A DNA stretch of 64,000 nucleotides from Methylophaga thiooxydans DMS010 (GTDB taxonomy: Bacteria > Pseudomonadota > Gammaproteobacteria > Nitrosococcales > Methylophagaceae): positions 102,659 through 166,658 of the forward strand of contig NZ_GG657897.1 of the NCBI RefSeq assembly GCF_000156355.1. The letters run 5' to 3'. Shown here piece after piece: positions 1-64,000 of this stretch; the first letter of the stretch is position 1; every line of letters starts with the position of its first letter. The notes beneath the pieces were generated by a model that was not told the DNA's origin, ran no database searches, and saw nothing but the letters and a program-made list of their open reading frames with translations. The position numbers and the translations under genes are program-made.

Positions 1-1
1 T

Positions 2-2180
<2,179 letters not shown>

Positions 2181-2241
2181 GTCATTCCCCACAGAAAAAA
2201 TCAGTTATCGCTATTGGTCCGCTTATCTCGGTTAGTACAGA

Positions 2242-3537
2242 CTAATTTTTTACAGCTTGCTCACGAGCCACCGCACGATAGGCAATATCAGTTCGGAAAT
2301 AGGCATCGTTCCAGCTAATTTTTGCTAACGACTGGTAAGCACTTGCCTGTGCTTCGGCAACTGTGTGTCCCAATGCTGTGACACATAAAACGCGTCCGCC
2401 AGCTGTGACTACATTGCCATCTTGTGATGCTGTGCCGGCATGGAAAACTTTATTGCCGTTGGACTCAGCATTTTCGATACCACTGATAACATCACCTTTA
2501 CGGTAGCTTTCCGGATAGCCACCGGCTGCCATGACAACACCAATTGCCGCTCGTGAATCCCAGTTAGCATCCACTTCATTCAAACGTTTATCTAATGCCG
2601 CTTCACACAGTTCGACCAAGTCTGACTGCAAACGCATCAAAATAGGCTGAGTTTCCGGATCACCGAAACGACAATTATATTCCACAACCTTAGGCGCACC
2701 GGTGTCATCAATCATCACGCCGGCATATAAAAACCCTGTGTAAGGGCGACCATCTGCGGCCATGCCTTTCACTGTTGGCTCAATCACTTGTTGCATGATC
2801 CGTTGATAGACGCTGTCCGTCACAACGGGTGCTGGCGAGTAAGCGCCCATTCCGCCAGTATTTGGGCCTTTATCACCGTTATCACGCGCTTTATGATCCT
2901 GTGATGTTGCCAATGGCAAAATATTTTCACCATCGACCATCACGATAAAGCTAGCTTCTTCACCGACCATAAACTCTTCGATAACGACGCGGCTACCCGC
3001 CTCACCAAAGGCATTGCCCGACAACATATCTTCGACTGCGGCAATCGCCTGTTGCTCGGTTTCCGCAACAATAACGCCTTTGCCTGCAGCCAGACCATCG
3101 GCTTTCACCACAATCGGCGCACCCTGCTGTTTGATGTAAGCAGTGGCCGGTGCAACCTCGGTAAAGACTTGATAATCAGCAGTTGGAATTTTATGACGTG
3201 CTAAAAAGTCCTTGGTAAAACTTTTTGAAGCTTCCAGTTCGGCAGCCGCCTGACTCGGCCCAAAGCATCGTAAACCCGCAGCTTCAAAGGCATCAACCAC
3301 ACCCATCACTAATGGCACTTCAGGGCCGACTACCGTTAGCGCAATGTCATTATCTTTAGCAAAGCTCACCAGCCCTTCAATATCTTCCACTTGGATATTG
3401 ACGTTGCTGATACCGGTTTCATTTTCTGTGCCGGGGTTACCGGGCGCAACAAAAACCGCTGTGCTTTTGGGTGATTGAGCGAGCTTCCAGGCCAGCGCAT
3501 GTTCGCGCCCACCGCCACCGATAACAAGTACTTTCAT
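2242..3537 (-). CDS. purD: Phosphoribosylamine-glycine ligase (GAR synthetase)
   Basis: Second step of de novo purine synthesis: ATP-dependent joining of glycine to phosphoribosylamine. The 431-residue protein begins with the Rossmann-like KVLVIGGGGREHALAWKL, then VAPGNPGT. It carries ATP-grasp features (VVKADGLAAGKGV, VIEEFMVGEEAS, NTGGMGAYSPAPV) and the C-terminal EYNCRFGDPETQ signature. Full length, with no sign of damage. In many relatives purD sits next to purH; here it stands alone, divergent from the downstream LOG gene across about 170 bases. Confidence 0.98.
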   Translation of the reverse strand: MKVLVIGGGGREHALAWKLAQSPKSTAVFVAPGNPGTENETGISNVNIQVEDIEGLVSFAKDNDIALTVVGPEVPLVMGVVDAFEAAGLRCFGPSQAAAELEASKSFTKDFLARHKIPTADYQVFTEVAPATAYIKQQGAPIVVKADGLAAGKGVIVAETEQQAIAAVEDMLSGNAFGEAGSRVVIEEFMVGEEASFIVMVDGENILPLATSQDHKARDNGDKGPNTGGMGAYSPAPVVTDSVYQRIMQQVIEPTVKGMAADGRPYTGFLYAGVMIDDTGAPKVVEYNCRFGDPETQPILMRLQSDLVELCEAALDKRLNEVDANWDSRAAIGVVMAAGGYPESYRKGDVISGIENAESNGNKVFHAGTASQDGNVVTAGGRVLCVTALGHTVAEAQASAYQSLAKISWNDAYFRTDIAYRAVAREQAVKN

Positions 3538-3709
3538 AATATTTCGCCGAGTATGCTAAAAAGCCGATTATCATACCGTAGATGACCTAATTTCTAAACA
3601 ACATCTGAGCTGAGCTGCGAAGTTAAAATCGTCTTTGATCAGGCAATTGCAAAGCATTGAGGTTTTATTTATCTTGGACTAAAGCAATCAGAAAAGGCTG
3701 TGTCATCAC

Positions 3710-4381
3710 ATGGAAGATCTGAAAACATCGGAAGCCTGGCGCGTATTTCGTATTCAGGGTGAACTCATTGATGGCATTGAAACCCTCAATGAATTGGGGC
3801 CTGCTGTTTCCATTTTCGGTAGTGCCCGGTTGATGGCTGACTCTCCCTACTACACAGCAGCTAAAGAAGTTGCTCGGTCACTTTCACAAGCAGGCTTTGC
3901 CGTCATAACCGGTGGTGGTCAAGGCATTATGGGCGCTGCGAATGAAGGTGCATTCAAACAAGGCTCCGTCTCCGTTGGCCTTAATATTGAGCTTCCTCAC
4001 GAACAAGTCGCTAATCCCAATCAGGACTTGCACTTAAGTTTTCGCTACTTTTTTGTGCGCAAGCTGATGTTCGTTAAATACTCAACGGGTTTTATCGTGT
4101 TTCCCGGCGGTTTTGGCACGTTGAATGAGTTTTTTGAAGCCCTGACCTTAATACAAACGCAGAAAATTCGTCAGTTTCCGGTCATCCTCTATGGCTCAAA
4201 GTTCTGGCAGGGAATGATGGAATGGCTCAAGCAAGAAGTCACCAGCCTGGGCTGCATTGATGCAGGCGATATGTTTTTATTTCGTATTGTTGATCGTCCT
4301 GAAGACGTTTTACCATTAATTCAACATCATGTAGACAGCGTGTCGCAATCGACGGTTGATGATCAGCGTTCAAAGACTTGA
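3710..4381 (+). CDS. LOG-family protein (lysine-decarboxylase-like Rossmann fold)
   Basis: TIGR00730-type protein of 223 residues. The family includes cytokinin riboside 5'-monophosphate phosphoribohydrolases (LOG), which release free base from nucleoside monophosphates; many bacterial members have poorly defined roles in nucleotide turnover. The sequence shows SIFGSARLM, the glycine-rich ITGGGQGIMGAANEGA, and the diagnostic PGGFGTLNEFFEAL (PGGxGTxxE, phosphate binding and catalysis). Probable cytoplasmic enzyme in its own transcription unit. The exact substrate cannot be told from sequence, and the historical lysine decarboxylase label should not be used. Confidence 0.9.
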   Translation: MEDLKTSEAWRVFRIQGELIDGIETLNELGPAVSIFGSARLMADSPYYTAAKEVARSLSQAGFAVITGGGQGIMGAANEGAFKQGSVSVGLNIELPHEQVANPNQDLHLSFRYFFVRKLMFVKYSTGFIVFPGGFGTLNEFFEALTLIQTQKIRQFPVILYGSKFWQGMMEWLKQEVTSLGCIDAGDMFLFRIVDRPEDVLPLIQHHVDSVSQSTVDDQRSKT

Positions 4382-4391
4382 ACCAAATCAA

Positions 4392-4616
4392 TTAAATCGA
4401 GATGAAGCAAAAGCCTTACATTGATGGCCGGGTTTAGCCAACTATTTCCACGTTATTTCCCCCTTCTTAGAACAGTTTGCCCAAGATGGCTTGTTGCAGT
4501 ATAACTAGGTTTATATTGAGTTTTTGCCCGCCGGGCGTTTGCTGCTCCAAACTATCTGTATAGCATTTGATAAATACAGCCAGTCTGCCCGGGAGCGTTT
4601 TTCCAAGGTCATATAG
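4392..4616 (+). pseudogene. hemN: hemN relic (C-terminal tail of oxygen-independent coproporphyrinogen III oxidase)
   Basis: A single frame ending at the TAG at 4614-4616 encodes recognisable HemN C-terminal blocks but contains in-frame stops at 4422 and 4506. Readable pieces include FLEQFAQDGLL, then AGRLLLQTICIAFDKY and the end ERFSKVI. These parallel the HemN tail, in which a DGLV segment, a GRLL.RNICM.FD.Y block and a terminal FS.VI occur in the same order (recalled from family knowledge, not aligned). The radical-SAM core is absent, so the rest of the gene has been deleted. The intact hemF nearby presumably supplies the activity. Confidence 0.82.
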
Positions 4617-4621
4617 CTAGC

Positions 4622-6355
4622 ATGCTGGAGAAAATCAGACAGTATTTTATTTTTGGTGACTCAGCAGCAAAACTATACGGTCTGGCTATTCTCACAGGCC
4701 TGCTAGCTAGCCTGATCATTATCGCCTTTCGGCTATTTATTGATTATGGCCAAATCCTGCTTTTTCCCAGCGGCGTTGTCGAAGACTTTGAAAACCTGCC
4801 TTGGCACTGGATCGTTGGTCTTCCTATTCTGGGTGGCTTACTGATTGGTTTGTTACTTACCGGTCTCAAACCAGAACAACGTAACACCGGAGTAGTCCAT
4901 GTCATCGAACGTCTCACCTCACATGAAGGCCGTTTGCCATGGCAGAATGCGGTTCGACAATTTATTGGTGCCAGTATTGCGTTGATGACCGGCCACTCTG
5001 TGGGTCGTGAAGGCCCTAGTGTCCACCTCGGCGCAGCCAGTGGTAGCCAACTCGCCAGTTTTCTCGACCTTCCTAATAACAGCGTCCGCATTTTAGTGGC
5101 TTGTGGCAGTGCTGCAGCCATTGCCGCTTCATTTAACACTCCTATCGCCGGCGTTATTTTTGCGATGGAAGTGATCATGATGGAATATCACATCGCCAGT
5201 TTTCTTCCCATCATCCTCGCGTCAGTCACCGGCACGGTGATAAGCCGAGTAACGTTTGGTGAAACAGCCGTTTTCGCCAATCTCTCAGCGGATATGCAGT
5301 CACTGTGGGAAATTCCATATATCGTTCTGATGGGTGTTGTTATTGGTGGCCTTGCCACTTTATTTATTCGCAGCCTCGACTTTTTTTCACAACTATTCAA
5401 ACAACGCCCTTTCTGGCTTCGTACAACCTTTGCAGGCGTACTGGTTGGCTTAGCGGGTTTGTTTATGCCCGATGTTATGGGCATGAGCTATAACGCCATC
5501 AGCGGCATTTCGATGAATCAAATTGCACTCAGTGCACTGCTGATTTTGATGCTCTTAAAACTCTTTTTATCGACCGCCTGTGTTGGGCTTGGCATTCCGG
5601 GTGGTTTAATCGGCCCAACACTCGTCGTTGGCGCCAGTGCAGGAGCCGCACTGGGTGTCATTGGCGCCTTTTTCTTTCCAGATTTATCCTCATCAATGAC
5701 CTTTTATGCTGTTATCGGCATGTGCGCGATGATGGGGGCGACCTTAAAAGCGCCTTTAGCCGCACTGATGGCAATGCTTGAACTCACCGGCAACCCCAAT
5801 ATTATTCTGCCCGGAATGCTCGCTATCGTATTCTCCAGTCTGGTTAACCATGACTACTTCAAACAAGACGCACTCTTTCTCAAACTCCTGCGAACCCGAG
5901 GCCTAGACTTTCGTAATGACCCCGTCACTCAAACCTTGCGCAGAATTAGTGTCGCCAATGCCATGCAACGTAACTTCATCATTATGTCGCGCCATGTCAG
6001 CACGCAGGCAGCGGTACACGCTTTAGACTCGAACCCTGACTGGGTATTAATCAAAGAAGATAGAGAGCCGGTCGCCCTGATGCCCGCCGGGGATTTAGCG
6101 CGCGCAGTCAGTACAGAAGAACAAGAAGAAATGGATTTGATGCAAATTCCGGCTAACCGCCGTAATGTCCATAAAATCTCATTACACACCAGCTTGCACG
6201 AAGCCGTCCAATCGCTGGAAAGCCACCATGTAGAGGCTTTATACGTAACCCGCATGACCGCGCCAATGATTGAAAGAACCTATGGAATTTTGACGCGAGA
6301 AACCATTGAATCACACTATCAACTGCCTTATGCCGTCACGGCGAAACATCAATAG
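4622..6355 (+). CDS. ClC-family chloride channel/antiporter with C-terminal CBS domains
   Basis: Inner-membrane ClC protein of 577 residues. Selectivity and gating motifs are visible: GHSVGREGPSVHLGAA, whose Glu corresponds to the gating glutamate, a second ClC block GLGIPGGLIGPTLVVGA, and many hydrophobic helices between residues 15 and 415. The C-terminal 140 residues (from about SVANAMQRNFIIM) form a CBS-pair-like region, usually a nucleotide-binding regulatory module. Likely a Cl-/H+ exchanger or channel in ion homeostasis or acid response; which of the two cannot be decided here. It begins 5 bases after the hemN relic ends and is followed by the tRNA-Leu promoter. Confidence 0.93.
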   Translation: MLEKIRQYFIFGDSAAKLYGLAILTGLLASLIIIAFRLFIDYGQILLFPSGVVEDFENLPWHWIVGLPILGGLLIGLLLTGLKPEQRNTGVVHVIERLTSHEGRLPWQNAVRQFIGASIALMTGHSVGREGPSVHLGAASGSQLASFLDLPNNSVRILVACGSAAAIAASFNTPIAGVIFAMEVIMMEYHIASFLPIILASVTGTVISRVTFGETAVFANLSADMQSLWEIPYIVLMGVVIGGLATLFIRSLDFFSQLFKQRPFWLRTTFAGVLVGLAGLFMPDVMGMSYNAISGISMNQIALSALLILMLLKLFLSTACVGLGIPGGLIGPTLVVGASAGAALGVIGAFFFPDLSSSMTFYAVIGMCAMMGATLKAPLAALMAMLELTGNPNIILPGMLAIVFSSLVNHDYFKQDALFLKLLRTRGLDFRNDPVTQTLRRISVANAMQRNFIIMSRHVSTQAAVHALDSNPDWVLIKEDREPVALMPAGDLARAVSTEEQEEMDLMQIPANRRNVHKISLHTSLHEAVQSLESHHVEALYVTRMTAPMIERTYGILTRETIESHYQLPYAVTAKHQ

Positions 6356-6384
6356 CTGACCAATCGGAAAATCTCAGTTATAAT
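6356..6384 (+). promoter_or_regulatory. Sigma70-type promoter of tRNA-Leu
   Basis: A perfect -10 hexamer TATAAT (6379-6384) lies 17 bases downstream of a CTGACC -35-like hexamer (6356-6361). The -10 ends 14 bases before the mature tRNA 5' end, and a GC-rich GCCCCGC discriminator follows, as is common for stable RNA promoters. Confidence 0.75.
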
Positions 6385-6398
6385 GCCCCGCTTGTGTT

Positions 6399-6485
6399 GC
6401 CCAGGTGGTGAAATTGGTAGACACAAGGGACTTAAAATCCCTCGACTTTGCGGTCGTGCCGGTTCGATTCCGGCCCTGGGCACCA
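6399..6485 (+). tRNA. tRNA-Leu (anticodon UAA)
   Basis: Class II tRNA with a long variable arm. The 5' acceptor GCCCAGG pairs with CCTGGGC at 6475-6481, followed by discriminator A and an encoded CCA. The D-arm region reads TGGTGAAATTGGTAGACA. The anticodon loop in GGACTTAAAATCC has anticodon TAA, and the T-arm reads GGTTCGATTCC. It decodes UUA, and UUG by wobble. It has its own promoter and a strong terminator and so looks like a single-gene unit. Confidence 0.97.
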
Positions 6486-6494
6486 ACAAATACG

Positions 6495-6530
6495 AAAGCC
6501 CCAATACATTCAGTGTGTTGGGGCTTTTTT
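6495..6530 (+). terminator. Rho-independent terminator after tRNA-Leu
   Basis: Ten-base stem AAAGCCCCAA / TTGGGGCTTT (6495-6504 with 6518-6527) followed by a T run, 10 bases after the tRNA CCA end. Confidence 0.93.
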
Positions 6531-6634
6531 GTTGCTGTGTCCTCACCAACAAAAGCCTGATTGAATGAAATGTATTTACATTTCATGTCCGCCAAGACTA
6601 TATTCCGATTTTCCCTCCGTCTTAGGCGCCGATC

Positions 6635-6901
6635 GTGCTCACTCCCGAAGAAAAAATAAAATTGAGAGAAGCGGCTTATCGCATTTCAAGTTTAGAAAAC
6701 TTGGAAGCTCAAAGTTGGGATGATGCCTGGGATGGAAAATATCCTGAAGAACCGGGTGAAAGCCAGCTAGAAGAACAGTATCGACTTTTAGAAAAGATGG
6801 CATTAGATATAAAAGCAGGAGGTGATGGATATGAGAACTACGACCTTAAAGAATACATCAGGATGATGTGGCTGGATGATATTTTTATAGATAATGCATA
6901 G
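6635..6901 (+). CDS. Small acidic hypothetical protein
   Basis: 88 codons from a GTG start; no family recognised. The product is soluble, acidic and predicted mostly helical, with no signal peptide or membrane segment. Composition looks protein-like (ELREAAYRISSLENLEAQ-type amphipathic helix, many Glu/Asp). No strong ribosome binding site precedes the GTG, so start and existence are less certain than for neighbouring genes. It lies between the tRNA-Leu terminator and a stretch of decayed DNA, so it may itself be a remnant. Confidence 0.5.
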   Translation: MLTPEEKIKLREAAYRISSLENLEAQSWDDAWDGKYPEEPGESQLEEQYRLLEKMALDIKAGGDGYENYDLKEYIRMMWLDDIFIDNA

Positions 6902-6971
6902 AGATTGCCCGGAACTCTCCGCTCAATTCGGTGGTAACCCAAAAGACAGCTATTTGTCGTTGCTTTTTTTG

Positions 6972-7151
6972 CTAATCTACTTTCTCAACATTCCAGATAT
7001 TAATCGCCCGAATTTTATTAGGCATTTCAATCGTTGGAAGCGTCTCTTTATTAATCACCTGCTCCTTATTTATCAACTTATTCAAATACAAGATATAAGC
7101 GGTAAGGTGATAAACCTCGACATCGCTTAAAGACTTGGGAGCGTAATGCGG
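6972..7151 (-). pseudogene. Relic of a c-type cytochrome C-terminus (sulfite dehydrogenase/SoxD-like)
   Basis: The minus strand reads about 59 codons ending in a TAG at 6972-6974, with blocks PHYAPKSLSDVEVYHLTAYI, then LYLNKLI and ETLPTIEMPNK. This resembles the C-terminal third of class I cytochrome c subunits such as SoxD or sulfite dehydrogenase subunits, where an APxSL.DDEVYALTAY helix is followed by the haem-ligand Met in a TLP..xMPNR segment (family knowledge). A stop codon lies immediately upstream (7152-7154) and no CxxCH motif is found, so only the tail survives. Likely debris of a deleted periplasmic electron-transfer gene. Confidence 0.7.
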
Positions 7152-7427
7152 CTATTAATTCATAAAACGGTCACCTTAAATGCGATTAAACCCGCACAGA
7201 CTCAAGCGAGCTTATTTATCAGCGTTGAAGGGGATGAAATTTATTTGCAGGGGTCGAGATGAAGAATCAGGTTTGGTATTTGAGGCCGCAGCAGGACAGG
7301 TAGTGCAGATGAATCTTTATCAAAAGGCGGTATGGGTTATCAGAACTTAACCATGAAGCATTCAAAGCATCAATACAACAGCGTGTTGTGGCGTTTTTGG
7401 TGTCATCAATAAGGCCTCTCGATCCTT
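7152..7427. other. Gene-poor stretch with possible decayed coding sequence
   Basis: No intact gene of convincing composition. On the plus strand a short frame from the ATG at 7146 runs into a stop at about 7260. A second frame continues with protein-like words such as DEESGLVFEAAAGQVVQM before stopping, consistent with a frameshifted remnant. I do not recognise the family. The stretch lies between the cytochrome relic and the 3' end of tesA. Confidence 0.35.
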
Positions 7428-8051
7428 TTATTCAGAATCACTGAGTAATGGCTGTAAATGAGGGAAAATAGTTTCTAATACGATCGGCTGGCCCGCTTTA
7501 TTAGGGTGCAGCCCATCTGCCTGCATCAGTTCTTTATTGAGTGCAACGCCTTGTAACATAAAAGGTACATAGGCTAACTGGTAGTCGGCTGCGATGTTTT
7601 TATACAGATTAAAAAACATCTCGGTATAACGTTTGCCGAAGTTTTGAGGAATTTGGTTACCAATGAGTAAAACTTGGGCATTGGATTGATGTGCTTGTTC
7701 AATCATGGTTTCCAAGTTCTGACTAGTCTGAGTCAGCGGATAACCTCGCAACGCATCATTCGCACCCAGTTCAAGAATTACCCAACGGGGTTGATGTTCT
7801 GATAAAAGCTTGTCAAAGCGGGCAAGACCACCTTGTGTGGTTTCGCCGCTAACACTGGCATTAACGACTTTTATCGCGGGGTGCGTCTCAGAAAGTTGGT
7901 TTTGCAGTAAACTTACCCAGCCTACTTCTGGTCGCATGTTGTGGGCAGCACTGAGACTGTCCCCCATGACCAGCAAGGTCGAGGCAGATGCCAGCTTGCT
8001 CAATAGCAGTGTGGCAAGCAATACAAACCAGACGTGTCGTTTAAAAAACAT
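7428..8051 (-). CDS. tesA: Periplasmic lysophospholipase/arylesterase (TesA-type SGNH hydrolase)
   Basis: GDSL/SGNH-family esterase, the multifunctional thioesterase I / lysophospholipase L1 / arylesterase type. From the chosen ATG at 8051 the protein has 207 residues with a signal peptide ending near KLASAS. Catalytic blocks are all present: Block I VMGDSLSAAHN (nucleophile Ser), a Gly in SVSGETTQGG, LELGANDALRG (Asn), and DGLHPNKAG (Asp/His). A longer frame begins at 8120 but would overlap divergent ybbA, and the inner start gives a clean signal peptide. The tesA-ybbA-ybbP arrangement is conserved in E. coli and relatives. Confidence 0.95.
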   Translation of the reverse strand: MFFKRHVWFVLLATLLLSKLASASTLLVMGDSLSAAHNMRPEVGWVSLLQNQLSETHPAIKVVNASVSGETTQGGLARFDKLLSEHQPRWVILELGANDALRGYPLTQTSQNLETMIEQAHQSNAQVLLIGNQIPQNFGKRYTEMFFNLYKNIAADYQLAYVPFMLQGVALNKELMQADGLHPNKAGQPIVLETIFPHLQPLLSDSE

Positions 8052-8078
8052 AATAACCTTATTCAAAAGTGAACCCAG

Positions 8079-8756
8079 ATGGCAGTTAAGACAGCAATAA
8101 AAGTAAAAAATTTGACTCATACCGTCACTGCCAACACCGGCGACTTAACGATTCTGAAAAAAATCAATATGGAAATCAAGGAAGGCGAGTCGGTCGCCAT
8201 CATCGGCGCTTCCGGCTCTGGCAAGTCTACATTACTCGGTTTGTTGGCCGGTCTTGATATTAACACCGCTGGCGACATTTACCTTTACGACCATGCCTTT
8301 TCCGAGATGGATGAAGAGCAACGGGCCATACTCCGCGGCCAATATGTCGGCTTTATTTTCCAATCTTTCCATCTGCTACCCAGCCTGCAAGCGGTCGAGA
8401 ACGTGATGCTGCCAGCCGAGTTAAAAGGGGATAAAGATGCCCGCCAGAAAGCCGAAGCCTTATTGAGCAAAGTGGGTCTGTCTGAGCGATTAACGCATTA
8501 CCCCAACCAGTTATCCGGTGGTGAGCAGCAGCGCGTTGCGATTGCCCGGGCGTTTGCCTCCAGTCCTAAAATCCTGTTTGCTGACGAGCCGACCGGTAAC
8601 CTTGACGAAGGCAACGGTAAAATCATTATCGACCAGTTATTTGATCTCAACCACACTCACGGAACAACGCTGGTGATGGTCACGCATGACAATGAACTAG
8701 CCCAAAAATGTGACCGTCAACTTGTTATGTCTGCCGGTCAACTGGTGGAAAACTAA
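8079..8756 (+). CDS. ybbA: ABC transporter ATP-binding protein YbbA (LolD-like)
   Basis: ATPase subunit of a MacB/LolCDE-type mechanotransmission ABC system. 225 residues with Walker [11 protein letters not shown]-loop [10 protein letters not shown], signature [14 protein letters not shown], Walker [13 protein letters not shown] and the switch His in VMVTHD. Cytoplasmic; it would pair with YbbP, whose gene begins 2 bases downstream. The link with divergent tesA supports the YbbA assignment over LolD. The physiological substrate of YbbAP is uncertain; a role in hydrophobic compound or lysophospholipid handling is an inference from the tesA linkage. Confidence 0.94.
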
Positions 8757-8758
8757 TC

Positions 8759-11218
8759 ATGCGCTTTGCATTACGATTACTGCTCAGAGACCTGCGTAGT
8801 GGCGACATTCTCACGCTGATCATTGCCTTGATTATTTCAGTGAGTACCGTCACAGCCATCAGTTTATTTATCGACCGGCTACAACTTTCTTTCGAAAAGG
8901 AATCAGCCAGTCTGATGGCGGCTGATCGCATGATCCGTAGCGATGATGAGATTCCGCAGCACTGGCAGCAAAAAGCGCGAGAGCTCTCCCTGCAGCACGC
9001 TGAAAACATCGCTTTCAGAACCATGGTTTTTGCCGGTGAGGCGTTACAGCTAGGTCAATTAAGCGCCGTCACTGACAGTTATCCCTTACGCGGCTCATTT
9101 CTTGTCGATACCACGCTGTTTGGTGCGGGAAAAACCACCGTTAGTCCGCCACAACAAGGTCAGATATGGGTATCATCACGACTGGCCAGCTTACTGAATA
9201 TCAGTATCGGTGAGCAGGTAGATGTCGGAGAGACTAAGCTGACCGTTTCTGGCTTTCTGGTTAGAGACCCGGGTTCCACTAGCTCAGCTTTTGCGGTATC
9301 CCCCCGGGCGGTAATGAATCTGGCTGACTTGGCGGCAACCGGCGTCATTATTCCTGGTAGTCGTGTTCGCTACAGTCTGCTATTAGCTGGCAGCAATGAG
9401 GCCTTAGATGCTTATCAAAACTGGGTTACCCCACAGCTCAATGACGGCCAGCGTTGGCGAACACCTGTACAAAAAGGTGAGCGCATTGGCGATACCATCC
9501 ACAAAGCACAATCGTTTCTATTACTAGCCGGCACACTGGCCGTTATTCTGTCCGGTATTGCTATCGCGCTGGCTTCTTCTCGTTTTGTAAAACGCCACTT
9601 AATGCAGGTCGCCGTATTAAAAACCTTAGGGGCAACTCCGGGCGGTTTAGTTAAACTCTTTTCCATTCAGTTCTTGGTGTTATTTGTGTTTGGCATCGTT
9701 TTCGGTCTGGCTATGGGCTGGCTGATTCAGGGACTGATTTCATCGTTATTGTCTGACTTGATGTCGACAGCATTGCCCGAACCTTCTATCAACCGCTTAT
9801 GGCTCGGTGTGGCCACGGGCTTTGTGTCGATGCTGGCGTTTTGTCTGCCGATGATGCAGCGCCTTATCAAAATCTCACCGATGTCGGTCTTACAACCCGC
9901 GCTCAAGCTGGAACAGAACACTCTGTTGATCTACAGCTTGGGCTTTATCGGCATGTATGCGCTGATGTGCCTCTATACAGAAGGTTTCTTGCTGCCCAGC
10001 ATTATGACTCTGGCCATTGTCGGGATTGGTTTGACTGTTTCTTTAGTGGGCTTTGGTGTATTCAGGCTTGGACGCTCATTAACATCCGGTGCTACCAGTG
10101 GTTGGCAAATTGGGCTCGCTTCCCTGTACCGGCGGCTAGTGCCTAACCTGTTTCAACTACTGGTCTTTACACTCATTATCATGCTGGGTTTGATTCTGGT
10201 GGGGGTGAAAACCAGTCTGATATCCGATTGGCAGCAGCAATTACCTGCAAATGCACCCAATCATTATTTATTTAATGTTCAAACGCATCAGATTGAAGCC
10301 ATTAATCAACTCAGCAATGAACTGAAAGTGCCTAGATCAGACTGGTACCCGATGATACGGGGACGTGTGGTTGCCGTGAATGATACCCCGATCCAAACGC
10401 TTTATCCTGAAGGTCAAGGAGAGCCGGAGCTGTATGAGCGCGAACTGAATCTGACCTGGTCGGATAGCCTCAGCAGAGGCAATAAACTGGTATCGGGGGA
10501 CTTTACTGCTAACGGCCTGTCAATTGAACAAACGGTAGCGGAGGAAGCTGGGCTCAATTTGGGTGATGAATTAGCAATCAATATCGGCGGCAACCCGGTG
10601 ACCTTACCCATCACCTCAATTCGTTTAGTCGATTGGGGTTCAATGCAGCCCAATTTTTACTTGATTTTGCCCAAAGCCACACTACAAGACTACACGGCCA
10701 ATTTTGTCAGTAGTGTGTTTGTCAGTGATGCTGATGCTCAGGCTTTTTATCAAAAAATGGCGCAGTTCCCTACCGTATCGATGCTCAATGTGGGTGAACT
10801 CTTAAAACAAATACAAACGGTCATCAGCCAATTATCGCAAGCCATTCAGCTTGTGCTGATCTGCATTCTGAGCGCCGGTGCTCTGGTATTACTGGCTAGT
10901 GTTCGCGCAACACTGGAAGAACGGCTGGAAGAAGGTGCGTTACTAAGGGTGTTAGGTGCAAGAAAGGCTTTGGTACAGCAATCGCTGTTTGTTGAGTTTG
11001 GCGCTTTAGGTCTATTTTCCGGATTGATTGCCGCTGCAGGCGCAGAAGCTTGTCTGTATGGATTGCAGGTGTTTGTATTTAATGCTCAAGCCAGCTGGCA
11101 CCCACTGCTGTGGGGACTAGGACCGTTGATTGGGATCGTTATTATTTGTGCGATTGGCATCAGTGCCAGCAGAACAGTATTGAAAGTACCGCCAATGCAT
11201 TTATTGCGTGAATTTTAG
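8759..11218 (+). CDS. ybbP: FtsX-like permease YbbP
   Basis: Inner-membrane permease of 819 residues with duplicated FtsX modules. Helix groups lie near residues 15-40, 245-400, 410-500 and 690-810, with large periplasmic regions between the first two groups and between about 500 and 690. The motif VKRHLMQVAVLKTLGATPGG and its second copy EERLEEGALLRVLGARKALV are the cytoplasmic coupling segments typical of FtsX repeats. Length agrees with E. coli YbbP (about 800). It begins 2 bases after ybbA and is co-transcribed with it. Confidence 0.94.
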   Translation: MRFALRLLLRDLRSGDILTLIIALIISVSTVTAISLFIDRLQLSFEKESASLMAADRMIRSDDEIPQHWQQKARELSLQHAENIAFRTMVFAGEALQLGQLSAVTDSYPLRGSFLVDTTLFGAGKTTVSPPQQGQIWVSSRLASLLNISIGEQVDVGETKLTVSGFLVRDPGSTSSAFAVSPRAVMNLADLAATGVIIPGSRVRYSLLLAGSNEALDAYQNWVTPQLNDGQRWRTPVQKGERIGDTIHKAQSFLLLAGTLAVILSGIAIALASSRFVKRHLMQVAVLKTLGATPGGLVKLFSIQFLVLFVFGIVFGLAMGWLIQGLISSLLSDLMSTALPEPSINRLWLGVATGFVSMLAFCLPMMQRLIKISPMSVLQPALKLEQNTLLIYSLGFIGMYALMCLYTEGFLLPSIMTLAIVGIGLTVSLVGFGVFRLGRSLTSGATSGWQIGLASLYRRLVPNLFQLLVFTLIIMLGLILVGVKTSLISDWQQQLPANAPNHYLFNVQTHQIEAINQLSNELKVPRSDWYPMIRGRVVAVNDTPIQTLYPEGQGEPELYERELNLTWSDSLSRGNKLVSGDFTANGLSIEQTVAEEAGLNLGDELAINIGGNPVTLPITSIRLVDWGSMQPNFYLILPKATLQDYTANFVSSVFVSDADAQAFYQKMAQFPTVSMLNVGELLKQIQTVISQLSQAIQLVLICILSAGALVLLASVRATLEERLEEGALLRVLGARKALVQQSLFVEFGALGLFSGLIAAAGAEACLYGLQVFVFNAQASWHPLLWGLGPLIGIVIICAIGISASRTVLKVPPMHLLREF

Positions 11219-11310
11219 AGGCAAGCAACTGACGATAACCCAAAACCTCCTGTACACAATCAACCATGGCGGGCGAGTCCCGTCAATTTTCGGAGATGTC
11301 AGCTCATTCA

Positions 11311-11340
11311 GAGTGAAATTCCACATATGTAATTTCACTC
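11311..11340. repeat. Perfect 10-bp inverted repeat downstream of ybbP
   Basis: GAGTGAAATT (11311-11320) and AATTTCACTC (11331-11340) around a 10-base spacer. No T run follows, so it is not a standard terminator; it could be an operator, a weak terminator or an mRNA 3' hairpin. The rest of the 180-base gap shows nothing else. Confidence 0.55.
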
Positions 11341-11398
11341 TCCAGAACGCTACTTACAGCGTATAAGCGTCCTCAAATTAAGAACTGTTATACTTCTG

Positions 11399-12001
11399 AT
11401 GACTATGCATTTTTCAACATCAGAAAAAGCGATTCTAGGCTTCACTGCTTTGTATACAGCGGCTTTCGCTGTGTTTTTTATTCGTCATTTTAATATTGAA
11501 TTTATCGCCTACGCTGGCGTCATTATCTTTATTTTCACCTTGCTCTACACAACACTCGATAAGACCAAAATCCCCGCTTCACTTTTAGCTGCAATCTCTC
11601 TATGGGGGCTCCTTCACATGATGGGAGGGAGCATACAAACAGCAGACGGGGTGCTATACGCGTGGAAAATTTACCCATTTTTTGATGGTGGCGGCGAGTT
11701 GTACATTCTTAAATTTGATCAAGCCGTACACGGCTATCTTTATGCCGTTGTGGCATTGCTGTTTCTTCACTTACTTCGCAACTATTTTGGAAACAACCAT
11801 AGCCAGATTCTTGTCGGATTTATCGCTGTTATGGCATCTCTTGGGGTAAGCGCTATCAATGAAATCCTTGAGTTTGTTGCGGTACTGACGGTGCCAGATA
11901 ATGGTGTTGGTGGCTATTTTAATACGGCGCTTGATATTGTTTTTAACTTTGTTGGTGCACTCATCGCAGTATTGGGTTTTTATCTGTTTCATAAAAGATA
12001 G
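11399..12001 (+). CDS. Multispanning inner-membrane protein (YjdF/DUF2238-like)
   Basis: 200 residues with about six hydrophobic helices. Conserved-looking polar motifs occur within the membrane: LLHMMGGSI, KFDQAVHGY, INEILEFVAV and YFNTALDIVFNFVGAL. His, Asp and Glu embedded in helices plus an NTALDIVFN segment resemble the DUF2238/YjdF family, of unknown function. I assign the family from recalled pattern only. The ATG at 11399 has no strong ribosome binding site, and a second ATG lies two codons later. Single gene, separated from both neighbours by about 180 and 220 bases. Confidence 0.7.
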   Translation: MTMHFSTSEKAILGFTALYTAAFAVFFIRHFNIEFIAYAGVIIFIFTLLYTTLDKTKIPASLLAAISLWGLLHMMGGSIQTADGVLYAWKIYPFFDGGGELYILKFDQAVHGYLYAVVALLFLHLLRNYFGNNHSQILVGFIAVMASLGVSAINEILEFVAVLTVPDNGVGGYFNTALDIVFNFVGALIAVLGFYLFHKR

Positions 12002-12222
12002 CAACCATGGGGCCGGTGCGAAAACGGTAGGAACAATAGCTGGGCAACGTTAAAAACAGCAATACGGAATGTTAATTAGGGCTTTTTTTGTTTCTATACT
12101 GTTTGTAAGATAGCAATCTTTCGAACGTAACGCTTATCGTTCCTGTCTACATCAGTAATCGCTGGCACCTTTGGCACCGAACAGGTCATCATAGATGTCA
12201 GACTAAGTTAGGAGGTAGCGAT

Positions 12223-12252
12223 ATGACTAATAAGGATACATCTCAAGGATGA
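12223..12252 (+). CDS. Nine-codon leader minicistron overlapping the start of the envelope locus
   Basis: A consensus Shine-Dalgarno AGGAGG (12210-12215) stands 7 bases before an ATG at 12223. That ATG opens a 9-codon frame encoding MTNKDTSQG, whose TGA (12250-12252) overlaps the ATG (12249) of the next gene as ATGA. The large downstream gene has only an AAGG touching its own start, so its translation probably depends on ribosomes terminating on this leader. A chance frame is possible, but the SD strength and exact overlap favour a real translational-coupling device. Confidence 0.55.
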   Translation: MTNKDTSQG

Positions 12253-12806
12253 GATCGGATTACATCATCTCTGCTTTACTGTTCAGTTGCTTACTGAACG
12301 GATTTGGCTCGGCTCAAGCCCAGGATGCTATCAGCGCCAACATCGATTGCAGCGACATCAATATCGACTATGTCGATAACCCCGAGCTAACCCGCGCTGA
12401 AAAAATCGCTTTGATGGAAAAAGCGTTTTACGACTCCTTAAATAAATTCGAACTTTGTAAACTGTCTTCCCCCACGACCAGTTCATCGAATAATGGTGGT
12501 CAAGCAGGCACTGAAGGCGGAAACAGTACCGAATCTGTTGCCAGCGAAGAACTTCAAGGAACAGAGTCGGCCATGGATCCTACTGAGACTTCGTCAATGG
12601 CAGATGCGCAAACTGATGAAGACACATCAGGCACCACTAATGCACCGACTAATGGAACAACACCAGAAGACATTCCGCCAGCCGCTAATGATGATGCGAT
12701 AGCGGCACAAATACGGCTTGCAGCCGAAGCGGAGACAGACCCGGAGATTCGTAAAAAACTCTGGGATGAATACAGAAATTATAAGGGGATGAACGTTGAA
12801 CAGTGA
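12249..12806 (+). CDS. Secreted low-complexity protein, first gene of the vWA/channel envelope locus
   Basis: 185 residues; no family recognised. A signal peptide occupies residues 1-25 (hydrophobic ALLFSCLLNGFGSAQA, cleavage near AQA-QD). The mature protein begins with a small ordered part containing two Cys, runs through a Ser/Thr/Glu/Asn-rich linker (about residues 75-145) and ends in a charged helix including IRLAAEAETDPEIRKKLWDE. This suggests a periplasmic spacer or tether with a C-terminal binding helix. Its 3' end overlaps the next gene by 11 bases, so it belongs to the operon. Translation is probably coupled to the leader minicistron. Confidence 0.8.
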   Translation: MRSDYIISALLFSCLLNGFGSAQAQDAISANIDCSDINIDYVDNPELTRAEKIALMEKAFYDSLNKFELCKLSSPTTSSSNNGGQAGTEGGNSTESVASEELQGTESAMDPTETSSMADAQTDEDTSGTTNAPTNGTTPEDIPPAANDDAIAAQIRLAAEAETDPEIRKKLWDEYRNYKGMNVEQ

Positions 12807-14040
12807 CCGTTTTAGACGACCGTCTAAATTTCTTATCTACATGCTGGTGTTGATGCATGTCTTAACAGGCTGCGCCAACACCCTGACAAAATCTGATGGT
12901 GACGTGCAGACAGGGCCACAGCTATCTTCGTCGTTTGATGAAAAAACAACCGAGGTCAGTTACCAGGGACCAAAACTGGATGTCATTATTCCTGCGTTTT
13001 CTCATGGTCTGTCTGAAGATGCCGAGAATTATGAAGAAGAAGGTGTCTGGCCTGAGCTTCGTCGGGCAGAAGCAAACCGCTTTGCCTATAAACTCAAAAA
13101 AGCGTTGGATGACACGGGTAAATTTGGGGCCGTCAGAGTGACCCCCAACAACACCGCATCAGGCGATCTTTATGTCTTGGGTGAAATCATTGAGTCCAAC
13201 GGTGAAGACGTTGAGTTTGATCTCACCTTGGTTGATGCCAGTGGTAAAGAATGGCTTGATGAAACCATCCAACATGAAGTCGGTGAAGGCTTTTATAAAA
13301 ACCCCAGAAACGAAGGCAAAGACGCCTACGATCCGGCTTTTGAGCAAGCTGCAGTCGAAATCGTCGAAGCGCTTTTAGATGAAGATATTGCCGATCTGGC
13401 TGAGTTACAAAATATTGCCGAATTACGTTTTGGTGCCAGTTTTAATGATGATGCCTTCACTGAACATTTAGACACCAGCACAACACCAATACAGTTGTTA
13501 AGTATGCCGAGTGATGCCGATCCGCTTTACCAACGCATTCAATCAGTTCGGGTCAGAGAACAGCTTTTTATTGATAATTTGCAATCCAACTACAGCCAGT
13601 TTTCGAACCAGATGCAAGACAGTTACTTGCTTTGGCAAGAGGCCAGTTTCACTGAAACACAGCTTCAAAAAGAAGCCAGAAATAAAGGCTTATTGAAAAT
13701 AGCAGGTGGTGTTTTGTTAATTGCTGCAGCGGTGGCAGCCGCAGCATCTGGTAGCTCATATGACAACAACATCGGCAATGAAGTCGCTGCTATCGCCGCC
13801 GGTGTCGGTGGTGCCGCACTGATCAGCAGTGGTATCACCTCCCGCGAAGAAGCCAAATTCCATCAGGATGCGATTAATGAACTGGGCGAGTCAGCTAACC
13901 TGGAGATGTCGCCACAAGTGATACAGTTTGAAGAAGAAACTGTCGAGCTCACGGGTGATATGAATGAACAATTCCAGCAATGGCGTACATTTATGGCCCG
14001 AATGTATGCACTTGAAGCCACACCTGATAGACAACTGTAA
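12796..14040 (+). CDS. Envelope lipoprotein of the vWA/channel locus
   Basis: 414 residues from a TTG start that overlaps the preceding gene. The lipobox VLTGC (Cys about residue 26) marks a lipoprotein; the residue after Cys is Ala, compatible with outer-membrane sorting. Residues about 55-205 look like an alpha/beta domain of the TolB-N/CsgG-like kind (KLDVIIPAFS, LGEIIESNGEDVEFDLTLVD), by inference only. It is followed by a helical region and a hydrophobic Gly/Ala-rich stretch (about 300-345) that could insert in a membrane. Unrecognised overall; probably the outer-membrane end of the complex encoded by the following genes. Confidence 0.8.
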   Translation: MNSDRFRRPSKFLIYMLVLMHVLTGCANTLTKSDGDVQTGPQLSSSFDEKTTEVSYQGPKLDVIIPAFSHGLSEDAENYEEEGVWPELRRAEANRFAYKLKKALDDTGKFGAVRVTPNNTASGDLYVLGEIIESNGEDVEFDLTLVDASGKEWLDETIQHEVGEGFYKNPRNEGKDAYDPAFEQAAVEIVEALLDEDIADLAELQNIAELRFGASFNDDAFTEHLDTSTTPIQLLSMPSDADPLYQRIQSVRVREQLFIDNLQSNYSQFSNQMQDSYLLWQEASFTETQLQKEARNKGLLKIAGGVLLIAAAVAAAASGSSYDNNIGNEVAAIAAGVGGAALISSGITSREEAKFHQDAINELGESANLEMSPQVIQFEEETVELTGDMNEQFQQWRTFMARMYALEATPDRQL

Positions 14041-14049
14041 GCTGCAAAA

Positions 14050-15492
14050 ATGATTACTGAGGAAATCGCACGGGCAAAACAGGCTAAGCAAAAACGCTTA
14101 TTCACAGGGCTCATCATTGTCATCGTTTTAGGGTTACTGGCCACAGCGCTTCTCTATGTCGTTACTAATATGAGCCTGGTCAGTCCAGATGACGATTCGC
14201 AGCCAACAGACGACAACACGCCAGCAATGTCTTCAGAAACAGGACAAAAGCAAGGCAATGAGGCTGAACTCAGACAAGCCTACCTGGAAGCCTTTGCGTA
14301 CTTTGAGAACACGCTGAAACCACAGCTTGCAACTATCGATATCGTCAACTGGGACAATGCCCTATCCGACACGCTTAAACGACAGGAAAAAGAAGCCCTC
14401 AGTGCCTTTTCTGCGGGTCAGTATGCGAATGCGAAAGCGGCGATGGATGACCTCATTGCGACTGCAGAGAAAGCCATTACAGACAGCAAGTCGGCATTTG
14501 AAGAAGCAATGCAACAAGCACAATCAGCTTATCAAAATGATGACTATGATCGTGCTCGACTAGCTATTGATAACGCACAAATGCTTGATAACAGCTCACA
14601 ACAAGCACAAGCCCTGGCATCGCAAATTGAACGCATTCCACAAATAACCGATCTTAAGGAAGCGATTCGTGTAGCAAAAGTTGAAAATAACGCCAGCAAA
14701 GAACTCAGCCTGATTAACCAGTTACTCGATATCGCTCCCGACCGTACTGCTATGCAGGAGCGAGCCGATACCTTGCGTAGCCAACTGGCAGAAACTCAGT
14801 TCAGCCGTTTGATTAATCAATCCTATCGCGCCATTGAAAACCGCCAAGCGACTGAGGCTAAAAAAGCGCTCAGTGCTGCCGAAAAAATGTATCCAAGCCG
14901 TTCTGCGGTCACTGATATAAAAAAGCAAATAGCGGCACTTGACTCACAACTTCGTTTTGAAACCCATCGTGAAAACGCATTAGCGGCGGAAAAGTCCGAT
15001 GACTGGAACACGGCAAAACAACAACTCGAACTCGCCCTTAAAGAAAAACCTGCTGACAAAATGATCAGCGACAAATTTGCCGATGCCGAGCGCATTGTCA
15101 GCCTGTCACAAACACTGAAACATTTACTGGCAACCCCATACCGCTTAGCTAACCCGCAAAATAAAACCGCGGCTGATATCGCTTTAATACAATCTCAATC
15201 CTATACACAGAAAAGTCCGACACTCGCTAAAATGAGAGCTCAACTTGAATCAACCTTGCGTGCCGTCAATACACCGGTTGAAGTGACCGTGTTATCAGAT
15301 GGCAACACCTTTGTTTCCGTTCGAGGTGTTGGCAATGTCGGTACCACCACATCAAAAGTCATTGAACTCAAACCAGGTCCTTATACCTTTGAAGGCAAGC
15401 GACAAGGCTATAAATCCAAACTCGTTGAGGTCATGATCCCGCTCGACTCAAACTTTTATCAACTCCGCGTGGTGGCTGATGAACGACTTTAA
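14050..15492 (+). CDS. Inner-membrane protein with long helical periplasmic region and C-terminal PEGA-like domain
   Basis: 480 residues. A short basic N-terminus precedes one membrane helix (about 18-40, LFTGLIIVIVLGLLATALLY), placing the rest in the periplasm. Residues about 75-390 are helical and repetitive (AKAAMDDLIA, YDRARLAIDNAQ, AKKALSAAEKMYPS), resembling TPR-type solenoid units. The final 65 residues (VEVTVLSDGNTFVSV to KLVEVMIPLDS) look like a PEGA-type beta domain. The 3' end overlaps the next gene by 14 bases, showing operon membership. Probably a structural scaffold spanning part of the periplasm. No named family is asserted. Confidence 0.8.
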   Translation: MITEEIARAKQAKQKRLFTGLIIVIVLGLLATALLYVVTNMSLVSPDDDSQPTDDNTPAMSSETGQKQGNEAELRQAYLEAFAYFENTLKPQLATIDIVNWDNALSDTLKRQEKEALSAFSAGQYANAKAAMDDLIATAEKAITDSKSAFEEAMQQAQSAYQNDDYDRARLAIDNAQMLDNSSQQAQALASQIERIPQITDLKEAIRVAKVENNASKELSLINQLLDIAPDRTAMQERADTLRSQLAETQFSRLINQSYRAIENRQATEAKKALSAAEKMYPSRSAVTDIKKQIAALDSQLRFETHRENALAAEKSDDWNTAKQQLELALKEKPADKMISDKFADAERIVSLSQTLKHLLATPYRLANPQNKTAADIALIQSQSYTQKSPTLAKMRAQLESTLRAVNTPVEVTVLSDGNTFVSVRGVGNVGTTTSKVIELKPGPYTFEGKRQGYKSKLVEVMIPLDSNFYQLRVVADERL

Positions 15493-17488
15493 TCAAGCTA
15501 TTGAAGCAGCGCGTCGTAAGCAACGGCTTATGACGCTGTCTTTGCTCGCGGGGTTTGTTGTCATTGTGCTGTTGATAATGACGGTGGTGTTTGCCTCGCG
15601 AGGCACGCGTATTGAAGTATTACCTTCGGAGATCACCTCACAAGCACAGGTTAACACTGAGCGCGGCCTTGCCTTTGTTATTTATGGGCATCTTTACAGT
15701 CTGTCATCAGTTGCAGAAATTAAAGCCCAAGCCCCCGGCTTTATGCCAACAAAACAACAGCTCAGCCATGATGACTTTGGTAAAGTCACAACGATCACGC
15801 TGCAGCCACTGCCGGGCGAATTTGTCCTCACCACCTCGGCAAACACTGATGAAACCAGCTGGCTTATCAATGATGACATTGCCGCTGTCGCCAGTACCTT
15901 TCAAAAAAAGCTGGAAGCGGGTGAGTATGCGATTACTGTGAGCCACCCTTATTATGAAACAGAGTCACGCACCTATTCGGTGGATCGCGGCGAGCGAATT
16001 GAAGAACAGATTGAACTTACCCCTATTGAGCGAACAGTCAGCATCAACAGCACACCAAAAGGCGCGACCGTCAGCATTGATGATACTGAGATGGGCGAAA
16101 CGCCATTCCAGTTATCGCTTGCTGGCGGTAGACATGCCGTTGAAATTACCAAACCCGGTTTTGACCCGACGCTTGACGAAGTAGAAATTAAAAATACGGC
16201 CAACGATATCTCTAGACATTACCAACTGTCGCCCAAAAGCGCGGGCGTTAGTGTCTCCGTATCCCCTGCTGGCGGCACACTGATGCGAAATGGCAGTCCC
16301 GTTGCTATCACAGCTAAAGTCAATATCAACGCTGGTCAGAAAACCACGCTGACTTACACCAAACCCGGCTTTTTCCCACAATCGCACACCTTAACGTTAG
16401 CCGCCGATGAACAACGTGATATTAAGTTTTCTCTGCAAAAAGAGATGGGCGAGGTTGAAATCAATGCAACACCTCAGGCAACGGTAACCATCAATGGTAA
16501 AACAGCGGGGCAAACACCACTCAAGCTATCTCTCCATGCTGTCACACATGAAATTGAAGTGAGCTTGTCCGGGTATCGCAGCGTCACAAAAACCCTCACA
16601 CCATCAGCTAAATCGCCTGCAAAACTATCAATAACACTTCTCCCGGAGAAAAAAGCACGTCTGTTAGAAGCGCCGAGAACCTATCAAACTAAAGCTGGCG
16701 GTGAGATGGTGCTGTTCACGCCCAATGATAAAGTGCTTATGGGTGCCTCGCGTGGTGAACCAGGGCAACGCGCCAATGAGTTTGTTAAAACGGCCACTAT
16801 CACCAAGCCCTTTTATGCTGGCCGCCATGAAGTCACCAATGCGGCCTACTCGCAGTTTAAGCCCGATCATAAAGGCGCGGGTAATGTGCCGGTAACCTCG
16901 GTGTCTTGGTTAGATGCGGTTCAGTATGCAAACTGGTTGAGTCGTGCTGAAAACTTAACGCCCGTTTATGGGGTAACAGGCGGCAAGCTTCACTCAGTAA
17001 ATAATGATGCTGATGGCTATCGTCTACTGAGCGAAGCAGAATGGGAATGGCTGGCTCGCAAGGCGGGACGTCCCACACAGACTCAATTTGTTTGGGGAAG
17101 CAATAAAACCCTGCCGTCTAAAGCAGCCAATATTGCCGATGAATCAAGTAAAGGAAGCGTCACCACATTTGTTCCCCGTTATGATGATGGTAAACCAGGT
17201 ATCGCACCCGTCATGAGTATGCAACGTGAGTTATCAGGTTTGTTTGATATGGGCGGTAACGTCAGTGAATGGACACATGACAGTTACAACCTTAACGTGC
17301 CTCAAAAAGGCGCCGTTTTTGCTCATATGCTGGATACGAAAACAACAGGAATGCGCGTGGTTAAAGGCGCAAACTGGCGCTCTGGTACGCTAACGGAACT
17401 ACGAGCTTCTTTTCGCGAAGGTTTAGTGGAAACCAGAGATGATCTAGGCTTTCGATTAGGCCGTTTTCTCTACGGAGGTAACGAATAA
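15479..17488 (+). CDS. PEGA-repeat inner-membrane protein with C-terminal FGE-sulfatase-like domain
   Basis: 669 residues. One membrane helix (about 18-40) is followed by periplasmic beta-rich repeats of PEGA type at about 180-250, 255-330 and 335-400 (for example SINSTPKGATVSIDDTEMGE and EINATPQATVTINGKTAGQ). Residues about 410-665 form a formylglycine-generating-enzyme (SUMF1/PvdO-like) fold: GRHEVTNAAYSQF, PVTSVSWLDAVQYANWLS, YRLLSEAEWEWLARKAG, GLFDMGGNVSEWTHDSY and DDLGFRLGR. I see no cysteine in the protein, so the copper/cysteine oxidase activity of true FGE is excluded; a binding role is more likely. Same operon as its neighbours. Confidence 0.88.
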   Translation: MNDFNQAIEAARRKQRLMTLSLLAGFVVIVLLIMTVVFASRGTRIEVLPSEITSQAQVNTERGLAFVIYGHLYSLSSVAEIKAQAPGFMPTKQQLSHDDFGKVTTITLQPLPGEFVLTTSANTDETSWLINDDIAAVASTFQKKLEAGEYAITVSHPYYETESRTYSVDRGERIEEQIELTPIERTVSINSTPKGATVSIDDTEMGETPFQLSLAGGRHAVEITKPGFDPTLDEVEIKNTANDISRHYQLSPKSAGVSVSVSPAGGTLMRNGSPVAITAKVNINAGQKTTLTYTKPGFFPQSHTLTLAADEQRDIKFSLQKEMGEVEINATPQATVTINGKTAGQTPLKLSLHAVTHEIEVSLSGYRSVTKTLTPSAKSPAKLSITLLPEKKARLLEAPRTYQTKAGGEMVLFTPNDKVLMGASRGEPGQRANEFVKTATITKPFYAGRHEVTNAAYSQFKPDHKGAGNVPVTSVSWLDAVQYANWLSRAENLTPVYGVTGGKLHSVNNDADGYRLLSEAEWEWLARKAGRPTQTQFVWGSNKTLPSKAANIADESSKGSVTTFVPRYDDGKPGIAPVMSMQRELSGLFDMGGNVSEWTHDSYNLNVPQKGAVFAHMLDTKTTGMRVVKGANWRSGTLTELRASFREGLVETRDDLGFRLGRFLYGGNE

Positions 17489-17625
17489 TGCGCACCAAAA
17501 AATTTGTCTTATCAACGCTTGTTATCGTCGTTTTACTGCTCGCTTCAACGATGCTCCATAACGTCTACGCAGGTAAACCTTTTATCAGTCTTAACGCCCC
17601 TGTTTCCTTTCCTGTGGATATTTAA
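17488..17625 (+). CDS. 45-residue membrane/secreted small protein within the locus
   Basis: Starts at an ATG overlapping the stop of the preceding gene (TAATG at 17486-17490) with GGAGG-like sequence 11 bases upstream, and ends 3 bases before the channel-subunit gene. The product has basic residues, a hydrophobic stretch (FVLSTLVIVVLLLAS) and a short tail KPFISLNAPVSFPVDI. It may be a single-pass microprotein or a signal peptide with a 15-20 residue mature peptide. Tight packing between two operon genes argues that it is real. No family recognised. Confidence 0.65.
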   Translation: MRTKKFVLSTLVIVVLLLASTMLHNVYAGKPFISLNAPVSFPVDI

Positions 17626-17628
17626 ATC

Positions 17629-18417
17629 ATGCAAGACACACTCAAAAACTTTGCGGCATTAGTCGTATCTTTAATCGTCGTGCATATGATTTATATTGGT
17701 TATATCCGGCCAGAAGCCGCACAGCTTATGGAGTATGCCTTAGCCCAAGGCCAGTCATCACCACGGGATATTGTCGTTATTATCAAAGACTATGAGCAGG
17801 AAATTTGTTTCATCTTAATGTTCTGGGGCTGTTTTTTAATAGCTGGCGCTTACCGTGAGATCCTAAAAACCAAATACCTTTACAGTGTTGATCTGATCAA
17901 AGATGTCCGTATTGACACTGATAACCCTGAAACTAATGGCGCCCGCCATGATTTAGATGTGAACGGGATCATCGACCGGCTGGATAAAGAGATCCCCCAG
18001 GATTGCATGAAATCGCCGCTGGTTCACACTTTACGCTCATCATTATGGCGCTACAGCTCAACCGATAACGTGCAAAATCTATCTGATGCCATTGAGAGCA
18101 ATTTAGAGGCCTTAGCCGTGAAGCAAGACTCTGAAAACACAATGATTCGCTATCTGATCTGGGCAATACCTTCGATTGGTTTTATTGGCACTGTACGCGG
18201 TATCGGGCAAGCATTATCTCAAGCCGACGAAGCATTAGCCGGAGATATCTCGGGCATGACCGACAGTCTGGGCGTTGCATTTAACTCAACGCTGGTCGCC
18301 CTGCTTATCAGTATCTTTTTAATGTTTTTATTCCACCAACTGCAACGCTTGCAGGACAGTCAGATAGTCGATACCCAGGACTACTGCGATAAATACCTTT
18401 TACGGCGAATCAGGTAA
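17629..18417 (+). CDS. MotA/TolQ/ExbB-family proton channel subunit
   Basis: 262 residues. Four hydrophobic helices are visible at about 8-26, 58-75, 172-196 and 213-236, with a cytoplasmic loop of roughly 95 residues between helices 2 and 3, the layout of MotA/ExbB-type channel proteins. Helix 3 carries the family signature IPSIGFIGTVRGIGQAL, and helix 4 the conserved small/Thr face GVAFNSTLVALLIS. Such proteins form pentamers around a dimer of single-helix partners (ExbD, TolR, MotB) and use proton or sodium flow to move them. No ExbD/MotB gene adjoins; the next two genes encode vWA proteins whose N-terminal helices could play that part. Confidence 0.92.
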   Translation: MQDTLKNFAALVVSLIVVHMIYIGYIRPEAAQLMEYALAQGQSSPRDIVVIIKDYEQEICFILMFWGCFLIAGAYREILKTKYLYSVDLIKDVRIDTDNPETNGARHDLDVNGIIDRLDKEIPQDCMKSPLVHTLRSSLWRYSSTDNVQNLSDAIESNLEALAVKQDSENTMIRYLIWAIPSIGFIGTVRGIGQALSQADEALAGDISGMTDSLGVAFNSTLVALLISIFLMFLFHQLQRLQDSQIVDTQDYCDKYLLRRIR

Positions 18418-18423
18418 TCAAGT

Positions 18424-19488
18424 TTGGCACATAAAAGTCGACGCGCAGAAGGCTCCAACCTTGCCTTTCTGGACATTATGTCCTGTGGGCTGGGCGCCGT
18501 TATTTTAGTGTTTATGCTGGTCAAACAAAATATTGCCGACGCACCTGCCGAAATAGATAACCTGAAACAAGATATCAGCACACTGGAGCAGGCAAGAGAT
18601 GAGGCTCAGCAAAACCTCGCGGAGCTACGCGCCCGACTCAAAAAAGAAAATGTGGATCTGGCGGCGATGGGCCGCGACTTCAAGCAACAGCGTGATGATC
18701 TCGAAGGTAAAAAAACCGCCCTACAGCAAGCCACTTCTGAGCTTGATGCGTTGAAAGAGACTATTACTCAAATCCCCGCTCCAACGAAAGAGGATTTGGT
18801 TGAAAGCCAACAAATCAATGAAGAAAACTACCTGTTAGGGCTTAAGGTCGAGGGAGACAAAATCGCCATTTTGGTCGATGTCAGCGCATCGATGACCCAT
18901 GAAAAACTGATCGACATTATCAAAACCAAAAGTGGGTCTCAGCAAGGCAAGCTCGCTGCTGAAAAATGGTTACGCACCAGACGGGTCGTCGAATGGCTGT
19001 TAGCCAGATTGCCAAAAACCAGTCAGGTGGTCGTTATTGCCTATAGTGAAGACGCCCGTCAGCTAGGTGGAAAAGGTTGGATGACAGCCAAGGCATCCAA
19101 CACAGTGTCATCTATTATCAATGAATTAAAAACTATCGTGCCTGAAGGCGCGACGAACTTGCAGAAGGGACTCAACGTTGCCAAATCGTTTGCGCCCAGC
19201 AATTATTATGTCATCACCGATGGGCTTCCCACTAAAGGTGAGTCTCGCTATAAAAGCCTGAATCCGTTTTCGAGTTGTGGTTCATTAACTGGCACAGCAA
19301 AAACCATTTCGGGCGAATGTCGTAAGCGCTTATTTAAGCAGACCGTGAGTGAAAGCGGCCCCAAAAGCGCGCAAGTCGATATCGTACTACTGCCTTTAGA
19401 AGGCGACCCTGAAGCTGCCTATGAATACTGGTTATGGGCATCCAGCACACAAGGCTTAGTCATCAGTCCCGCGAGTAACTGGCCATGA
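18424..19488 (+). CDS. von Willebrand factor A protein with motor-partner-like N-terminal helix (copy 1)
   Basis: 354 residues from a TTG start 6 bases after the channel gene. Residues 1-12 are basic. A membrane helix follows at about 13-34 with FLDIMSCGLGAVILVFML, placing Asp17 near its start. Residues 42-120 are a coiled coil. A vWA domain fills the rest with a complete MIDAS: ILVDVSASM (DxSxS), GATNLQKGL (Thr) and VITDGLP (Asp). It is therefore a periplasmic, divalent-cation-dependent binding module on a stalk. The helix shares its layout with ExbD/MotB helices, whose Asp carries protons. Its end overlaps the next gene by 4 bases. Confidence 0.88.
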   Translation: MAHKSRRAEGSNLAFLDIMSCGLGAVILVFMLVKQNIADAPAEIDNLKQDISTLEQARDEAQQNLAELRARLKKENVDLAAMGRDFKQQRDDLEGKKTALQQATSELDALKETITQIPAPTKEDLVESQQINEENYLLGLKVEGDKIAILVDVSASMTHEKLIDIIKTKSGSQQGKLAAEKWLRTRRVVEWLLARLPKTSQVVVIAYSEDARQLGGKGWMTAKASNTVSSIINELKTIVPEGATNLQKGLNVAKSFAPSNYYVITDGLPTKGESRYKSLNPFSSCGSLTGTAKTISGECRKRLFKQTVSESGPKSAQVDIVLLPLEGDPEAAYEYWLWASSTQGLVISPASNWP

Positions 19489-20435
19489 AACGGCGGCATA
19501 AAAGTTTAGATATTTTCAGCCTGTCTTTTCTTGATGTTATCTCCTGCGGCTTTGGTGCCGTTGTGATGTTAATTTTAATTGCTAAAACAGATGTTGAATC
19601 TTCTGTTGCTGGTGCTGATGAGGTGAGTTCGCTGTTAGCATCGTTGATCAGCCTGCAAAACTCAGTGACAGAGATTCAGCAAGAGATGGACGCCGACTTA
19701 AATACCTTGCAACAACTCTCTGGCCAAAAGCAATCAGTGGCACAAGCCTCACAAGCTCTGGAAAACCAGCGCCAGTCACTCGAGCAAAAAAATGCTTCTA
19801 TTGCTGAACGTATCTCAGGGTTAAGCCTTGTCGAGGAAAGACTGAAACAAGCGTCATTGAGCACACCACAAAGGCCCAACAATGAACGTGATATTGAAGT
19901 GGGCGGCATACCTGTCGACAGTGATTATGTTGTTTTCATTGTCGATACCTCGGGCAGTATGAAAAGTATCTGGGGAAGCGTGTCAAAAGAAGTGATCAAT
20001 GTGCTCAATATTCATCCGGAAGTAAAAGGCTTTCAGATCCTGAATGATATGGGTAAGCCCCTTATTTCAGGCTACGATGGAAAATGGATCCCGGATACAG
20101 CAAGCAGACGACAAAGTGTGATTGCGCTATTCAAAAAATGGAATGCCTTATCTAACTCAAGTCCGGTTGAAGGCTTAACTGTGGCACTGCGAAAATACGC
20201 CAAACCAAATATTACGACCTCCATCTACGTATTTGGTGATGAATACTCCGGTGGCGGGTATGATGCTGTGATTAATACCGTGGCAAAAGAAAACCGCACC
20301 CTCAGCTCTGGTCGTAAGCTTGCCAAAATCCACGCCGTTGGCTTTATTTCGGCGGGCACCACGGACAGATTTAGCGTTTTAATGCGAGAAATGACCCAAC
20401 AAAATGACGGTACCTTTATCGCTCTGCCAAGATAG
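19485..20435 (+). CDS. von Willebrand factor A protein with motor-partner-like N-terminal helix (copy 2)
   Basis: 316 residues, overlapping the previous gene by ATGA. The basic start and helix FLDVISCGFGAVVMLILI again place Asp at residue 17, exactly as in copy 1. A coiled coil spans about 45-120. The vWA domain begins with YVVFIVDTSGSM (DxSxS intact). The position of the MIDAS Thr reads SNSSPVEGL (Ser instead), and the third motif is VFGDEYSGGG, so metal binding may differ from copy 1. The two vWA proteins look like ancient paralogues that could form a heterodimer in the centre of the channel. Last gene of the locus. Confidence 0.88.
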   Translation: MKRRHKSLDIFSLSFLDVISCGFGAVVMLILIAKTDVESSVAGADEVSSLLASLISLQNSVTEIQQEMDADLNTLQQLSGQKQSVAQASQALENQRQSLEQKNASIAERISGLSLVEERLKQASLSTPQRPNNERDIEVGGIPVDSDYVVFIVDTSGSMKSIWGSVSKEVINVLNIHPEVKGFQILNDMGKPLISGYDGKWIPDTASRRQSVIALFKKWNALSNSSPVEGLTVALRKYAKPNITTSIYVFGDEYSGGGYDAVINTVAKENRTLSSGRKLAKIHAVGFISAGTTDRFSVLMREMTQQNDGTFIALPR

Positions 20436-20566
20436 TCTTGGCCAGAAAATCATTAAAATCCGTTGTTTTATGCTTATTTAAGACTCTCATGTCGCTAAAT
20501 GCATCGAAAATAACAAAGAAAGAAATTTCATTCGCCTTATTTTTATCACTATCCTTGTGCTAGCAC

Positions 20567-20592
20567 AGGCAAATATATGTACTTCTTTGCCT
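20567..20592. promoter_or_regulatory. Inverted repeat upstream of the ModE-like gene (candidate operator)
   Basis: Perfect 7-base arms AGGCAAA (20567-20573) and TTTGCCT (20586-20592) around a 12-base spacer, 52 bases before the ModE-like gene. It could be bound by that regulator, but it does not match the E. coli ModE site closely enough to claim this. The 208-base gap holds nothing else recognisable. Confidence 0.4.
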
Positions 20593-20643
20593 ATTCAAGG
20601 TAGCGTTTAAAACCTGTTCAACTTCACTACTCAGTGCGACGAT

Positions 20644-20991
20644 ATGGCAAAATCCGTGAGTATAAAAATCAGATTTCATAACAACGATATCGTGGCAATA
20701 GGCCCCGGTAAGGCTGACTTGCTCGAAGCAATTGAAACGCATGGCTCCATTTCAGCGGCAGGACGCGCGATGGGAATGTCCTATAAACGTTCATGGGATC
20801 TGGTCAACGCCATGAACACCAGCTTTAAGCACCCCCTCGTGCACACCAGCAAAGGCGGCAGTCATGGTGGCGGAGCAACAGTGACAACATTCGGTCAGGA
20901 AATTTTGCAGCACTACAGGCAGTTAGAACAAAAAGTACACGCCTCTATCGAAGCAGAAGCAGCTGCCATTACCGCATTACTCGATCGCTAA
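20644..20991 (+). CDS. ModE-type winged-helix DNA-binding protein (no molybdate-binding domain)
   Basis: 115 residues matching the N-terminal DNA-binding half of ModE: a LysR-like HTH in ISAAGRAMGMSYKRSWDLVNAMN, then the wing HTSKGGSHGGGATVTTFG. Full ModE adds two TOBE domains for molybdate or tungstate; here the protein ends after the dimerisation helix, so metal sensing must differ or be absent. Such short forms are common beside Mo/W transport genes. It heads a cluster with a TonB receptor and an oxyanion-binding lipoprotein, which supports a role in Mo/W-linked regulation. Confidence 0.9.
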   Translation: MAKSVSIKIRFHNNDIVAIGPGKADLLEAIETHGSISAAGRAMGMSYKRSWDLVNAMNTSFKHPLVHTSKGGSHGGGATVTTFGQEILQHYRQLEQKVHASIEAEAAAITALLDR

Positions 20992-21007
20992 ATGACAATA
21001 AGCATTT

Positions 21008-21026
21008 GGTAGCATTTACAGCTACC
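21008..21026. repeat. Hairpin between the ModE-like and TiaS-like genes
   Basis: GGTAGC (21008-21013) and GCTACC (21021-21026) with a 7-base loop. It lies inside an outer partial pairing of AGCAT (21001-21005) with ATGCT (21034-21038), 45 bases before the TiaS-like start. Possible operator or mRNA hairpin. Confidence 0.35.
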
Positions 21027-21071
21027 GATATATATGCTGGAATATCACGATTCATTTTATAAAAGTTGCTT

Positions 21072-21812
21072 ATGGGCACTCGCCTCTTTATTGGTATTGA
21101 TGACACAGATAATCTGGATAGCCGAGGCACGGGGTTTCATGCCCGGGCGTTATGCAACAGTATCAACCAACGTCATTTAGGTAATTGTCGTTTTGTCACG
21201 CGTCATCAATTATTGATGAGCCCGCTGGTTCCCTTTACCTCACACAATAGCGCGGCGTGTCTGGTTGTAGAGCAGCCGGGCGACATTGGGCAATTGGAAT
21301 CACTGTGTATCGATTATTTGATAGAAAACAGTGCTGATGGCGCTGATGCAGGACTCTGTCTACTCCCTGAGCAGGTACTGACGGTAAGCCTGATGCAATT
21401 TGGCATCATTTGTAAGCACCGTGTTGTCACTCAAGCGATAGCAACAAGCCTGGCAACACAACATGGGATTCGCTTGCACGGTCTGACAGGAACCAAAGAC
21501 GGGCTGATAGGTGCTCTAGCGGCTGCCACCTTATGCGGTTCAGGAAATGATGGTCGCTTACTCTGGCTGGCGGGAATGCGAGATCACGCTGAGCAAACGC
21601 TATCGCTTAAACAGCTTCAAGAATCTACCGATATTGCTGTTGTGCAAAATCGTGAAGGGCTACCTCTTGTCGATGTTACAACTCAGATCGATATGGGCAC
21701 ATGGCCCCGGGCAATATGGCTAGGTGGCGAGCCTTGTCTAATCGTTGAACCACATGAGGAAAAAGCAGATGTCTGGCAAGTCGCTGCAAAAAGCTATCTC
21801 AAACAGTTCTGA
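21072..21812 (+). CDS. TiaS-like domain protein in the Mo/W cluster
   Basis: About 246 residues opening with RLFIGIDDTDNLDSRGTGF, the signature of the TiaS N-terminal domain. Archaeal TiaS modifies the tRNA-Ile2 wobble cytidine with agmatine. Bacteria use TilS for that, and this protein lacks the OB-fold/zinc C-terminal part, so tRNA modification is unlikely. Later glycine motifs (GLTGTKDGLIGALAAATL) suggest nucleotide or phosphoryl chemistry. Its location between a ModE-type regulator and transport genes implies a Mo/W-related role, which is inference only. A TTG two codons earlier (21066) is an alternative start. Overlaps the next gene by 44 bases. Confidence 0.75.
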   Translation: MGTRLFIGIDDTDNLDSRGTGFHARALCNSINQRHLGNCRFVTRHQLLMSPLVPFTSHNSAACLVVEQPGDIGQLESLCIDYLIENSADGADAGLCLLPEQVLTVSLMQFGIICKHRVVTQAIATSLATQHGIRLHGLTGTKDGLIGALAAATLCGSGNDGRLLWLAGMRDHAEQTLSLKQLQESTDIAVVQNREGLPLVDVTTQIDMGTWPRAIWLGGEPCLIVEPHEEKADVWQVAAKSYLKQF

Positions 21813-22320
21813 ACTTTTTAATTCAAGTCTCAGTAAACATGCGCTGATTGCCTTAGCCGGCGTCATTGCGATGCTCTTACATGAAAGTTTTCGTTATGGG
21901 CTAGACTTGCCGGGGCGGCAAGGTCTGACATTAATGGCCATTCTTGTCTTTGTCCGCTGCGCCTCACCCTACAACTACAGCAGCACATTAGCTGGTGCAG
22001 GTGGGCTTGTCGCCGCCCTCATCTGGCGAGATAACCCAACGGCTGCGGTGATTGTGCTAAGTCAGGGTATTTTCATTGATTTGTTGTACCGTCAATTGTC
22101 GCGCTCCCCAATCACGCTGTGGTTATTACCAGTTGGCGTTGGTTTTATCCATATGATCAAACCCATGTTAAAAGTCGGGTTGATGGTGGTCGCCGGTATT
22201 GAAACTGATTCGTTTCGACATGGTCTAGCCTATCCCTTTATCACCCATTTCCTATTTGGTGGCGTTGGCGCTTTGATTGGCTTTATGGCCTGGCGCAGTC
22301 TGAAAAAACACACACAATAA
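21769..22320 (+). CDS. Multispanning membrane protein of the Mo/W cluster
   Basis: From the ATG at 21769, preceded by GAGGA at good spacing, the protein has 183 residues. A longer frame begins at 21745 but lies deeper in the preceding gene. Five or six hydrophobic helices are evident (KHALIALAGVIAMLL, LTLMAILVFVRC, LAGAGGLVAALIW, LLPVGVGFIHMI, FLFGGVGALIGFMAW). The size and small-residue-rich helices resemble S-components of ECF-type transporters, but I cannot assign one. Transcribed between the TiaS-like and TonB-receptor genes, it could be the inner-membrane step of the uptake route. Confidence 0.7.
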   Translation: MSGKSLQKAISNSSELFNSSLSKHALIALAGVIAMLLHESFRYGLDLPGRQGLTLMAILVFVRCASPYNYSSTLAGAGGLVAALIWRDNPTAAVIVLSQGIFIDLLYRQLSRSPITLWLLPVGVGFIHMIKPMLKVGLMVVAGIETDSFRHGLAYPFITHFLFGGVGALIGFMAWRSLKKHTQ

Positions 22321-22338
22321 ATCATTTTTAAGGTTCTC

Positions 22339-24408
22339 ATGAAGCACTCAAAAAATTCGTTTAAATATCGATATATTTCAAAAAATATATCCAAATACCT
22401 ATTCGCCTTTAGCATTTTCCCTCTGACGCCGGTGTTCGCCAGCGAACAACCGGTTTACGAACTCTCAAATATCGTGGTCAACGCAGAAGCTGAGTCAGGG
22501 ACTGTTTATCAGGTCGATCAAGACGATATTGAATTGATAGGAGCCAGAAGCTTGGAAGATGCATTGCGCCTATCACCCAGCACCAATGTTCGCTATGGTG
22601 GTGATGGCACGCCACGTATGGATATCCGAGGTCTAAGAACCCGGCAGATTAAACTCCTGGTTAACGGCGTACCCTTTAACTCCACCTTTGATGGCCAATT
22701 CGACCCCAGCTTGATTCCTGCCTTCGGCATAGGAAGGGTTGATCTTAATGTCGGCAGTTCCTCAGTGCTTTATGGCGATGGGGGTATGGCTGGCGTTATT
22801 GATATAAAAACACGCGCGATGGGACAAGGGTTTAATGCGACGACTAAAGTTGAGCGTGGCAGTGATGACTTCTGGCTCGCCAATGGCCAAGTTGGCTATG
22901 GCGATGCGGATCAAGACTTCTTCTTTGGCTACGGTGTACGAGATCGCGACGCCTTTTCAGTCTCTAACGATTTTTCCAGCACTCTCACAGCAGATGCTGA
23001 AAATTTTCAAGACAGTAACGATCGTAACAACAGTGATAACCGCCGCGAAAACCTTGTGTTAAGTTATTACCGTCATCTAACGGAGAAGTTAACGGTTGGT
23101 ATCTTCGCCACCTATTTGGAAGGCGAGTACGGCAAACCACCGATCACGCTTGATAACAGCGTAGATGATTTTGCCCAACGTGCACGCTTTGAACGCGTCG
23201 AATCTCAACACGGTTACACCATTCAAGTTGGCGCAGACTACGATTTCACCGATAACTGGATCGGTAAATTATGGTTCTTCGATAACCAATTAGAGGAACG
23301 CACCGCCAGCTACGACACACTATCGCTTAACACGATCAGCTCAAACAACACGTTTCGTCGTACCGAAGAAACACAATTAAGAGGCTTTCACAGCCAACTC
23401 TCTGGTTTATTACCTGAGACTGCGACCCAACTCGCCTTTAGCATTGATCATCGCAACGAAATTTATGATGAGAATGGTATCGAATGCAACATCTCTTCCG
23501 GTGGCGGTGGCGGTGGCGGTGGCGGTGGCGGTGGCGGTGGCGCACCTTGCCCAACCACAGCCTATGATTCAACAATGACTGATGAAGATCTGTCTGTGCA
23601 GTCTTACGCCTTCGAGGTCACTCAGCCATTACCCTTTAATGTCACCGCAACCGTAGGCATAGGTCATCATAAATTAAATATCGATGGTGCCAGTGATGAA
23701 ACAGCAAGCAGCGCACAATTTGCATTAAGCAAAGCACTAACATCGATCACTCGCATTTATGGCAGTGTGGCAAGAAAAGTTGATGCCCCCACCATCAGAC
23801 AACTTTTTGAACAAGATGCAGGTAATCCAGCACTAGGGTTTCAACGCGCTAAGCATTATGAAATAGGCCTCAGAAATCGCTGGCAGCAGGGCAGCTTGGA
23901 TATCGCGGTTTGGCAATCGGATATTGATGACTTTATCGAACGCGATGACACAACAGACTTATTTGAAAATCGTGATGAGCTAAGATTCAAAGGTGTCGAT
24001 ATCTCGGGCAGTTATCAGCTAACGCCGAAGTTCACGGTTAACGCCGGCATCGGTTTCCTGGACGCTGAAGATACATCATCGAATGCGGCATCGAAGCAGT
24101 TGCAGTATCGTCCTACACACAAAGCAACGCTGCAAACGGTGTATACAATGTCACCGCGCTGGCAGTTAAGTGGTGATATCACCCGAGTCGGCTCGCAAAA
24201 TTACTTCAACCGTAATGATGCGTCAGAGCGGCGTAAGCTGGACAGCTTTGAACTGGTCAATACGCGCCTAAAATACACGGTTCCCAATGGGGCAGCCGAT
24301 GTTTATGTCGGCATTGAAAACCTGTTTGATGAGGATTATGAAACCAGTTATGGTTATCCACAAGCTGGCCGGTTTCTCTATACGGGCATGAACATTCGTT
24401 GGCATTAA
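22339..24408 (+). CDS. TonB-dependent outer-membrane receptor
   Basis: 689 residues. The N-terminal signal peptide ends near TPVFAS. The plug domain spans about 45-155 (SLEDALRLSPSTNVRYGGDG, MDIRGLRTRQIKLLVNGVP, SSSVLYGDGGMAGVIDIKT). The beta-barrel extends to a C-terminal aromatic strand RFLYTGMNIRWH, with the receptor motif ENLFDEDYETSYGYPQAGR near the end. A Cys-flanked loop holds fourteen consecutive glycines encoded by a hexanucleotide repeat. The substrate cannot be read from the sequence. The downstream TupA-like lipoprotein and upstream ModE-type protein point to molybdate or tungstate, possibly chelated. The SD region AAGG precedes the ATG. Confidence 0.92.
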   Translation: MKHSKNSFKYRYISKNISKYLFAFSIFPLTPVFASEQPVYELSNIVVNAEAESGTVYQVDQDDIELIGARSLEDALRLSPSTNVRYGGDGTPRMDIRGLRTRQIKLLVNGVPFNSTFDGQFDPSLIPAFGIGRVDLNVGSSSVLYGDGGMAGVIDIKTRAMGQGFNATTKVERGSDDFWLANGQVGYGDADQDFFFGYGVRDRDAFSVSNDFSSTLTADAENFQDSNDRNNSDNRRENLVLSYYRHLTEKLTVGIFATYLEGEYGKPPITLDNSVDDFAQRARFERVESQHGYTIQVGADYDFTDNWIGKLWFFDNQLEERTASYDTLSLNTISSNNTFRRTEETQLRGFHSQLSGLLPETATQLAFSIDHRNEIYDENGIECNISSGGGGGGGGGGGGGGAPCPTTAYDSTMTDEDLSVQSYAFEVTQPLPFNVTATVGIGHHKLNIDGASDETASSAQFALSKALTSITRIYGSVARKVDAPTIRQLFEQDAGNPALGFQRAKHYEIGLRNRWQQGSLDIAVWQSDIDDFIERDDTTDLFENRDELRFKGVDISGSYQLTPKFTVNAGIGFLDAEDTSSNAASKQLQYRPTHKATLQTVYTMSPRWQLSGDITRVGSQNYFNRNDASERRKLDSFELVNTRLKYTVPNGAADVYVGIENLFDEDYETSYGYPQAGRFLYTGMNIRWH
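23500..23541 (+). repeat. (GGTGGC)7 hexanucleotide tract inside the TonB receptor gene
   Basis: Seven uninterrupted copies of GGTGGC encode 14 glycines between two Cys (CNISS before, APC after). The unit is a multiple of three, so slippage would change loop length without breaking the frame. Confidence 0.97.
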
Positions 24409-24428
24409 TGCTCAAAAAAGGAACCATC

Positions 24429-25289
24429 ATGCTCATTACAACTGGACATAATAAATGGGTCAAACTACTCCATCGCTTTTGTCTTCTGCTAATCACGTTC
24501 CACCTGACAGCATGTGCTCAATCGACTCAGATGCCAGCCAGCACTCAGGTTCGGCTTGCCGTCGTCAATACGCCCCAAGACAGCGGCTTATTGACGTATT
24601 TGTTAGCAGAATTTGAAGCACAGACGGGGCATCAGGTCATCGTGGAGAAAAGTGACGATCCCTTTGCCATAGCCTTGGCAGGAAATGCCGATATGATCAT
24701 TTCGCATTATGGCAAAGCCGGTATGGCTGAGTTTGTTGCTGATGGATATGGCTCGTGGCCAAACATGGTGTTCGCAAACCAGGCGGCATTAATTGGCCCA
24801 AAAAATGATCCTGCTCGAGTCGGTGATAGCAGTAGTCTGGCAGAAGCGTTTAGAGCAATTGCCAACAACGGTCAAACACTGATTGCAAACAATAATGGCG
24901 GTATTTCGGCATTGACTGAACTCGTCAGCACAGCGAGTGGACTGTCACTGGATAGCGACTGGTATCGAGATTTAGGCGTTAGCAAAGGACGTGCAATTAA
25001 AGTCGCCGAAAAAGAGCATGCCTATGTTATTTGGGGAGCGATACCCTTCCTCACGTTTCAAGCAAAGCATCACACGGAGATGGCCATACTGTTTAGTGCA
25101 GATCCTTTACTACAAAGGATCATGGCTATCACGCGTCCCAAACCTGAGCACTTCCCCGCCACCAACACGAAAGCGGCAAAAATATTGGAAACCTACCTAC
25201 TTAGCACGGCTACACAAACTAAGATAATGCGCTTTCGTGCAGCAGGGTCTGATCACCAACTTTGGTGGCCCGCAGGCAGACATAATTAA
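24429..25289 (+). CDS. TupA-like tungstate/molybdate-binding lipoprotein
   Basis: Start chosen at 24429 behind AAGGA; longer frames extend into the receptor gene. About 286 residues with a signal sequence and lipobox HLTAC. The mature part follows the PBP-like layout of TupA-type oxyanion binders: DSGLLTYLLAEFEAQTGHQ, AGNADMIISHYGKAGMAEF, then VFANQAALIGPKNDPA and NNNGGISALTELV. TupA proteins bind tungstate with very high affinity for TupBC ABC uptake, but no TupB/TupC genes adjoin. It may deliver substrate to the adjacent membrane protein or to transporters elsewhere. Substrate (W versus Mo) is inferred. Confidence 0.82.
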   Translation: MLITTGHNKWVKLLHRFCLLLITFHLTACAQSTQMPASTQVRLAVVNTPQDSGLLTYLLAEFEAQTGHQVIVEKSDDPFAIALAGNADMIISHYGKAGMAEFVADGYGSWPNMVFANQAALIGPKNDPARVGDSSSLAEAFRAIANNGQTLIANNNGGISALTELVSTASGLSLDSDWYRDLGVSKGRAIKVAEKEHAYVIWGAIPFLTFQAKHHTEMAILFSADPLLQRIMAITRPKPEHFPATNTKAAKILETYLLSTATQTKIMRFRAAGSDHQLWWPAGRHN

Positions 25290-25304
25290 CAGCGTAGAAC
25301 TAAC

Positions 25305-25342
25305 AAAAAGAGCCTCAGCCTGAATCAGGCTGAGGCTCTTTT
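25305..25342 (+). terminator. Rho-independent terminator closing the Mo/W cluster
   Basis: Long perfect stem containing AGAGCCTCAGCCTGA and its complement around a short AATC-like turn, with A run before and T run after. It can act on both strands and may also stop the minus-strand small gene at 25370. Confidence 0.93.
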
Positions 25343-25369
25343 GTGGCGCTATGAAACCCTTAATACGGC

Positions 25370-25540
25370 CTATTTGCCGCGGTTTTTCACACCTTGATTA
25401 CCTGGCAACGTGTTTGAGTCTCTCGGCTCTGGCAGGTTGGGATCATTTTTCTTTTCTTCGTGAGCAATTAATTTTTTAAATACAAAACCAATCACAACGA
25501 GAACAAGAATGGCGATTATGGTGATTGTCGTTTTATCCAT
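25370..25540 (-). CDS. 56-residue single-pass membrane protein
   Basis: Read on the minus strand from an ATG at 25540 with AAGGA about 8 bases upstream. The product begins MDKTTITIIAILVLVVIGF, one membrane helix, then a charged cytoplasmic or periplasmic tail (KKLIAHEEKKNDPNLPEP) ending in NRGK. It is closed by the bidirectional terminator at 25305-25342. No family recognised; good SD, clean topology and its own terminator support a real gene. Confidence 0.6.
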   Translation of the reverse strand: MDKTTITIIAILVLVVIGFVFKKLIAHEEKKNDPNLPEPRDSNTLPGNQGVKNRGK

Positions 25541-25762
25541 TCCGATTTTTCCTTCGATGATGTCAATACAAAAGCGACTAAGCGTAATTTATTAGTGCTT
25601 TTTATAATTTAGCAGAAATCACCAAAAACGCTCAGAAAATTGTCACGCTGTTTTTTTACATGACTGAAAACCAGTGTAATTAACCCACTGTTGTCGCTGG
25701 ATTCAGTTCTTCTTGTGACACCTGTCTTAGCCATTTTTTGATGAATTCAAATAATCTGAGCC

Positions 25763-25795
25763 AAAAAAAAGCCCCGACTGGCGGGGCTTTTTCTG
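25763..25795 (-). terminator. Terminator of pqqA
   Basis: Stem GCCCCG/CGGGGC with a five-base loop and T run on the minus strand (A run on plus), beginning about 15 bases after the pqqA stop. Indicates that pqqA is a single-gene transcript. Confidence 0.9.
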
Positions 25796-25810
25796 GTTTG
25801 GCTAACTGTA

Positions 25811-25882
25811 TTATCTGTTGCAGATATACATTGTTACTTCAAAGCCAAAACGCATGTCTGAGTATTCTGGTTTAGTCCACAT
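25811..25882 (-). CDS. pqqA: PQQ precursor peptide PqqA
   Basis: A 23-residue frame: it starts [16 protein letters not shown], has Glu15 and Tyr19 in the GFEVTMY core, and ends in CNR. Glu and Tyr separated by three residues are the two side chains cross-linked by PqqE to build pyrroloquinoline quinone, and the MW.KP start and GFEVT.Y core are PqqA hallmarks. A GAGGT ribosome binding site precedes it. No pqqB/C/D/E genes adjoin and a terminator follows at once, so it is a separately transcribed copy. PQQ serves periplasmic dehydrogenases such as methanol dehydrogenase. Confidence 0.95.
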
Positions 25883-26061
25883 GATTATTACCTCAATTAA
25901 GTTTGTCTGATGTTACGATTTGAATGTTACGCCTCCATGAAGAAAGGCAATACAGCGAATTACTTGTTAGGGGTCAGGATTTTGCTGAATCACTATTTTT
26001 TGCTTTACCAGCTTAGTGAATTCAGTAAGGATGGCAATCATAGACACTTTGGAGAACGTTC

Positions 26062-26274
26062 ATGAAACCACAAGTCAGTATCGAACAAGTATTATCCGCC
26101 GAGCCACCCTACTTTGTGATTCATAAAGACGAACAGGGCCAACTAGAGACATTAGATAACCATTTTGCCAGCTACCAACAGGCTTTGGACTTTGTCTTAG
26201 AGCAAGGCTGGCAGGTAAAGCGTGAGCAAGCTAACAGCTCACTGCATGTGGAAACACGCTTTTTGAAACCCTGA
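26062..26274 (+). CDS. Small hypothetical protein
   Basis: 70 residues, preceded by GGAGA at good spacing. The sequence looks like a small mixed alpha/beta soluble protein (SIEQVLSAEPPYFVIHKDEQ then a QQALDFVLEQGWQVKRE helix). No signal peptide or membrane segment, and no family recognised. It ends where the convergent LysR gene ends. Confidence 0.65.
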   Translation: MKPQVSIEQVLSAEPPYFVIHKDEQGQLETLDNHFASYQQALDFVLEQGWQVKREQANSSLHVETRFLKP

Positions 26275-27225
26275 TTATTGCTTATCCAATTGCGTAAAGT
26301 AGTGATGAATAGACTTTAAATTCGATTGAATATAATCCAAAAAGGCTTGTGTCACGGGCGTCAAATGTTTGCCTTTAGGGTAAACCAAACACCAACTCCG
26401 GCGAAGTGGAAAGCCTTTTATTTCAGGACTGACTAACACCCCTTGGTGTATTTCTGACAACACGCTGAGCTTCGGTAATACTGCAACACCCAAGCCCGCT
26501 TGCACACCATGTTTAATGGCATCATTCGAGCCTATTTCCATATAAGAACGCAGGTTGAGACGTTGTTGCTGGCAGTGTTGCTCTAATGCCAGGCGGTTAC
26601 CGGAGCCTGACTCTCGCATCAGTAAGTTTTCATCCATAAACTGCTGTGGTGTAACGTGCTTATTTTTGGCAAAAGGATGACTGGCTGGGACAACCGGAAT
26701 CAACTCATTATCCAAAAATGGCAAAGAAGCCAGCGACCGATCATTCGGTACTAATCCCATTACCACCAAATCATCACTATTCTGATTGAGCAGCTCTACC
26801 GCCTCAGCCCGATTGGCAATATTGAGGGTGACATTCACCGTCGGATACAGCGTCGTGAACTCCTTCAACAAATGCGGAATGGCATATTGAGCAGTACTCA
26901 CCGCACTCAACCGCAAATCTCCTGATAGCTGGCCTTGCAGCAAGTGCAGATCACTTTGCAAATGCACAATCTGTTCAAATATCGAACGAATCCGTTCCGC
27001 CACGTTTTCTCCAGCACGCGTACAGTAAAGTCGTCGCCCGACGTATTCAAATAAGGGCTGCCCCAAAGCCTGCTCTAACTTACGGATTTGTGAACTTACT
27101 GCGGGCTGCGTTAAACCCAGTTTTTCTGCTGCTTTACGGTAACCGCGTTCTTGATATACCGCCTCAAAAACCTGCATTTGTCGAAATGACAAACGATTTA
27201 ATAACTGCTGAAGGGACAGGGACAT
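26275..27225 (-). CDS. LysR-family regulator of the pyruvate carboxylase operon (PycR-like)
   Basis: 316 residues. The N-terminal winged HTH spans about 5-65 (FRQMQVFEAVYQERGYRKAA, LTQPAVSSQIRKLEQALG), followed by the LysR effector-binding domain (about 95-300, LRLSAVSTAQYAIPHLL, GVQAGLGVAVLP). It is divergent from pycA across 115 bases, the usual LysR position for controlling the neighbour. A similar LysR gene (PycR) lies beside pycA-pycB in Pseudomonas, so I infer the same target here. The effector is unknown. Confidence 0.88.
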   Translation of the reverse strand: MSLSLQQLLNRLSFRQMQVFEAVYQERGYRKAAEKLGLTQPAVSSQIRKLEQALGQPLFEYVGRRLYCTRAGENVAERIRSIFEQIVHLQSDLHLLQGQLSGDLRLSAVSTAQYAIPHLLKEFTTLYPTVNVTLNIANRAEAVELLNQNSDDLVVMGLVPNDRSLASLPFLDNELIPVVPASHPFAKNKHVTPQQFMDENLLMRESGSGNRLALEQHCQQQRLNLRSYMEIGSNDAIKHGVQAGLGVAVLPKLSVLSEIHQGVLVSPEIKGFPLRRSWCLVYPKGKHLTPVTQAFLDYIQSNLKSIHHYFTQLDKQ

Positions 27226-27246
27226 AGGCTTCCTAATGCATCTAAT

Positions 27247-27262
27247 ATAAGTTAAAACTTAT
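27247..27262. promoter_or_regulatory. Palindrome in the lysR-pycA intergenic region (candidate operator)
   Basis: ATAAGT-TAAA-ACTTAT, a perfect 6+6 palindrome between the divergent genes. Its position suits a LysR-type autoregulatory or recognition site; spacing is one base off the classical T-N11-A rule. Confidence 0.5.
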
Positions 27263-27340
27263 CACTAGTAGAAATTATATCAATTTTTAATTATGTCTCG
27301 TTTTCACTACGCTATTTGCATCTAAACCGGAGGCTGCCCC

Positions 27341-28756
27341 ATGCTGAAAAAAGTGCTCATTGCCAATCGCGGCGAAATCGCAGTTCGCATCGTTAGAGCT
27401 TGTGCCGAAATGGGTATTCGTTCCGTTGCTATCTACACTGAGCCAGACCGCTATGCTTTGCATGTAAAACGTGCCGATGAATCATTCTCCCTTGGTGATG
27501 ACCCCTTAGCCGGCTATTTAGATCCGCTACGTATTGTGAATTTAGCTGTCGAAACGGGCTGTGATGCCATCCATCCCGGTTATGGTTTTCTCTCTGAAAA
27601 TGCAGAGTTCGCTCGCCTGTGTGAAAAAAATAACATTACTTTTATCGGTCCCAAATCTACCGTCATCGATAAAATGGGGGATAAAACGGCTGCGCGCGAC
27701 AGTATGCGTGAAGCTGACGTTCCCATCACACCCGGCTCTGATGGCAACCTCGCCGATCTAGATGAAGCGCTGAGTCTGGCTGAGGAAGTGGGTTATCCGG
27801 TCATGATCAAAGCCACATCGGGTGGCGGTGGTCGTGGTATTCGTCGTTGTGACAGTGCAGAAGAGTTACGTCAGCAGTACCCTCGCGTCATTTCAGAAGC
27901 AACCAAAGCATTCGGAAGTGCTGAAGTGTTTCTGGAAAAATGTATCGTCAACCCACGGCATATTGAAGTGCAGATCTTGGCGGATACACACGGTAATGTG
28001 ATTCATCTTTATGAACGAGACTGCTCTATTCAGCGCCGTAACCAGAAACTCATTGAAATTGCGCCGAGCCCACAACTTACCCCAGAACAACGTGATTATG
28101 TCGGCGATTTAGCGGTACGCGCAGCTCAAGCTGTGGGTTATGAAAACGCCGGTACGGTCGAGTTTCTGCTAACCGGTAATGAAGTGTATTTCATGGAAAT
28201 GAATACCCGAGTTCAGGTTGAGCACACCATTACCGAACAAATCACCGGCGTCGATATTGTCCGCGAACAAATACGCATCGCTGCGGGGGAAAAGCTAAGC
28301 TACCGCCAGCAAGATATTCAATATCGAGGATTTGCTTTGCAATTTCGGATCAATGCCGAAGATCCCAAAAACGATTTTTTGCCCAGTTTTGGCCGCATCA
28401 CCCACTATTATGCGCCCGGTGGACCCGGCGTTCGTGTTGATACCGCGATTTATACGGGCTATGAAATACCACCATATTTTGACTCCATGTGCTTAAAACT
28501 GGTGGTCTGGGCATTGGACTGGGAAGATGCCATCAACCGTGGCCAACGCGCTTTGGATGATATGCGTTTACACGGAATCAAAACCACTGCCACTTATTAT
28601 CAACAAATCCTTAATCATCCTGATTTTCGTAGCGGCCATTTCGATACCGGTTTTGTGCCTGCTCACCCTGAACTACTGAATTATTCCGATAAACGACGTC
28701 CCAGCGCGGTTGCGCTGGCTTTAGCCACCGCCATTGCAGCCCATACCGGCTGGTAA
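27341..28756 (+). CDS. pycA: Pyruvate carboxylase subunit A (biotin carboxylase)
   Basis: 471-residue biotin carboxylase: ATP-dependent carboxylation of biotin on the partner subunit. Motifs are KKVLIANRGEIAVRIVRACA, the ATP-binding KATSGGGGRGIRRC, EKCIVNPRHIEVQ, the DRDCSIQRRNQK-type segment ERDCSIQRRNQKLIE and EMNTRVQVEHTITE with the catalytic Arg and Glu. Coupling to an adjacent carboxyltransferase/biotin subunit and a PycR-like regulator makes it the two-subunit pyruvate carboxylase rather than AccC of fatty acid synthesis. The pair supplies oxaloacetate from pyruvate. Confidence 0.94.
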   Translation: MLKKVLIANRGEIAVRIVRACAEMGIRSVAIYTEPDRYALHVKRADESFSLGDDPLAGYLDPLRIVNLAVETGCDAIHPGYGFLSENAEFARLCEKNNITFIGPKSTVIDKMGDKTAARDSMREADVPITPGSDGNLADLDEALSLAEEVGYPVMIKATSGGGGRGIRRCDSAEELRQQYPRVISEATKAFGSAEVFLEKCIVNPRHIEVQILADTHGNVIHLYERDCSIQRRNQKLIEIAPSPQLTPEQRDYVGDLAVRAAQAVGYENAGTVEFLLTGNEVYFMEMNTRVQVEHTITEQITGVDIVREQIRIAAGEKLSYRQQDIQYRGFALQFRINAEDPKNDFLPSFGRITHYYAPGGPGVRVDTAIYTGYEIPPYFDSMCLKLVVWALDWEDAINRGQRALDDMRLHGIKTTATYYQQILNHPDFRSGHFDTGFVPAHPELLNYSDKRRPSAVALALATAIAAHTGW

Positions 28757-28782
28757 GCCGCTCTCAAGCTGGAGAAAGATGT

Positions 28783-30582
28783 ATGAAAAAAATTGAAGTT
28801 ACTGATGTCATTCTGCGTGATGCCCATCAATCCCTTATTGCCACACGCATGCGAACAGAGGACATGCTACCCATCTGCGACAAGCTGGATAAAGTCGGCT
28901 ATTGGTCATTAGAAGCATGGGGCGGTGCGACCTTTGATGCCTGCGTTAGATTCCTCAAAGAAGATCCGTGGGAAAGACTACGCCAGTTAAAACAAGCATT
29001 GCCCAATACCCGACTGCAAATGTTGCTACGCGGACAAAACCTGCTTGGTTATCGTCATTATGCTGATGATGTGGTGACCGCTTTTGTTGAGCGTGCCGCT
29101 GACAATGGTATTGATGTATTTCGTATTTTCGATGCCTTAAATGATCTACGTAACCTCGAAACAGCAATGACCGCGGTGAAAAAAGCGGGTAAACATGCTC
29201 AAGGCACGATCAGCTATACCACCAGCCCGGTGCATACCGCTGATTTGTTTGTAAAACAGGCTAAAGATCTGCAAAACATGGGGGCAGACTCCATTGCCAT
29301 CAAAGATATGGCGGGTTTATTAGCCCCCTATCCGACCTACGATCTGGTCAAAGCCATTAAAGCAGAAGTTGATCTTCCGCTGGTCATTCACAGTCATGCA
29401 ACGTCAGGGCTTGCCGCACAGTGTCAGCTAAAAGCCATTGAAGCCGGTGCCGATCGTATTGATACTGCTATTTCCTCTTTTGCTTGGGGTACGAGCCATC
29501 CGGCAACCGAATCGCAAGTAGCGGCATTACGAAATACCGAGTTTGATACTGGACTCGACTTAAACCTGTTATCCGACATTGCCGACTATTTCCGCGACGT
29601 TCGTAAAAAATACCATCAATATGAAAGTGAATTTACCCGTGAGGATGTCTCGGTTCAGATCAATCAGGTGCCGGGCGGTATGATGTCGAACCTAGCCAAT
29701 CAGCTGAAAGAACAAAATGCCCTGGATCGCATTCGTGATGTCTTTGCTGAAATTCCTCGCGTTCGTGAAGACTTAGGTTTTCCACCGTTAGTGACGCCAA
29801 CATCACAAATTGTCGGCACACAAGCGGTTTATAACGTGCTGGCAGGTGAACGCTACAAAACCATTACCAATGAAGTAAAACGTTATTTGCAGGGCGGTTA
29901 TGGGCATCCACCCGCAGCCGTCAACGCAGCGTTGCAAAAGAAAGCCGTCGGCAATGAAGACATTATCGAGTCGCGTCCTGCCGATGCATTGCGACCTGAG
30001 CTCGATAAACTGCGTGCAGACATCGGTGAACTCGCCACATCAGAAGAAGATGTCCTGACATTTGCCATGTTCCCTGACTTGGGCCGCGACTTTTTACAGC
30101 AACGTGCCAACGGCACATTAAAACCTGAGCCATTATTAGCTGCCACAGAAAATGGCAATAATCAAAGCAAAGACCCCATTGCGACAGAGTTTAAAGTCGA
30201 CGTACATGGTGAAAGTTACGATATCGCCATAACCGGTGTCGGTGATGTCGGTGGCGGTAAACGCAAGTTCTATATCTCCATTGATGGTATGCCTGAAGAA
30301 GTCACCTTTGAGGCCTTAAATGAATATATCAGTGAAGGTGTGAGTGGCGGCCGCAAGAAAGCATCGGCACCCGGCGATGTCACCGCGCCGTTACCCGGCA
30401 ATGTCGTTGAAGTATTGGTTGCAGAGGGCGATCAGGTCGAAGCGGGGCAAGCTTTGCTGGTTATGGAAGCAATGAAGATGGAAACAGAGTTACTAGCAAA
30501 TATTGCGGGCACAGTGAATAAGCTGCACGTGAGCAAAGGTGATCGCGTGACTCCCGGTGAGACATTGATTGAAATTGCTTAA
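28783..30582 (+). CDS. pycB: Pyruvate carboxylase subunit B (carboxyltransferase and biotin carrier)
   Basis: 599 residues. The N-terminal carboxyltransferase TIM barrel begins VTDVILRDAHQSLIATRMRT and includes WGGATFDACVRFL, RGQNLLGYRHY and the HSHATSG metal-site His pair. A PYC_OADA helical segment follows, and the C-terminal biotinyl domain carries the biotinylated Lys in VMEAMKMETE. Oxaloacetate decarboxylase alpha has the same layout, but no OadB/OadG membrane subunits are present and the biotin carboxylase gene lies 26 bases upstream, so pyruvate carboxylase is the better call. Confidence 0.93.
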   Translation: MKKIEVTDVILRDAHQSLIATRMRTEDMLPICDKLDKVGYWSLEAWGGATFDACVRFLKEDPWERLRQLKQALPNTRLQMLLRGQNLLGYRHYADDVVTAFVERAADNGIDVFRIFDALNDLRNLETAMTAVKKAGKHAQGTISYTTSPVHTADLFVKQAKDLQNMGADSIAIKDMAGLLAPYPTYDLVKAIKAEVDLPLVIHSHATSGLAAQCQLKAIEAGADRIDTAISSFAWGTSHPATESQVAALRNTEFDTGLDLNLLSDIADYFRDVRKKYHQYESEFTREDVSVQINQVPGGMMSNLANQLKEQNALDRIRDVFAEIPRVREDLGFPPLVTPTSQIVGTQAVYNVLAGERYKTITNEVKRYLQGGYGHPPAAVNAALQKKAVGNEDIIESRPADALRPELDKLRADIGELATSEEDVLTFAMFPDLGRDFLQQRANGTLKPEPLLAATENGNNQSKDPIATEFKVDVHGESYDIAITGVGDVGGGKRKFYISIDGMPEEVTFEALNEYISEGVSGGRKKASAPGDVTAPLPGNVVEVLVAEGDQVEAGQALLVMEAMKMETELLANIAGTVNKLHVSKGDRVTPGETLIEIA

Positions 30583-30583
30583 T

Positions 30584-31132
30584 CTACCAGTAAAAACCGC
30601 GACCATAATGCCAGTGTGTACGTGAACGCGGGTAGCTCACACCATAGCCAAAGTGGTCATAGTAATAGGGGTATCCGCGCCAATAAGGATCGTCCTCGTA
30701 GCTTGAGACAGTCCAACGGTAGATATCGCTTATCTGCACCACTGGCACGGTCATGGTTTTTTTATCAACGGTGATCGTGTCTTGCTTGGAGATTAAACCT
30801 GTTACGGTAACGCGCGTGTCCTCTTTATAAATATAGGGGTCGATAAACTCGTTTGTTTGAGCGAGAAAGCGACCATCACTGTCAGCCTTGATATTAGGTC
30901 GTCCAAAACTGTTTAATGGGAATTGAGCAATATGCAATGTTGACCCATTGTCGGTGTTTTCCACTTTGACAATCTGGCCGCCCCAACGCACTTTTTCTCC
31001 CTGATGAGCACTGACTTTGCCGTTCAGTTGAGCCAACTGTAAATCAGGGCTGGGAGCATTTTTTATAGCCACAGGAACGTTGCTACAGGCCGTTAAGATC
31101 AGCAGCATCACGGTTGATACGAGTATTTTCAT
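30584..31132 (-). CDS. slp: Slp-family outer-membrane lipoprotein
   Basis: 182 residues from the ATG at 31132, which is preceded by GGAGGA; a longer frame to 31189 lacks such a site. The lipobox LILTAC gives a lipoprotein signal. Typical Slp words are present: LNGKVSAHQGEKVRWGGQIV, FPLNSFGRP and GRFLAQTNEFIDPYIY. The C-terminal tail is rich in Tyr, Trp and His. E. coli Slp is a starvation- or stationary-phase-inducible outer-membrane lipoprotein of unclear function. Converges with pycB with a single base between stop codons. Confidence 0.9.
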   Translation of the reverse strand: MKILVSTVMLLILTACSNVPVAIKNAPSPDLQLAQLNGKVSAHQGEKVRWGGQIVKVENTDNGSTLHIAQFPLNSFGRPNIKADSDGRFLAQTNEFIDPYIYKEDTRVTVTGLISKQDTITVDKKTMTVPVVQISDIYRWTVSSYEDDPYWRGYPYYYDHFGYGVSYPRSRTHWHYGRGFYW

Positions 31133-31302
31133 GCTTCCTCCAATACGTCCGTAACAATACGGGACAATCATTATTGCTATGGACTGCAAATCGCTGACTG
31201 AGTTTCACGATGAAACGGGATGAAGTCAGGAATTTCATCCCTTATAGCGGTAACAAGAAACTGGCACACTGTGTCTGTGACATAACTTAGGGAAGATTTA
31301 TA

Positions 31303-31728
31303 GTGACAACAAGAGACACAACCTATCAAGCGCTAATGGCGTCGGCAGAAGACACGTCGTTACGTTCACGCAACCACAATGATGAGTTAATCGGCATCGA
31401 CTTTTGTCAGCAACTGGATGCACTAAGCAACGAGCAAGTCACAACCTTAGAGCAAGCATGGAATAACAAACGTCGTCAGGCGTTGAAAGAAAAAATCTCG
31501 GCTCAGTTTATGATCGTGCAGTTAACGCTATTGATGCTGGTCGCAGCCATTAGTGCCTGGTTTATTGGTGGCATTATCGGTATGTTCACCAGCCTGATTG
31601 GCTTAATGGGCTTATTTATCGTTATCGATAGTAAACGTGTCACAGATGCAAAGAAGAATCTTAGTGACGCAGAGCGTGTGTATTCTGTGCTCAGTAAGAC
31701 GAATCAGAGTTCGCCATACAGACTGTGA
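31303..31728 (+). CDS. Two-helix membrane protein, paralogue of the gene at 47342-47761
   Basis: 141 residues from a GTG start behind AGGGA. The N-terminal cytoplasmic part contains SRNHNDELIGIDF and a helix ending in LEQAWNNKRR. Two membrane helices follow (about 72-90 and 92-112, with WFIGGIIGMF between), then a basic segment DSKRVTDAKKNLSDAERVY. The same architecture and words (SRNHNDELIGIEY, EDKRVRIAKRNLTDA) recur in the protein at 47342. Family unknown to me. Its 3' end overlaps convergent HDOD by 25 bases. Confidence 0.75.
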   Translation: MTTRDTTYQALMASAEDTSLRSRNHNDELIGIDFCQQLDALSNEQVTTLEQAWNNKRRQALKEKISAQFMIVQLTLLMLVAAISAWFIGGIIGMFTSLIGLMGLFIVIDSKRVTDAKKNLSDAERVYSVLSKTNQSSPYRL

Positions 31729-32573
31729 TATTCCTCCAGCAGATCTGCCAGCATATCTTCGTAATCAATGTCGCTCATGCCGAGGCGTGTCAGCACCAGC
31801 TCTTTTGCCATAGGCCACTCAGCATCTATTTTTCCATACTTGTATATTGTGGCAGCATGTGACGCAATCTTGATTAAACAATATAAATCTTTCTGACTCT
31901 CTGTCACGGATTGATCATTGATGAAATCTGGTTCGTGATGTCTTAACACCAGCTCACACAAAGACTTCGGCAAATTCCATGAGGAGGCGACAAAATAGCC
32001 AACAATGGCGTGGTTAGTCCGATAATGACCTTCTTCAATATCCGTGAAAACATGATGGGGCGAATGATTCGCCTCAAACAGTACGTCTTTGTAATTGTCA
32101 TACTTCATCGCCATCAATGGTATGCCACAATCCCGGAACAACCCTAGGGCATATAAGTCTTCAGGATAAAGATCAACCTTATCGGCCACGTACTTCAGTA
32201 CAAGCTGCGACATGGTGGCTACCTCCATCGTATTGTCCCAAAATTTTTCCAGGGAAATCGAGGCCTTGCCACCCAGGCTCTTGCGTAATGTGAAGTAGGT
32301 GATGAGATGCTCAAGCTTGTCTGCACCAAGCAATATCACTGCCTGACGAATATCAGATAGCTCACGACTCATACCAAATATAGGTGAGTTAACGGTTTTC
32401 AGTACGACAGCAGACAGCGCCACATCCTGCGCGATGACATCAGCAAAGTCGACGGGATCTGGATCGGATTTCGCTAATTCTTGCTGTATCGCAATCAGTA
32501 CCGTTGGCTTGGGTGGAATGCTGAACTGACTGGTGATGTTCTCTGCATTTGTTTCGCTAATATCTAACATCAA
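31704..32573 (-). CDS. HDOD-domain signalling protein
   Basis: 289 residues of HDOD type, a degenerate relative of the HD-GYP/HD phosphohydrolase fold found in bacterial signalling. Visible are DVALSAVVLKTVNSPIFGMS, IRQAVILLGADKLEHLI, DLYALGLFRDCGIPLM and later LRHHEPDF. The catalytic HD pair is not intact (FRDCG in place of HD.G), as usual for HDOD, so a scaffold or adaptor role is likely. It lies 25 bases downstream of the large GGDEF-EAL gene in the same direction and may be co-transcribed with it. Confidence 0.88.
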   Translation of the reverse strand: MMLDISETNAENITSQFSIPPKPTVLIAIQQELAKSDPDPVDFADVIAQDVALSAVVLKTVNSPIFGMSRELSDIRQAVILLGADKLEHLITYFTLRKSLGGKASISLEKFWDNTMEVATMSQLVLKYVADKVDLYPEDLYALGLFRDCGIPLMAMKYDNYKDVLFEANHSPHHVFTDIEEGHYRTNHAIVGYFVASSWNLPKSLCELVLRHHEPDFINDQSVTESQKDLYCLIKIASHAATIYKYGKIDAEWPMAKELVLTRLGMSDIDYEDMLADLLEEYHSLYGEL

Positions 32574-32598
32574 GTATTTCCTTATACGATAAGCCTGA

Positions 32599-35500
32599 TT
32601 ATCGCTCTGGCTCTATGGTTCGTCCAGCCAGTCTAGTAGTTGGCTGCATCGCATTTGCGACTAATTCCTGCATGCTTTCAAATCGTTGACCAAACTCAGT
32701 TAATGCCGCCATGGCATCCTGAGGGTTACCGGCTAGGTAAGTCTCGCGAAGCTCATGCGCCAACGCATGCAAGTTATCATGATTCTGTTCCAGTTTATCC
32801 AGCCAGATTTCATCAAACATACCCTGGCCATGAACACGACTCAGCCAACTACCACAGTGACACTTACGGTTATCCATAATCGGCCAGTGTTCAACCTTGT
32901 CAGCATCACGTTTTATATTGTTAATAAAACTCTCATACCAATGATTTGAGGTCAACTCAAACAGCTTTAAAGCCTGTTGACGTATCGATAATGGCTGAGC
33001 TGCAAAGGTTTGCCACTCAATATTAGGCTTATAGGCATTAAGCCAAATCAATACCTCTTCGGCTGGCATGGGTTTGGCGATACCGTAGCCTTGTGCACGT
33101 TCACAGCCGCTCATTAATAACATTAACCCAGATTCTGTGGTTTCAACCCCCTCAGCAATCACCTGGCGGTTAAACGCCTCGGCCAGTCCACTCACACCAT
33201 CGACAATGGTGTAATCCTGCGGGTCATCTAACATGTCACGAACAAACGTCTGATCAATTTTGATAGTGCTGGCTGTTAAGTGTCTGAGATGCGTCAGTGA
33301 CGAATAGCCGGTACCAAAATCATCCAAGGCGATCGACACACCAAGCAAATCACGGCATAACTTAATCACTTTACTGATCGCGCCGATATCCCCTAAGGCA
33401 CTGGTCTCAACAATCTCAAGCTGAAGATAACGAGAATCAATATCAGCGTGTGTTGCCAAAGCCGCTTCGACATCATCAATAAAGTGGGCTGACTGTAAAT
33501 GCAGTGACGCAACGTTAACGCTCACCTCTATTTCTTTACCTTCGTCATGCCAGACTTGCAGCTGCTGCATCGCTGAACGCATTACCCAGTTACCGACATC
33601 AATTTCGATCTCGGAACCTTCAATCAGTGGCAAAAAGTGGATGGGGCTCAGCAATCCCTTCTTGGGGTGAACCCAGCGAATCAATGCTTCCATACCAAAC
33701 ACTTCACCGGTTCGCATATTCACCTTAGGCTGATAAAACAGACGGAATTGATCTTGTTCCAAGCCCAGACGAATTTGCTGTAACCATTGCTGTTTTTCGA
33801 TGTTCTGGCGGTTCTTCGCCGGATTGAAAAGCTTATAGGTATTTCGCCCAGCCAGTTTTGCTTGATACATGGTTTGGTCAGCATGCCTGAGCAAGGTATC
33901 CAAATCCGCATTCTCTTGCGGATAAAAGGTCACACCACTGGAAGCACTAATGTCGATTCGCGTATCATTGACGTTGTAGGGCTGAGCCAATGATTCATGA
34001 ATGCGGCGAAGCATAAACTCACACTCAGACTGCGATTCGATATCACGAAATAAGATCGCAAACTCATCACCACCAAACCGCGAAATGGTGTCTTCATCTC
34101 GCACATTCTTGCGTAAGCGCACGGCCACTTCAATCAGTAACTGGTCACCGACCTCATGACCATAGGTATCATTGACCGGCTTAAAGTTATCCAGATCCAG
34201 AAAGCAGATCGCCAACATCGTCTCTGTGCGATTACTGTGTGCCATCGCTTGTGAGAAACGATCAGCAAACAAGACGCGGTTGGGTAGCTTTGTCAGCACA
34301 TCATAATGTGCCATCATTTCCAGCGTTTCCTGCTGCTGCTTGGTTTGTGTGATATCTGAAAACAAGCCCACAAAGTGGCGACTTTGACCATCATCATCCG
34401 TTATCGCTGAAATGGTTAACAATTCGGCATATAACTCGCCATTCTTACGTCGATTCCATACCTCGCCCTGCCAATAGCCATGCTCAATAATCGATTGCCA
34501 CATTTTGCTAAAAAATTCTGGAGAATGCTTACCTGAGTTGAGGATGTCAGGCCCTTTACCCAGTACCTCTTCACGACTAAAACCGGTTATTTCACAAAAG
34601 GCCGGGTTCACATCGGTAATCGTGCCGCTGGTATCGGTAATGATGATACCTTCCTGAGCCTGATTAAATACTCTGGAGGAGAAACGTAACTGTTCTTCAG
34701 CTTCTTTACGCACAGTGATGTCATACACTACCAGCAACAGTTCACTGTCGAATGTATCTTGCAAAAAGGATGTGCTGAGCAGGGCGACTTTTGTCTGCCC
34801 ATGCAGGGTATTTATCTCCAGCTCCATTGACGATGGGGGCTGCGTCTTATCGCCATGATGCAAATGAGCCAGATAAGCCTTGAACTCGTCGCGATAACGT
34901 TGAGGGTGTGCCGTAATCTTCCACCAAGACTCTCCCCCCTGAACATGCTCGAGTTGATAGCCATAATTATCGCTAAACGCCTGATTGATAAAACTCACCT
35001 CCCTGTTAGCGTTAAGTAGCAGGTAAGGTATCGGTGACCCCTCGATAAGATGACGAAACTTTTGATTGGCCATTGATGCAGCAAAGATAAAGCGTATAAA
35101 CAAAGCCAGTAGCAAAAACAAGGTCATGGCGACACCGTATATCAGAATCCGTTTTTGCCAGACATCTCGAGGCATATCAGACCAGCCACCCAGCGGTGCT
35201 GCTGACAGTATCCATTCTCCTTCCGGTAACTTTAACGTCTGCGTTAGCTTGGGCGAATTAAATAAGGCAGGATCACCAAAAAAAACATCACCTTGTCGGC
35301 CTAAACTATCTGAACCTTTGATCGCTAAATTGATGGGCATGCCATCATCATTAAGTCCGTTTTTTTCCAAAAAAAGTTCAATATCAATGACCGCAGAAAT
35401 CAATCCCCAAAAGTATTCTTCGTTGCTTGCTTGTTTTTGCAAAAAAACAGGGATGCGGGTAATTAAGCCCAACCCCCCTTGTTTTAACTCCAACGGGCCA

Positions 35501-35946
35501 GCTAATACCAGCTCACGCGTTCGCCTTGCTCTATCCGCCGCCTCAAATTGTGACGGGGTATTTCGATAATCCAAACCCACCGCCGCACGGTTGCCCTCCA
35601 TAGGGTACATATAGCGAATAACCATATCTGGGGCAGCGGCAATATTGCGTATTTCTGACTGGGCATTGACCAAGTGACGAACCGCTTGTTCAAACTGATC
35701 TTGTGACAGCGTTGGGTTAATCGCAAATAGACCAGGCAAACCACGAACGATTTGAATATGGTTTTGTAAGTTAGTAAAAAGTCGGTTGTGATAGAGGCTT
35801 AATTGTTTTTGGGTATCGCTGTAGAGCTCGTTCTGATGTCGCTCAACCAAGCTCATATTCAGATACGCTGCAGCGATGAGCAGCAGCGTAGCCAATACTG
35901 TCAGTATGCTATAGAAGGCTAGCTTGGTTGATATAGTTTGTTGCAT
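32599..35946 (-). CDS. Membrane-bound CHASE-PAS-PAS-GGDEF-EAL-CZB cyclic-di-GMP protein
   Basis: 1115 residues. Membrane helices at about 10-30 and 270-292 enclose a periplasmic CHASE-like sensor. Two PAS domains follow (about 300-410 and 425-540, with IIITDTSGTITDVNPAFCEI). A GGDEF domain with intact RFGGDEFAILF and an EAL domain with EALIRW, DDFGTGYSSL and IAEGVET come next; both catalytic signatures look complete. The C-terminal 110 residues resemble a zinc-binding CZB domain (NHWYESFINNI, RKCHCGSWL, HDNLHALAHEL). CZB domains sense zinc or redox state in chemoreceptors and in the diguanylate cyclase DgcZ. Net activity (synthesis or hydrolysis) cannot be predicted. Confidence 0.92.
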   Translation of the reverse strand: MQQTISTKLAFYSILTVLATLLLIAAAYLNMSLVERHQNELYSDTQKQLSLYHNRLFTNLQNHIQIVRGLPGLFAINPTLSQDQFEQAVRHLVNAQSEIRNIAAAPDMVIRYMYPMEGNRAAVGLDYRNTPSQFEAADRARRTRELVLAGPLELKQGGLGLITRIPVFLQKQASNEEYFWGLISAVIDIELFLEKNGLNDDGMPINLAIKGSDSLGRQGDVFFGDPALFNSPKLTQTLKLPEGEWILSAAPLGGWSDMPRDVWQKRILIYGVAMTLFLLLALFIRFIFAASMANQKFRHLIEGSPIPYLLLNANREVSFINQAFSDNYGYQLEHVQGGESWWKITAHPQRYRDEFKAYLAHLHHGDKTQPPSSMELEINTLHGQTKVALLSTSFLQDTFDSELLLVVYDITVRKEAEEQLRFSSRVFNQAQEGIIITDTSGTITDVNPAFCEITGFSREEVLGKGPDILNSGKHSPEFFSKMWQSIIEHGYWQGEVWNRRKNGELYAELLTISAITDDDGQSRHFVGLFSDITQTKQQQETLEMMAHYDVLTKLPNRVLFADRFSQAMAHSNRTETMLAICFLDLDNFKPVNDTYGHEVGDQLLIEVAVRLRKNVRDEDTISRFGGDEFAILFRDIESQSECEFMLRRIHESLAQPYNVNDTRIDISASSGVTFYPQENADLDTLLRHADQTMYQAKLAGRNTYKLFNPAKNRQNIEKQQWLQQIRLGLEQDQFRLFYQPKVNMRTGEVFGMEALIRWVHPKKGLLSPIHFLPLIEGSEIEIDVGNWVMRSAMQQLQVWHDEGKEIEVSVNVASLHLQSAHFIDDVEAALATHADIDSRYLQLEIVETSALGDIGAISKVIKLCRDLLGVSIALDDFGTGYSSLTHLRHLTASTIKIDQTFVRDMLDDPQDYTIVDGVSGLAEAFNRQVIAEGVETTESGLMLLMSGCERAQGYGIAKPMPAEEVLIWLNAYKPNIEWQTFAAQPLSIRQQALKLFELTSNHWYESFINNIKRDADKVEHWPIMDNRKCHCGSWLSRVHGQGMFDEIWLDKLEQNHDNLHALAHELRETYLAGNPQDAMAALTEFGQRFESMQELVANAMQPTTRLAGRTIEPER

Positions 35947-36090
35947 GTCCTAAATATCGACACCAATTAGAGTGAACGTAGTTTTTTTTATGAGTCACGG
36001 TGAGTGCTCCCTTGAGTGAGTTCATTATACGCAGCACTATGAGGGTGATGTCGATTCAGTTTTTATTGCTACTAAATCCCTTTCCAAGCC

Positions 36091-36267
36091 ATCAATCACA
36101 ACCCTGTTTTCTGCCTTGTACTTTTGCTTAATAAAGCGCTTTATCTATCTGGCTAACAGAATGGCATTACTGGCATCAATAATCATCGCGCCAATGCTGA
36201 TACTGCAATGAATCGACTTTTCCGTCGTATCCTCAGCAACACGACGAACCCGTTCATTCCTTCTAGC
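36091..36267 (-). pseudogene. Relic of a GGDEF (diguanylate cyclase) C-terminus
   Basis: The minus strand from 36267 reads ERVRRVAEDTTEKSIHCSI then SIGAMIIDASNAILLA before a stop; a shifted frame continues IDKALY, stop, AKVQGR. Together these match the end of a GGDEF domain (vSIGvA....D...LL..AD.ALY.AK..GRN). Stops and a frameshift show decay. Further decayed sequence extends to about 36377. The remainder of the 500-base gap 35947-36446 shows no other gene. Confidence 0.75.
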
Positions 36268-36446
36268 AATTGCTCAATATTGATGTCCTGCATCACCGCC
36301 ATCGGCCGACCACTTAGAGAGGCTTTAGCAAGCAAGTGATGCAGAAAATGCAGGGGCAAACTAGCTTTATTTTGCATTTTCGCTAAAACGCGCTAGCCTG
36401 ATGTTAGATTGACTCAAACGAAACTCACTCAGAGCGGACTACACGG

Positions 36447-37238
36447 TTGAAATCACGTTCTCAAAAGCCAGTCGACAATGTGCCTCGTTACATGGGAACG
36501 TTTGCTGACTTAATGACACTATTAATGTGCTTCTTTGTATTATTGGTCGCCATGGCGGAAATCGACGCGCTAAAATTCAAAATGGTGGTGCGCTCAATGG
36601 AAGATGCCTTCGGTGTGCAACGCCCTGAGCCCGATGAACCTGAAATCATTATGGGCACCAGCGTTATCAAGCAAACGTTTTCCACCGCAGCACCCAAAGA
36701 AACCCCTTTATCAACAGTCCGCCAGGCCAGTGATTCAGATAAAGACGCGTTAAAAGTTGAGGATGCCGCAGTGTATGAAGCGGCTAGAATGCAGACATTA
36801 ATGGATGATTTAACGAAAAAGTTTAGCACCGCCATCAACAACGACCTGTTGAGCCTGGAACAATTACCGGATCGGATCATGATCCGAATCAATGAAAAAA
36901 CCTCGTTCACCTCAGGGGGAGCCAAATTAAAAACCGCTTTTCTGCCGGTTTTGAGTTTAATAGCTGAGACACTGGCTGAGCTTGATGACACGTTTATCGT
37001 ATCCGGCCATAGCGACAATGTGCCATTACGATCCGGCAACTACCGATCGAATTGGGAACTCTCTGGCGCACGAGCAACCTCAGTAGTTCATGCTTTGTTA
37101 AGACACCCAAAGCTGGTTCCATCACAATTTCGCATCGAAGCTTACGCTGATACGCAACCCGTAGAGTCAAACGACACCGCAGCGGGCCGAGCAACAAACC
37201 GACGAGTAGAAATTGGCATTGTAAACAACTCGCCGTAA
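36447..37238 (+). CDS. Orphan MotB/OmpA-type stator-like protein
   Basis: 263 residues from a TTG start. A short basic N-terminus precedes one membrane helix (about 17-38) reading TFADLMTLLMCFFVLLVAM, whose Asp21 matches the proton-binding Asp of MotB. A linker of about 100 residues is followed by an OmpA-like peptidoglycan-binding domain (about 150-260) with VSGHSDNVPL and a C-terminal AAGRATNRRVEI. No motA gene adjoins; upstream is only a decayed GGDEF gene. It may pair with a MotA elsewhere. PomB or MotD identity cannot be fixed. Confidence 0.88.
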   Translation: MKSRSQKPVDNVPRYMGTFADLMTLLMCFFVLLVAMAEIDALKFKMVVRSMEDAFGVQRPEPDEPEIIMGTSVIKQTFSTAAPKETPLSTVRQASDSDKDALKVEDAAVYEAARMQTLMDDLTKKFSTAINNDLLSLEQLPDRIMIRINEKTSFTSGGAKLKTAFLPVLSLIAETLAELDDTFIVSGHSDNVPLRSGNYRSNWELSGARATSVVHALLRHPKLVPSQFRIEAYADTQPVESNDTAAGRATNRRVEIGIVNNSP

Positions 37239-37311
37239 GCTAAATTATCGCTATATAATCGATCTCAACGCAACGATGAGACCTTCACAACAAACTGATT
37301 AAGGACACATC

Positions 37312-38952
37312 ATGAAAACATCTGACCTGCTCGTAAAAGCACTGGAAAACGAAGGGGTCGAGTATATTTTCGGAATACCTGGTGAGGAAAATCTGGATTT
37401 CCTTGACTCGTTACAACACTCGTCAATCAAACTTATTGTTACCCGTCATGAGCAGGGTGCCGGATTCATGGCTGCCAATTATGGCCGGCTGACCGGTAAA
37501 CCCGGTGTCTGCCTCTCCACCTTAGGTCCTGGCGCAACAAACTTGGTAACCCCCGCAGCGTATGCTCAATTAGGCGGGATGCCAATGCTGATCATTACCG
37601 GTCAAAAGCCGATTAAAGCCAGCAAACAAGCACTGTTTCAGATCGTTGATGTGGTCAACATGATGCGACCTATAACCAAGTTCACCAAACAGGTCGTGCA
37701 CGGCAATACCATTGCTGCCATCGTTCGCGAATCCTTTCGTATTGCCGTCGAAGAGCGTCCCGGCGCGGTACATATCGAATTACCCGAAGATATTGCCGCT
37801 GAAGAAGCACATGAGCGTATCTACACGGTGGAGACGATTCGTCGGCCTGACGCGGATAACCGCACCATCCAACATGCATTAAAAATGATCGAAGATGCGG
37901 AAATGCCACTGTTACTGATTGGTGCCGGAGCCAATCGTAAGCGAACCAGTGTGGCTCTGACCAAATTTGTCGAACACACTGGCATTCCGTTTTTCAACAC
38001 ACAACTCGGTAAAGGCGTTATTGATGAACGCCACGATAGTTATCTTGGTACGGCGGCATTGTCTGAATCCGATTTCCTCCACTGCGCTATCGATCGTGCG
38101 GATCTGATCATCAATGTGGGTCATGATGAGGTCGAAAAGCCGCCTTTTTTCATGAAGGATGGTGGCGCACAGGTTATTCATATCAACTTCCATGCAGCCG
38201 AAATTGATCCCGTGTACTTCCCTCAACTTGATGTCGTGGGTGATATTGCAACATCAATCAACCGCTTATGTGCCGGCCTTTCAGCGCAACAACATTGGGA
38301 CTTTTCATACTTCTACAAAGTGAAAAAAGAAGTGAATCTTCGCCTTTCAAAATACAGCGATGATGAGCGTTTCCCCGTCTTACCTCAGAGTGCTGTGCGT
38401 ATTATTCGCGATGCGATGGGCGAGGAAGATATTCTGGCGCTTGATAATGGTGTGTATAAAGTCTGGTTTGCCCGTAACTACCCAAGCTATTACTACAACT
38501 CGTTGCTTTTGGATAACGCTTTAGCCACGATGGGTGCTGGTTTACCCACTGCTATGATGGCAAAACTGTTACACCCAGAACAAAAAGTGATGGCCGTGTG
38601 CGGTGATGGTGGCTTTTTGATGAATTCACAAGAGTTGGAAACTGCAGTCAGATTAGGGCTGGATCTTGTGGTGCTGATTCTCAATGACAACGCCTACGGC
38701 ATGATTCGCTGGAAGCAGGAAGGTATGGGCTTCAAAGATTTTGGCCTCACCTTTAATAACCCCGACTTCGTCAAATATGCGGATAGTTATGGTGCCATTG
38801 GCCATCGTCCTACTAGCCATGCCGAATTTACTAAAGTGCTGGATACAGCCTTGAACTCAAAAGGTGTTCATTTAATTGATTTGGCGGTTGATTATTCGTT
38901 GAATCATTCGATATTGAATGAAGGCCTCAAACAAAAAATCTGCATTCTGTAA
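37312..38952 (+). CDS. Acetolactate-synthase-like thiamine-diphosphate enzyme
   Basis: 546 residues, full-length ThDP-dependent enzyme of the AHAS/AlsS group. The activating Glu lies in VTRHEQGAGFMAANYGRLTG, followed by STLGPGATNLVTP, and the ThDP-binding GDGGFLMNSQELETA with NDNAYGMIRWKQ. No regulatory small subunit adjoins, unlike biosynthetic IlvBN. It is coupled at 12 bases to an aldehyde dehydrogenase gene, suggesting catabolic decarboxylation or ligation of a 2-oxo acid followed by aldehyde oxidation. Annotation as acetolactate synthase is by family; the true substrate is open. Confidence 0.88.
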   Translation: MKTSDLLVKALENEGVEYIFGIPGEENLDFLDSLQHSSIKLIVTRHEQGAGFMAANYGRLTGKPGVCLSTLGPGATNLVTPAAYAQLGGMPMLIITGQKPIKASKQALFQIVDVVNMMRPITKFTKQVVHGNTIAAIVRESFRIAVEERPGAVHIELPEDIAAEEAHERIYTVETIRRPDADNRTIQHALKMIEDAEMPLLLIGAGANRKRTSVALTKFVEHTGIPFFNTQLGKGVIDERHDSYLGTAALSESDFLHCAIDRADLIINVGHDEVEKPPFFMKDGGAQVIHINFHAAEIDPVYFPQLDVVGDIATSINRLCAGLSAQQHWDFSYFYKVKKEVNLRLSKYSDDERFPVLPQSAVRIIRDAMGEEDILALDNGVYKVWFARNYPSYYYNSLLLDNALATMGAGLPTAMMAKLLHPEQKVMAVCGDGGFLMNSQELETAVRLGLDLVVLILNDNAYGMIRWKQEGMGFKDFGLTFNNPDFVKYADSYGAIGHRPTSHAEFTKVLDTALNSKGVHLIDLAVDYSLNHSILNEGLKQKICIL

Positions 38953-38964
38953 GGAGACCCCGAT

Positions 38965-40416
38965 ATGAACGCTATTCCCCACTTTCCCTTGATGATCGCC
39001 GGTCTAAACAAAAACCAAGCTAATCATGCAGAAGTTTATTCACCTTATAGCGATAAGCTCATTGCCACGGTTGATAAAGCAAACGGCGATGACGTTGAGC
39101 TGGCTTTGGCCACTGCTCATGCAACGTATCGTGATCGTAAAAACTGGTTGAGCGTTGTTGAGCGCATCACTATTCTCGAAAAAGCTGTGGCGATGATGAC
39201 AGAGCAAGCAGATGAGTTAGCTGCCGGTGCAGCCGAAGAAGGCGGCAAGCCACTGCCAGATTCTAATGTAGAGATGGTGCGTTGTATTGATAGTATTCGT
39301 GCTTGTATTGATGGTCTGCGAAATGATGCACCACACACCATTCCAATGGGCATTAACCCAGCATCACAACATCGCTTGACTACCATCCGTAAAGAGCCAA
39401 TTGGTGTTGTGGTTGCCATTAGCGCTTTCAACCATCCATTAAACTTGATTGCACACCAAGTAGGCCCCGCTATCGCAACAGGCTGTCCGGTTATTGTTAA
39501 ACCAGCGGAAAATACGCCTTTGTCTTGCTTTCGTCTGGTAGAGATTTTCCATAAAGCCGGTCTGCCCGCTGAGTGGTGTCAGGCATTATTAACGGAGGAT
39601 CATCAGGTTGCTGAACAATTAGCTACTGATTCTCGGGTCGCATTTCTTAGCTTTATCGGAAGTGCCAAAGTCGGTTGGTATTTGCATTCTAAACTGGCAC
39701 CCGGTGCACGTTGTGCACTTGAGCATGGTGGCGTTGCCCCCGTTATCGTCACTGAAGAGGCAGATATCGATGCTGCAATACCCGGTTTGGCAAAAGGCAG
39801 CTTTTATCACGCTGGCCAAGTCTGTGTCTCCGTACAGCGGATTTATGCACACAGCAGCATTGCTCGTGAGCTTGCAGACAAACTCGCCGCTGCGGCACAA
39901 ACTATGGTCGTTGGCGACCCTTTATCTGCTCAAACCGAAGTTGGCCCGATTATTCGTAAAGGCGAACTGACCCGAATCGCATCCTGGGTACAAGAAGCCG
40001 TCGATTTGGGTGCCGAGTTGCTGTGTGGTGGACAGGAAATGGCGCATAATTGCTATGCACCAACCGTATTATTCAACCCGCCAACCAAAGCAAGAGTTTC
40101 ACACGCCGAAGTGTTTGGTCCCGTTGTATGTATTTATCCATTTGACGATCTCGATGCAGCCATTGAACAAGCCAATTCATTGGAATTTGCCTTTCAGTCA
40201 TCGGTGTACAGCAAAAATATTGATACCGCTTTATATGTGTCAGACAAGCTCGATGCTTCTGCCGTCATGATCAACGAACATACTGCATTCCGTGTCGACT
40301 GGATGCCATTTGCTGGCCTTAAACATTCAGGCTTGGGCACTGGCGGCATTCCTTACACGATGGAAGATATGCAGGTTGAAAAAATGATTGTAATTACCTC
40401 AAAAGGTATCAGCTGA
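38965..40416 (+). CDS. NAD(P)-dependent aldehyde dehydrogenase
   Basis: 483 residues. Catalytic and cofactor motifs are present: the catalytic Asn in ISAFNHPLNL, VIVKPAENTPLS, the general-base Glu in CALEHGGVAPVIV, the nucleophile Cys in FYHAGQVCVSVQR and the tail FGPVVCIYPFDDLD. Soluble tetrameric or dimeric enzyme oxidising an aldehyde to the acid. It follows the ThDP enzyme by 12 bases with AGGAG upstream, so the two are an operon and probably act in sequence. Specific substrate not inferable. Confidence 0.92.
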   Translation: MNAIPHFPLMIAGLNKNQANHAEVYSPYSDKLIATVDKANGDDVELALATAHATYRDRKNWLSVVERITILEKAVAMMTEQADELAAGAAEEGGKPLPDSNVEMVRCIDSIRACIDGLRNDAPHTIPMGINPASQHRLTTIRKEPIGVVVAISAFNHPLNLIAHQVGPAIATGCPVIVKPAENTPLSCFRLVEIFHKAGLPAEWCQALLTEDHQVAEQLATDSRVAFLSFIGSAKVGWYLHSKLAPGARCALEHGGVAPVIVTEEADIDAAIPGLAKGSFYHAGQVCVSVQRIYAHSSIARELADKLAAAAQTMVVGDPLSAQTEVGPIIRKGELTRIASWVQEAVDLGAELLCGGQEMAHNCYAPTVLFNPPTKARVSHAEVFGPVVCIYPFDDLDAAIEQANSLEFAFQSSVYSKNIDTALYVSDKLDASAVMINEHTAFRVDWMPFAGLKHSGLGTGGIPYTMEDMQVEKMIVITSKGIS

Positions 40417-40547
40417 CACGCGTAAACTGGAACTAATTAGTCAGGCACAGCATAAACATCAGTAAAAGGATAATTAACAGCACAGCGTTGTCAGATTAAT
40501 CGGAGGCACAGCGATATGCAGATGACGCTTTTTAATACAAGGAATCA

Positions 40548-42104
40548 GTGGCCATGCAGTTATGGACTAAACGGCCTTTCCTGATCGCCCTAATCAACCT
40601 GATACTGCTTCTGTCAGTAGTCACTTATGTGGCTGCTGACAACGATGTCAGAGCAGTCAAAAAATCTCAGCATAACGATACTTTTAAACGCTTATCCAGA
40701 GACAAGCCTCACCTGTTCAACCAAATCGATAACGGCTGTGTATTACCGGGCGAAGTTATTCATTTAAAAGGCGATAATCTCAGCAGTCTTAACAACTATC
40801 ACTTGGTACTGAGGACGAAACGTCAGTTCGTTGCCCTCAAACAACTCAGCATCAGCAAACATCAGATCCTTGTCCAGATCCCTCGTGATACCGCACTCAA
40901 GCGTGGGCAACGCTATTCATTGTTATTACTTGGTAGTGAAGGTGTAAATGTCAGTAAAAAAACCGGCATTAGCTTGAAGCTATGTCCTACTATCAACAAA
41001 CGGCGTCTATTAACGGTTCGAGAAGCGCATGAAGATGGCGAAATACTGATCTTGGCCAGTTCTGGCATTACCGATCAAATTATAAAAGAAGGTACCAAGC
41101 TAGGGTATATCTTATTACGCCGCTACCAACTTAACAGCCTCAATCAAACGCTAATGGTACTGGGTGGCTCAGACAAAAAACTCACTCGCGCTATATCTAA
41201 TCTCAGGGCGACATTCACTGATGCAAAAATCGATTTCAATCATCATTATTTCACCAACCAACAGCCTGCCTTAATCAAGGCTACCCACCAAGTGCAGTGG
41301 CCCGCCCGCTCAACCTGCCTCCCCAACAACGCTAACCCTGTAACAATAGGCTTGCTGGATGGTGGCATTGATCTGGCACACCCTGCGTTAGCGGCCAAAA
41401 CCATCAAGACACACAACTTCTTATTACCTGCTCAAACTACGGATAATCAGCATGCCACCGCGATAGCAGTCTTTCTTGTGGGCAATCAAGATCAGCAAGG
41501 GGTCGAGGGGCTAGTTCCCTTTGTTAGCTTGAAAGCGGCTGGTGTAGTGAGAAAACAGTCAGGAATAGGCATCGCTACAGCAGAGTCTCTCACTCGTGCG
41601 CTCGACTGGTTTATCAAAGAACAGGTGCAGCTGGTGAATGTATCGTTGACCAGTCCACATGCCAACACAGTCACGGACGCTCTTTTTGCCGAAAGCATCA
41701 AGCAAGGACTTATTATTTTCGCAGCGGCCGGTAATAATAGCCAAAAACTCAGTGCTAGCTATCCCGCTGCCCTGCCTGGTGTTATCGCTATCAGCGCCGT
41801 AAATGCCGAAGGTAAAGTGTTAGCCTCAGCAAACCAAGGCGACTACATCGATTTCGCCGCTCCCGGTGTCGATATCAGAACCATTTCCGGCAAACAACAC
41901 GATAAATACCCTTCCGGCACCTCATTTGCCGTGCCGCATGCTATCAGTATTGCTGCTTTGTATTTAAACCAACAGGCAAGCCTCTCTCGTGACCGTTTAT
42001 TTGAAAGCATGCAACATCACGCCGTCGATCTAGGTAATCAAGGTTATGACAACCACTATGGTTGGGGGCAGTTACAGGTGTCGCAGAAAATGTGTCACCA
42101 CTAG
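40548..42104 (+). CDS. Secreted subtilisin-like serine protease (S8)
   Basis: 518 residues; GTG start at 40548 behind AAGGA, with an ATG two codons later. The signal sequence covers residues 1-30. An N-terminal region (about 50-145, VLPGEVIHLKGDNLSSL) looks like an immunoglobulin-like IPT/TIG-type domain. The S8 domain spans about 255-515 with Asp in IGLLDGGIDLAHPAL, His in DNQHATAIAVFLVG, the oxyanion Asn in AAAGNNSQ and Ser in YPSGTSFAVPHA. The His lies in HATAIA rather than HGTHVA, but the triad is present. Periplasmic or exported protease; single gene. Confidence 0.9.
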   Translation: MAMQLWTKRPFLIALINLILLLSVVTYVAADNDVRAVKKSQHNDTFKRLSRDKPHLFNQIDNGCVLPGEVIHLKGDNLSSLNNYHLVLRTKRQFVALKQLSISKHQILVQIPRDTALKRGQRYSLLLLGSEGVNVSKKTGISLKLCPTINKRRLLTVREAHEDGEILILASSGITDQIIKEGTKLGYILLRRYQLNSLNQTLMVLGGSDKKLTRAISNLRATFTDAKIDFNHHYFTNQQPALIKATHQVQWPARSTCLPNNANPVTIGLLDGGIDLAHPALAAKTIKTHNFLLPAQTTDNQHATAIAVFLVGNQDQQGVEGLVPFVSLKAAGVVRKQSGIGIATAESLTRALDWFIKEQVQLVNVSLTSPHANTVTDALFAESIKQGLIIFAAAGNNSQKLSASYPAALPGVIAISAVNAEGKVLASANQGDYIDFAAPGVDIRTISGKQHDKYPSGTSFAVPHAISIAALYLNQQASLSRDRLFESMQHHAVDLGNQGYDNHYGWGQLQVSQKMCHH

Positions 42105-42219
42105 CATGTGCTAACAGTATCCCCTTGCTCTGTCAGACTTTCTGAGTAGAGGCTAACTATGGCAGCCATCGGAGCTTCGACGTGGACGTGGGTATACAAA
42201 AAAGTGAGGCAGTGGTGCA

Positions 42220-43140
42220 TTAATGTTGCTGGATAAATGTGACAATCTCATTGAGCAAGCGACCTTCACCGCGCAAGGGTTTAGCAAGTTTAGACACCAT
42301 CGCTACATGACCATAGCCATCAAACTCAACTAATTCCACTTTACCCTTTTTTTCTTGAATTTTAGCAGCAAGATTACGGCTATTTTTCGGCCAAACCGTC
42401 AAGTCGTTATTTCCCACCAGCAGCAACATGGGGGGACTGTTGCCATCAACAAAATGAATCGGCTGACTTTGCCAACGCTGATGCTCTGGTCCAAAGATGG
42501 TTTTCAGTGTGTCACTCTTAAGAGGAAGAAAGTCATAAGGCCCAGCCAGACCAATCATGCCTCGAAGATCGCCTGGCCCTAACGCGTAATGAGCAAGATA
42601 GCGTTTATCTAGCACTAATAAGGCGGCGATGTGTGCGCCAGCGGAATGTCCAGCCACAAAGACCTGATTACCATCACCACCATGCTTGGAAATATTCGTT
42701 TTCACCCAGTCGACCGCCCGCGCAGCGTCATCAACAAAGTCGGGAAAAATCACATCCGGGTAAACTCTATAGTCAGGTAAGACGACTATGAAGCCTGCCG
42801 AACTCAACGCTTCAGCGACAAATTTATAATCTTCCTTGCGACCTGACTCCCAACTGCCGCCATAGAAAAAAACGATCGTTTTGCTTGCGGTGTTTTTCGC
42901 TACATCAAGAGGTAAATAAATATCTAACTTTTGCCTGTCATGAGCGCCGTAGCCAATATCGGCAATCCTCTGATAGCCATTATCAGGGATCACCGCATTC
43001 AACACGGTTATCGGGGTGCAGGCACTGACCAACCACAGCAGTCCTGCAGAACATAAAGCGTGTATTGAATGACGAGGGTTTTGCACTCTTTTGCCTCTAT
43101 AGAAATGCCTTTTTTCACCACCATGGCGCACAAACAGCAT
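42220..43140 (-). CDS. Alpha/beta-hydrolase esterase (lipoprotein)
   Basis: Up to 306 residues. The frame opens at 43140, but a GTG near 43086 in front of a clear lipoprotein signal (LLWLVSAC lipobox) is a likely alternative start. Motifs fit the bacterial esterase/BD-FAE type: oxyanion region VFFYGGSWESG, nucleophile elbow VAGHSAGAHIAAL, acid near LVGNNDLTVW and catalytic His in GYGHVAMV. Probably an envelope-anchored carboxylesterase acting on small or feruloyl-type esters; substrate unknown. Confidence 0.88.
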   Translation of the reverse strand: MLFVRHGGEKRHFYRGKRVQNPRHSIHALCSAGLLWLVSACTPITVLNAVIPDNGYQRIADIGYGAHDRQKLDIYLPLDVAKNTASKTIVFFYGGSWESGRKEDYKFVAEALSSAGFIVVLPDYRVYPDVIFPDFVDDAARAVDWVKTNISKHGGDGNQVFVAGHSAGAHIAALLVLDKRYLAHYALGPGDLRGMIGLAGPYDFLPLKSDTLKTIFGPEHQRWQSQPIHFVDGNSPPMLLLVGNNDLTVWPKNSRNLAAKIQEKKGKVELVEFDGYGHVAMVSKLAKPLRGEGRLLNEIVTFIQQH

Positions 43141-43168
43141 AAGCTTTTGAGTTATCAGTATTTATTTG

Positions 43169-43178
43169 TTCACGTGAA
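43169..43178. promoter_or_regulatory. Palindrome between divergent esterase and WG-repeat genes
   Basis: TTCACGTGAA is a perfect 10-base palindrome, followed at once by a near repeat ATTCACGTAA (43179-43188). Possible transcription factor site in a divergent promoter region. Confidence 0.4.
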
Positions 43179-43234
43179 ATTCACGTAAAGCTAACCACAC
43201 TCAAATAGCCCCTAATTTCACTGGGATTCGTTAT

Positions 43235-44362
43235 ATGTCAGGCCGCAGCTTATTGTTACCCGCTATTGTATTAATACTCTCTCAAAGCTTGCTATCCCTC
43301 TCTGCACAAGCCGACCCCGGAGACATGCTGATACCGTACCAATTCGATGCGGCGAACAGTTTTGATAATGGTAGCGCCACAGTCGTTAAGGTAAAGCAAG
43401 GCCGCCCTCTAACGGGTCTTATCAATCACGCTGGTGAATACGTTTTGAAAGCACAAAAAAACACCGAAATTTATGATTTTCGTTCGGGACTGGCACCGAT
43501 AAAGCATGGTATTCATTGGGGATTTATCAATCGTGCAGGTGAACTGACTATTGCTGCTGAATTTGCCAAAGTGATGCATTTCTATCATGGCTATGCAGCC
43601 GTGCTAAAAGACGGGAAATGGGGATACATTGATCAGCAAGGAGCTTGGCTGCTTGAGCCCCAGTTTGAACGAGCATACCGGTTTAACAATGATGGTATTG
43701 CCAGTGTTAAACAAAACGGTATGTGGGGCTTTATTCGAAAAAATGGTACCTGGCTTATTAAGCCACAGTATCAAGATGTATTAATTTTCGATGAGGGTTT
43801 GGCACCAGTAAAAACAGCAACAGCCTGGGGCTATATCAATGAAAAAGCCGAGTTTATTATTCCACCGCAGTTTGATCGGGCTCTCGATTTTGAAACCGGC
43901 ATTGCCATCGTCAACCAAGGCAAAGAATGGTGGTTTATCAACAAAGATGGTTCAGCCATCACTGAAAAACGCTATGACAAGCTTCTACCGTTTCGCGAAG
44001 AAATGGCTGTCATTGTGAAAGACGGCAAGCATGGCTATGTCAATCGGGATGGCAAAGTCATCGTCTCCCCCCGCTTTGATGATGCCTGGTCATTTAGTGA
44101 CGGGCTCGCCCGTGTCGAAGTTGATGCTAAAGTGGGTTATGTCGACCACACTGGTAAGTTTGTGATCACACCACAATTTAAATGGGGTCACTCTTTCAGT
44201 GAAGGTCTGGCGGCTGTCACATTAAATTATTGGGAATACGGCTATATCGACAAACAGGGCATTATGGTGATCAAACCGCAATTTGATGATGCCCAGCCAT
44301 TTCATGATGGTATGGCTGCTGTGCAGGAGCAGGGTAAGTGGGGCTATATTTCTCGTCAGTGA
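43235..44362 (+). CDS. Secreted WG-repeat protein
   Basis: 375 residues with a signal peptide ending SAQADPG. Nearly the whole mature protein is WG repeats of about 40 residues in the pattern KWGYIDxxGxxxIxPxFDxAxxFxxGxAxV; I count eight or nine units, for example KDGKWGYIDQQGAWLLEPQF and QEQGKWGYISRQ at the end. WG repeats form beta-propeller-like or solenoid binding surfaces; specific partners are unknown. Periplasmic or exported location is inferred from the signal. Confidence 0.92.
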   Translation: MSGRSLLLPAIVLILSQSLLSLSAQADPGDMLIPYQFDAANSFDNGSATVVKVKQGRPLTGLINHAGEYVLKAQKNTEIYDFRSGLAPIKHGIHWGFINRAGELTIAAEFAKVMHFYHGYAAVLKDGKWGYIDQQGAWLLEPQFERAYRFNNDGIASVKQNGMWGFIRKNGTWLIKPQYQDVLIFDEGLAPVKTATAWGYINEKAEFIIPPQFDRALDFETGIAIVNQGKEWWFINKDGSAITEKRYDKLLPFREEMAVIVKDGKHGYVNRDGKVIVSPRFDDAWSFSDGLARVEVDAKVGYVDHTGKFVITPQFKWGHSFSEGLAAVTLNYWEYGYIDKQGIMVIKPQFDDAQPFHDGMAAVQEQGKWGYISRQ

Positions 44363-44621
44363 TAGTCATCATAGTATTTAAGCACGAGTAATGGCTTATA
44401 TCCCGTCGCACAGAGGTTTTTATCATAAGCGCCATCATTATCGCGTTTAATCGTCGCTGAAAACCAGCGCACCCTTACCTCTGTAAACCACTGATAATAT
44501 TAAATAAAAAGCAGCCCTCACCAAAAAACCTTCATTACGATAAAGAATTCCACTTGTAGGAGCTAATTCTTTATGCAAATCTAACACTACCAGATTAAAG
44601 TCAATATTTACGTAGAAAAAA

Positions 44622-45416
44622 ATGATTAATAAAGAAACCAATAACAATGGCGCTGGCTGCTCGCAATGTCAGGATACCCCAGAGCTCGAATTTCAGTTCT
44701 CAATGGCTTTTCAGCCCATCGTTGATATAAGCTCAAAAACCATTTTTGGATATGAAGCCCTCGTTAGGGGCATCAATCAAGAGCCGGCTATCGAGGTGCT
44801 GAACAAACTTAACAACGATAATCGCTATCAGTTTGACCAGACTATCCGCGTAAAAGCACTTCAACTGTCATCTGAACTCAATCTTGAAGGCATGCTAAGC
44901 ATCAATTTTCTGCCTAATGCGGTTTACAATCCTAAAACCTGCATTAGAACGACCCTCGAAGCCGCAAGAAAACTTAACTTCCCTACAGATAGGATTATGT
45001 TTGAAGTGACGGAAGCGGAAAAAATAACCGATCATGCTCATCTGAAAAATATTTTCGCTGAATATAAAAAACATAACTTCACTACGGCTATTGACGACTT
45101 TGGCTCGGGCTACGCAGGATTGAACCTTCTTGCCGACTGGCAACCCGACATTATCAAACTGGACATGGGTTTGGTAAGGCATATTGATACCGATCCTGTT
45201 CGGCAGGCTTTGGTCAGAGCAATGATAACGGCTTGTTTGGGGCTGGATATTAAAGTGATCGCGGAAGGTATTGAAACTAAAGAAGAGCTGAAAACACTTA
45301 TCAACATGGATGTGGTTTTATTTCAGGGTTATCTCCTAGCCAGACCGCAATTTGAGGCTTTGCCTGAGATCACTGAAGAGGTCTGGCAAACTATTAGTCA
45401 TGCTCAAGCCAACTGA
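44622..45416 (+). CDS. EAL-domain c-di-GMP phosphodiesterase
   Basis: 264 residues, a stand-alone EAL domain with a short N-terminus containing CSQCQD. Catalytic residues are all seen: Glu in GYEALVRG, Asn in LSINFLPNAV, Glu in MFEVTEAE, the Asp pair in AIDDFGSGYAG, Lys in DIIKLDM and IAEGIET. The sequence resembles EAL domains of blue-light-regulated YcgF/BlrP1-type proteins, where a BLUF domain is fused. Here a BLUF protein is encoded 108 bases downstream, so the pair may form a two-protein photoresponsive unit. Likely active hydrolase. Confidence 0.93.
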   Translation: MINKETNNNGAGCSQCQDTPELEFQFSMAFQPIVDISSKTIFGYEALVRGINQEPAIEVLNKLNNDNRYQFDQTIRVKALQLSSELNLEGMLSINFLPNAVYNPKTCIRTTLEAARKLNFPTDRIMFEVTEAEKITDHAHLKNIFAEYKKHNFTTAIDDFGSGYAGLNLLADWQPDIIKLDMGLVRHIDTDPVRQALVRAMITACLGLDIKVIAEGIETKEELKTLINMDVVLFQGYLLARPQFEALPEITEEVWQTISHAQAN

Positions 45417-45524
45417 CAACATGCCATGAAACTGGCTTCTGCCTTTCCTCAAGCTGTTAGAAGTCATCTCGCCTCCTCATTGCTTACGACAGAAACTCGA
45501 CATACCTACTCCTGAAAATTAGCG

Positions 45525-45944
45525 ATGAAAATAAACAACAACATCCGACTCATTTATTTCAGTCAGTCACTACCGTCATTAAGCAAGGCAGATATAGAAA
45601 ACATCTTGCTTGAATCTCGACAAAATAATGAAAAAATTGATGTCAGTGGCATTCTTTGCTTCGGCGGTAGCGATTTTATCCAGGTTTTAGAAGGCGAGGA
45701 GTCTACAATCATCTCGCTTTATGCCAAGATTTTAAAGGATACAAGACATCAATCCTGCCAATTGCTGGATATCCATTTCGCAGACTCTCGCCTTTTTGAA
45801 AAGTGGTCAATGGGATTTGTCGAGCGGTCAAAAGCCGACTTTGAAAAACTCCACCTCATACTCAACCAGAGTAAAAAATCTAATAAATTGGCTTCAAGTG
45901 AAATTACGACCTTATTAAAGACCTACCTCGGCTCAAACCAATAA
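45525..45944 (+). CDS. Stand-alone BLUF blue-light sensor
   Basis: 139 residues. BLUF domain with the conserved Tyr in RLIYFSQS, Asn in ESRQNNEKIDVSGILCF, Gln in DFIQVLEG and the C-terminal FEKWSMGF segment containing the semi-conserved Trp/Met. These residues bind FAD and carry the light-driven hydrogen-bond switch. A short helical tail (about 105-139) could dock onto a partner. The upstream EAL gene is the obvious candidate partner. Cytoplasmic. Confidence 0.93.
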   Translation: MKINNNIRLIYFSQSLPSLSKADIENILLESRQNNEKIDVSGILCFGGSDFIQVLEGEESTIISLYAKILKDTRHQSCQLLDIHFADSRLFEKWSMGFVERSKADFEKLHLILNQSKKSNKLASSEITTLLKTYLGSNQ

Positions 45945-45950
45945 ATATTG

Positions 45951-46604
45951 TTATGACGGCTTCATGCGCATTGAGTCGAGCATGCCATTAACAATTCGGG
46001 CAGCATTTTCACTGCGTGTACCACGAAAGGTCGATACCAACATTTTTGCCTCATTAAAGGCGTTATCAATATCTTCTTGAAACAACTGCCTAAAGCGGTT
46101 TACGCCAATAATGTACACCCCGCCCGGCTGCTCAATTTGACTTAAAATTTCCTGCTCTTCTTCACTATGCCGCTGCGCAATCAACTCACCGACTAGACAG
46201 CTATAGAGAGGGATTCCCATTATAAAGGTGAGTAGTTTATTAACCTCTCGGGGATTATGAAGCTTCCAATATTGTGCATATGCCGATATGCGCCTAAAGC
46301 GTGGCCAGTCGAGTTTCGTCAAAGCGGCTATCGGACCGGATGGCTGCCCACCATCAAAGATAATCTCAATATCCTGACAAAAGCTATGAAAGTCGGGGAT
46401 TACTGCATCACTTAAATCACGCGATACGATAGCAATATCGGCTTCCAATTCTTCTAAGGCTTGTAAGGGAGCGTCGTAGAATTCCACGCGAGACTGCAAG
46501 CTGTTGTCTTGCTCATCACGCCAAAAACGTAACGCTTTGGCCTGTGGATGAAATTCAGCCATCACCGCTACAGATGAAAAAAGAACAGCATGCTCTGTCA
46601 TCAT
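45951..46604 (-). CDS. Hypothetical protein
   Basis: About 217 residues from the ATG at 46604, which has GGGAG at better spacing than the ATG at 46625. No recognised family, signal peptide or certain membrane segment. The protein is mixed alpha/beta, with words such as LEELEADIAIVSRDLSD and a helix LLTFIMGIPLYSCLVGELIA, and its C-terminal half is helical. It is convergent with the BLUF gene, with 6 bases between stops. Function unknown. Confidence 0.7.
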   Translation of the reverse strand: MMTEHAVLFSSVAVMAEFHPQAKALRFWRDEQDNSLQSRVEFYDAPLQALEELEADIAIVSRDLSDAVIPDFHSFCQDIEIIFDGGQPSGPIAALTKLDWPRFRRISAYAQYWKLHNPREVNKLLTFIMGIPLYSCLVGELIAQRHSEEEQEILSQIEQPGGVYIIGVNRFRQLFQEDIDNAFNEAKMLVSTFRGTRSENAARIVNGMLDSMRMKPS

Positions 46605-46687
46605 ATCGGCTCCCGTCACAGCCATTATTCAGCACCGCGCAACGACACCACTATTTACACTGTGCTTAATGACATATTAACAGGCAT

Positions 46688-46725
46688 AAAAAAGCCCCGG
46701 AAGCTTTTGCTACCGGGGCTTCTTT
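46688..46725 (-). terminator. Terminator of tpx
   Basis: GCCCCGG/CCGGGGC stem flanked by A and T runs, just beyond the tpx stop on the minus strand. Confidence 0.9.
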
Positions 46726-46737
46726 ACAATCTATTGA

Positions 46738-47232
46738 TTAAGCCAGTGCTGCCAGGGCTTTATCATAATCGGGTTCATCAGCAATTTCAGCAACTTGCTC
46801 GGTGTAGAGCACATTGCCATCATCACCAATGACAACCACAGCACGTGAACACAACTCTGCCAAAGGTCCTTCTTTTACGGTCAAACCGTAATCCTCAGCA
46901 AAACTAGAACGAAATGCCGATGCAACAACCACGTTTTCAATGCCTTCCGCACCACAAAAACGCGCCATTGCAAAGGGTAAGTCTTTAGATACACAAACAA
47001 CGGTGGTGTTAGCTAACGAGGCCGCTTTGCTATTAAACTCACGCACCGATGTCGCACAGGTTGGGGTATCAATCGACGGAAAGATATTCAATACAATACG
47101 ACCAGACAAGTCCGATAAGTTCAGATCGGATAAATCATCTTTTGTCAGGGTAAATGCGGGCGCATTGCTACCGACAGCGGGCAGCTCACCGGCTGTTTTG
47201 AAAGGGGTGCCTTTTAAAGTCACTGTTGCCAT
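46738..47232 (-). CDS. tpx: Thiol peroxidase (atypical 2-Cys peroxiredoxin)
   Basis: 164 residues from the ATG at 47232, preceded by AGGAGG; the open frame extends further upstream but lacks such a site. Tpx reduces hydrogen peroxide and lipid hydroperoxides using thioredoxin. Motifs are TLKGTPFKTAGELPAVG, the peroxidatic Cys in SIDTPTCATSVREFN and the resolving Cys in MARFCGAEGI. Length and arrangement are typical of periplasm- or cytoplasm-located bacterial Tpx. Monocistronic with its own terminator. Confidence 0.97.
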   Translation of the reverse strand: MATVTLKGTPFKTAGELPAVGSNAPAFTLTKDDLSDLNLSDLSGRIVLNIFPSIDTPTCATSVREFNSKAASLANTTVVCVSKDLPFAMARFCGAEGIENVVVASAFRSSFAEDYGLTVKEGPLAELCSRAVVVIGDDGNVLYTEQVAEIADEPDYDKALAALA

Positions 47233-47341
47233 AGAATAAATCCTCCTGATGACTATTTTTGATAAGAATAACGGATGACGAGCCTTACATTGACAGTGCC
47301 AACTGTCAACCTGAGCAGCCTTATCCGATGAGTAAAATTTG

Positions 47342-47761
47342 TTAATTGTGTGATTGCATAAACTGACTGAGGTGGCCATGCACTGCTCTGGCATCAGTCA
47401 AGTTACGTTTGGCTATACGAACGCGCTTATCTTCAATCATCGCAATCATTGCTACCACGCCTACTATACTGGAAATGGTTCCTGCAATGCCGCCAGATAT
47501 CCAGGCAATATAAATGGCAAGACTAATCAACATAAAGACCTGTACTACCATCCATTGCGAAGCTAACTTTTCTTTACGACAGGTATGACATTTGTACTGC
47601 CATAGTTGCTCAAGTTCCAACAACTCAGCCTGACTCAGAACCGATAGCTTGTTGTAATACTCAATACCGATGAGTTCATCGTTATGGTTACGTGAAACTA
47701 AGTGAATATCCTCTGCCATCTCCTTAAGGGCCACAAAGGTATCTTCGTCACGTTCAATCAT
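47342..47761 (-). CDS. Two-helix membrane protein, paralogue of the gene at 31303-31728
   Basis: About 139 residues. Of three clustered ATGs, the one at 47761 has AAGGAG at 5 bases. The protein has SRNHNDELIGIEYYNKL, a helix ending LEQLWQYKC, a CHTC pair, two membrane helices (MVVQVFMLISLAIYIAW, IAGTISSIVGVVAMIAM) and the basic EDKRVRIAKRNLTDARAV. The architecture matches the 31303 gene word for word, showing a duplicated family. Unknown function; the CHTC motif, absent from the other copy, might bind metal. Confidence 0.75.
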   Translation of the reverse strand: MIERDEDTFVALKEMAEDIHLVSRNHNDELIGIEYYNKLSVLSQAELLELEQLWQYKCHTCRKEKLASQWMVVQVFMLISLAIYIAWISGGIAGTISSIVGVVAMIAMIEDKRVRIAKRNLTDARAVHGHLSQFMQSHN

Positions 47762-47938
47762 CATCGCTCCTTGCAACGGTTTACCCCACTATGCCGCATT
47801 GCCGCCACCAGCCTCTAGGGAAGGTTTTCCTAATTTTTTGTATCTCACTTGCTGAGCTTCATAAAACTTTAATACACTGTCCCTATAGTGCATTCATAAA
47901 ACTACCTGAACCGTTCACCTAAGCTAAAGGTATCTGAA

Positions 47939-48904
47939 ATGAATGCACGCACTGAGAACCCCATTATCATCTGGCGACTCACTGATGGTAAGCCGGGACA
48001 TCAAAGCCAGAGTCAGGGCTTGGTCAATGCGCTGAAACGTAAGATGCCGTGTGAATGTTTTGATATTCCTGTCAAAGGCCGCTTACAGCCGGTATTCGAC
48101 TTACTCAGTGCTATTTGGCCTGCCGGTCAAGGCCTGCCTTTACCTGATTTCATTATCGGTGCCGGACATCGTACCCACTTACATATGCTGGCAGCTAAGA
48201 AAGTCTACGGAGGTCAAACCATTGTCTTGATGCAGCCCAGTTTGCCCGTCTCATTGTTTGATTTGAGCCTGATTCCAGAACATGACCGTTACCAAGGCAA
48301 TGGAACAGTAATTGAAACGCGAGGCGTACTCAATCCAATCCAGGCACATGGTTCGCACAACAAAGAGCAGTCTTTGATTATGATTGGCGGCCCATCTAAG
48401 CATTGTGATTGGGATACCCACAGACTGGTTTCTCAAATCACCCAATTGTGTAAGCAAAACCCAAGTGTGAAATATTGTCTAACGACATCAAGACGCACGC
48501 CGAGTGACTTTGTCTCGGCTATGCTGCGTTTATCGCTCAGCAATCTTGATATTGTTCCTTTTGAGCAAACCGGACATGGCTGGGTCGCGGAGCAGTTGGC
48601 AAACAGTTTTAGTGCGTGGATTACTGAGGATTCCGTTTCCATGGTCTACGAAGCACTCACCGCACAAACCGCGGTAGGCCTATTGAATATGCCAATAAAA
48701 CGTGAAAATCGTGTTTCTCACGGCATGAATACATTAATCGATGATGGTCATATCGTCCGTTTTGACAGCTTAGGACTTTATAAAAAACAACTGAGACCGG
48801 TTGTTGGTTTTATCGAGTCGAACCGCTGTGCTAATTGGATTTTGCATCACTGGTTGGAGCCAGCTACCGCATTTATCCCTCAGGCTGTGCCACAAAACGG
48901 TTAG
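47939..48904 (+). CDS. ELM1/GtrOC1-like putative LPS glycosyltransferase
   Basis: 321 residues of the mitochondrial-fission-ELM1 family, which in bacteria is found in LPS and outer-core loci. Visible: WRLTDGKPGHQSQSQGLVNA at the start, DFIIGAGHRTHLHMLAAKK, LIMIGGPSKHCDW, TTSRRTP and ITEDSVSMVYEALTAQTAVG near the nucleotide-sugar site. First gene of a run of four LPS genes; the next begins 6 bases later. Function as a glycosyltransferase is by family. Confidence 0.85.
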   Translation: MNARTENPIIIWRLTDGKPGHQSQSQGLVNALKRKMPCECFDIPVKGRLQPVFDLLSAIWPAGQGLPLPDFIIGAGHRTHLHMLAAKKVYGGQTIVLMQPSLPVSLFDLSLIPEHDRYQGNGTVIETRGVLNPIQAHGSHNKEQSLIMIGGPSKHCDWDTHRLVSQITQLCKQNPSVKYCLTTSRRTPSDFVSAMLRLSLSNLDIVPFEQTGHGWVAEQLANSFSAWITEDSVSMVYEALTAQTAVGLLNMPIKRENRVSHGMNTLIDDGHIVRFDSLGLYKKQLRPVVGFIESNRCANWILHHWLEPATAFIPQAVPQNG

Positions 48905-48910
48905 GCCTGG

Positions 48911-50035
48911 ATGCAACAAAAACTGCACATTGTTCAGGTTTTACCCGCATTACAATCAGGTGGGGTTGAGCGTGGCACCTTGGAAGTGGCCGATTATCTT
49001 GTACAACAAGGTCATCAATCTACGGTGATATCGGCGGGTGGCCGTTTAGTCACGGCCCTTGAAGCGGGTGGTAGCCAGCATATTCAAATGCCAATCGGCC
49101 AGAAATCATTGTGGACACTTAGACTGATTCCAGCATTACGCCGGTTTCTTCGCGACAATCAGGTTGATATTTTGCATGTTCGGTCCCGTTTCCCTGCCTG
49201 GGTGTGTTTTTTAGCATGGAAAACCATGGATCCGACTACCCGTCCCAAACTCATCACTACCGTGCACGGTACTTATTCTGTGAATGCCTATAGCAACATC
49301 ATGACTAAAGGCGAGCAGATCATCGTCATTTCCAACATGATCCGCGAATATGTACTCAATAATTATCGTGTATCCGCAGAAAAACTCACCCTCAATTACC
49401 GCGGTGTCAGTGATCAGGCACATCCTTATGGATATCGGCCTGATGCCCAGTGGTTACAACGATGGTACGACGCACACCCCGAAACAGACCAGAAACAGCT
49501 TATCTGCCTGCCTGCACGTCTGACACGCTGGAAAGGCCAACGTGACTTTATTGAGATTATTGCTCAGTTAAAACAAAGCCATCCCAACGTACATGGCTTA
49601 ATCGTCGGCGATGTTCAAAAAGGCAAAACAGCCTTCCTTGAAGAGCTCAAACGTTATGCCGCCCAGCTAGGTATCAGTGATAACATCAGCTTTACCGGCC
49701 ATCGTAGTGATATTCGTGAGGTAATGGCGGTATCAGACATTGTTATGTCTTTATCCCTCCAACCTGAAGCATTTGGTCGCACTGCGATTGAAGCACTGAG
49801 CTTAGGTGTTCCCGTTATTGCCTATTCTCATGGCGGTGTGGCAGAGCAAATGTCAGCCGTTTTACCCTCAGGTCTCGTGGCCGTTGGCGATACGCAACAA
49901 GCTGCAGAGTTAGCCTTAAGCTGGTTAAAAATCCCCCCCAGCGTGCCGACAAAACACCCTTTCAGTTTAAGCAACATGCTCGACAATACACTTAAGGTCT
50001 ATCGCAAAGCGTTAAACCAACAGGCTTTGTCATGA
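48911..50035 (+). CDS. Glycosyltransferase family 4 (GT-B), copy 1
   Basis: 374 residues with GT-B fold: LPALQSGGVERGTLEVADYL at the acceptor side, HVRSRFPAWV, PARLTRWKGQRDF and the donor-site QPEAFGRTAIEALSLGVPVI. Typical of LPS core sugar transferases using nucleotide sugars at the inner face of the inner membrane. It overlaps the next gene by 4 bases (ATGA). Sugar specificity unknown. Confidence 0.93.
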   Translation: MQQKLHIVQVLPALQSGGVERGTLEVADYLVQQGHQSTVISAGGRLVTALEAGGSQHIQMPIGQKSLWTLRLIPALRRFLRDNQVDILHVRSRFPAWVCFLAWKTMDPTTRPKLITTVHGTYSVNAYSNIMTKGEQIIVISNMIREYVLNNYRVSAEKLTLNYRGVSDQAHPYGYRPDAQWLQRWYDAHPETDQKQLICLPARLTRWKGQRDFIEIIAQLKQSHPNVHGLIVGDVQKGKTAFLEELKRYAAQLGISDNISFTGHRSDIREVMAVSDIVMSLSLQPEAFGRTAIEALSLGVPVIAYSHGGVAEQMSAVLPSGLVAVGDTQQAAELALSWLKIPPSVPTKHPFSLSNMLDNTLKVYRKALNQQALS

Positions 50036-51054
50036 GGATCTGCCAATTATTACTCAGCCGTGGGCAAGGCGGCTTAGAAAAACACGTTCGTGAACTCACG
50101 ATACAGCTTCACGCTGATGGTCATGACGTCATTGTGGTCGCGGATAGATCGTTTCTGCGAGATCTCCCGGCCGGTATCGAGCGTCATGCTATTCCCAGTC
50201 ATTTAAGCCGCTTTAATCCGCTGTTGTTATTTTCCGTAGTAAATATTTTACGCCAGATCAATGCCGATATTATTCATGCTCAGGCGAATAAAGCGGCAAC
50301 GGTGTTAAGCAAATTACACCCCTGGCTAGCGGCTAAAACCGTTGGCACCGTTCACAATATAAAACGTAATCTCACGCCTTATAAAAAGCTGGATCACGTC
50401 ATCACCGTCAGTCAGCAACTCTCTAATGGTTTTAAAGACAATGTCAGCGTGGTTTATAACGGTATTGCAGAGGTAAGCCCTCAACCACGCGATCTACGTC
50501 AGGCATTTCATTTGGATGCCGACAAGCCTGTTTTGGTCGCTGTTGGCAGACTGGTGGAAGCAAAAGGGTTTGACATGCTGCTTGAGGCAATTCGAGGCTT
50601 GCCCTTAAGTTTGTTAATTATTGGGGAAGGACCAGAAAGACAAACACTGGAAAAGCGAATACAAAGTTTGCCAAGCACGACACAGTGCCACCTTTTGGGT
50701 CAACGTGAGGATGCCACCCACCTGATGGCATCCGCTGACGCTGTTGTCATTAGCTCTCGTCGCGAGGGGTTTTCCTATGTGTTCAATGAGGCTGTGCTTT
50801 GCAATAGCCGTGTTTTAGCCACTGATGTACCGGTTGCTAATGAGGTGCTGCCAAGCGATTTAATCACACCGATCGCTGACCCCAAAGCCTTTCGTACTCG
50901 CTTACAAAATTTACTAGCCGATTTACTAGGATGGTCAACCTTAATGCAAAAGCCTCAGCGTCAAGCAGCTGAAACCATGACTCTCAGAGCCATGAGTAGT
51001 AATACCGTAAACGTCTATCAATCATTGATCACTACTCATGCCAAAACCTACTGA
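50032..51054 (+). CDS. Glycosyltransferase family 4 (GT-B), copy 2
   Basis: 340 residues. RICQLLLSRGQGGLEKHVREL opens the acceptor domain, and AVGRLVEAKGFDMLLEAI with SSRREGFSYVFNEAVLCNS forms the donor site. A second LPS-type transferase, coupled to its neighbours by overlaps at both ends (4 bases upstream, 17 downstream). Probably adds a core or side-branch sugar. Confidence 0.92.
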   Translation: MRICQLLLSRGQGGLEKHVRELTIQLHADGHDVIVVADRSFLRDLPAGIERHAIPSHLSRFNPLLLFSVVNILRQINADIIHAQANKAATVLSKLHPWLAAKTVGTVHNIKRNLTPYKKLDHVITVSQQLSNGFKDNVSVVYNGIAEVSPQPRDLRQAFHLDADKPVLVAVGRLVEAKGFDMLLEAIRGLPLSLLIIGEGPERQTLEKRIQSLPSTTQCHLLGQREDATHLMASADAVVISSRREGFSYVFNEAVLCNSRVLATDVPVANEVLPSDLITPIADPKAFRTRLQNLLADLLGWSTLMQKPQRQAAETMTLRAMSSNTVNVYQSLITTHAKTY

Positions 51055-52003
51055 CAAAATTCTCGTTATTAAACACGGCGCTTTTGGTGATCTTATTCAG
51101 GCTGATGGGGTATTGCGTGATATACGAAATCATTATCCACAGGCAGAAATCGTCTTGCTCACTAGTCCTGAGTTTGAGAGCCTTATGCACCGTTGTCCGC
51201 ATATTGATCGCATCCTCACTGACTCGAGATCACCGGCTTGGCAGCTAACAAAACATATCGCCTTATCAAAGACTCTCAAGCATGAGTTGTTTACGCAAAT
51301 CATTGATCTTCAAAATTCCGATCGAACGCGCCTGTATCGTCGTTACATCTTACCCAAGAGTCAGTGGATTGCGCGCTTGTCGGGGCTTGAGCCAGAGTCC
51401 GGCCTAAAAGGCCAATTAGCCTTGTTAAAGCAGGCTGATATCCCTATACATCATGCATATTCACCCAATGTGTCGTGGATGGCGGACAATATTTCGTTTT
51501 TGTTGAAACGCCATCGCGTTCAATCGCCCTACATAGCATTAATTCCGGGCTGCTCAGCCAGTCACCCCGAGAAACGCTGGCCTTTTTATAAAGAACTCGC
51601 CACAGCCTTACTAAAACACGGCTTTGATGTCGTCAATATTTTAGGACCCGATGAGCTTGAGATGGCCGACCATATGCCCGGGCATTGCCTGACCAAGCAA
51701 CACGGCTTGTTCAGTTGGTTTGAACTTGCGGGCATACTGAATCAGGCGAGTTTTGTGATTGGCAATGATACTGGCCCCAGCCATGTTGCTTCATGTCTAG
51801 GCAAACAAGGTCTAGCCTTATTTGGGGCGCATAGCTCTGTCACCAGAGCGGAGATCCGTCGTGGCGATTTTCGCGCCTTAAAAGCCAATGATCTCAGTCA
51901 ACTTTCGGTTGAAACGGTTTTGGCTGCGGTATTACCGAAACTGCCAACACCCACCCAACCCCCAACCACACTAAAGCGCCGACCCAATTATTCAGTACGC
52001 TAA
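51038..52003 (+). CDS. Glycosyltransferase family 9 (heptosyltransferase type)
   Basis: 321 residues. KILVIKHGAFGDLIQADGVL, then PGCSASHPEKRWPFYKELA, ILGPDE and FVIGNDTGPSHVASCLGKQGLALFG (cited in parts: FVIGNDTGPSHVAS), all characteristic of GT9 heptosyltransferases of the WaaC/WaaF/WaaQ group. The last 36 codons overlap the convergent ligase gene by 110 bases, and the Pro/Thr-rich tail PKLPTPTQPP lies wholly in that overlap. Specific heptose position unknown. Confidence 0.92.
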   Translation: MPKPTDKILVIKHGAFGDLIQADGVLRDIRNHYPQAEIVLLTSPEFESLMHRCPHIDRILTDSRSPAWQLTKHIALSKTLKHELFTQIIDLQNSDRTRLYRRYILPKSQWIARLSGLEPESGLKGQLALLKQADIPIHHAYSPNVSWMADNISFLLKRHRVQSPYIALIPGCSASHPEKRWPFYKELATALLKHGFDVVNILGPDELEMADHMPGHCLTKQHGLFSWFELAGILNQASFVIGNDTGPSHVASCLGKQGLALFGAHSSVTRAEIRRGDFRALKANDLSQLSVETVLAAVLPKLPTPTQPPTTLKRRPNYSVR

Positions 52004-53162
52004 TTCCCCCGGTTAACGGCCAGAAGCTTACCGTTAACACCACAAAACTTTGTGTCGCTGTGAGCCAGGCTTGTCGCTGAATAAGCCTCATTAATGCTGC
52101 CAAGTAAATACCGACCAGTAACAAGATGAATAAGCCCACACCAATCAAACCGGTCTCAGCGCCAAGCTGTAAGTAAAGATTATGTGGATGCGTACATTGC
52201 ATGGTCGAATCCGCAAATAGGCCCAGCTGTTCGCAGGTTAGCTGATAGGTATGAATACCACTTCCTACCCACAGGTTCTGCTGCCAGGCTTGCCATGCGG
52301 CTGAAAATACCTGCCCATAATCTGATTGCCAGAATGCGGCTAATTTGTCAGTAATACTGGTCACACTCCTCGCCGTCATATCCGGTGATGACAGCATGAT
52401 CAGGTAAAACACGACGCCGATAGCAAGGAAAGTCATCAATAAACGTGATCGGTACTCACGATAGTGAATAAATAAAGCACTACTAATCATCACACTGCCA
52501 GCAAAAAACAATATGAGTGCCATGCGCTCACCTGTGATAAACATAAATGCCAGCCCTAACAACAGACCAAGTGGGTACATCTGAACCTTAAACCAAGGCG
52601 ATAAATGTCGTAGCTGCCATAACTGTATTGCAAATAACGCAATAAACCACACGCGAAGCATCAGCGTTCCTGGCACCGGATTGCGAAAGGGGCCTGTCAA
52701 ACGCACTTCAGTAAATCGTTCTATCCCAAACCAATCAACATAATAAAAGTACTGCCAAGCAGTATCCGCAACAACAAACACCGTCACAACCACTAAGGAC
52801 AATAAAAACTGTTTCTGACGCTGCGGTGACACAAACAGCCAGTATGCTAAAGCCGCTGCAAATAAAGGCCATCTAATAAAAGTAAGTGCATACTTCAGGC
52901 TTTCATCGAAAGACACACTGAGCGGTAAATTCACTAACACGATATAGGCCCAAAACAGTAAGGCTAGACGAAACCATGCCTGATTAAGCCAGTCCCAGTT
53001 TTTACCCTGATAGCTGTGATATAGAAATAAAAGCCCAATGAACACAACGGTGGTGTCAGCCAAGGCACGTGAAAATAATAATAACGCCGGCAAAAGCCAG
53101 GGAATGATGGTTTCAGCGTGATGCAAAACGCGGGATTGTGGATGAGTCATAAAACCAGACAA
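51894..53162 (-). CDS. waaL: O-antigen ligase-like polysaccharide ligase
   Basis: Up to 422 residues (ATG at 53162; a second ATG at 53150). About eleven membrane helices. The large periplasmic loop has the WaaL-type motif GSGIHTYQLTCEQLGLF, with CTHPHNLYLQLGAETG (His in HPHN), the signature of Wzy_C ligases. It would transfer O-polysaccharide from undecaprenyl carrier to lipid A core on the periplasmic face. Its position opposite the core glycosyltransferases supports WaaL over Wzy, though the two cannot be fully separated by sequence. Its C-terminus overlaps the GT9 gene. Confidence 0.85.
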   Translation of the reverse strand: MSGFMTHPQSRVLHHAETIIPWLLPALLLFSRALADTTVVFIGLLFLYHSYQGKNWDWLNQAWFRLALLFWAYIVLVNLPLSVSFDESLKYALTFIRWPLFAAALAYWLFVSPQRQKQFLLSLVVVTVFVVADTAWQYFYYVDWFGIERFTEVRLTGPFRNPVPGTLMLRVWFIALFAIQLWQLRHLSPWFKVQMYPLGLLLGLAFMFITGERMALILFFAGSVMISSALFIHYREYRSRLLMTFLAIGVVFYLIMLSSPDMTARSVTSITDKLAAFWQSDYGQVFSAAWQAWQQNLWVGSGIHTYQLTCEQLGLFADSTMQCTHPHNLYLQLGAETGLIGVGLFILLLVGIYLAALMRLIQRQAWLTATQSFVVLTVSFWPLTGGISVLNNWVGALVWLGVGWVLAVSVIPQPKPFQPKVD

Positions 53163-53209
53163 AATAAATGACTAGTATATTGACCAAATATTGCAGCTTT
53201 ATGGCAAAA

Positions 53210-53243
53210 AAAAGCCCCGATACATGTCGTATCAGGGCTTCTT
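53210..53243 (-). terminator. Terminator downstream of the TolC-like gene
   Basis: Stem AAGCCC..GATAC / GTATC..GGGCTT with a T run on the minus strand, about 20 bases past the TolC-like stop. Also separates it from the O-antigen ligase gene. Confidence 0.88.
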
Positions 53244-53261
53244 GTTTTAATCGCTTATCGT

Positions 53262-54608
53262 TTATTCAGCTGATGTGTCATCGCTGGCTACAGTGAGCGC
53301 TTCATCTGGTGCTTCCAATTCCAGACGTTCGAGCAATTTACCCATTGTTTCTGCCAACCAATAACAGGCGTATAGGTGGTTATAGTAGGTGTTTGTGTAT
53401 GCGTTACCGGCTGTTAACACTTCATTTTCTGTATCCAGAAGATCTAGCAGAGTGCGTTGGCCCAGGTTAAATTGTTGCTGATAAGCTTCACGGGTTTGTT
53501 TAGCTGAGTTTAACCTTTGCTCAAGAATCGGCAGTTGGTGAGCAAAGTTATCCAATGCGTTCCATGCCAGACGAACATCACGCTCGATATCACGAATAGC
53601 AATATTGGCTTCTTCTCGTGCTTGCTCACTTAAAAAACTCGTTTGTTCCAGACGGGCTTTATCTGCACCACCATTTAACAGGTTGTAACGCAGACGAATC
53701 ATCGCCAAAATTTCTTTTTCGTGGCCTTTCGTTCCATCCAGATCATTGTCTGCGCGTGTACTCAACTCCAAATCGACACGTGGGTGGAAAGGCGCTTCAG
53801 CGCCCTGCTCCTGCGCTAACGCTGCTTCATGTTGAGCCATCGCTGAGCGAAGGGCTGGATGTTGATGATAGGCAATTGCTAAGGCATCTTCTAAGGTTGC
53901 TGGTGCTTTATCACAACATTCCAAACCAGGATCAACGGTTGATTCCGGCATATTGCCGACCACACGGTGATAACTGCTAATGGCATCTTCAAGGTTACCT
54001 TCGTTTGAAGCTTGGTTAGCTTGAGACAAAGCCAAACGACCTCGAGTCTGCTCTAAATCAGCGCTATTACCCACACCGCTATTACTGCGCTGCTCAATTT
54101 GAGAGAAGATTTTTTCATGTCCCTCAAGGTTATCTTCTGTCAGTTTCAACAAATCTTGTCTACGCAACACATCGAGATAAACCTCAACAGCTCGCAACGA
54201 AGTGGTTTCGGCCGTATCCGTTACGCCATAACCGGCGGACTCAGCTAAAGACTGGCTTTGTTCAATAGAACTTTTGGTTGCAAACCCATCATAGAGCATT
54301 TGGGAAGCGCTCAAACCGGCTTCGCCTCGAGTCAACGTCCTGTGTCCAGGTGCCGTTGAATTGTTTTCGGCTCGCTCTCTACCAATGCCCAAGTTCAAGT
54401 CAACTGTTGGGAAGTATCCCGCTCTGGCTTGATCGACAGTCTTATCGACGCTCAGGCTACGGTTCGACTCAGCCAAAATGTTGGGATTACTTTGAATCGT
54501 TTTATCAACAGCTTCGGTAAGTGTTTGAGCTGACGCCGTTTGAGACAACATCAGCAATGAACCCAGAACTGAAGCTGATAATGTTAGTAATTTAAATTTT
54601 TGTAGCAT
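53262..54608 (-). CDS. TolC-family outer-membrane channel
   Basis: 448 residues with a signal peptide ending TASAQT. Two-fold repeated OEP domain: TLTEAVDKTIQSNPNIL, VDQARAGYFPTVDLNLG and, in the second half, ALAQEQGAEAPFHPRVDLEL and QFNLGQRTLLDLLDTENEVL. The last motif and the linked OmpA lipoprotein resemble the AggA/LapE-type channels of type I secretion for large adhesins. No ABC or membrane-fusion genes adjoin, so the partner is elsewhere. An acidic tail with DDTSAE ends the protein. Confidence 0.92.
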   Translation of the reverse strand: MLQKFKLLTLSASVLGSLLMLSQTASAQTLTEAVDKTIQSNPNILAESNRSLSVDKTVDQARAGYFPTVDLNLGIGRERAENNSTAPGHRTLTRGEAGLSASQMLYDGFATKSSIEQSQSLAESAGYGVTDTAETTSLRAVEVYLDVLRRQDLLKLTEDNLEGHEKIFSQIEQRSNSGVGNSADLEQTRGRLALSQANQASNEGNLEDAISSYHRVVGNMPESTVDPGLECCDKAPATLEDALAIAYHQHPALRSAMAQHEAALAQEQGAEAPFHPRVDLELSTRADNDLDGTKGHEKEILAMIRLRYNLLNGGADKARLEQTSFLSEQAREEANIAIRDIERDVRLAWNALDNFAHQLPILEQRLNSAKQTREAYQQQFNLGQRTLLDLLDTENEVLTAGNAYTNTYYNHLYACYWLAETMGKLLERLELEAPDEALTVASDDTSAE

Positions 54609-54624
54609 TGCAATACTCCATCAA

Positions 54625-55170
54625 TCAACGTGCGTTAATTTCGACACGACGATTTCTTACCTCAACAGTGTCATCAGGGGTGGACACTAACAGTCGATAC
54701 TCGCCTTCGGCAGAGATTCTAACGCTGTCAGCAGGAACACCAAAGTCAATCAGTTGTTGACGGACTTTTTGGGCTCGACGCAATGACAGGGCCTCATTGT
54801 AGGCACTAGAGGCAGAGGTATCGGTATGACCCGTGATAACGACCTCACCAAAGCTTCTGTCAAGAATTTTCTGATAAATCTCTTGTGACTCTACTCTCGA
54901 TTCAGCAGTAAACTCTGTTTTGTCCAGCAAGAAGAAGAGTTTTGCGCTGAATGGCTCAGGCAATGTAACCAACTTCGGTGTTTCAGGTAGCTCCATCGGC
55001 GGGACTTTACAGAAAGGTGACTCACCCTCTGCTACCACTACCGGTGCTTCTACAGATTCGCGTAAGTCTGACTGCATTTTGTCAGGCCCAATGGTGTTAT
55101 GAATACCACTACAGCCTGTTACGACAAAAGCAACCAACAATAGCAGACTAGAACGGCACAACTTGATCAT
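54625..55170 (-). CDS. OmpA-domain lipoprotein
   Basis: 181 residues. The signal and lipobox VVTGC give a lipoprotein. The C-terminal OmpA-like peptidoglycan-binding domain spans about 70-180, with EVVITGHTDTSASSAYNEAL, SLRRAQKVRQQLIDFGV, and an ending VRNRRVEI. It is upstream of, and 16 bases from, the TolC-like gene, so the two are an operon. It likely anchors the channel assembly to the cell wall. The OmpA plus AggA-type TolC pairing is seen in adhesin type I secretion loci. Confidence 0.92.
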   Translation of the reverse strand: MIKLCRSSLLLLVAFVVTGCSGIHNTIGPDKMQSDLRESVEAPVVVAEGESPFCKVPPMELPETPKLVTLPEPFSAKLFFLLDKTEFTAESRVESQEIYQKILDRSFGEVVITGHTDTSASSAYNEALSLRRAQKVRQQLIDFGVPADSVRISAEGEYRLLVSTPDDTVEVRNRRVEINAR

Positions 55171-55501
55171 CTCTGATGCCCTTTATGAGAAACAATGTAT
55201 GTTTGAAATTGGAGACGGGGTTGAGAATTGCGCAATAGGGGAGCTGAAATGAGCATAGCAAGACTGCTATAATCACTCTGCCTTGTGGCCGCTTGGCGCA
55301 TAAAATCCTTCATCAATCATGTTCTCCCTGAATGCCGACCCACTAAGGTGACAGTACGTGTATCCTTGAAGTATCAATTTTTATCAATGGCAAGTCAACT
55401 TATGCATTTGTCCAAGATACTATCAATCTAAACAAAGCCATACGCATCTGTGACTATATCAGCTTGTTTACACAAGCCCTATTAAACATGATTGTTTGGT
55501 A

Positions 55502-55523
55502 AATGTGAACCGGATCACATTTT
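55502..55523. promoter_or_regulatory. CRP/Vfr-type box
   Basis: AAATGTGA-N6-TCACATTT, a perfect match to the CRP consensus core TGTGA-N6-TCACA with symmetric flanks. It lies about 330 bases upstream of the OmpA-TolC operon and just beyond the end of the convergent glutathione peroxidase gene. The rest of the 423-base gap 55171-55593 shows no gene. Confidence 0.65.
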
Positions 55524-55593
55524 CTATTTTTACGACACCCGCCTAGCAGCCCTTATCAAATAGCTTTCCACGGCCGAAAATGGCTATTGTTTG

Positions 55594-56127
55594 CTATAAC
55601 AAAGACTCAATGGCTGAATTCATTTGTGCTGAGCTTGGCTCTACTCGACTAGAGAAGTGCTCAACCACCTCTCCTTGCGGATTAATGAGGTATTTGTTGA
55701 AATTCCAATCAGGCTCTTCCGTCTGCTTATTAATTTCTCTGAATACTGGGTTAGCCCTATCACCTTTCACATAGCTCGGCGCTATCATGGTAAAGCTTAC
55801 GCCAAAATTTTCGCGGCAAACTTTGGCTGCTGCTTCCTCTGTTTTCGCTTCCTGATTAAAATCGTTGCTGGCAAACCCGACCACAACCAAACCTTGTGAT
55901 TTGTATTGTTGGTGCAAAGCTTCCAAGCCTTCAAATTGATGGGTATAACCACAGTGACTTGCTGTGTTGATTATCAATATGGGCTTGCCGGCCACCTCAT
56001 TACAGAGGTTTACCGTACTGTTCGAATGCAATTTAGGTAAATCGTAATTTAGAAATGTTGGACAAAGATCGGCAGCATGAATGTTTCCGGAAAAAACGAT
56101 GCCTAATGCAACTATAATTCCACGCAT
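55594..56127 (-). CDS. Exported glutathione peroxidase-like protein
   Basis: 177 residues from the ATG at 56127 with AGAGGA upstream; a longer frame to 56172 lacks a good site. The signal peptide ends near NIHAAD. Family motifs: the peroxidatic Cys (instead of selenocysteine) in INTASHCGYTHQFEGL, the GFASNDF block (GFPSNQF in canonical members), and the tetrad Trp in EPDWNFNKYLI. Bacterial homologues often use thioredoxin rather than glutathione. Periplasmic location is unusual and inferred from the signal. Confidence 0.9.
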   Translation of the reverse strand: MRGIIVALGIVFSGNIHAADLCPTFLNYDLPKLHSNSTVNLCNEVAGKPILIINTASHCGYTHQFEGLEALHQQYKSQGLVVVGFASNDFNQEAKTEEAAAKVCRENFGVSFTMIAPSYVKGDRANPVFREINKQTEEPDWNFNKYLINPQGEVVEHFSSRVEPSSAQMNSAIESLL

Positions 56128-56361
56128 GGTTGTTCCTCTACTAATAAGTATCCCGACAAAAAGCCAGACCAACTATGCTCGAGTTGAAATGAAAATAATG
56201 TGATATCGAAAATTCTTACCTGCTTCCTCACACTGCTGTAGAAGTGTCGATAACTCAGGATGTATTGTCATGCTGAGTGTTTTATCTCTAATTACGTGAT
56301 AAAAATGTGGCTAAAGATGAAGCCTACCCTCCCGCTAATATGGGAGGGCAGACTAGAATAA

Positions 56362-56565
56362 TTACTGCATTGCGTCTTCTGCTTCATCAGCGGCATCTTC
56401 CATTGCATCGCCCGCTTCTTCCATAGATTCATCAATTTGCTCACCGGCTTCTTCAGCAGGCCCATCGTTATCACATGCCGCCAACAGGCCAAAGCCTGAG
56501 AATGCAAACATGATCATCAAAGCACGACACAACATCATGAATGAAGTTGATTTTTGTTCGTTCAT
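56362..56565 (-). CDS. Small acidic-tailed lipoprotein
   Basis: 67 residues: hydrophobic signal, lipobox LLAAC, then a short mature part of nearly pure Glu/Asp/Ala (GDAMEDAADEAEDAMQ). This resembles entericidin-like small lipoproteins but is more acidic. AGGAG precedes the ATG. The function of such peptides is unclear. Gap 56566-56928 holds nothing recognisable. Confidence 0.7.
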   Translation of the reverse strand: MNEQKSTSFMMLCRALMIMFAFSGFGLLAACDNDGPAEEAGEQIDESMEEAGDAMEDAADEAEDAMQ

Positions 56566-56928
56566 TTTAGCTCTCCTATTAATGGGTCAATTCTTTGGTG
56601 AATGAGGGATTGTTTCCTCTATTCCCAAGACAACGAGAGTAACCTATCGTTCAACTTTGTCACAACAATCCCCATGACTGACTTCACAGTATGCAACTAT
56701 TAACAACGATGCTGATAAACAGTCGCAATATGTATGGGACAACGTATCAATTATCCACAACTTCATTAGACGCTAAAACACTACCAGTATCAAAACAGCG
56801 GTGAACTTTTATCTATTTGAGTGCTCGGAATTTATAACGAGCATGTACACAAACAAATGGCTTGCTTGCATTAGCCCTGAATTATTCTGTGGCGATGCTC
56901 AACGAGGTGATAAACAAAGGAGACGACG

Positions 56929-57072
56929 ATGAAAAAAATGCTATCTCTTATCTTGGGGCTGACTTTCGCCTTATCACTAACCGCGTGCAATACCATGGAG
57001 GGGGTTGGCCAAGACATGGAAGCAGCAGGTGATGCTATCGAAGGTGAAGCCGCTGAAAATAAAAATTACTAA
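56929..57072 (+). CDS. Entericidin-like small lipoprotein
   Basis: 47 residues, preceded by AAGGAGA. Basic start, hydrophobic LSLILGLTFALSLTAC with lipobox LTAC, then NTMEGVGQDMEAAGDAIEGE, the family pattern NT..G.G.D....G..I of entericidin EcnA/EcnB. Entericidins are small membrane-active lipoproteins linked to stress and programmed lysis in E. coli. No antisense or paired second entericidin is adjacent on this strand. Confidence 0.88.
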   Translation: MKKMLSLILGLTFALSLTACNTMEGVGQDMEAAGDAIEGEAAENKNY

Positions 57073-57084
57073 CCGCTATTCAGA

Positions 57085-57111
57085 CAATCCCGGTCTGCTC
57101 CACCGGGGTTG
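57085..57111 (+). terminator. Hairpin after the entericidin-like gene
   Basis: Ten-pair stem CAATCCCGGT / ACCGGGGTTG (one G-U pair) with a 7-base loop, 12 bases after the stop. The T run is poor, so it may be a weak terminator. The rest of the gap to 57315 shows no gene. Confidence 0.5.
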
Positions 57112-57315
57112 TTGATAGTAAAAAAGCTAGGCAATAACCTGGCTTAATCAATAGAAGGAGCATTTGCGAAAAACAGCTTTTCTCTCAAATAAGAAATCGT
57201 CAACAGCCCGCCTGAGGTTGAATATTTCTTTGTGAAAACAACCTAGCAATGCCCCCGCGAAGAGTTGTGTGAACCGGGAGAAGCAGAAAACCTTAATGAA
57301 CACTAATGGCCATAC

Positions 57316-59313
57316 CTACACTCTATTTGCGCCCCAGCTTTTATAAATCTTCTCAGAAACACGTTCCAGAGTAGTTTCTGGCACGGCATCAGACATTCCG
57401 GGCTCAAGCGGGTCAAAATGAAAAATATATAAACGGGATGCAAATTGTTCAAATGGCAGAGACGCCTCACCTGAGCGTTCTGAATAGCCAGCAGTACTAA
57501 CCAGAATATCGTCACCCCAGTGCTGACCACTGTCATTATTAGGGTTATAAAAATACACCCGCATAATATTCTCCTGATCCAAGGCAACACGTAGAATCGT
57601 GATGGCATGCCAACCTATGAATCGCATAGCACTATCAGTGATTGCCACTCCTGCGGGTTGCGGGTGAATTAGTGGCTGGTTGCCATTGTAATAAGGATGA
57701 TAACTTGCGTAAAACCGTCTTAAAAAGTCGTCCAAATCAATCAACTTTCCCGTTGCAACATCAACATTAATACTGAAGCCTCGACCACACCACCAACCAT
57801 GAAACTCAGGGTTGACCCAACGATGTGGATCGCCGTCTCTATCTGCACAACGTCTACCCATCTCAGCATAGATACGATCCAAATGTGGCACTAGAATCAG
57901 CGAAACTGGATCCAAATCAATCGGCAGTTCTTTGGCGACACCAGAAATACTCTCATGTGATGAAATGGCCTGCCCCTCAAAGTGCATGACAACCTCATCA
58001 TCACGCGCGGCTCTGACCACAAGCTGTAATAGATTATCCGGATCGTTATAAGCCCACATCGAGATTGCTCGCGCTGACTGGCAAGTGGGGTTATTGCCTT
58101 GACCGACGCCTAAAGGCTGCCCCAACACACATAACACCCCTTCAAGTAAACGTGCTTCGGCTGAGGGTGTTTCACCAAACAGCAAGGTCAATCTCTGTTT
58201 CGAGAAGTCTGATAGCGTTAATGACAGCTGTCGCCATAAAGCAGGTGCGACAGGAGGCTGATACAAAATACAACGCTCCAACATTAACGCCAGACCATAA
58301 ATAGCTTGTGCTGACTCTGGATGCACCGTTTTATCGATCAAAGCACGCACTAAATCCGCGAAACTGAGTAAACAGTCACGCCCGGTTGACGATAGCCCCA
58401 GAGCCTCACTAAGTAAGTGGTCACTATGCTCTGTAACATAGCGTAGCAGTACAGCATGATAGGGTGACACCAGTCCGGTGTCATGCATCGCTCTGGCAAA
58501 CCCGGTGGCTTCATACTGCAAAGCCGCCGTATCCATGCTCTCAAGTCGAGACAAATACACATCAACACCGGGATCTTCCCTTGATGCCTGCGTTGCCCCA
58601 TACAAGCTGCTAACCAAACGGTCAGCGCCATGACCACTCTGTCCCAGATCAATATCTGGATTTTGCTGGCAAATGGCAATCTGCGTCACCATTTGCTTGA
58701 TGTGGTCAACTTGTATCGGACGCTGTTGCAGAATTCGCCAGATCTCGTCAATCAACTGCTCAATCACGTGCTCGTAACCGATACGCTGCGCAAGGTATTG
58801 CAGTAAACCACGACTGATTTGAGCCAAACGACCCTGCGTTTCACGTTCAGCCTCTGAAGGCACTGAAAATAATAGCTGTAAGTTGACTGCCAAAATCTGG
58901 GTCAGGTGATGATGCGCCTGCTCAGAGGAAATGTCGGCATGGTTGTATTGCTCATCAGCCACAGCCAGCAGCCGTAAATCACTTAAGGCCTCAATAAGCA
59001 CTGTATCGGCATCAGCACTCTTTAACGCGTAGGCACTCAGTGACGGCACCAGAATCTGTGGAAAGGCATAATCGGTGTTATTGAACACACCCGCCCGCTC
59101 TATGCGCTCAATGTAACGTTCTATAAGCGCATAACCACCATCACACTGAACAACACGCTTGACGCTGTCATAGAGGCGTCGAACTTTAGTCGCTTTTGAA
59201 AAGTCGGGCGCTTCGTCGAGCGCCGTAATAGCGTTTTCCAGTCGTTCTAGTAAATGCGGTTGCATCGTTTCATCGTGGATACTGGCCTCATTAACTGATT
59301 CAACCAAACTCAT
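57316..59313 (-). CDS. Unrecognised 665-residue partner of the ATP-grasp gene
   Basis: No family recognised. Residues 1-490 are mainly helical (many LLERLENAITAL-like amphipathic segments). From about 499 a beta-rich domain carries FHGWWCGRGFSINVDV (Cys509), RFIGWHAITILRVAL (His569) and FYNPNNDSGQHWG (Asn590), an order seen in papain-like Cys-His-Asn enzymes. The motifs are my reading and no homologue is claimed. No signal peptide, so cytoplasmic. It follows the ATP-grasp gene by 23 bases in the same direction, implying co-transcription and shared function. Confidence 0.75.
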   Translation of the reverse strand: MSLVESVNEASIHDETMQPHLLERLENAITALDEAPDFSKATKVRRLYDSVKRVVQCDGGYALIERYIERIERAGVFNNTDYAFPQILVPSLSAYALKSADADTVLIEALSDLRLLAVADEQYNHADISSEQAHHHLTQILAVNLQLLFSVPSEAERETQGRLAQISRGLLQYLAQRIGYEHVIEQLIDEIWRILQQRPIQVDHIKQMVTQIAICQQNPDIDLGQSGHGADRLVSSLYGATQASREDPGVDVYLSRLESMDTAALQYEATGFARAMHDTGLVSPYHAVLLRYVTEHSDHLLSEALGLSSTGRDCLLSFADLVRALIDKTVHPESAQAIYGLALMLERCILYQPPVAPALWRQLSLTLSDFSKQRLTLLFGETPSAEARLLEGVLCVLGQPLGVGQGNNPTCQSARAISMWAYNDPDNLLQLVVRAARDDEVVMHFEGQAISSHESISGVAKELPIDLDPVSLILVPHLDRIYAEMGRRCADRDGDPHRWVNPEFHGWWCGRGFSINVDVATGKLIDLDDFLRRFYASYHPYYNGNQPLIHPQPAGVAITDSAMRFIGWHAITILRVALDQENIMRVYFYNPNNDSGQHWGDDILVSTAGYSERSGEASLPFEQFASRLYIFHFDPLEPGMSDAVPETTLERVSEKIYKSWGANRV

Positions 59314-59336
59314 TCCTTATAGCACCAAAGAGTGCA

Positions 59337-60578
59337 TCAAACGTAGAAGTCTAAGGACTCCTGATGTTTCAACAAATCCCGTATTCTTTCAGGATCATCA
59401 CCGAAAAAGTATATCAAACCCCAATGCGTGCCAAATGCCGTACGTTTTGTTACGGTCTCCTCTAGTGGCGCGGTTAATTCATGGAAATCGAAATACGGGT
59501 GGTTTTCAGTTTCGTCAGGCATTTCAAGGTTACTGACCACCCGGCGACGGGGGTATACACCAAAACACCCCGCATGCCCTTTCGCACCGACAACCTCTTC
59601 AGGGAAGAAGGCTTCAATTTCATCATCGGTAGTTTTAGGATCAAACGCCAAAATCAAGCCCTGATAAGCATTAAATCCGTAAGCCCGCTCTAACAATTCG
59701 AACACTTTAAAGCCTGGCGGGCGATAAGCCACCTCGCCAAAGTACATTTCACCGTCACTGGTGACAAAATATTCTGGGTGCACAAAGCCAAAATCAATAT
59801 CAAAGGTTTTGATCAGTTTCTCGATCTGCGCTTTGATCTGAGGGCGGTATTTTTCCAACTCTGGGGTTGCCGGAACAAACACCGAATACCCCAATGTGAC
59901 ATACTCAGAAATATTGAGAAACTGTATTTTGCCGTTATGGATCCACGCTTCTACAGCAAACTCCCAACCATCAAGATGCGACTCCATCAACACAGGAAAC
60001 TCTTCGTCAGGAATCATATCGACTTCATCTGGTGTTCTGATAACTCTGTGCCCAAGGCAACCAGCCTTATCAAAGGCCTTGAGATGTATAGGATCATTCG
60101 GATCACCATCTAGCTTTAATAAGGTCTGATTCACTCGTTTCAGGAAGCGAACCACATCTTCCTTATCGTGGGCTTCTTCAAAAATCCCCACTCTGATACC
60201 ACCTAGCTGTGCTCTACGCTTCATTAAGGCTTTATCGCGTAACAGTAACGACTGGCCAAACAATTTGGGATTTTCAAGCAAGACAGAGTTGATCGCGCCT
60301 GCCCATTCAACGGTTTCTTCAAACAAGGGAATCGCCACATTAACACCCTTCTCTCGCAGTGTTTGTGCTATCTCCATAGAGCGATCATTAAGCCTTTCAA
60401 AATTCCATTTTATGTATGGAATGTTATGGGTATCGCAGTACTCTTCAGCCCAGTCAGGCGCAACTACGACATAACGTCGGTCAAACTTCTCAGCCGCCTC
60501 GACGGCATTCAGGCTCCACCCCAAAAAGGCAACGTAACCTTTATCAGGATTTTTACTTCTACTTTTTACTTCAGACAT
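59337..60578 (-). CDS. ATP-grasp ligase
   Basis: 413 residues. The N-terminal Rossmann-like preATP-grasp domain (GYVAFLGWSLNAVEAAEKF) is followed by ATP-grasp motifs: LRDKALMKRRAQLGGIRV, VLMESHLDGWEFAVEAWI and the metal-binding MYFGEVAYRPPGFKVFE. Such enzymes activate a carboxylate as acyl phosphate and join it to an amine or thiol. Not one of the standard biosynthetic members (PurD, BC, Ddl, CarB) by length or motifs. First gene of a two-gene unit with the 665-residue protein. Substrate unknown. Confidence 0.85.
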   Translation of the reverse strand: MSEVKSRSKNPDKGYVAFLGWSLNAVEAAEKFDRRYVVVAPDWAEEYCDTHNIPYIKWNFERLNDRSMEIAQTLREKGVNVAIPLFEETVEWAGAINSVLLENPKLFGQSLLLRDKALMKRRAQLGGIRVGIFEEAHDKEDVVRFLKRVNQTLLKLDGDPNDPIHLKAFDKAGCLGHRVIRTPDEVDMIPDEEFPVLMESHLDGWEFAVEAWIHNGKIQFLNISEYVTLGYSVFVPATPELEKYRPQIKAQIEKLIKTFDIDFGFVHPEYFVTSDGEMYFGEVAYRPPGFKVFELLERAYGFNAYQGLILAFDPKTTDDEIEAFFPEEVVGAKGHAGCFGVYPRRRVVSNLEMPDETENHPYFDFHELTAPLEETVTKRTAFGTHWGLIYFFGDDPERIRDLLKHQESLDFYV

Positions 60579-60745
60579 CGTGCTCCCCTAATTAAGTTAG
60601 TGGTGCATCTTAAACATTCGACAAAGCGCTGGTTCGTAACGTTTGTCGGCATGGTAATGCAAAACATCATGTGACTAAATCTATGGCGGTAATAAACAAG
60701 CTCATTGCAAGCTTGACGACTGAACCGATAAGGCGATCAGCCATA

Positions 60746-61050
60746 TTACAAAGCAACAAATCGCTTAGGCCATTGGTGCTCAAAAAGAAAACACTCCTTG
60801 CCAGCTTTAAGGCAGGGATCGCTTTTCAGCTTATTTTTTAACTGCTCTAACGTCGCTTTGACTCTTCGGCCAGCAACGTACTGACCGCCAAAAGCGATGA
60901 CTAATGCAGTACCCATGTCAACCGCACAAACATTGGACCAAAGGCAATGTTGATAATATCCTGAGCGAGGCTAATCTGACGTAAAGTCATCGCAATAGCC
61001 AATGTTTCCTTGGCATTCGGCATGCCTGCTTTAGCAATCAGTGCTTACAT
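60746..61050 (-). pseudogene. Relic of an unrecognised gene
   Basis: On the minus strand a frame 60928-60746 reads protein-like words (CAVDMGTALVIAFGGQYVA, RRVKATLEQLKNKL) and ends in TAA. The preceding 120 bases, in another frame, read AGMPNAKETLAIAMTLRQIS, then LAQDIINIAF. Joining them needs a frameshift, so this looks like a broken gene rather than chance. I cannot name the family. The remainder of the 1012-base gap 60579-61590 holds the terminator, the tRNA fragment and otherwise AT-rich sequence. Confidence 0.45.
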
Positions 61051-61242
61051 GTTGACTCCACAACGCGATAAATTGAATCATGGTTACCCCTTGAAAGCTA
61101 GTCACTGAGCACAACCCTATAGAAAAAAACCAACAATGTCCAAAATAACAAATAAAAACAATTGGTTAAATATCAGTCAATTTATTCTGTCACGCACTTC
61201 TTTTCCTGCCACAGATCATTTATTGTTAGCAATTTATTCAAT

Positions 61243-61280
61243 AAAAAAGCCCCGAGATCAATATTGAACTCGGGGCTTTT
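61243..61280 (-). terminator. Terminator beyond the tRNA-Met 3' half
   Basis: AAAAGCCCCGAG / CTCGGGGCTTTT stem with T run, directly downstream (minus strand) of the tRNA 3' end. Probably the terminator of the original tRNA-Met gene. Confidence 0.9.
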
Positions 61281-61287
61281 ACAGTTT

Positions 61288-61332
61288 TGGTGGGCCCACC
61301 AGGACTCGAACCTGGGACCAAGGGATTATGAG
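61288..61332 (-). other. 3' half of elongator tRNA-Met (CAU): island attachment site
   Basis: Read on the minus strand: anticodon loop CTCATAA, 3' stem TCCCT, variable loop, T-arm CCAGG-TTCGAGT-CCTGG, acceptor TGGGCCC, A, then CCA. The D-arm and 5' acceptor are missing. After the loop the sequence diverges, with AGGGA, the expected 5' stem, displaced by 7 bases. An isolated tRNA 3' half next to a tyrosine integrase is the hallmark of attL/attR. With the tRNA terminator still on its left, the island should lie to the right, and the intact tRNA at its far end. Confidence 0.8.
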
Positions 61333-61590
61333 TTAAACGTCCCTAAATTTGAAATTCTTTTAATACCTTTTATTTTCAATTACTTAATTACTTTTTAGAC
61401 TTTTCTGAGTTTGACATAATTGGCTCAAAATAGCTATTATTTGAGCGCTACTGTCTACATAGTGTCTACATAGGGACCAATGGGATTTTTGCTGCAGGTT
61501 TGATTTCAAACAGCCGCAAACACTTTCCAATCTATAACTTAACACACTGTATTTATTGATTTATTTCTCATGTAGACAGCAAGGAGAGTC

Positions 61591-62775
61591 ATGAGAATTA
61601 CCAAATCATTTGTAGACAAGGCGATTCCGCCCAAGCCAAAACCCGATCAAGTGTCTACACAGGACTTCTATCGCGATACCGCGATTCCTGGCTTCGCTCT
61701 CAGAGTCACTAGTGGTGGTGCCAAATCTTTCATCGTTGAAAAGCGTGTAAATGGCCGTGTAAAGCGGATCACGCTCGGACGTTACGGTAACCTGACTGTA
61801 GAACAGGCTCGTACAGAAGCCATGAAGATCTTAGGCAAGGTCGCCACTGGAGGTGACCCCATTGCTGAGAAACGGGAACGCTATGCTCGTTCTGTTTCTT
61901 TAATGGAAGTCTATCGAGACTATCTCGCTACACGAAAAGATCTCAAAGACTCTACGATCCATGATTACAACCGAATTATGAATGGTGCTTTTGAGGATTG
62001 GCTGAAAAAGCCGATTGCTGAAATCACCAAAGACATGGTGGAAAGAAAACATCGTGAGCTCGGCAAACGCAGTGAAGCCAGAGCCAACAACTCTATGCGC
62101 GTGCTAAGAGCACTAATCAATCATGCCATGAGTAAATATGAGGATGCTAAGGGTAACCCGATCATTATAGTGAACCCTGTCGAACGACTCAGCCAAACCA
62201 GAGCTTGGTACAAAGTGGAAAGGCGTAAAAACCTGATAAAGCCTCACCAATTGAAAGGTTGGTATGAAGCTACCCTTCAGCTCAACCAGGAAACCACACG
62301 GGATTATCTGCACTTTTTGCTCTTCACAGGCCTTAGAAGAACAGAAGCCGCTCAATTACGCTGGGAATATGTGAACTTCGAAGACCAAACCTTCACTATC
62401 CCTGACACCAAGAATGGTGAAAGTCACACACTGCCCTTCTCTAACTTCATAGAATCGATGTTAATCAGACGCCATGAGTCACGGCAGAGTCATTTCGTTT
62501 TCCCCAGCGACTCAAAAACAGGATACATTCAAGACCCCAGGAAGGCGATCCTGAGAGTGAGTGAGCTATCTGGTGTAGAATTTCGACTGCATGATCTCAG
62601 AAGAACTTTCATCACCATTGCAGAAAGTAGAGATATTCCAGCTTATGCTCTAAAAAGACTGTTAAATCACAAAGACAGCAGTGATGTTACATCGGGTTAC
62701 ATAATCAGTGATATTTCTCGTCTGAGAAGCCCTATGAGAGTCATCTCTGACTTCATCCTCCGCTCGATCGACTAA
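61591..62775 (+). CDS. Tyrosine-type integrase (P4-like)
   Basis: 394 residues. N-terminal arm-binding DUF4102-like domain (about 1-85, FALRVTSGGAKSFIVEKR, TLGRYGNLTVEQAR), SAM-like core-binding domain (100-180) and catalytic domain (210-390) with Arg in LLFTGLRRTEAAQLRW, HxxR in RLHDLRRTFITIAE, the second His in LLNHKD and a C-terminal Tyr in TSGYI. Catalyses site-specific recombination into the tRNA-Met gene whose 3' half lies about 260 bases upstream. GGAGAG precedes the ATG. Confidence 0.95.
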   Translation: MRITKSFVDKAIPPKPKPDQVSTQDFYRDTAIPGFALRVTSGGAKSFIVEKRVNGRVKRITLGRYGNLTVEQARTEAMKILGKVATGGDPIAEKRERYARSVSLMEVYRDYLATRKDLKDSTIHDYNRIMNGAFEDWLKKPIAEITKDMVERKHRELGKRSEARANNSMRVLRALINHAMSKYEDAKGNPIIIVNPVERLSQTRAWYKVERRKNLIKPHQLKGWYEATLQLNQETTRDYLHFLLFTGLRRTEAAQLRWEYVNFEDQTFTIPDTKNGESHTLPFSNFIESMLIRRHESRQSHFVFPSDSKTGYIQDPRKAILRVSELSGVEFRLHDLRRTFITIAESRDIPAYALKRLLNHKDSSDVTSGYIISDISRLRSPMRVISDFILRSID

Positions 62776-62798
62776 GTTAAATAATGGAAAGAATAACT

Positions 62799-64000
62799 AT
62801 GCAGGAAGCTAACTTTAAGAAAAAAAACAATCTGAAATCATCAGCCCAACAAAGTCTTGCTGTTATATCTGGCTCACTCCTGTCTACGTCACTAGTTGTA
62901 TTAACTGCGAAGTATTCAAACTTTCAGCCCTTCATCGCATACTCGATAACGATAATATTCCTAATACTGGGACTGGTTATTAAAAACAGAGTTACAAAGT
63001 TGCAGGATATGATAAGAACATTAATGTTGTCTTTTTTGGCCACATTCTTGTCATTTCAAGTTCTTAGTCTGGTAGCTGACATCACGTTAAGACTTCTGTA
63101 TTGGGAGCTCCCCTTTCAAAATGTTCCATCATTAATTATCGACAATACTCCTCATCAGCAGAGTCTCTTTTCATCTCTATTTTATTTACTGATAGTGCCC
63201 ACCATTGTGATCTGGCTTTGGGATCGACCATCTGAACTAAAGTTTGTGGATGAAATAAAAGTTCCAAGTTGCATGAAGGAGTTTATTTTGAAATACAAAT
63301 TCTTTGTCATTTCAGCTTTTGCAATAATTACCTACTTCTTAGTAACGGGATTTTATTATTGGTTTGCAGGTGAGCAACCTATGGGCGGCCTGGCAAATTT
63401 AGCTCTTTTTGGGGATTTCTTTGGAGGGACTATGAATCCCCTTTTGAGCTTCCTAGCTCTGATTGCACTTTTTTACACAATCAGCATACAAAGCCGAGAG
63501 TTGGCCCTATCGAGGGATGAACTCAGAAATTCTGCAGATGCACTTACATCCCAAAATGCCACATTAAAAAAACAACACTTCGATAGCTCTTTTTTTGAGA
63601 TGCTTAAAATGCATAACTCTCTAGTAGATGACATCGATATCACATTCTCTCATTTACACGCAGGAGCTAACCGATTCCAAGGAAGAGACGCATTCGACAA
63701 ATTAATTGACGTCTTTAATAGACGTTATGAGGGAATACGAAACCAAAGTCCAGACATAAGCGAAGAAGATAAAATTGAACGAACGTACCAATCTTTCTAC
63801 AGTTCTCACAATCCAGACCTTGGTCATTACTTCAGGTATTTATATAACCTCATTAAGTACATTGATCGGAATAGTTCTGAACTCAATGACCCCCGCATGT
63901 ACTCAAACTTGGTCAGAGCTCAATTATCAGATGATGAAGTCGTGATACTTTTCTATAACTGTCTTAGCAGCCTTGGGAGAGAAAAATTTAAACCTCTAGT
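62799..64000 (+). CDS. Putative phage abortive-infection protein (putAbiC-type), truncated by window edge
   Basis: Open frame from the ATG at 62799 through the right edge without a stop (400 codons seen). Four or five N-terminal membrane helices lie at about 20-60, 70-95, 130-150 and 175-255. A cytoplasmic domain follows with SSFFEMLKMHNSLVDDIDI, GRDAFDKLIDVFNRRYEGI, LGHYFRYLYNLIKYIDRN and LVRAQLSDDEVVILFYNCL, then EKFKPL. The FFE.L..HN, YFR.LY and RAQLS..E...LFYN blocks are those of the putAbiC family (recalled), annotated as putative abortive phage infection. Located 23 bases after the integrase, so it is island cargo with a likely defence role. Confidence 0.82.
   Translation, partial: MQEANFKKKNNLKSSAQQSLAVISGSLLSTSLVVLTAKYSNFQPFIAYSITIIFLILGLVIKNRVTKLQDMIRTLMLSFLATFLSFQVLSLVADITLRLLYWELPFQNVPSLIIDNTPHQQSLFSSLFYLLIVPTIVIWLWDRPSELKFVDEIKVPSCMKEFILKYKFFVISAFAIITYFLVTGFYYWFAGEQPMGGLANLALFGDFFGGTMNPLLSFLALIALFYTISIQSRELALSRDELRNSADALTSQNATLKKQHFDSSFFEMLKMHNSLVDDIDITFSHLHAGANRFQGRDAFDKLIDVFNRRYEGIRNQSPDISEEDKIERTYQSFYSSHNPDLGHYFRYLYNLIKYIDRNSSELNDPRMYSNLVRAQLSDDEVVILFYNCLSSLGREKFKPL

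Follow-up and report, generated by a model that had tools for sequence, protein, structure and literature searches.

The window, a 64,000-nucleotide stretch of the 3.05-Mb genome of Methylophaga thiooxydans DMS010 (contig C11), holds eight plus-strand ORFs between positions 12249 and 20435, listed here as g1 to g8 (Table 1); the closest named relatives at this cassette are Methylophaga species, at 68% identity. All of the ORFs that an earlier sequence-only reading had described as tightly packed or overlapping on one strand exist, and successive junctions from g1 to g8 measure -11, +9, -14, -1, +3, +6 and -4 bases. That reading set the start of the locus at 12210, where there is an AGGAGG motif and not a start codon; the first ORF begins at 12249. 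The strong AGGAGG stands ahead of a 9-codon ORF (12223-12252) whose stop codon shares an ATGA with the g1 start, and this ORF with its AGGAGG showed no conservation in relatives. A promoter scan returned 3 promoter-like sites versus 11 expected, none of them upstream of g1. Beyond the cassette, a TonB-dependent receptor gene (22339-24408) contains CGGTGG repeated 7.3 times in perfect tandem (window positions 23499-23542), which encodes a run of glycines and whose copy number may differ between cells.

Table 1. Genes of the cassette, with positions in the window.
Gene	Position	Strand	Product	Remarks
g1	12249..12806	+	Secreted, acidic, low-complexity protein, 185 aa	Signal peptide by eye
g2	12796..14040	+	Lipoprotein, 414 aa, probably outer membrane	Lipobox LTGC, invariant Cys26 followed by Ala
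g3	14050..15492	+	Single-pass inner-membrane protein, periplasmic TPR-type repeats, C-terminal PEGA-like domain, 480 aa	
g4	15479..17488	+	Single-pass inner-membrane protein, PEGA repeats, C-terminal FGE-fold domain without catalytic cysteines, 669 aa	
g5	17488..17625	+	Single-helix membrane protein, 45 aa, conserved C-terminus ISLN.PVSFPVDI	
g6	17629..18417	+	MotA/TolQ/ExbB-type channel subunit, 262 aa, invariant Thr188 and Thr221	
g7 (vWA1)	18424..19488	+	N-terminal Asp17 helix, coiled coil, vWA domain with DxSxS, 354 aa	TTG start
g8 (vWA2)	19485..20435	+	Paralogue of g7: Asp17 helix, coiled coil, vWA domain with DTSGS, 316 aa	

The cassette is inherited as a set. Since all eight genes, the 45-residue g5 included, recur in the same order in 18/18 intact loci of the family, they form a conserved unit and not a chance assembly; a 19th family locus, on a short contig, is partial and has both vWA genes together. 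The neighbouring genes differ between loci: within the genus, no more than five genomes have the upstream DUF2238 gene, and the ModE-like gene found downstream in the window is sited elsewhere in relatives. A search of the order found the vWA pair in 20 of 63 genomes. Among family members in both surveys, the PEGA-FGE gene occurred in 15/15 vWA-positive versus 1/20 vWA-negative genomes, counts that are not independent of phylogeny; the sole vWA-negative genome with the gene is a 55%-complete assembly.

Conserved co-occurrence across Gammaproteobacteria, a check proposed in the earlier reading, was borne out at the level of the class: of 369 gammaproteobacterial genomes sampled, 31 proved to have the cassette in a search with a g8 profile. 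Loci were annotated for 29 of the 30 other matching genomes, and wherever the contig was long enough the genes ran g1-g2-g3-g4-(small protein)-g6-g7-g8, apart from an occasional gap or split gene; in two loci of one family (f92), the channel gene comes after vWA2. Nine further loci agree, two of them gammaproteobacterial and seven from f208, a family of another class in the same phylum. There are about 45 loci in all. The cassette is known from no fewer than 19 families of Gammaproteobacteria, plus f208 in the other class.

Gene content varies among lineages. Outside the Methylophaga family, an additional protein of ~430-460 residues is encoded in many versions between the channel and vWA1 (for example L088 9247-10539, L103 8706-10070 and L105 8954-10240), which is absent from the window's family; it has a clear FHA domain in L103, and by eye its N-terminal portion resembles actin/Hsp70. 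Downstream of the cassette, other lineages encode two lipoproteins and an M48 metallopeptidase (L088 5169-7147, L107 5597-8782), possibly as further parts of the system. Because other lineages carry more genes, the window's version is a small one.

The channel subunit of the earlier reading is g6, which matches Pfam MotA_ExbB (PF01618) at 8e-14 and keeps key MotA/TolQ/ExbB residues. Its Thr188 and Thr221 do not vary among 26 sequences and, in a weak match (E 0.22, PDB), align with threonines of TolQ on the same two helices; no PDB relative of g6 was found at E 0.1 or better. The TolQ threonines at those two helix positions line the pore. PMC12204202 likewise makes use of the pore-lining TolQ threonines.

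Both predicted vWA proteins are genuine. The vWA domain of g7 matches VWA_2 (Pfam, 4e-9); g8 alone falls under the Pfam VWA cut-off (0.057), and its vWA identity is confirmed by relatives that match Pfam VWA, by profile comparison with vWA1 (E 1.7e-28) and by its DxSxS motif, a metal-site signature that is kept in both families. Each protein opens with a short basic stretch followed by one membrane helix, [SA]FLDxxxCGxGA, in which all 26 sequences per vWA family have Phe15, Asp17, Cys21 and Gly24, and the His of the SHLS motif is absent. Several loci seemed to have lost the Asp, but this proved to be an artefact of unusual start codons, the residue being present in frame. In locus L110 and the f208 loci (L124-L130) no in-frame ATG, GTG or TTG lies upstream of the vWA1 Asp, and vWA1 there likely uses an unusual start codon. 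A TTG or unusual start may lower the yield of vWA1 relative to vWA2.

In a tree, vWA1 and vWA2 are reciprocally monophyletic on long branches with 100/100 support; judged by their sequences, they are two old sister families of distant paralogues. The two genes occur together in 28 of the 31 matching genomes, and of the other three, two were cut by contig ends and one was left out. This pairing of two distinct families suggests a heterodimeric axle in a 5:2 motor, for which one vWA1 and one vWA2 per motor would be the simplest reading. The transpore helix is the best-conserved stretch of each protein (mean pairwise identity 0.66 vs 0.38 for the rest of g7, and 0.69 vs 0.41 for g8), far above the poorly conserved membrane anchors of g3 and g4 (0.20 and 0.17), which is the pattern expected of a helix packed inside a conserved pore. 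An AF2 model of g8, built on a four-row alignment of the window and three Methylophaga loci, had a pLDDT of 45.

From these features we consider it fairly probable that the cassette encodes a trans-envelope, ion-driven rotary motor that has a vWA heterodimer as its axle and is supplied with envelope partners by its own operon. Five g6 subunits would form the channel, and g7 and g8 would each contribute one membrane helix to an axle standing in for the ExbD/TolR/MotB dimer, with the putative ion-binding Asp17 of each helix facing the threonine ring of g6 (Thr188, Thr221). Ion flow would turn the axle, and a coiled coil of ~85 residues would carry the two vWA heads, each with an intact DxSxS, across the periplasm, where they might grip and move the envelope partners g4, g3 and g2. 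The FGE fold of g4 would serve as a docking part, as in PorK of the T9SS. We infer the 5:2 stoichiometry, the heterodimer, its rotation, the identity of the ion, the contacts between motor and partners and the output at the outer membrane or surface; a task at one of these two sites is our best guess for what the machine does in the cell. The sequence-only reading had already proposed the vWA pair as the periplasmic moving part, and the invariant Asp17 helices, with no ExbD gene nearby, make it the most likely candidate. The distances of six cassette genes correlate in all pairs (r 0.92-0.96), which speaks for the motor reading but would also be expected from shared ancestry. The weak PDB match of g6 to TolQ weighs against it, though the Pfam match is strong.

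The candidate partners differ in how far they can be classified. The secreted protein, the lipoprotein and the 45-residue protein of the earlier reading correspond to g1, g2 and g5. In the 18/18 intact family loci that contain it, g1 is 37-54% identical and has a conserved C-terminal motif (DIP.A.NDD.iA.QIR.AAE...kLW.EYR.YKG), and it matches no Pfam family. The Cys26 of g2 is invariant in 22 sequences; no relative of this protein was found in Pfam, NCBIfam or the PDB (E 0.1 or better), and its AF2 model, from the same four-row alignment of the window and three Methylophaga loci, reached a pLDDT of 35. g5 was found in 18/18 intact family loci at E 1e-7 to 1e-15. Two PEGA proteins had been proposed: g4 has three units recognized by Pfam (PEGA, 6e-35), whereas none of the 18 members of g3 has a Pfam PEGA match, and the assignment of g3 comes from profile comparison of its C-terminus (86% probability vs <=3% in the ten column shuffles listed). 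TPR families were matched in up to 10 of the 18 g3 members.

The FGE-like domain of g4 is likewise real (FGE-sulfatase, 7e-33, Pfam), although it requires a correction: the domain is enzyme-dead and resembles PorK/GldK of the T9SS. It has 0-1 cysteines in 22 g4 members and none in the window protein. Without the two catalytic cysteines of a formylglycine-generating enzyme, the usual two-cysteine formylglycine chemistry is impossible, and from its sequence the domain is no longer an enzyme. Its named relatives include GldK, PorK structures, FGE enzymes and a structure whose deposited name is CotH. PorK itself is reported to use a repurposed FGE fold without catalytic cysteines as a docking hub in a PorLM-driven ring (PMC12421860).

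This resemblance raises the question of whether the cassette is an export or surface-assembly machine like the T9SS core (PorKLMN), in which the motor would drive an outer-membrane ring of FGE-fold subunits. Such a machine would be a more specific form of the motor reading, to which it adds an output. It is consistent with the occurrence of a dead FGE domain close to PorK/GldK and a pmf motor in one operon, and with the presence of a lipoprotein and a TPR partner. However, no protein of the cassette matches a GldL, GldM or GldN model, g4 is membrane-anchored and not a lipoprotein, and no substrates or translocon are linked to the locus. We regard this output as somewhat unlikely.

A second alternative concerns the partner of the channel. 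In 23 genomes with the cassette, its surroundings out to 7 kb contain no ExbD-family gene (PF02472), so the earlier observation that ExbD/TolR/MotB is absent stands for the locus; the single-helix partner is nevertheless present, since an ExbD-like Asp helix is part of the vWA proteins, which apparently replace ExbD/TolR/MotB in that role. Comparison of the transpore helices with the ExbD profile gave probabilities of 1-2%, no better than control helices, and because this comparison gives no signal, the proposed equivalence with ExbD rests on the position of the helix, its Asp and the missing ExbD gene. Alternatively, g6 could pair with an ExbD/TolR encoded elsewhere, leaving the vWA proteins as side-bound transducers like TonB or TolA. 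Each of the 23 cassette genomes has 2-8 ExbD-family genes elsewhere, the other vWA family of PMC12204202 is predicted there to bind in this way, and undetectable homology to ExbD would also fit. Yet a side-bound transducer would not explain a helix with an invariant Asp and without the His of the SHLS motif, the co-occurrence of two unlike Asp-bearing copies, the lack of a linked tolR-like gene, or helix conservation so far above that of simple anchors. Transducers bound at the side of the channel are thus improbable, and an axle inside it is the reading we retain.

The distribution of the cassette suggests mobility. In family f120, the version in G180 (locus L083) is close to the Methylophaga-family one, while those in G295 and G392 are distant. 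In the vWA2 tree, moreover, f208 sequences nest within the gammaproteobacterial ones; from this mixture and this nesting, the cassette likely spreads horizontally as one unit. A plasmid search did not find it. In G051 (L036 12025-15998), the genes for the ABC permease and DUF2238, upstream in the window, are downstream and face the other way, as would result from an inversion of either the cassette or its flank.

Patchy distribution with likely horizontal transfer, together with the fact that the only PADLOC matches of g6 are ZorA models (1.5e-4), could point to a Zorya-like anti-phage system whose pmf motor senses invasion from the envelope and triggers effectors, but this is very improbable, as there is no ZorB-type peptidoglycan-binding domain and no effector gene, the cassette is mostly periplasmic and was not found on plasmids, and PADLOC matched only a generic ABC-transporter ATPase among ten flank proteins of the window and nothing among ten flank proteins of other loci. 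A defence context was rejected for want of effectors or defence neighbours in these PADLOC scans of the flanks.

The cassette is probably a conserved, horizontally spread, pmf-driven envelope motor. To our knowledge, in every 5:2 motor with a solved structure the axle is a homodimer. If the axle here is an obligate heterodimer, this would show that the two ion sites and the two periplasmic arms can differ, with a bearing on how rotation and force are coupled. By analogy, the enzyme-dead domain of g4 beside such a motor also suggests that the use of an FGE fold to receive mechanical drive from a pmf motor, as in PorK, either evolved in or reached bacteria other than Bacteroidota. Cultured strains of Methylophaga are among the carriers, and in these deletion and point-mutant tests look practical.

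Compared with the ExbBD, TolQR and MotAB 5:2 motors, the cassette shares the PF01618 channel with its two conserved threonines and an Asp near the start of the partner helix; it differs in having neither PF02472 nor MotB, with two different vWA proteins apparently in the role of the B subunit. With Zorya ZorAB it has in common a pmf motor with a single-helix partner and a weak ZorA profile match, whereas the ZorB-type domain, effectors and defence context of Zorya are absent.

The closest likeness in motor design is to the TPH-vWA/TolQ-like motors predicted in Proteobacteria (PMC12204202; Mol Biol Evol 2025, msaf138, Fig. 4c,d). As described there, these comprise heterologous pairs of vWA proteins with Asp-bearing transpore helices, tightly linked to tolQ-like genes and without tolR/exbD, and AF3 places the vWA helices inside the channel pentamer. 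The cassette shares a channel gene adjoining the vWA genes (after vWA2 in two loci), no tolR/exbD within 7 kb (23 genomes), two heterologous vWA genes, a conserved-Asp transpore helix without SHLS and a conserved Thr ring in the channel, a likeness in the features described by that paper, which used Idiomarina loihiensis proteins. The motor core, a TolQ-like channel with an unlike vWA pair, was already predicted in 2025, and the sequence-only reading's statement that no named system has this set does not hold for the core. For the PEGA, FGE and small partners it does hold against the main text of that paper, in which the words 'PEGA', 'SUMF1' and 'formylglycine' are absent and the partner types g1, g2, g3, g4 and g5 go unmentioned. 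In the open-access literature, a recent review of Ton/Tol motors and a phylogeny of MotAB stators do not mention vWA, and the non-core parts (g1-g5) appear to be undescribed.

With the T9SS PorKLMN/GldKLMN, the cassette shares a pmf motor and an FGE-fold protein lacking both catalytic cysteines. The axle of the T9SS is GldM/PorM, whereas that proposed here is a vWA heterodimer; furthermore, g4 is anchored in the inner membrane with PEGA repeats and has no lipobox, its FGE domain scores below the GldK equivalog cut-off in NCBIfam (1.2e-21, 77.6 bits, cut-off 350), and the cassette is without GldL, GldM and GldN (ten proteins scanned), Sov and cargo genes. Membership of the T9SS fails because GldL, GldM, GldN and a lipoprotein anchor were not found, and the likeness of g4 to PorK is one of working principle, drawn by analogy. 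Tentatively, and with rather less than even confidence, we suggest a distinct machine of Proteobacteria, a 5:2 motor in which an obligate vWA heterodimer with metal-site heads would drive an outer-membrane assembly of dead FGE and PEGA domains. If true, this machine would correspond mechanically to the T9SS core while being made of different parts.

Follow-up and report, generated by a model that had tools for sequence, protein, structure and literature searches.

What would a cluster that joins a ModE-type regulator to a TonB-dependent receptor and a TupA-like lipoprotein take up, and by what route? The question arises in a stretch of 64,000 nucleotides (here called the window) from Methylophaga thiooxydans DMS010, for which an earlier note had proposed an outer-membrane-to-periplasm route for a molybdenum or tungsten (Mo/W) oxyanion or a chelated form of it. 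The three importers named for tungstate and molybdate in PMC11980592 are TupABC, WtpABC and ModABC, all of them ABC systems for the free oxyanion. The cluster has the following features.

20644 to 20991, + strand: short ModE-type regulator of 115 amino acids, helix-turn-helix (HTH) part only (TIGR00637, 91.4 bits; HTH_1 just under its cut-off)
21026 to 21049, + strand: palindrome of 24 bp that has the geometry of a ModE operator and separates the modE and TiaSL genes (pattern match)
21072 to 21812, + strand: TiaSL, with a TCKD-type N-terminal domain and about 90 unmatched residues (TIGR03280 and TiaS profiles)
21769 to 22320, + strand: MP, a six-helix membrane protein with a predicted ECF S-component fold (structure model)
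22339 to 24408, + strand: TonB-dependent outer-membrane receptor (PF07715 and PF00593, over cut-off)
24399 to 25289, + strand: TupAL, a TupA-like lipoprotein that lacks the TupA oxyanion-site residues (NF041772, alignment)
25306 to 25342, no strand assigned: terminator-like hairpin of 17 pairs

The ORF listing places all five genes on the + strand in this order, as the earlier note had described, and the terminator that it reported is present as the hairpin at the end. Its statement that TupBC and ModBC are lacking is true of the cluster itself, in which the ORFs and Pfam profiles revealed no TupB or TupC, but not of the genome, where a search located ModABC, TupA and TupBC at other places. 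The conserved-neighbourhood check that it had suggested was run, and because the gene order is kept in seven further genomes of the order, the cluster is more than a chance arrangement.

The regulator matches the N-terminal HTH domain of ModE (TIGR00637, E value of 2.9e-26, slightly below the cut-off of 98.5 bits), and Pfam gave no match to the molybdate-binding TOBE/MOP domain in this short protein, which counts against the import model set out below. The genome also encodes a ModE with a PBP domain. The palindrome, on which the earlier note was silent, is the only match to its pattern in the window and had none in 100 shuffles; it is present in all eight intact clusters, from which, however, the pattern itself was drawn. 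The published ModE operator consensus has the same 24-bp geometry (PMC2700814), the pattern also matches at genes for ModA and TupA, and distant loci show an excess of similar sites upstream of TiaSL, although a test that scored only the complementarity of the two arms could not tell TiaSL upstream regions from controls. Judged from the sequence, a ModE-type operator is thus predicted upstream of the cassette, which would place it in a ModE regulon.

Across 72 loci, MP lies directly 3′ of TiaSL in 60, a TonB-receptor-like gene lies within 4.5 kb in 52, ModE is found in 26, and the TupA family is found in 11. The conserved core is therefore the TiaSL-MP pair; the earlier note had assigned neither protein a role and had not recognized MP as the constant partner of TiaSL. 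In Proteobacteria and Bacteroidota, most loci have the receptor a short distance 3′ of MP, whereas in Chloroflexi it is TupABC or WtpA that lies in the vicinity of the pair. A sister genome (L190) has modE and the same genes on either side, but the whole TiaSL-MP-receptor block is absent from between them; because the three are absent together at this syntenic site, they behave as one unit. Counting against an import function for the whole, a called MP is absent from 11 of the 72 loci and a nearby receptor from 20. Of 174 unlabelled genes lying no more than 2.6 kb from TiaSL, 139 were scanned; no Pfam family occurred in more than three of these, and this near set did no better than a far comparison set (145 of 239 genes scanned). 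Conservation is therefore confined to the core, and the lack of any recurrent family among the wider neighbours also weighs against the import model. Two genes taken by eye as PF00174-like (L039:14656-15390 and L070:1849-2334) had no Pfam match, and that reading stands for L078 only. The search for relatives returned three plasmid records and no viral ones.

The link to Mo/W drawn in the earlier note is borne out by the operator geometry, by neighbouring tup, wtp and moa genes and by co-occurrence with tungsten aldehyde oxidoreductase (AOR). TupABC adjoins TiaSL-MP in L070 and L101, as does WtpA in L078; AOR genes lie beside TiaSL in L083 and L100, and moaC/D/E lie nearby in L022. The subfamily of the short ModE also adjoins other Mo/W genes in Methylophaga. 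AOR is encoded in 7 of 15 TiaSL-bearing Pseudomonadota genomes vs 8 of 299 sampled (p ~6e-7). The M. thiooxydans genome itself has no AOR, which counts against the import model.

What, then, does the lipoprotein bind? TupAL carries the lipobox LTAC (identified by eye) and is homologous to TupA in sequence searches (3muq, 1.3e-26; 3lr1, 4.2e-22), so that a binding-protein fold is probable, although it scores 39.7 bits against NF041772, for which the cut-off is 400. The oxyanion site of TupA is named in PMC5517513 as TTTS, Arg118, Thr124 and Asp170. In our alignment, these positions are changed in eight of eight TupAL rows, whereas the equivalents of Arg118 and Asp170 are kept in 12 of 12 ordinary TupA rows. 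The site stretches read AVVNTP, AN-NNGGIS and VIWGAIP in M. thiooxydans TupAL and STTTST, SRGDDSGTH and ALADRGT in the genome's own TupA; the His59 position is retained. By alignment, the tungstate-contact residues of TupA are lost, and the view of the lipoprotein as a tungstate- or molybdate-binding TupA is not supported. Of the outer-membrane route first proposed, the Mo/W link and the place of the receptor find support and the lipoprotein as a Mo/W oxyanion binder does not.

These observations bear on an alternative, in which the receptor and lipoprotein only fill the periplasm with free or chelated molybdate or tungstate, TupBC or ModBC encoded elsewhere bring it into the cell, and TiaSL-MP handles the metal in some other way. 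The TupA, TupBC and ModABC of the same genome would suit such a division of labor, as would the TiaSL-MP pairs that adjoin TupABC in Chloroflexi and the occurrence of ordinary TupA in all eight of the order's genomes whose cluster is intact vs 37 of its 55 others (p = 0.056). However, the supposed carrier, TupAL, is often absent or decayed among related clusters and lacks the oxyanion residues, and it is the TiaSL-MP pair that varies least within the cassette. We consider it unlikely.

TiaSL is 246 amino acids long, and profile searches matched it to TIGR03280 (1.5e-10) and TiaS (1e-4). The match to TiaS, the archaeal tRNA-Ile2 agmatidine synthetase, covers the N-terminal kinase-type TCKD domain (5xob, E value of 5.6e-11, rmsd of 2.4), although Pfam TiaS_TCKD itself scored only 13.9 bits; GIDDTD is kept, as is a Thr aligned to TiaS Thr18. 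Only ~157 residues align, and the remaining domains of the 420-amino-acid enzyme gave no match. From these comparisons, TiaSL retains only the kinase domain of TiaS, and, unlike TiaS, it is found adjoining transporters. Methanogenesis marker protein 11 (TIGR03280) matches residues 6 to 158, but at 40.7 bits against a family cut-off of 255.8; TiaSL is bacterial, and that family is likewise a hypothetical one.

The MP gene begins within that of TiaSL, with a 44-nt overlap; both open with ATG. Its predicted model (pLDDT of 91.9) has six helices, and S components rank first among the structural matches, the best six rows having Z scores of 13.9 to 11.5 and rmsd values of 3.4 to 3.8. The structural matches also include BtuM, an S component that serves B12 on its own (Z of 8.6). 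Against this, subunits of pMMO also match, with Z scores of up to 11.5; middling Z scores are common for helical bundles. We predict an ECF S-component fold for MP. EcfT (PF02361) was found in none of 63 genomes of the order, by a search that was positive in 10 of 14 controls, nor in any of the 26 Pseudomonadota and Bacteroidota genomes tested. The S-component fold occurs in sensor receptors too, the 5TMR sensors (PMC11109136), so that TiaSL-MP might be a membrane sensor, or a device for maturation of a W/Mo cofactor, with the receptor merely co-regulated. The AOR genes beside TiaSL and the nearby moa genes would fit, as would loci in which TiaSL has no receptor; the usual position of the receptor close 3′ of MP and the joint absence of all three genes from the syntenic site argue against it, and we think it distinctly improbable.

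The receptor has both plug and beta-barrel domains (PF07715, 71.9 bits; PF00593, 99.9 bits). Among NCBIfam models, it matches best to that for the B12 receptor BtuB (TIGR01779, 142.7 bits), which, together with the BtuM match of MP, could suggest that the cassette imports a corrinoid or another non-Mo/W nutrient and that the ModE link is incidental. Yet that score is far below the curated cut-off of 599.7 for BtuB membership, the operator and the tup, wtp, moa and AOR context point elsewhere, and no cobalamin riboswitch was found in positions 15000 to 30000 of the window or in 14 loci, making this very unlikely. The same regions contained no Moco riboswitch.

Taken together, these results suggest, at close to an even chance, a ModE-controlled cassette in which receptor, solitary S component and ATP-dependent enzyme form a route for acquiring a compound that contains W or Mo. 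This compound would cross the outer membrane via the TonB receptor, with an optional periplasmic helper (TupAL here, other proteins elsewhere); MP would move it over the inner membrane, unaided by an ECF motor; and TiaSL, with ATP, would modify it or free the metal, thereby trapping it in the cell. We infer both that MP transports and that it does so inward; the reaction of TiaSL, and a complex instead of the bare oxyanion as ligand, are presumed likewise. Oxyanions can enter without MP because the genome has ModABC, TupA and TupBC elsewhere, and the presence of a full TupABC set next to TiaSL-MP in Chloroflexi means that MP need not be an importer. A more specific version, in which organically bound W or Mo (a metallophore or a piece of pterin cofactor) is scavenged by the receptor and solitary S component and opened or trapped by the TiaS-derived kinase, is conceivable but doubtful.

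The cassette, shared in part with distant bacteria, thus looks like a new uptake route for W or Mo. If so, W/Mo would be taken up in bound form too, two unnamed protein families across several phyla would gain functions, and the use of tungsten by aerobic methylotrophs and Bacteroidota would become open to genetic study; scavenging of bound metal would add a class of Mo/W acquisition that needs no ABC transporter and would give the TiaS kinase fold a task outside tRNA. We found no description of such a cluster in the open-licence literature, which is weak evidence of novelty.

Within Methylophaga, a second ModE-TonB cluster (L186, L187, L188, L192 and L193) likewise has a TonB receptor, usually an ordinary TupA and, except in L188, the same short ModE subfamily, but its receptor is only ~25% identical, in pieces, and a PhnS-like binding protein and a di-haem oxidoreductase replace TiaSL-MP. 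Compared with TupABC (PMC5517513), the cassette has a TupA homolog but no TupB or TupC, and a WG..P-like motif in TupAL replaces the Asp170 stretch. The closest parallel is the BtuB-BtuM-BtuR B12 route of Gram-negative bacteria, for which PMC6072759 describes trapping of the substrate by metabolism alongside a solitary S component. Both would combine a TonB receptor, a small, motorless inner-membrane protein of S-component fold and a cytoplasmic enzyme that uses ATP and might trap the substrate; the cassette differs in its ModE-type operator, its Mo/W gene context with no B12 riboswitch seen, and its TiaS-like kinase domain in place of the adenosyltransferase.

All five cassette genes named in the earlier note, from ModE-type regulator to TupA-like lipoprotein, were present in the window by gene calls and profile matches. 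The starts of the TiaS-like protein (TiaSL) and the six-helix membrane protein (MP) were refined to the ATG codons at 21072 and 21769, the latter within the 3' end of TiaSL.

17629-20435: a row of genes just 5' of the cassette for von Willebrand-type and, judged by eye, MotA-like proteins, perhaps an unrelated operon
20644-20991, plus strand: short modE
21026-21049: 24-bp palindrome with ModE-operator geometry
21072-21812, plus strand: TiaSL
21769-22320, plus strand: MP
22339-24408, plus strand: TonB receptor
23499-23542: GGTGGC repeat within the receptor gene (7.3 copies, 100% identity), encoding a glycine run between two cysteines, probably in a surface loop
24399-25289, plus strand: TupA-like lipoprotein (TupAL)
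25306-25342: terminator-like hairpin
25811-25882, minus strand: 23-aa frame just past the terminator, resembling PqqA, the precursor peptide of PQQ

Of the 63 genomes of the order of Methylophaga, 10 contain TiaSL (full length in 8, DMS010 counted, and as fragments only in 2). Across the phylum it occurs only rarely, in 4 of 299 genomes sampled, DMS010 again among them. The order modE-TiaSL-MP-receptor was kept in all 7 other intact clusters, in one of which the contig ends inside the receptor gene. TupAL followed the receptor intact in 2 of these and as a C-terminal fragment in 2, and was absent from 3; because it is so often missing, we regard it as accessory. A contig scan returned 308 TiaSL relatives outside the order, and 72 of the best 80 yielded a called TiaSL frame (the frame filter excluded L041, L048, L056, L057, L059, L066, L089, and L103); the locus counts are not independent, because the 7 near relatives with intact clusters are included among the 80. 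MP was present in 61 of the 72 loci and immediately 3' of TiaSL in 60; TiaSL-MP is the conserved core. A TonB-receptor-like gene lay within 4.5 kb in 52 of the 72, a Bacteroidota-type secreted protein (no Pfam match in the one member scanned) in 27, a ModE-type gene in 26, and a TupA-family gene in 11. The called TiaSL and MP frames overlapped in all 60 adjacent pairs; where an M-x-G start was recognizable (22 loci), the overlap measured 44 nt (7 loci), 50 nt (14 loci), or 95 nt (a single locus).

At locus L017, a receptor-MP-TiaSL block is flanked by an MFS-type gene and modE, whereas at L190, in another Methylophaga genome, modE lies ~42 bp after the same MFS-type gene and the block is absent. 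The receptor, MP, and TiaSL were therefore gained or lost together, and modE can occur without them. Two genomes from a sister family hold broken TiaSL remnants (L023, 10236-12148; L024, 9303-9657); in L023 remnants of the receptor are present too, and the surrounding genes resemble a RuBisCO region. On a haloarchaeal plasmid (L026, 6744-8675) and an Anaerolineae contig (L064, 8504-10732), TiaSL adjoins a metal-chelate-type ABC binding protein, accompanied in L026 by permease and ATPase; no MP was called beside TiaSL in either. All five genes occur in L038, a contig titled as a Klebsiella pneumoniae metagenome-assembled genome, perhaps wrongly.

A link between the cassette and molybdenum or tungsten is well supported, and we consider it highly probable. 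TiaSL-MP adjoins tupABC in two Chloroflexi loci (L070, L101), and TiaSL adjoins a WtpA scoring over the TIGR03730 cutoff in L078 and aldehyde oxidoreductase (AOR), a tungsten enzyme family, in L083 and L100; moaC, moaD, and moaE are close to it in L022. In a test covering 34 of the 80 loci, with groups assigned from record titles, AOR was found in 23 of the 34 TiaSL-bearing genomes (Bacteroidota, 11/11; Chloroflexi, 5/5; Pseudomonadota, 7/15; Cyanobacteria, 0/3). The base rate, which applies to Pseudomonadota, was 8/299 in the phylum sample, against 7/15 (p ~6e-7, or ~6e-6 without the possibly misnamed L038). These AOR and TupABC associations, in several phyla, point toward tungsten. No AOR was found in the DMS010 genome itself, whose Mo/W enzymes, judged by eye, are likely formate dehydrogenases.

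Elsewhere, DMS010 carries a short modE together with modABC (L163) and, at L162, a PBP-domain ModE accompanied by a porin-like gene and by a TupA close to moaC and moaE. TupB-TupC are encoded separately (L164), and free oxyanions therefore have their own entry route. Within the order, every one of the 8 intact-cluster genomes also has an ordinary TupA, versus 37 of 55 others (p 0.056), a co-occurrence that is suggestive only. Other Methylophaga genomes hold a second ModE-linked TonB cluster (L186, L187, L188, L192, L193), its families assigned by profile scan for L186 and by eye for the rest: short modE (absent from L188), receptor, PhnS-like binding protein, and di-haem oxidoreductase, with TupA in 4 of the 5 loci (split in L192) and a ModA-like protein in four.

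TupAL is homologous to TupA and, on sequence, is a kind apart from it. The positions of TTTS, Arg118, Thr124, and Asp170 were altered in all 8 TupAL rows, most of which carry a W/F-G-x-x-P motif, and the His59 position was retained; all 12 ordinary TupA rows, including DMS010's own, kept the Arg and Asp. PMC5517513 describes the roles of these oxyanion-site residues, with molybdate binding abolished in the three Arg118 variants and both oxyanions lost in R118E. Given these altered positions, tungstate binding of the TupA type is most likely absent in TupAL.

The TiaSL model (pLDDT 95.4) matches the TiaS kinase domain over ~157 residues, and its profile matches 3u02, 3au7, 3amt, and 4rvz. The GIDDTD motif core and the Thr aligned to Thr18 of Archaeoglobus TiaS, which we take to be the autophosphorylated residue, were invariant in 57 aligned sequences; the final ~90 residues gave no match in the searches made.

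A sequence search with MP returned no convincing relative among known structures. Its AlphaFold2 model (62 sequences; mean pLDDT 91.9) had an ECF transporter S component as best PDB match in Foldseek (E 0.025, probability 1.00), and S components ranked top in VIA-align (Z 13.9, rmsd 3.7 over 162 residues), where unrelated membrane proteins such as pMMO reached Z 11.5 at rmsd ~5. No gene of the type of EcfT, the ECF motor protein, was found in the order's 63 genomes (control positive in 10/14), and thus MP here would on its model be at most a solitary S component. Among distant genomes, EcfT occurred in 8 of 34, every one Cyanobacteria or Chloroflexi. Motor-free transport is published for BtuM and BioY, and sensor kinases also use the S-component fold (both from PMC11109136); btuM genes adjoin btuR, and metabolic trapping has been proposed (PMC6072759). 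Our best reading, tentative and just short of an even chance, is a specific route in which the receptor would pass its ligand to the solitary S component MP and then to TiaSL. The altered TupAL site and the TonB receptor, as read from sequence, point to a bound rather than bare W/Mo ligand.

The 24-bp palindrome upstream of TiaSL was read in the DNA of the 8 intact clusters, and the pattern CGNTRTAT-N8-ATAYNNCG, being drawn from them, matches 8/8 by construction. It matched once in the window versus never in 100 shuffles. Across the 63 genomes it marked 20 distinct sites: 8 lay 5' of TiaSL, 2 at modA (G010, G052), and 3 at tupA (G038, G041, and G048, where the site separates tupA from the next receptor gene). 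The remaining 7 sit, it seems, mostly within coding genes. With both strands counted alike, the reversed pattern gave 13 matches versus 27 for the true one. A looser core of 10 fixed bases, devised after the distant sequences had been viewed, scored 9 or 10 upstream of TiaSL in 10 of 60 distant loci, several of the 10 being related Bacteroidota, versus 5 of 544 upstream stretches of the loci's other genes (p ~9e-8). The published ModE consensus, ATCGCTATATANNNNNNTATATAACGAT (PMC2700814), has its 24-bp core geometry in common with the cassette palindrome.
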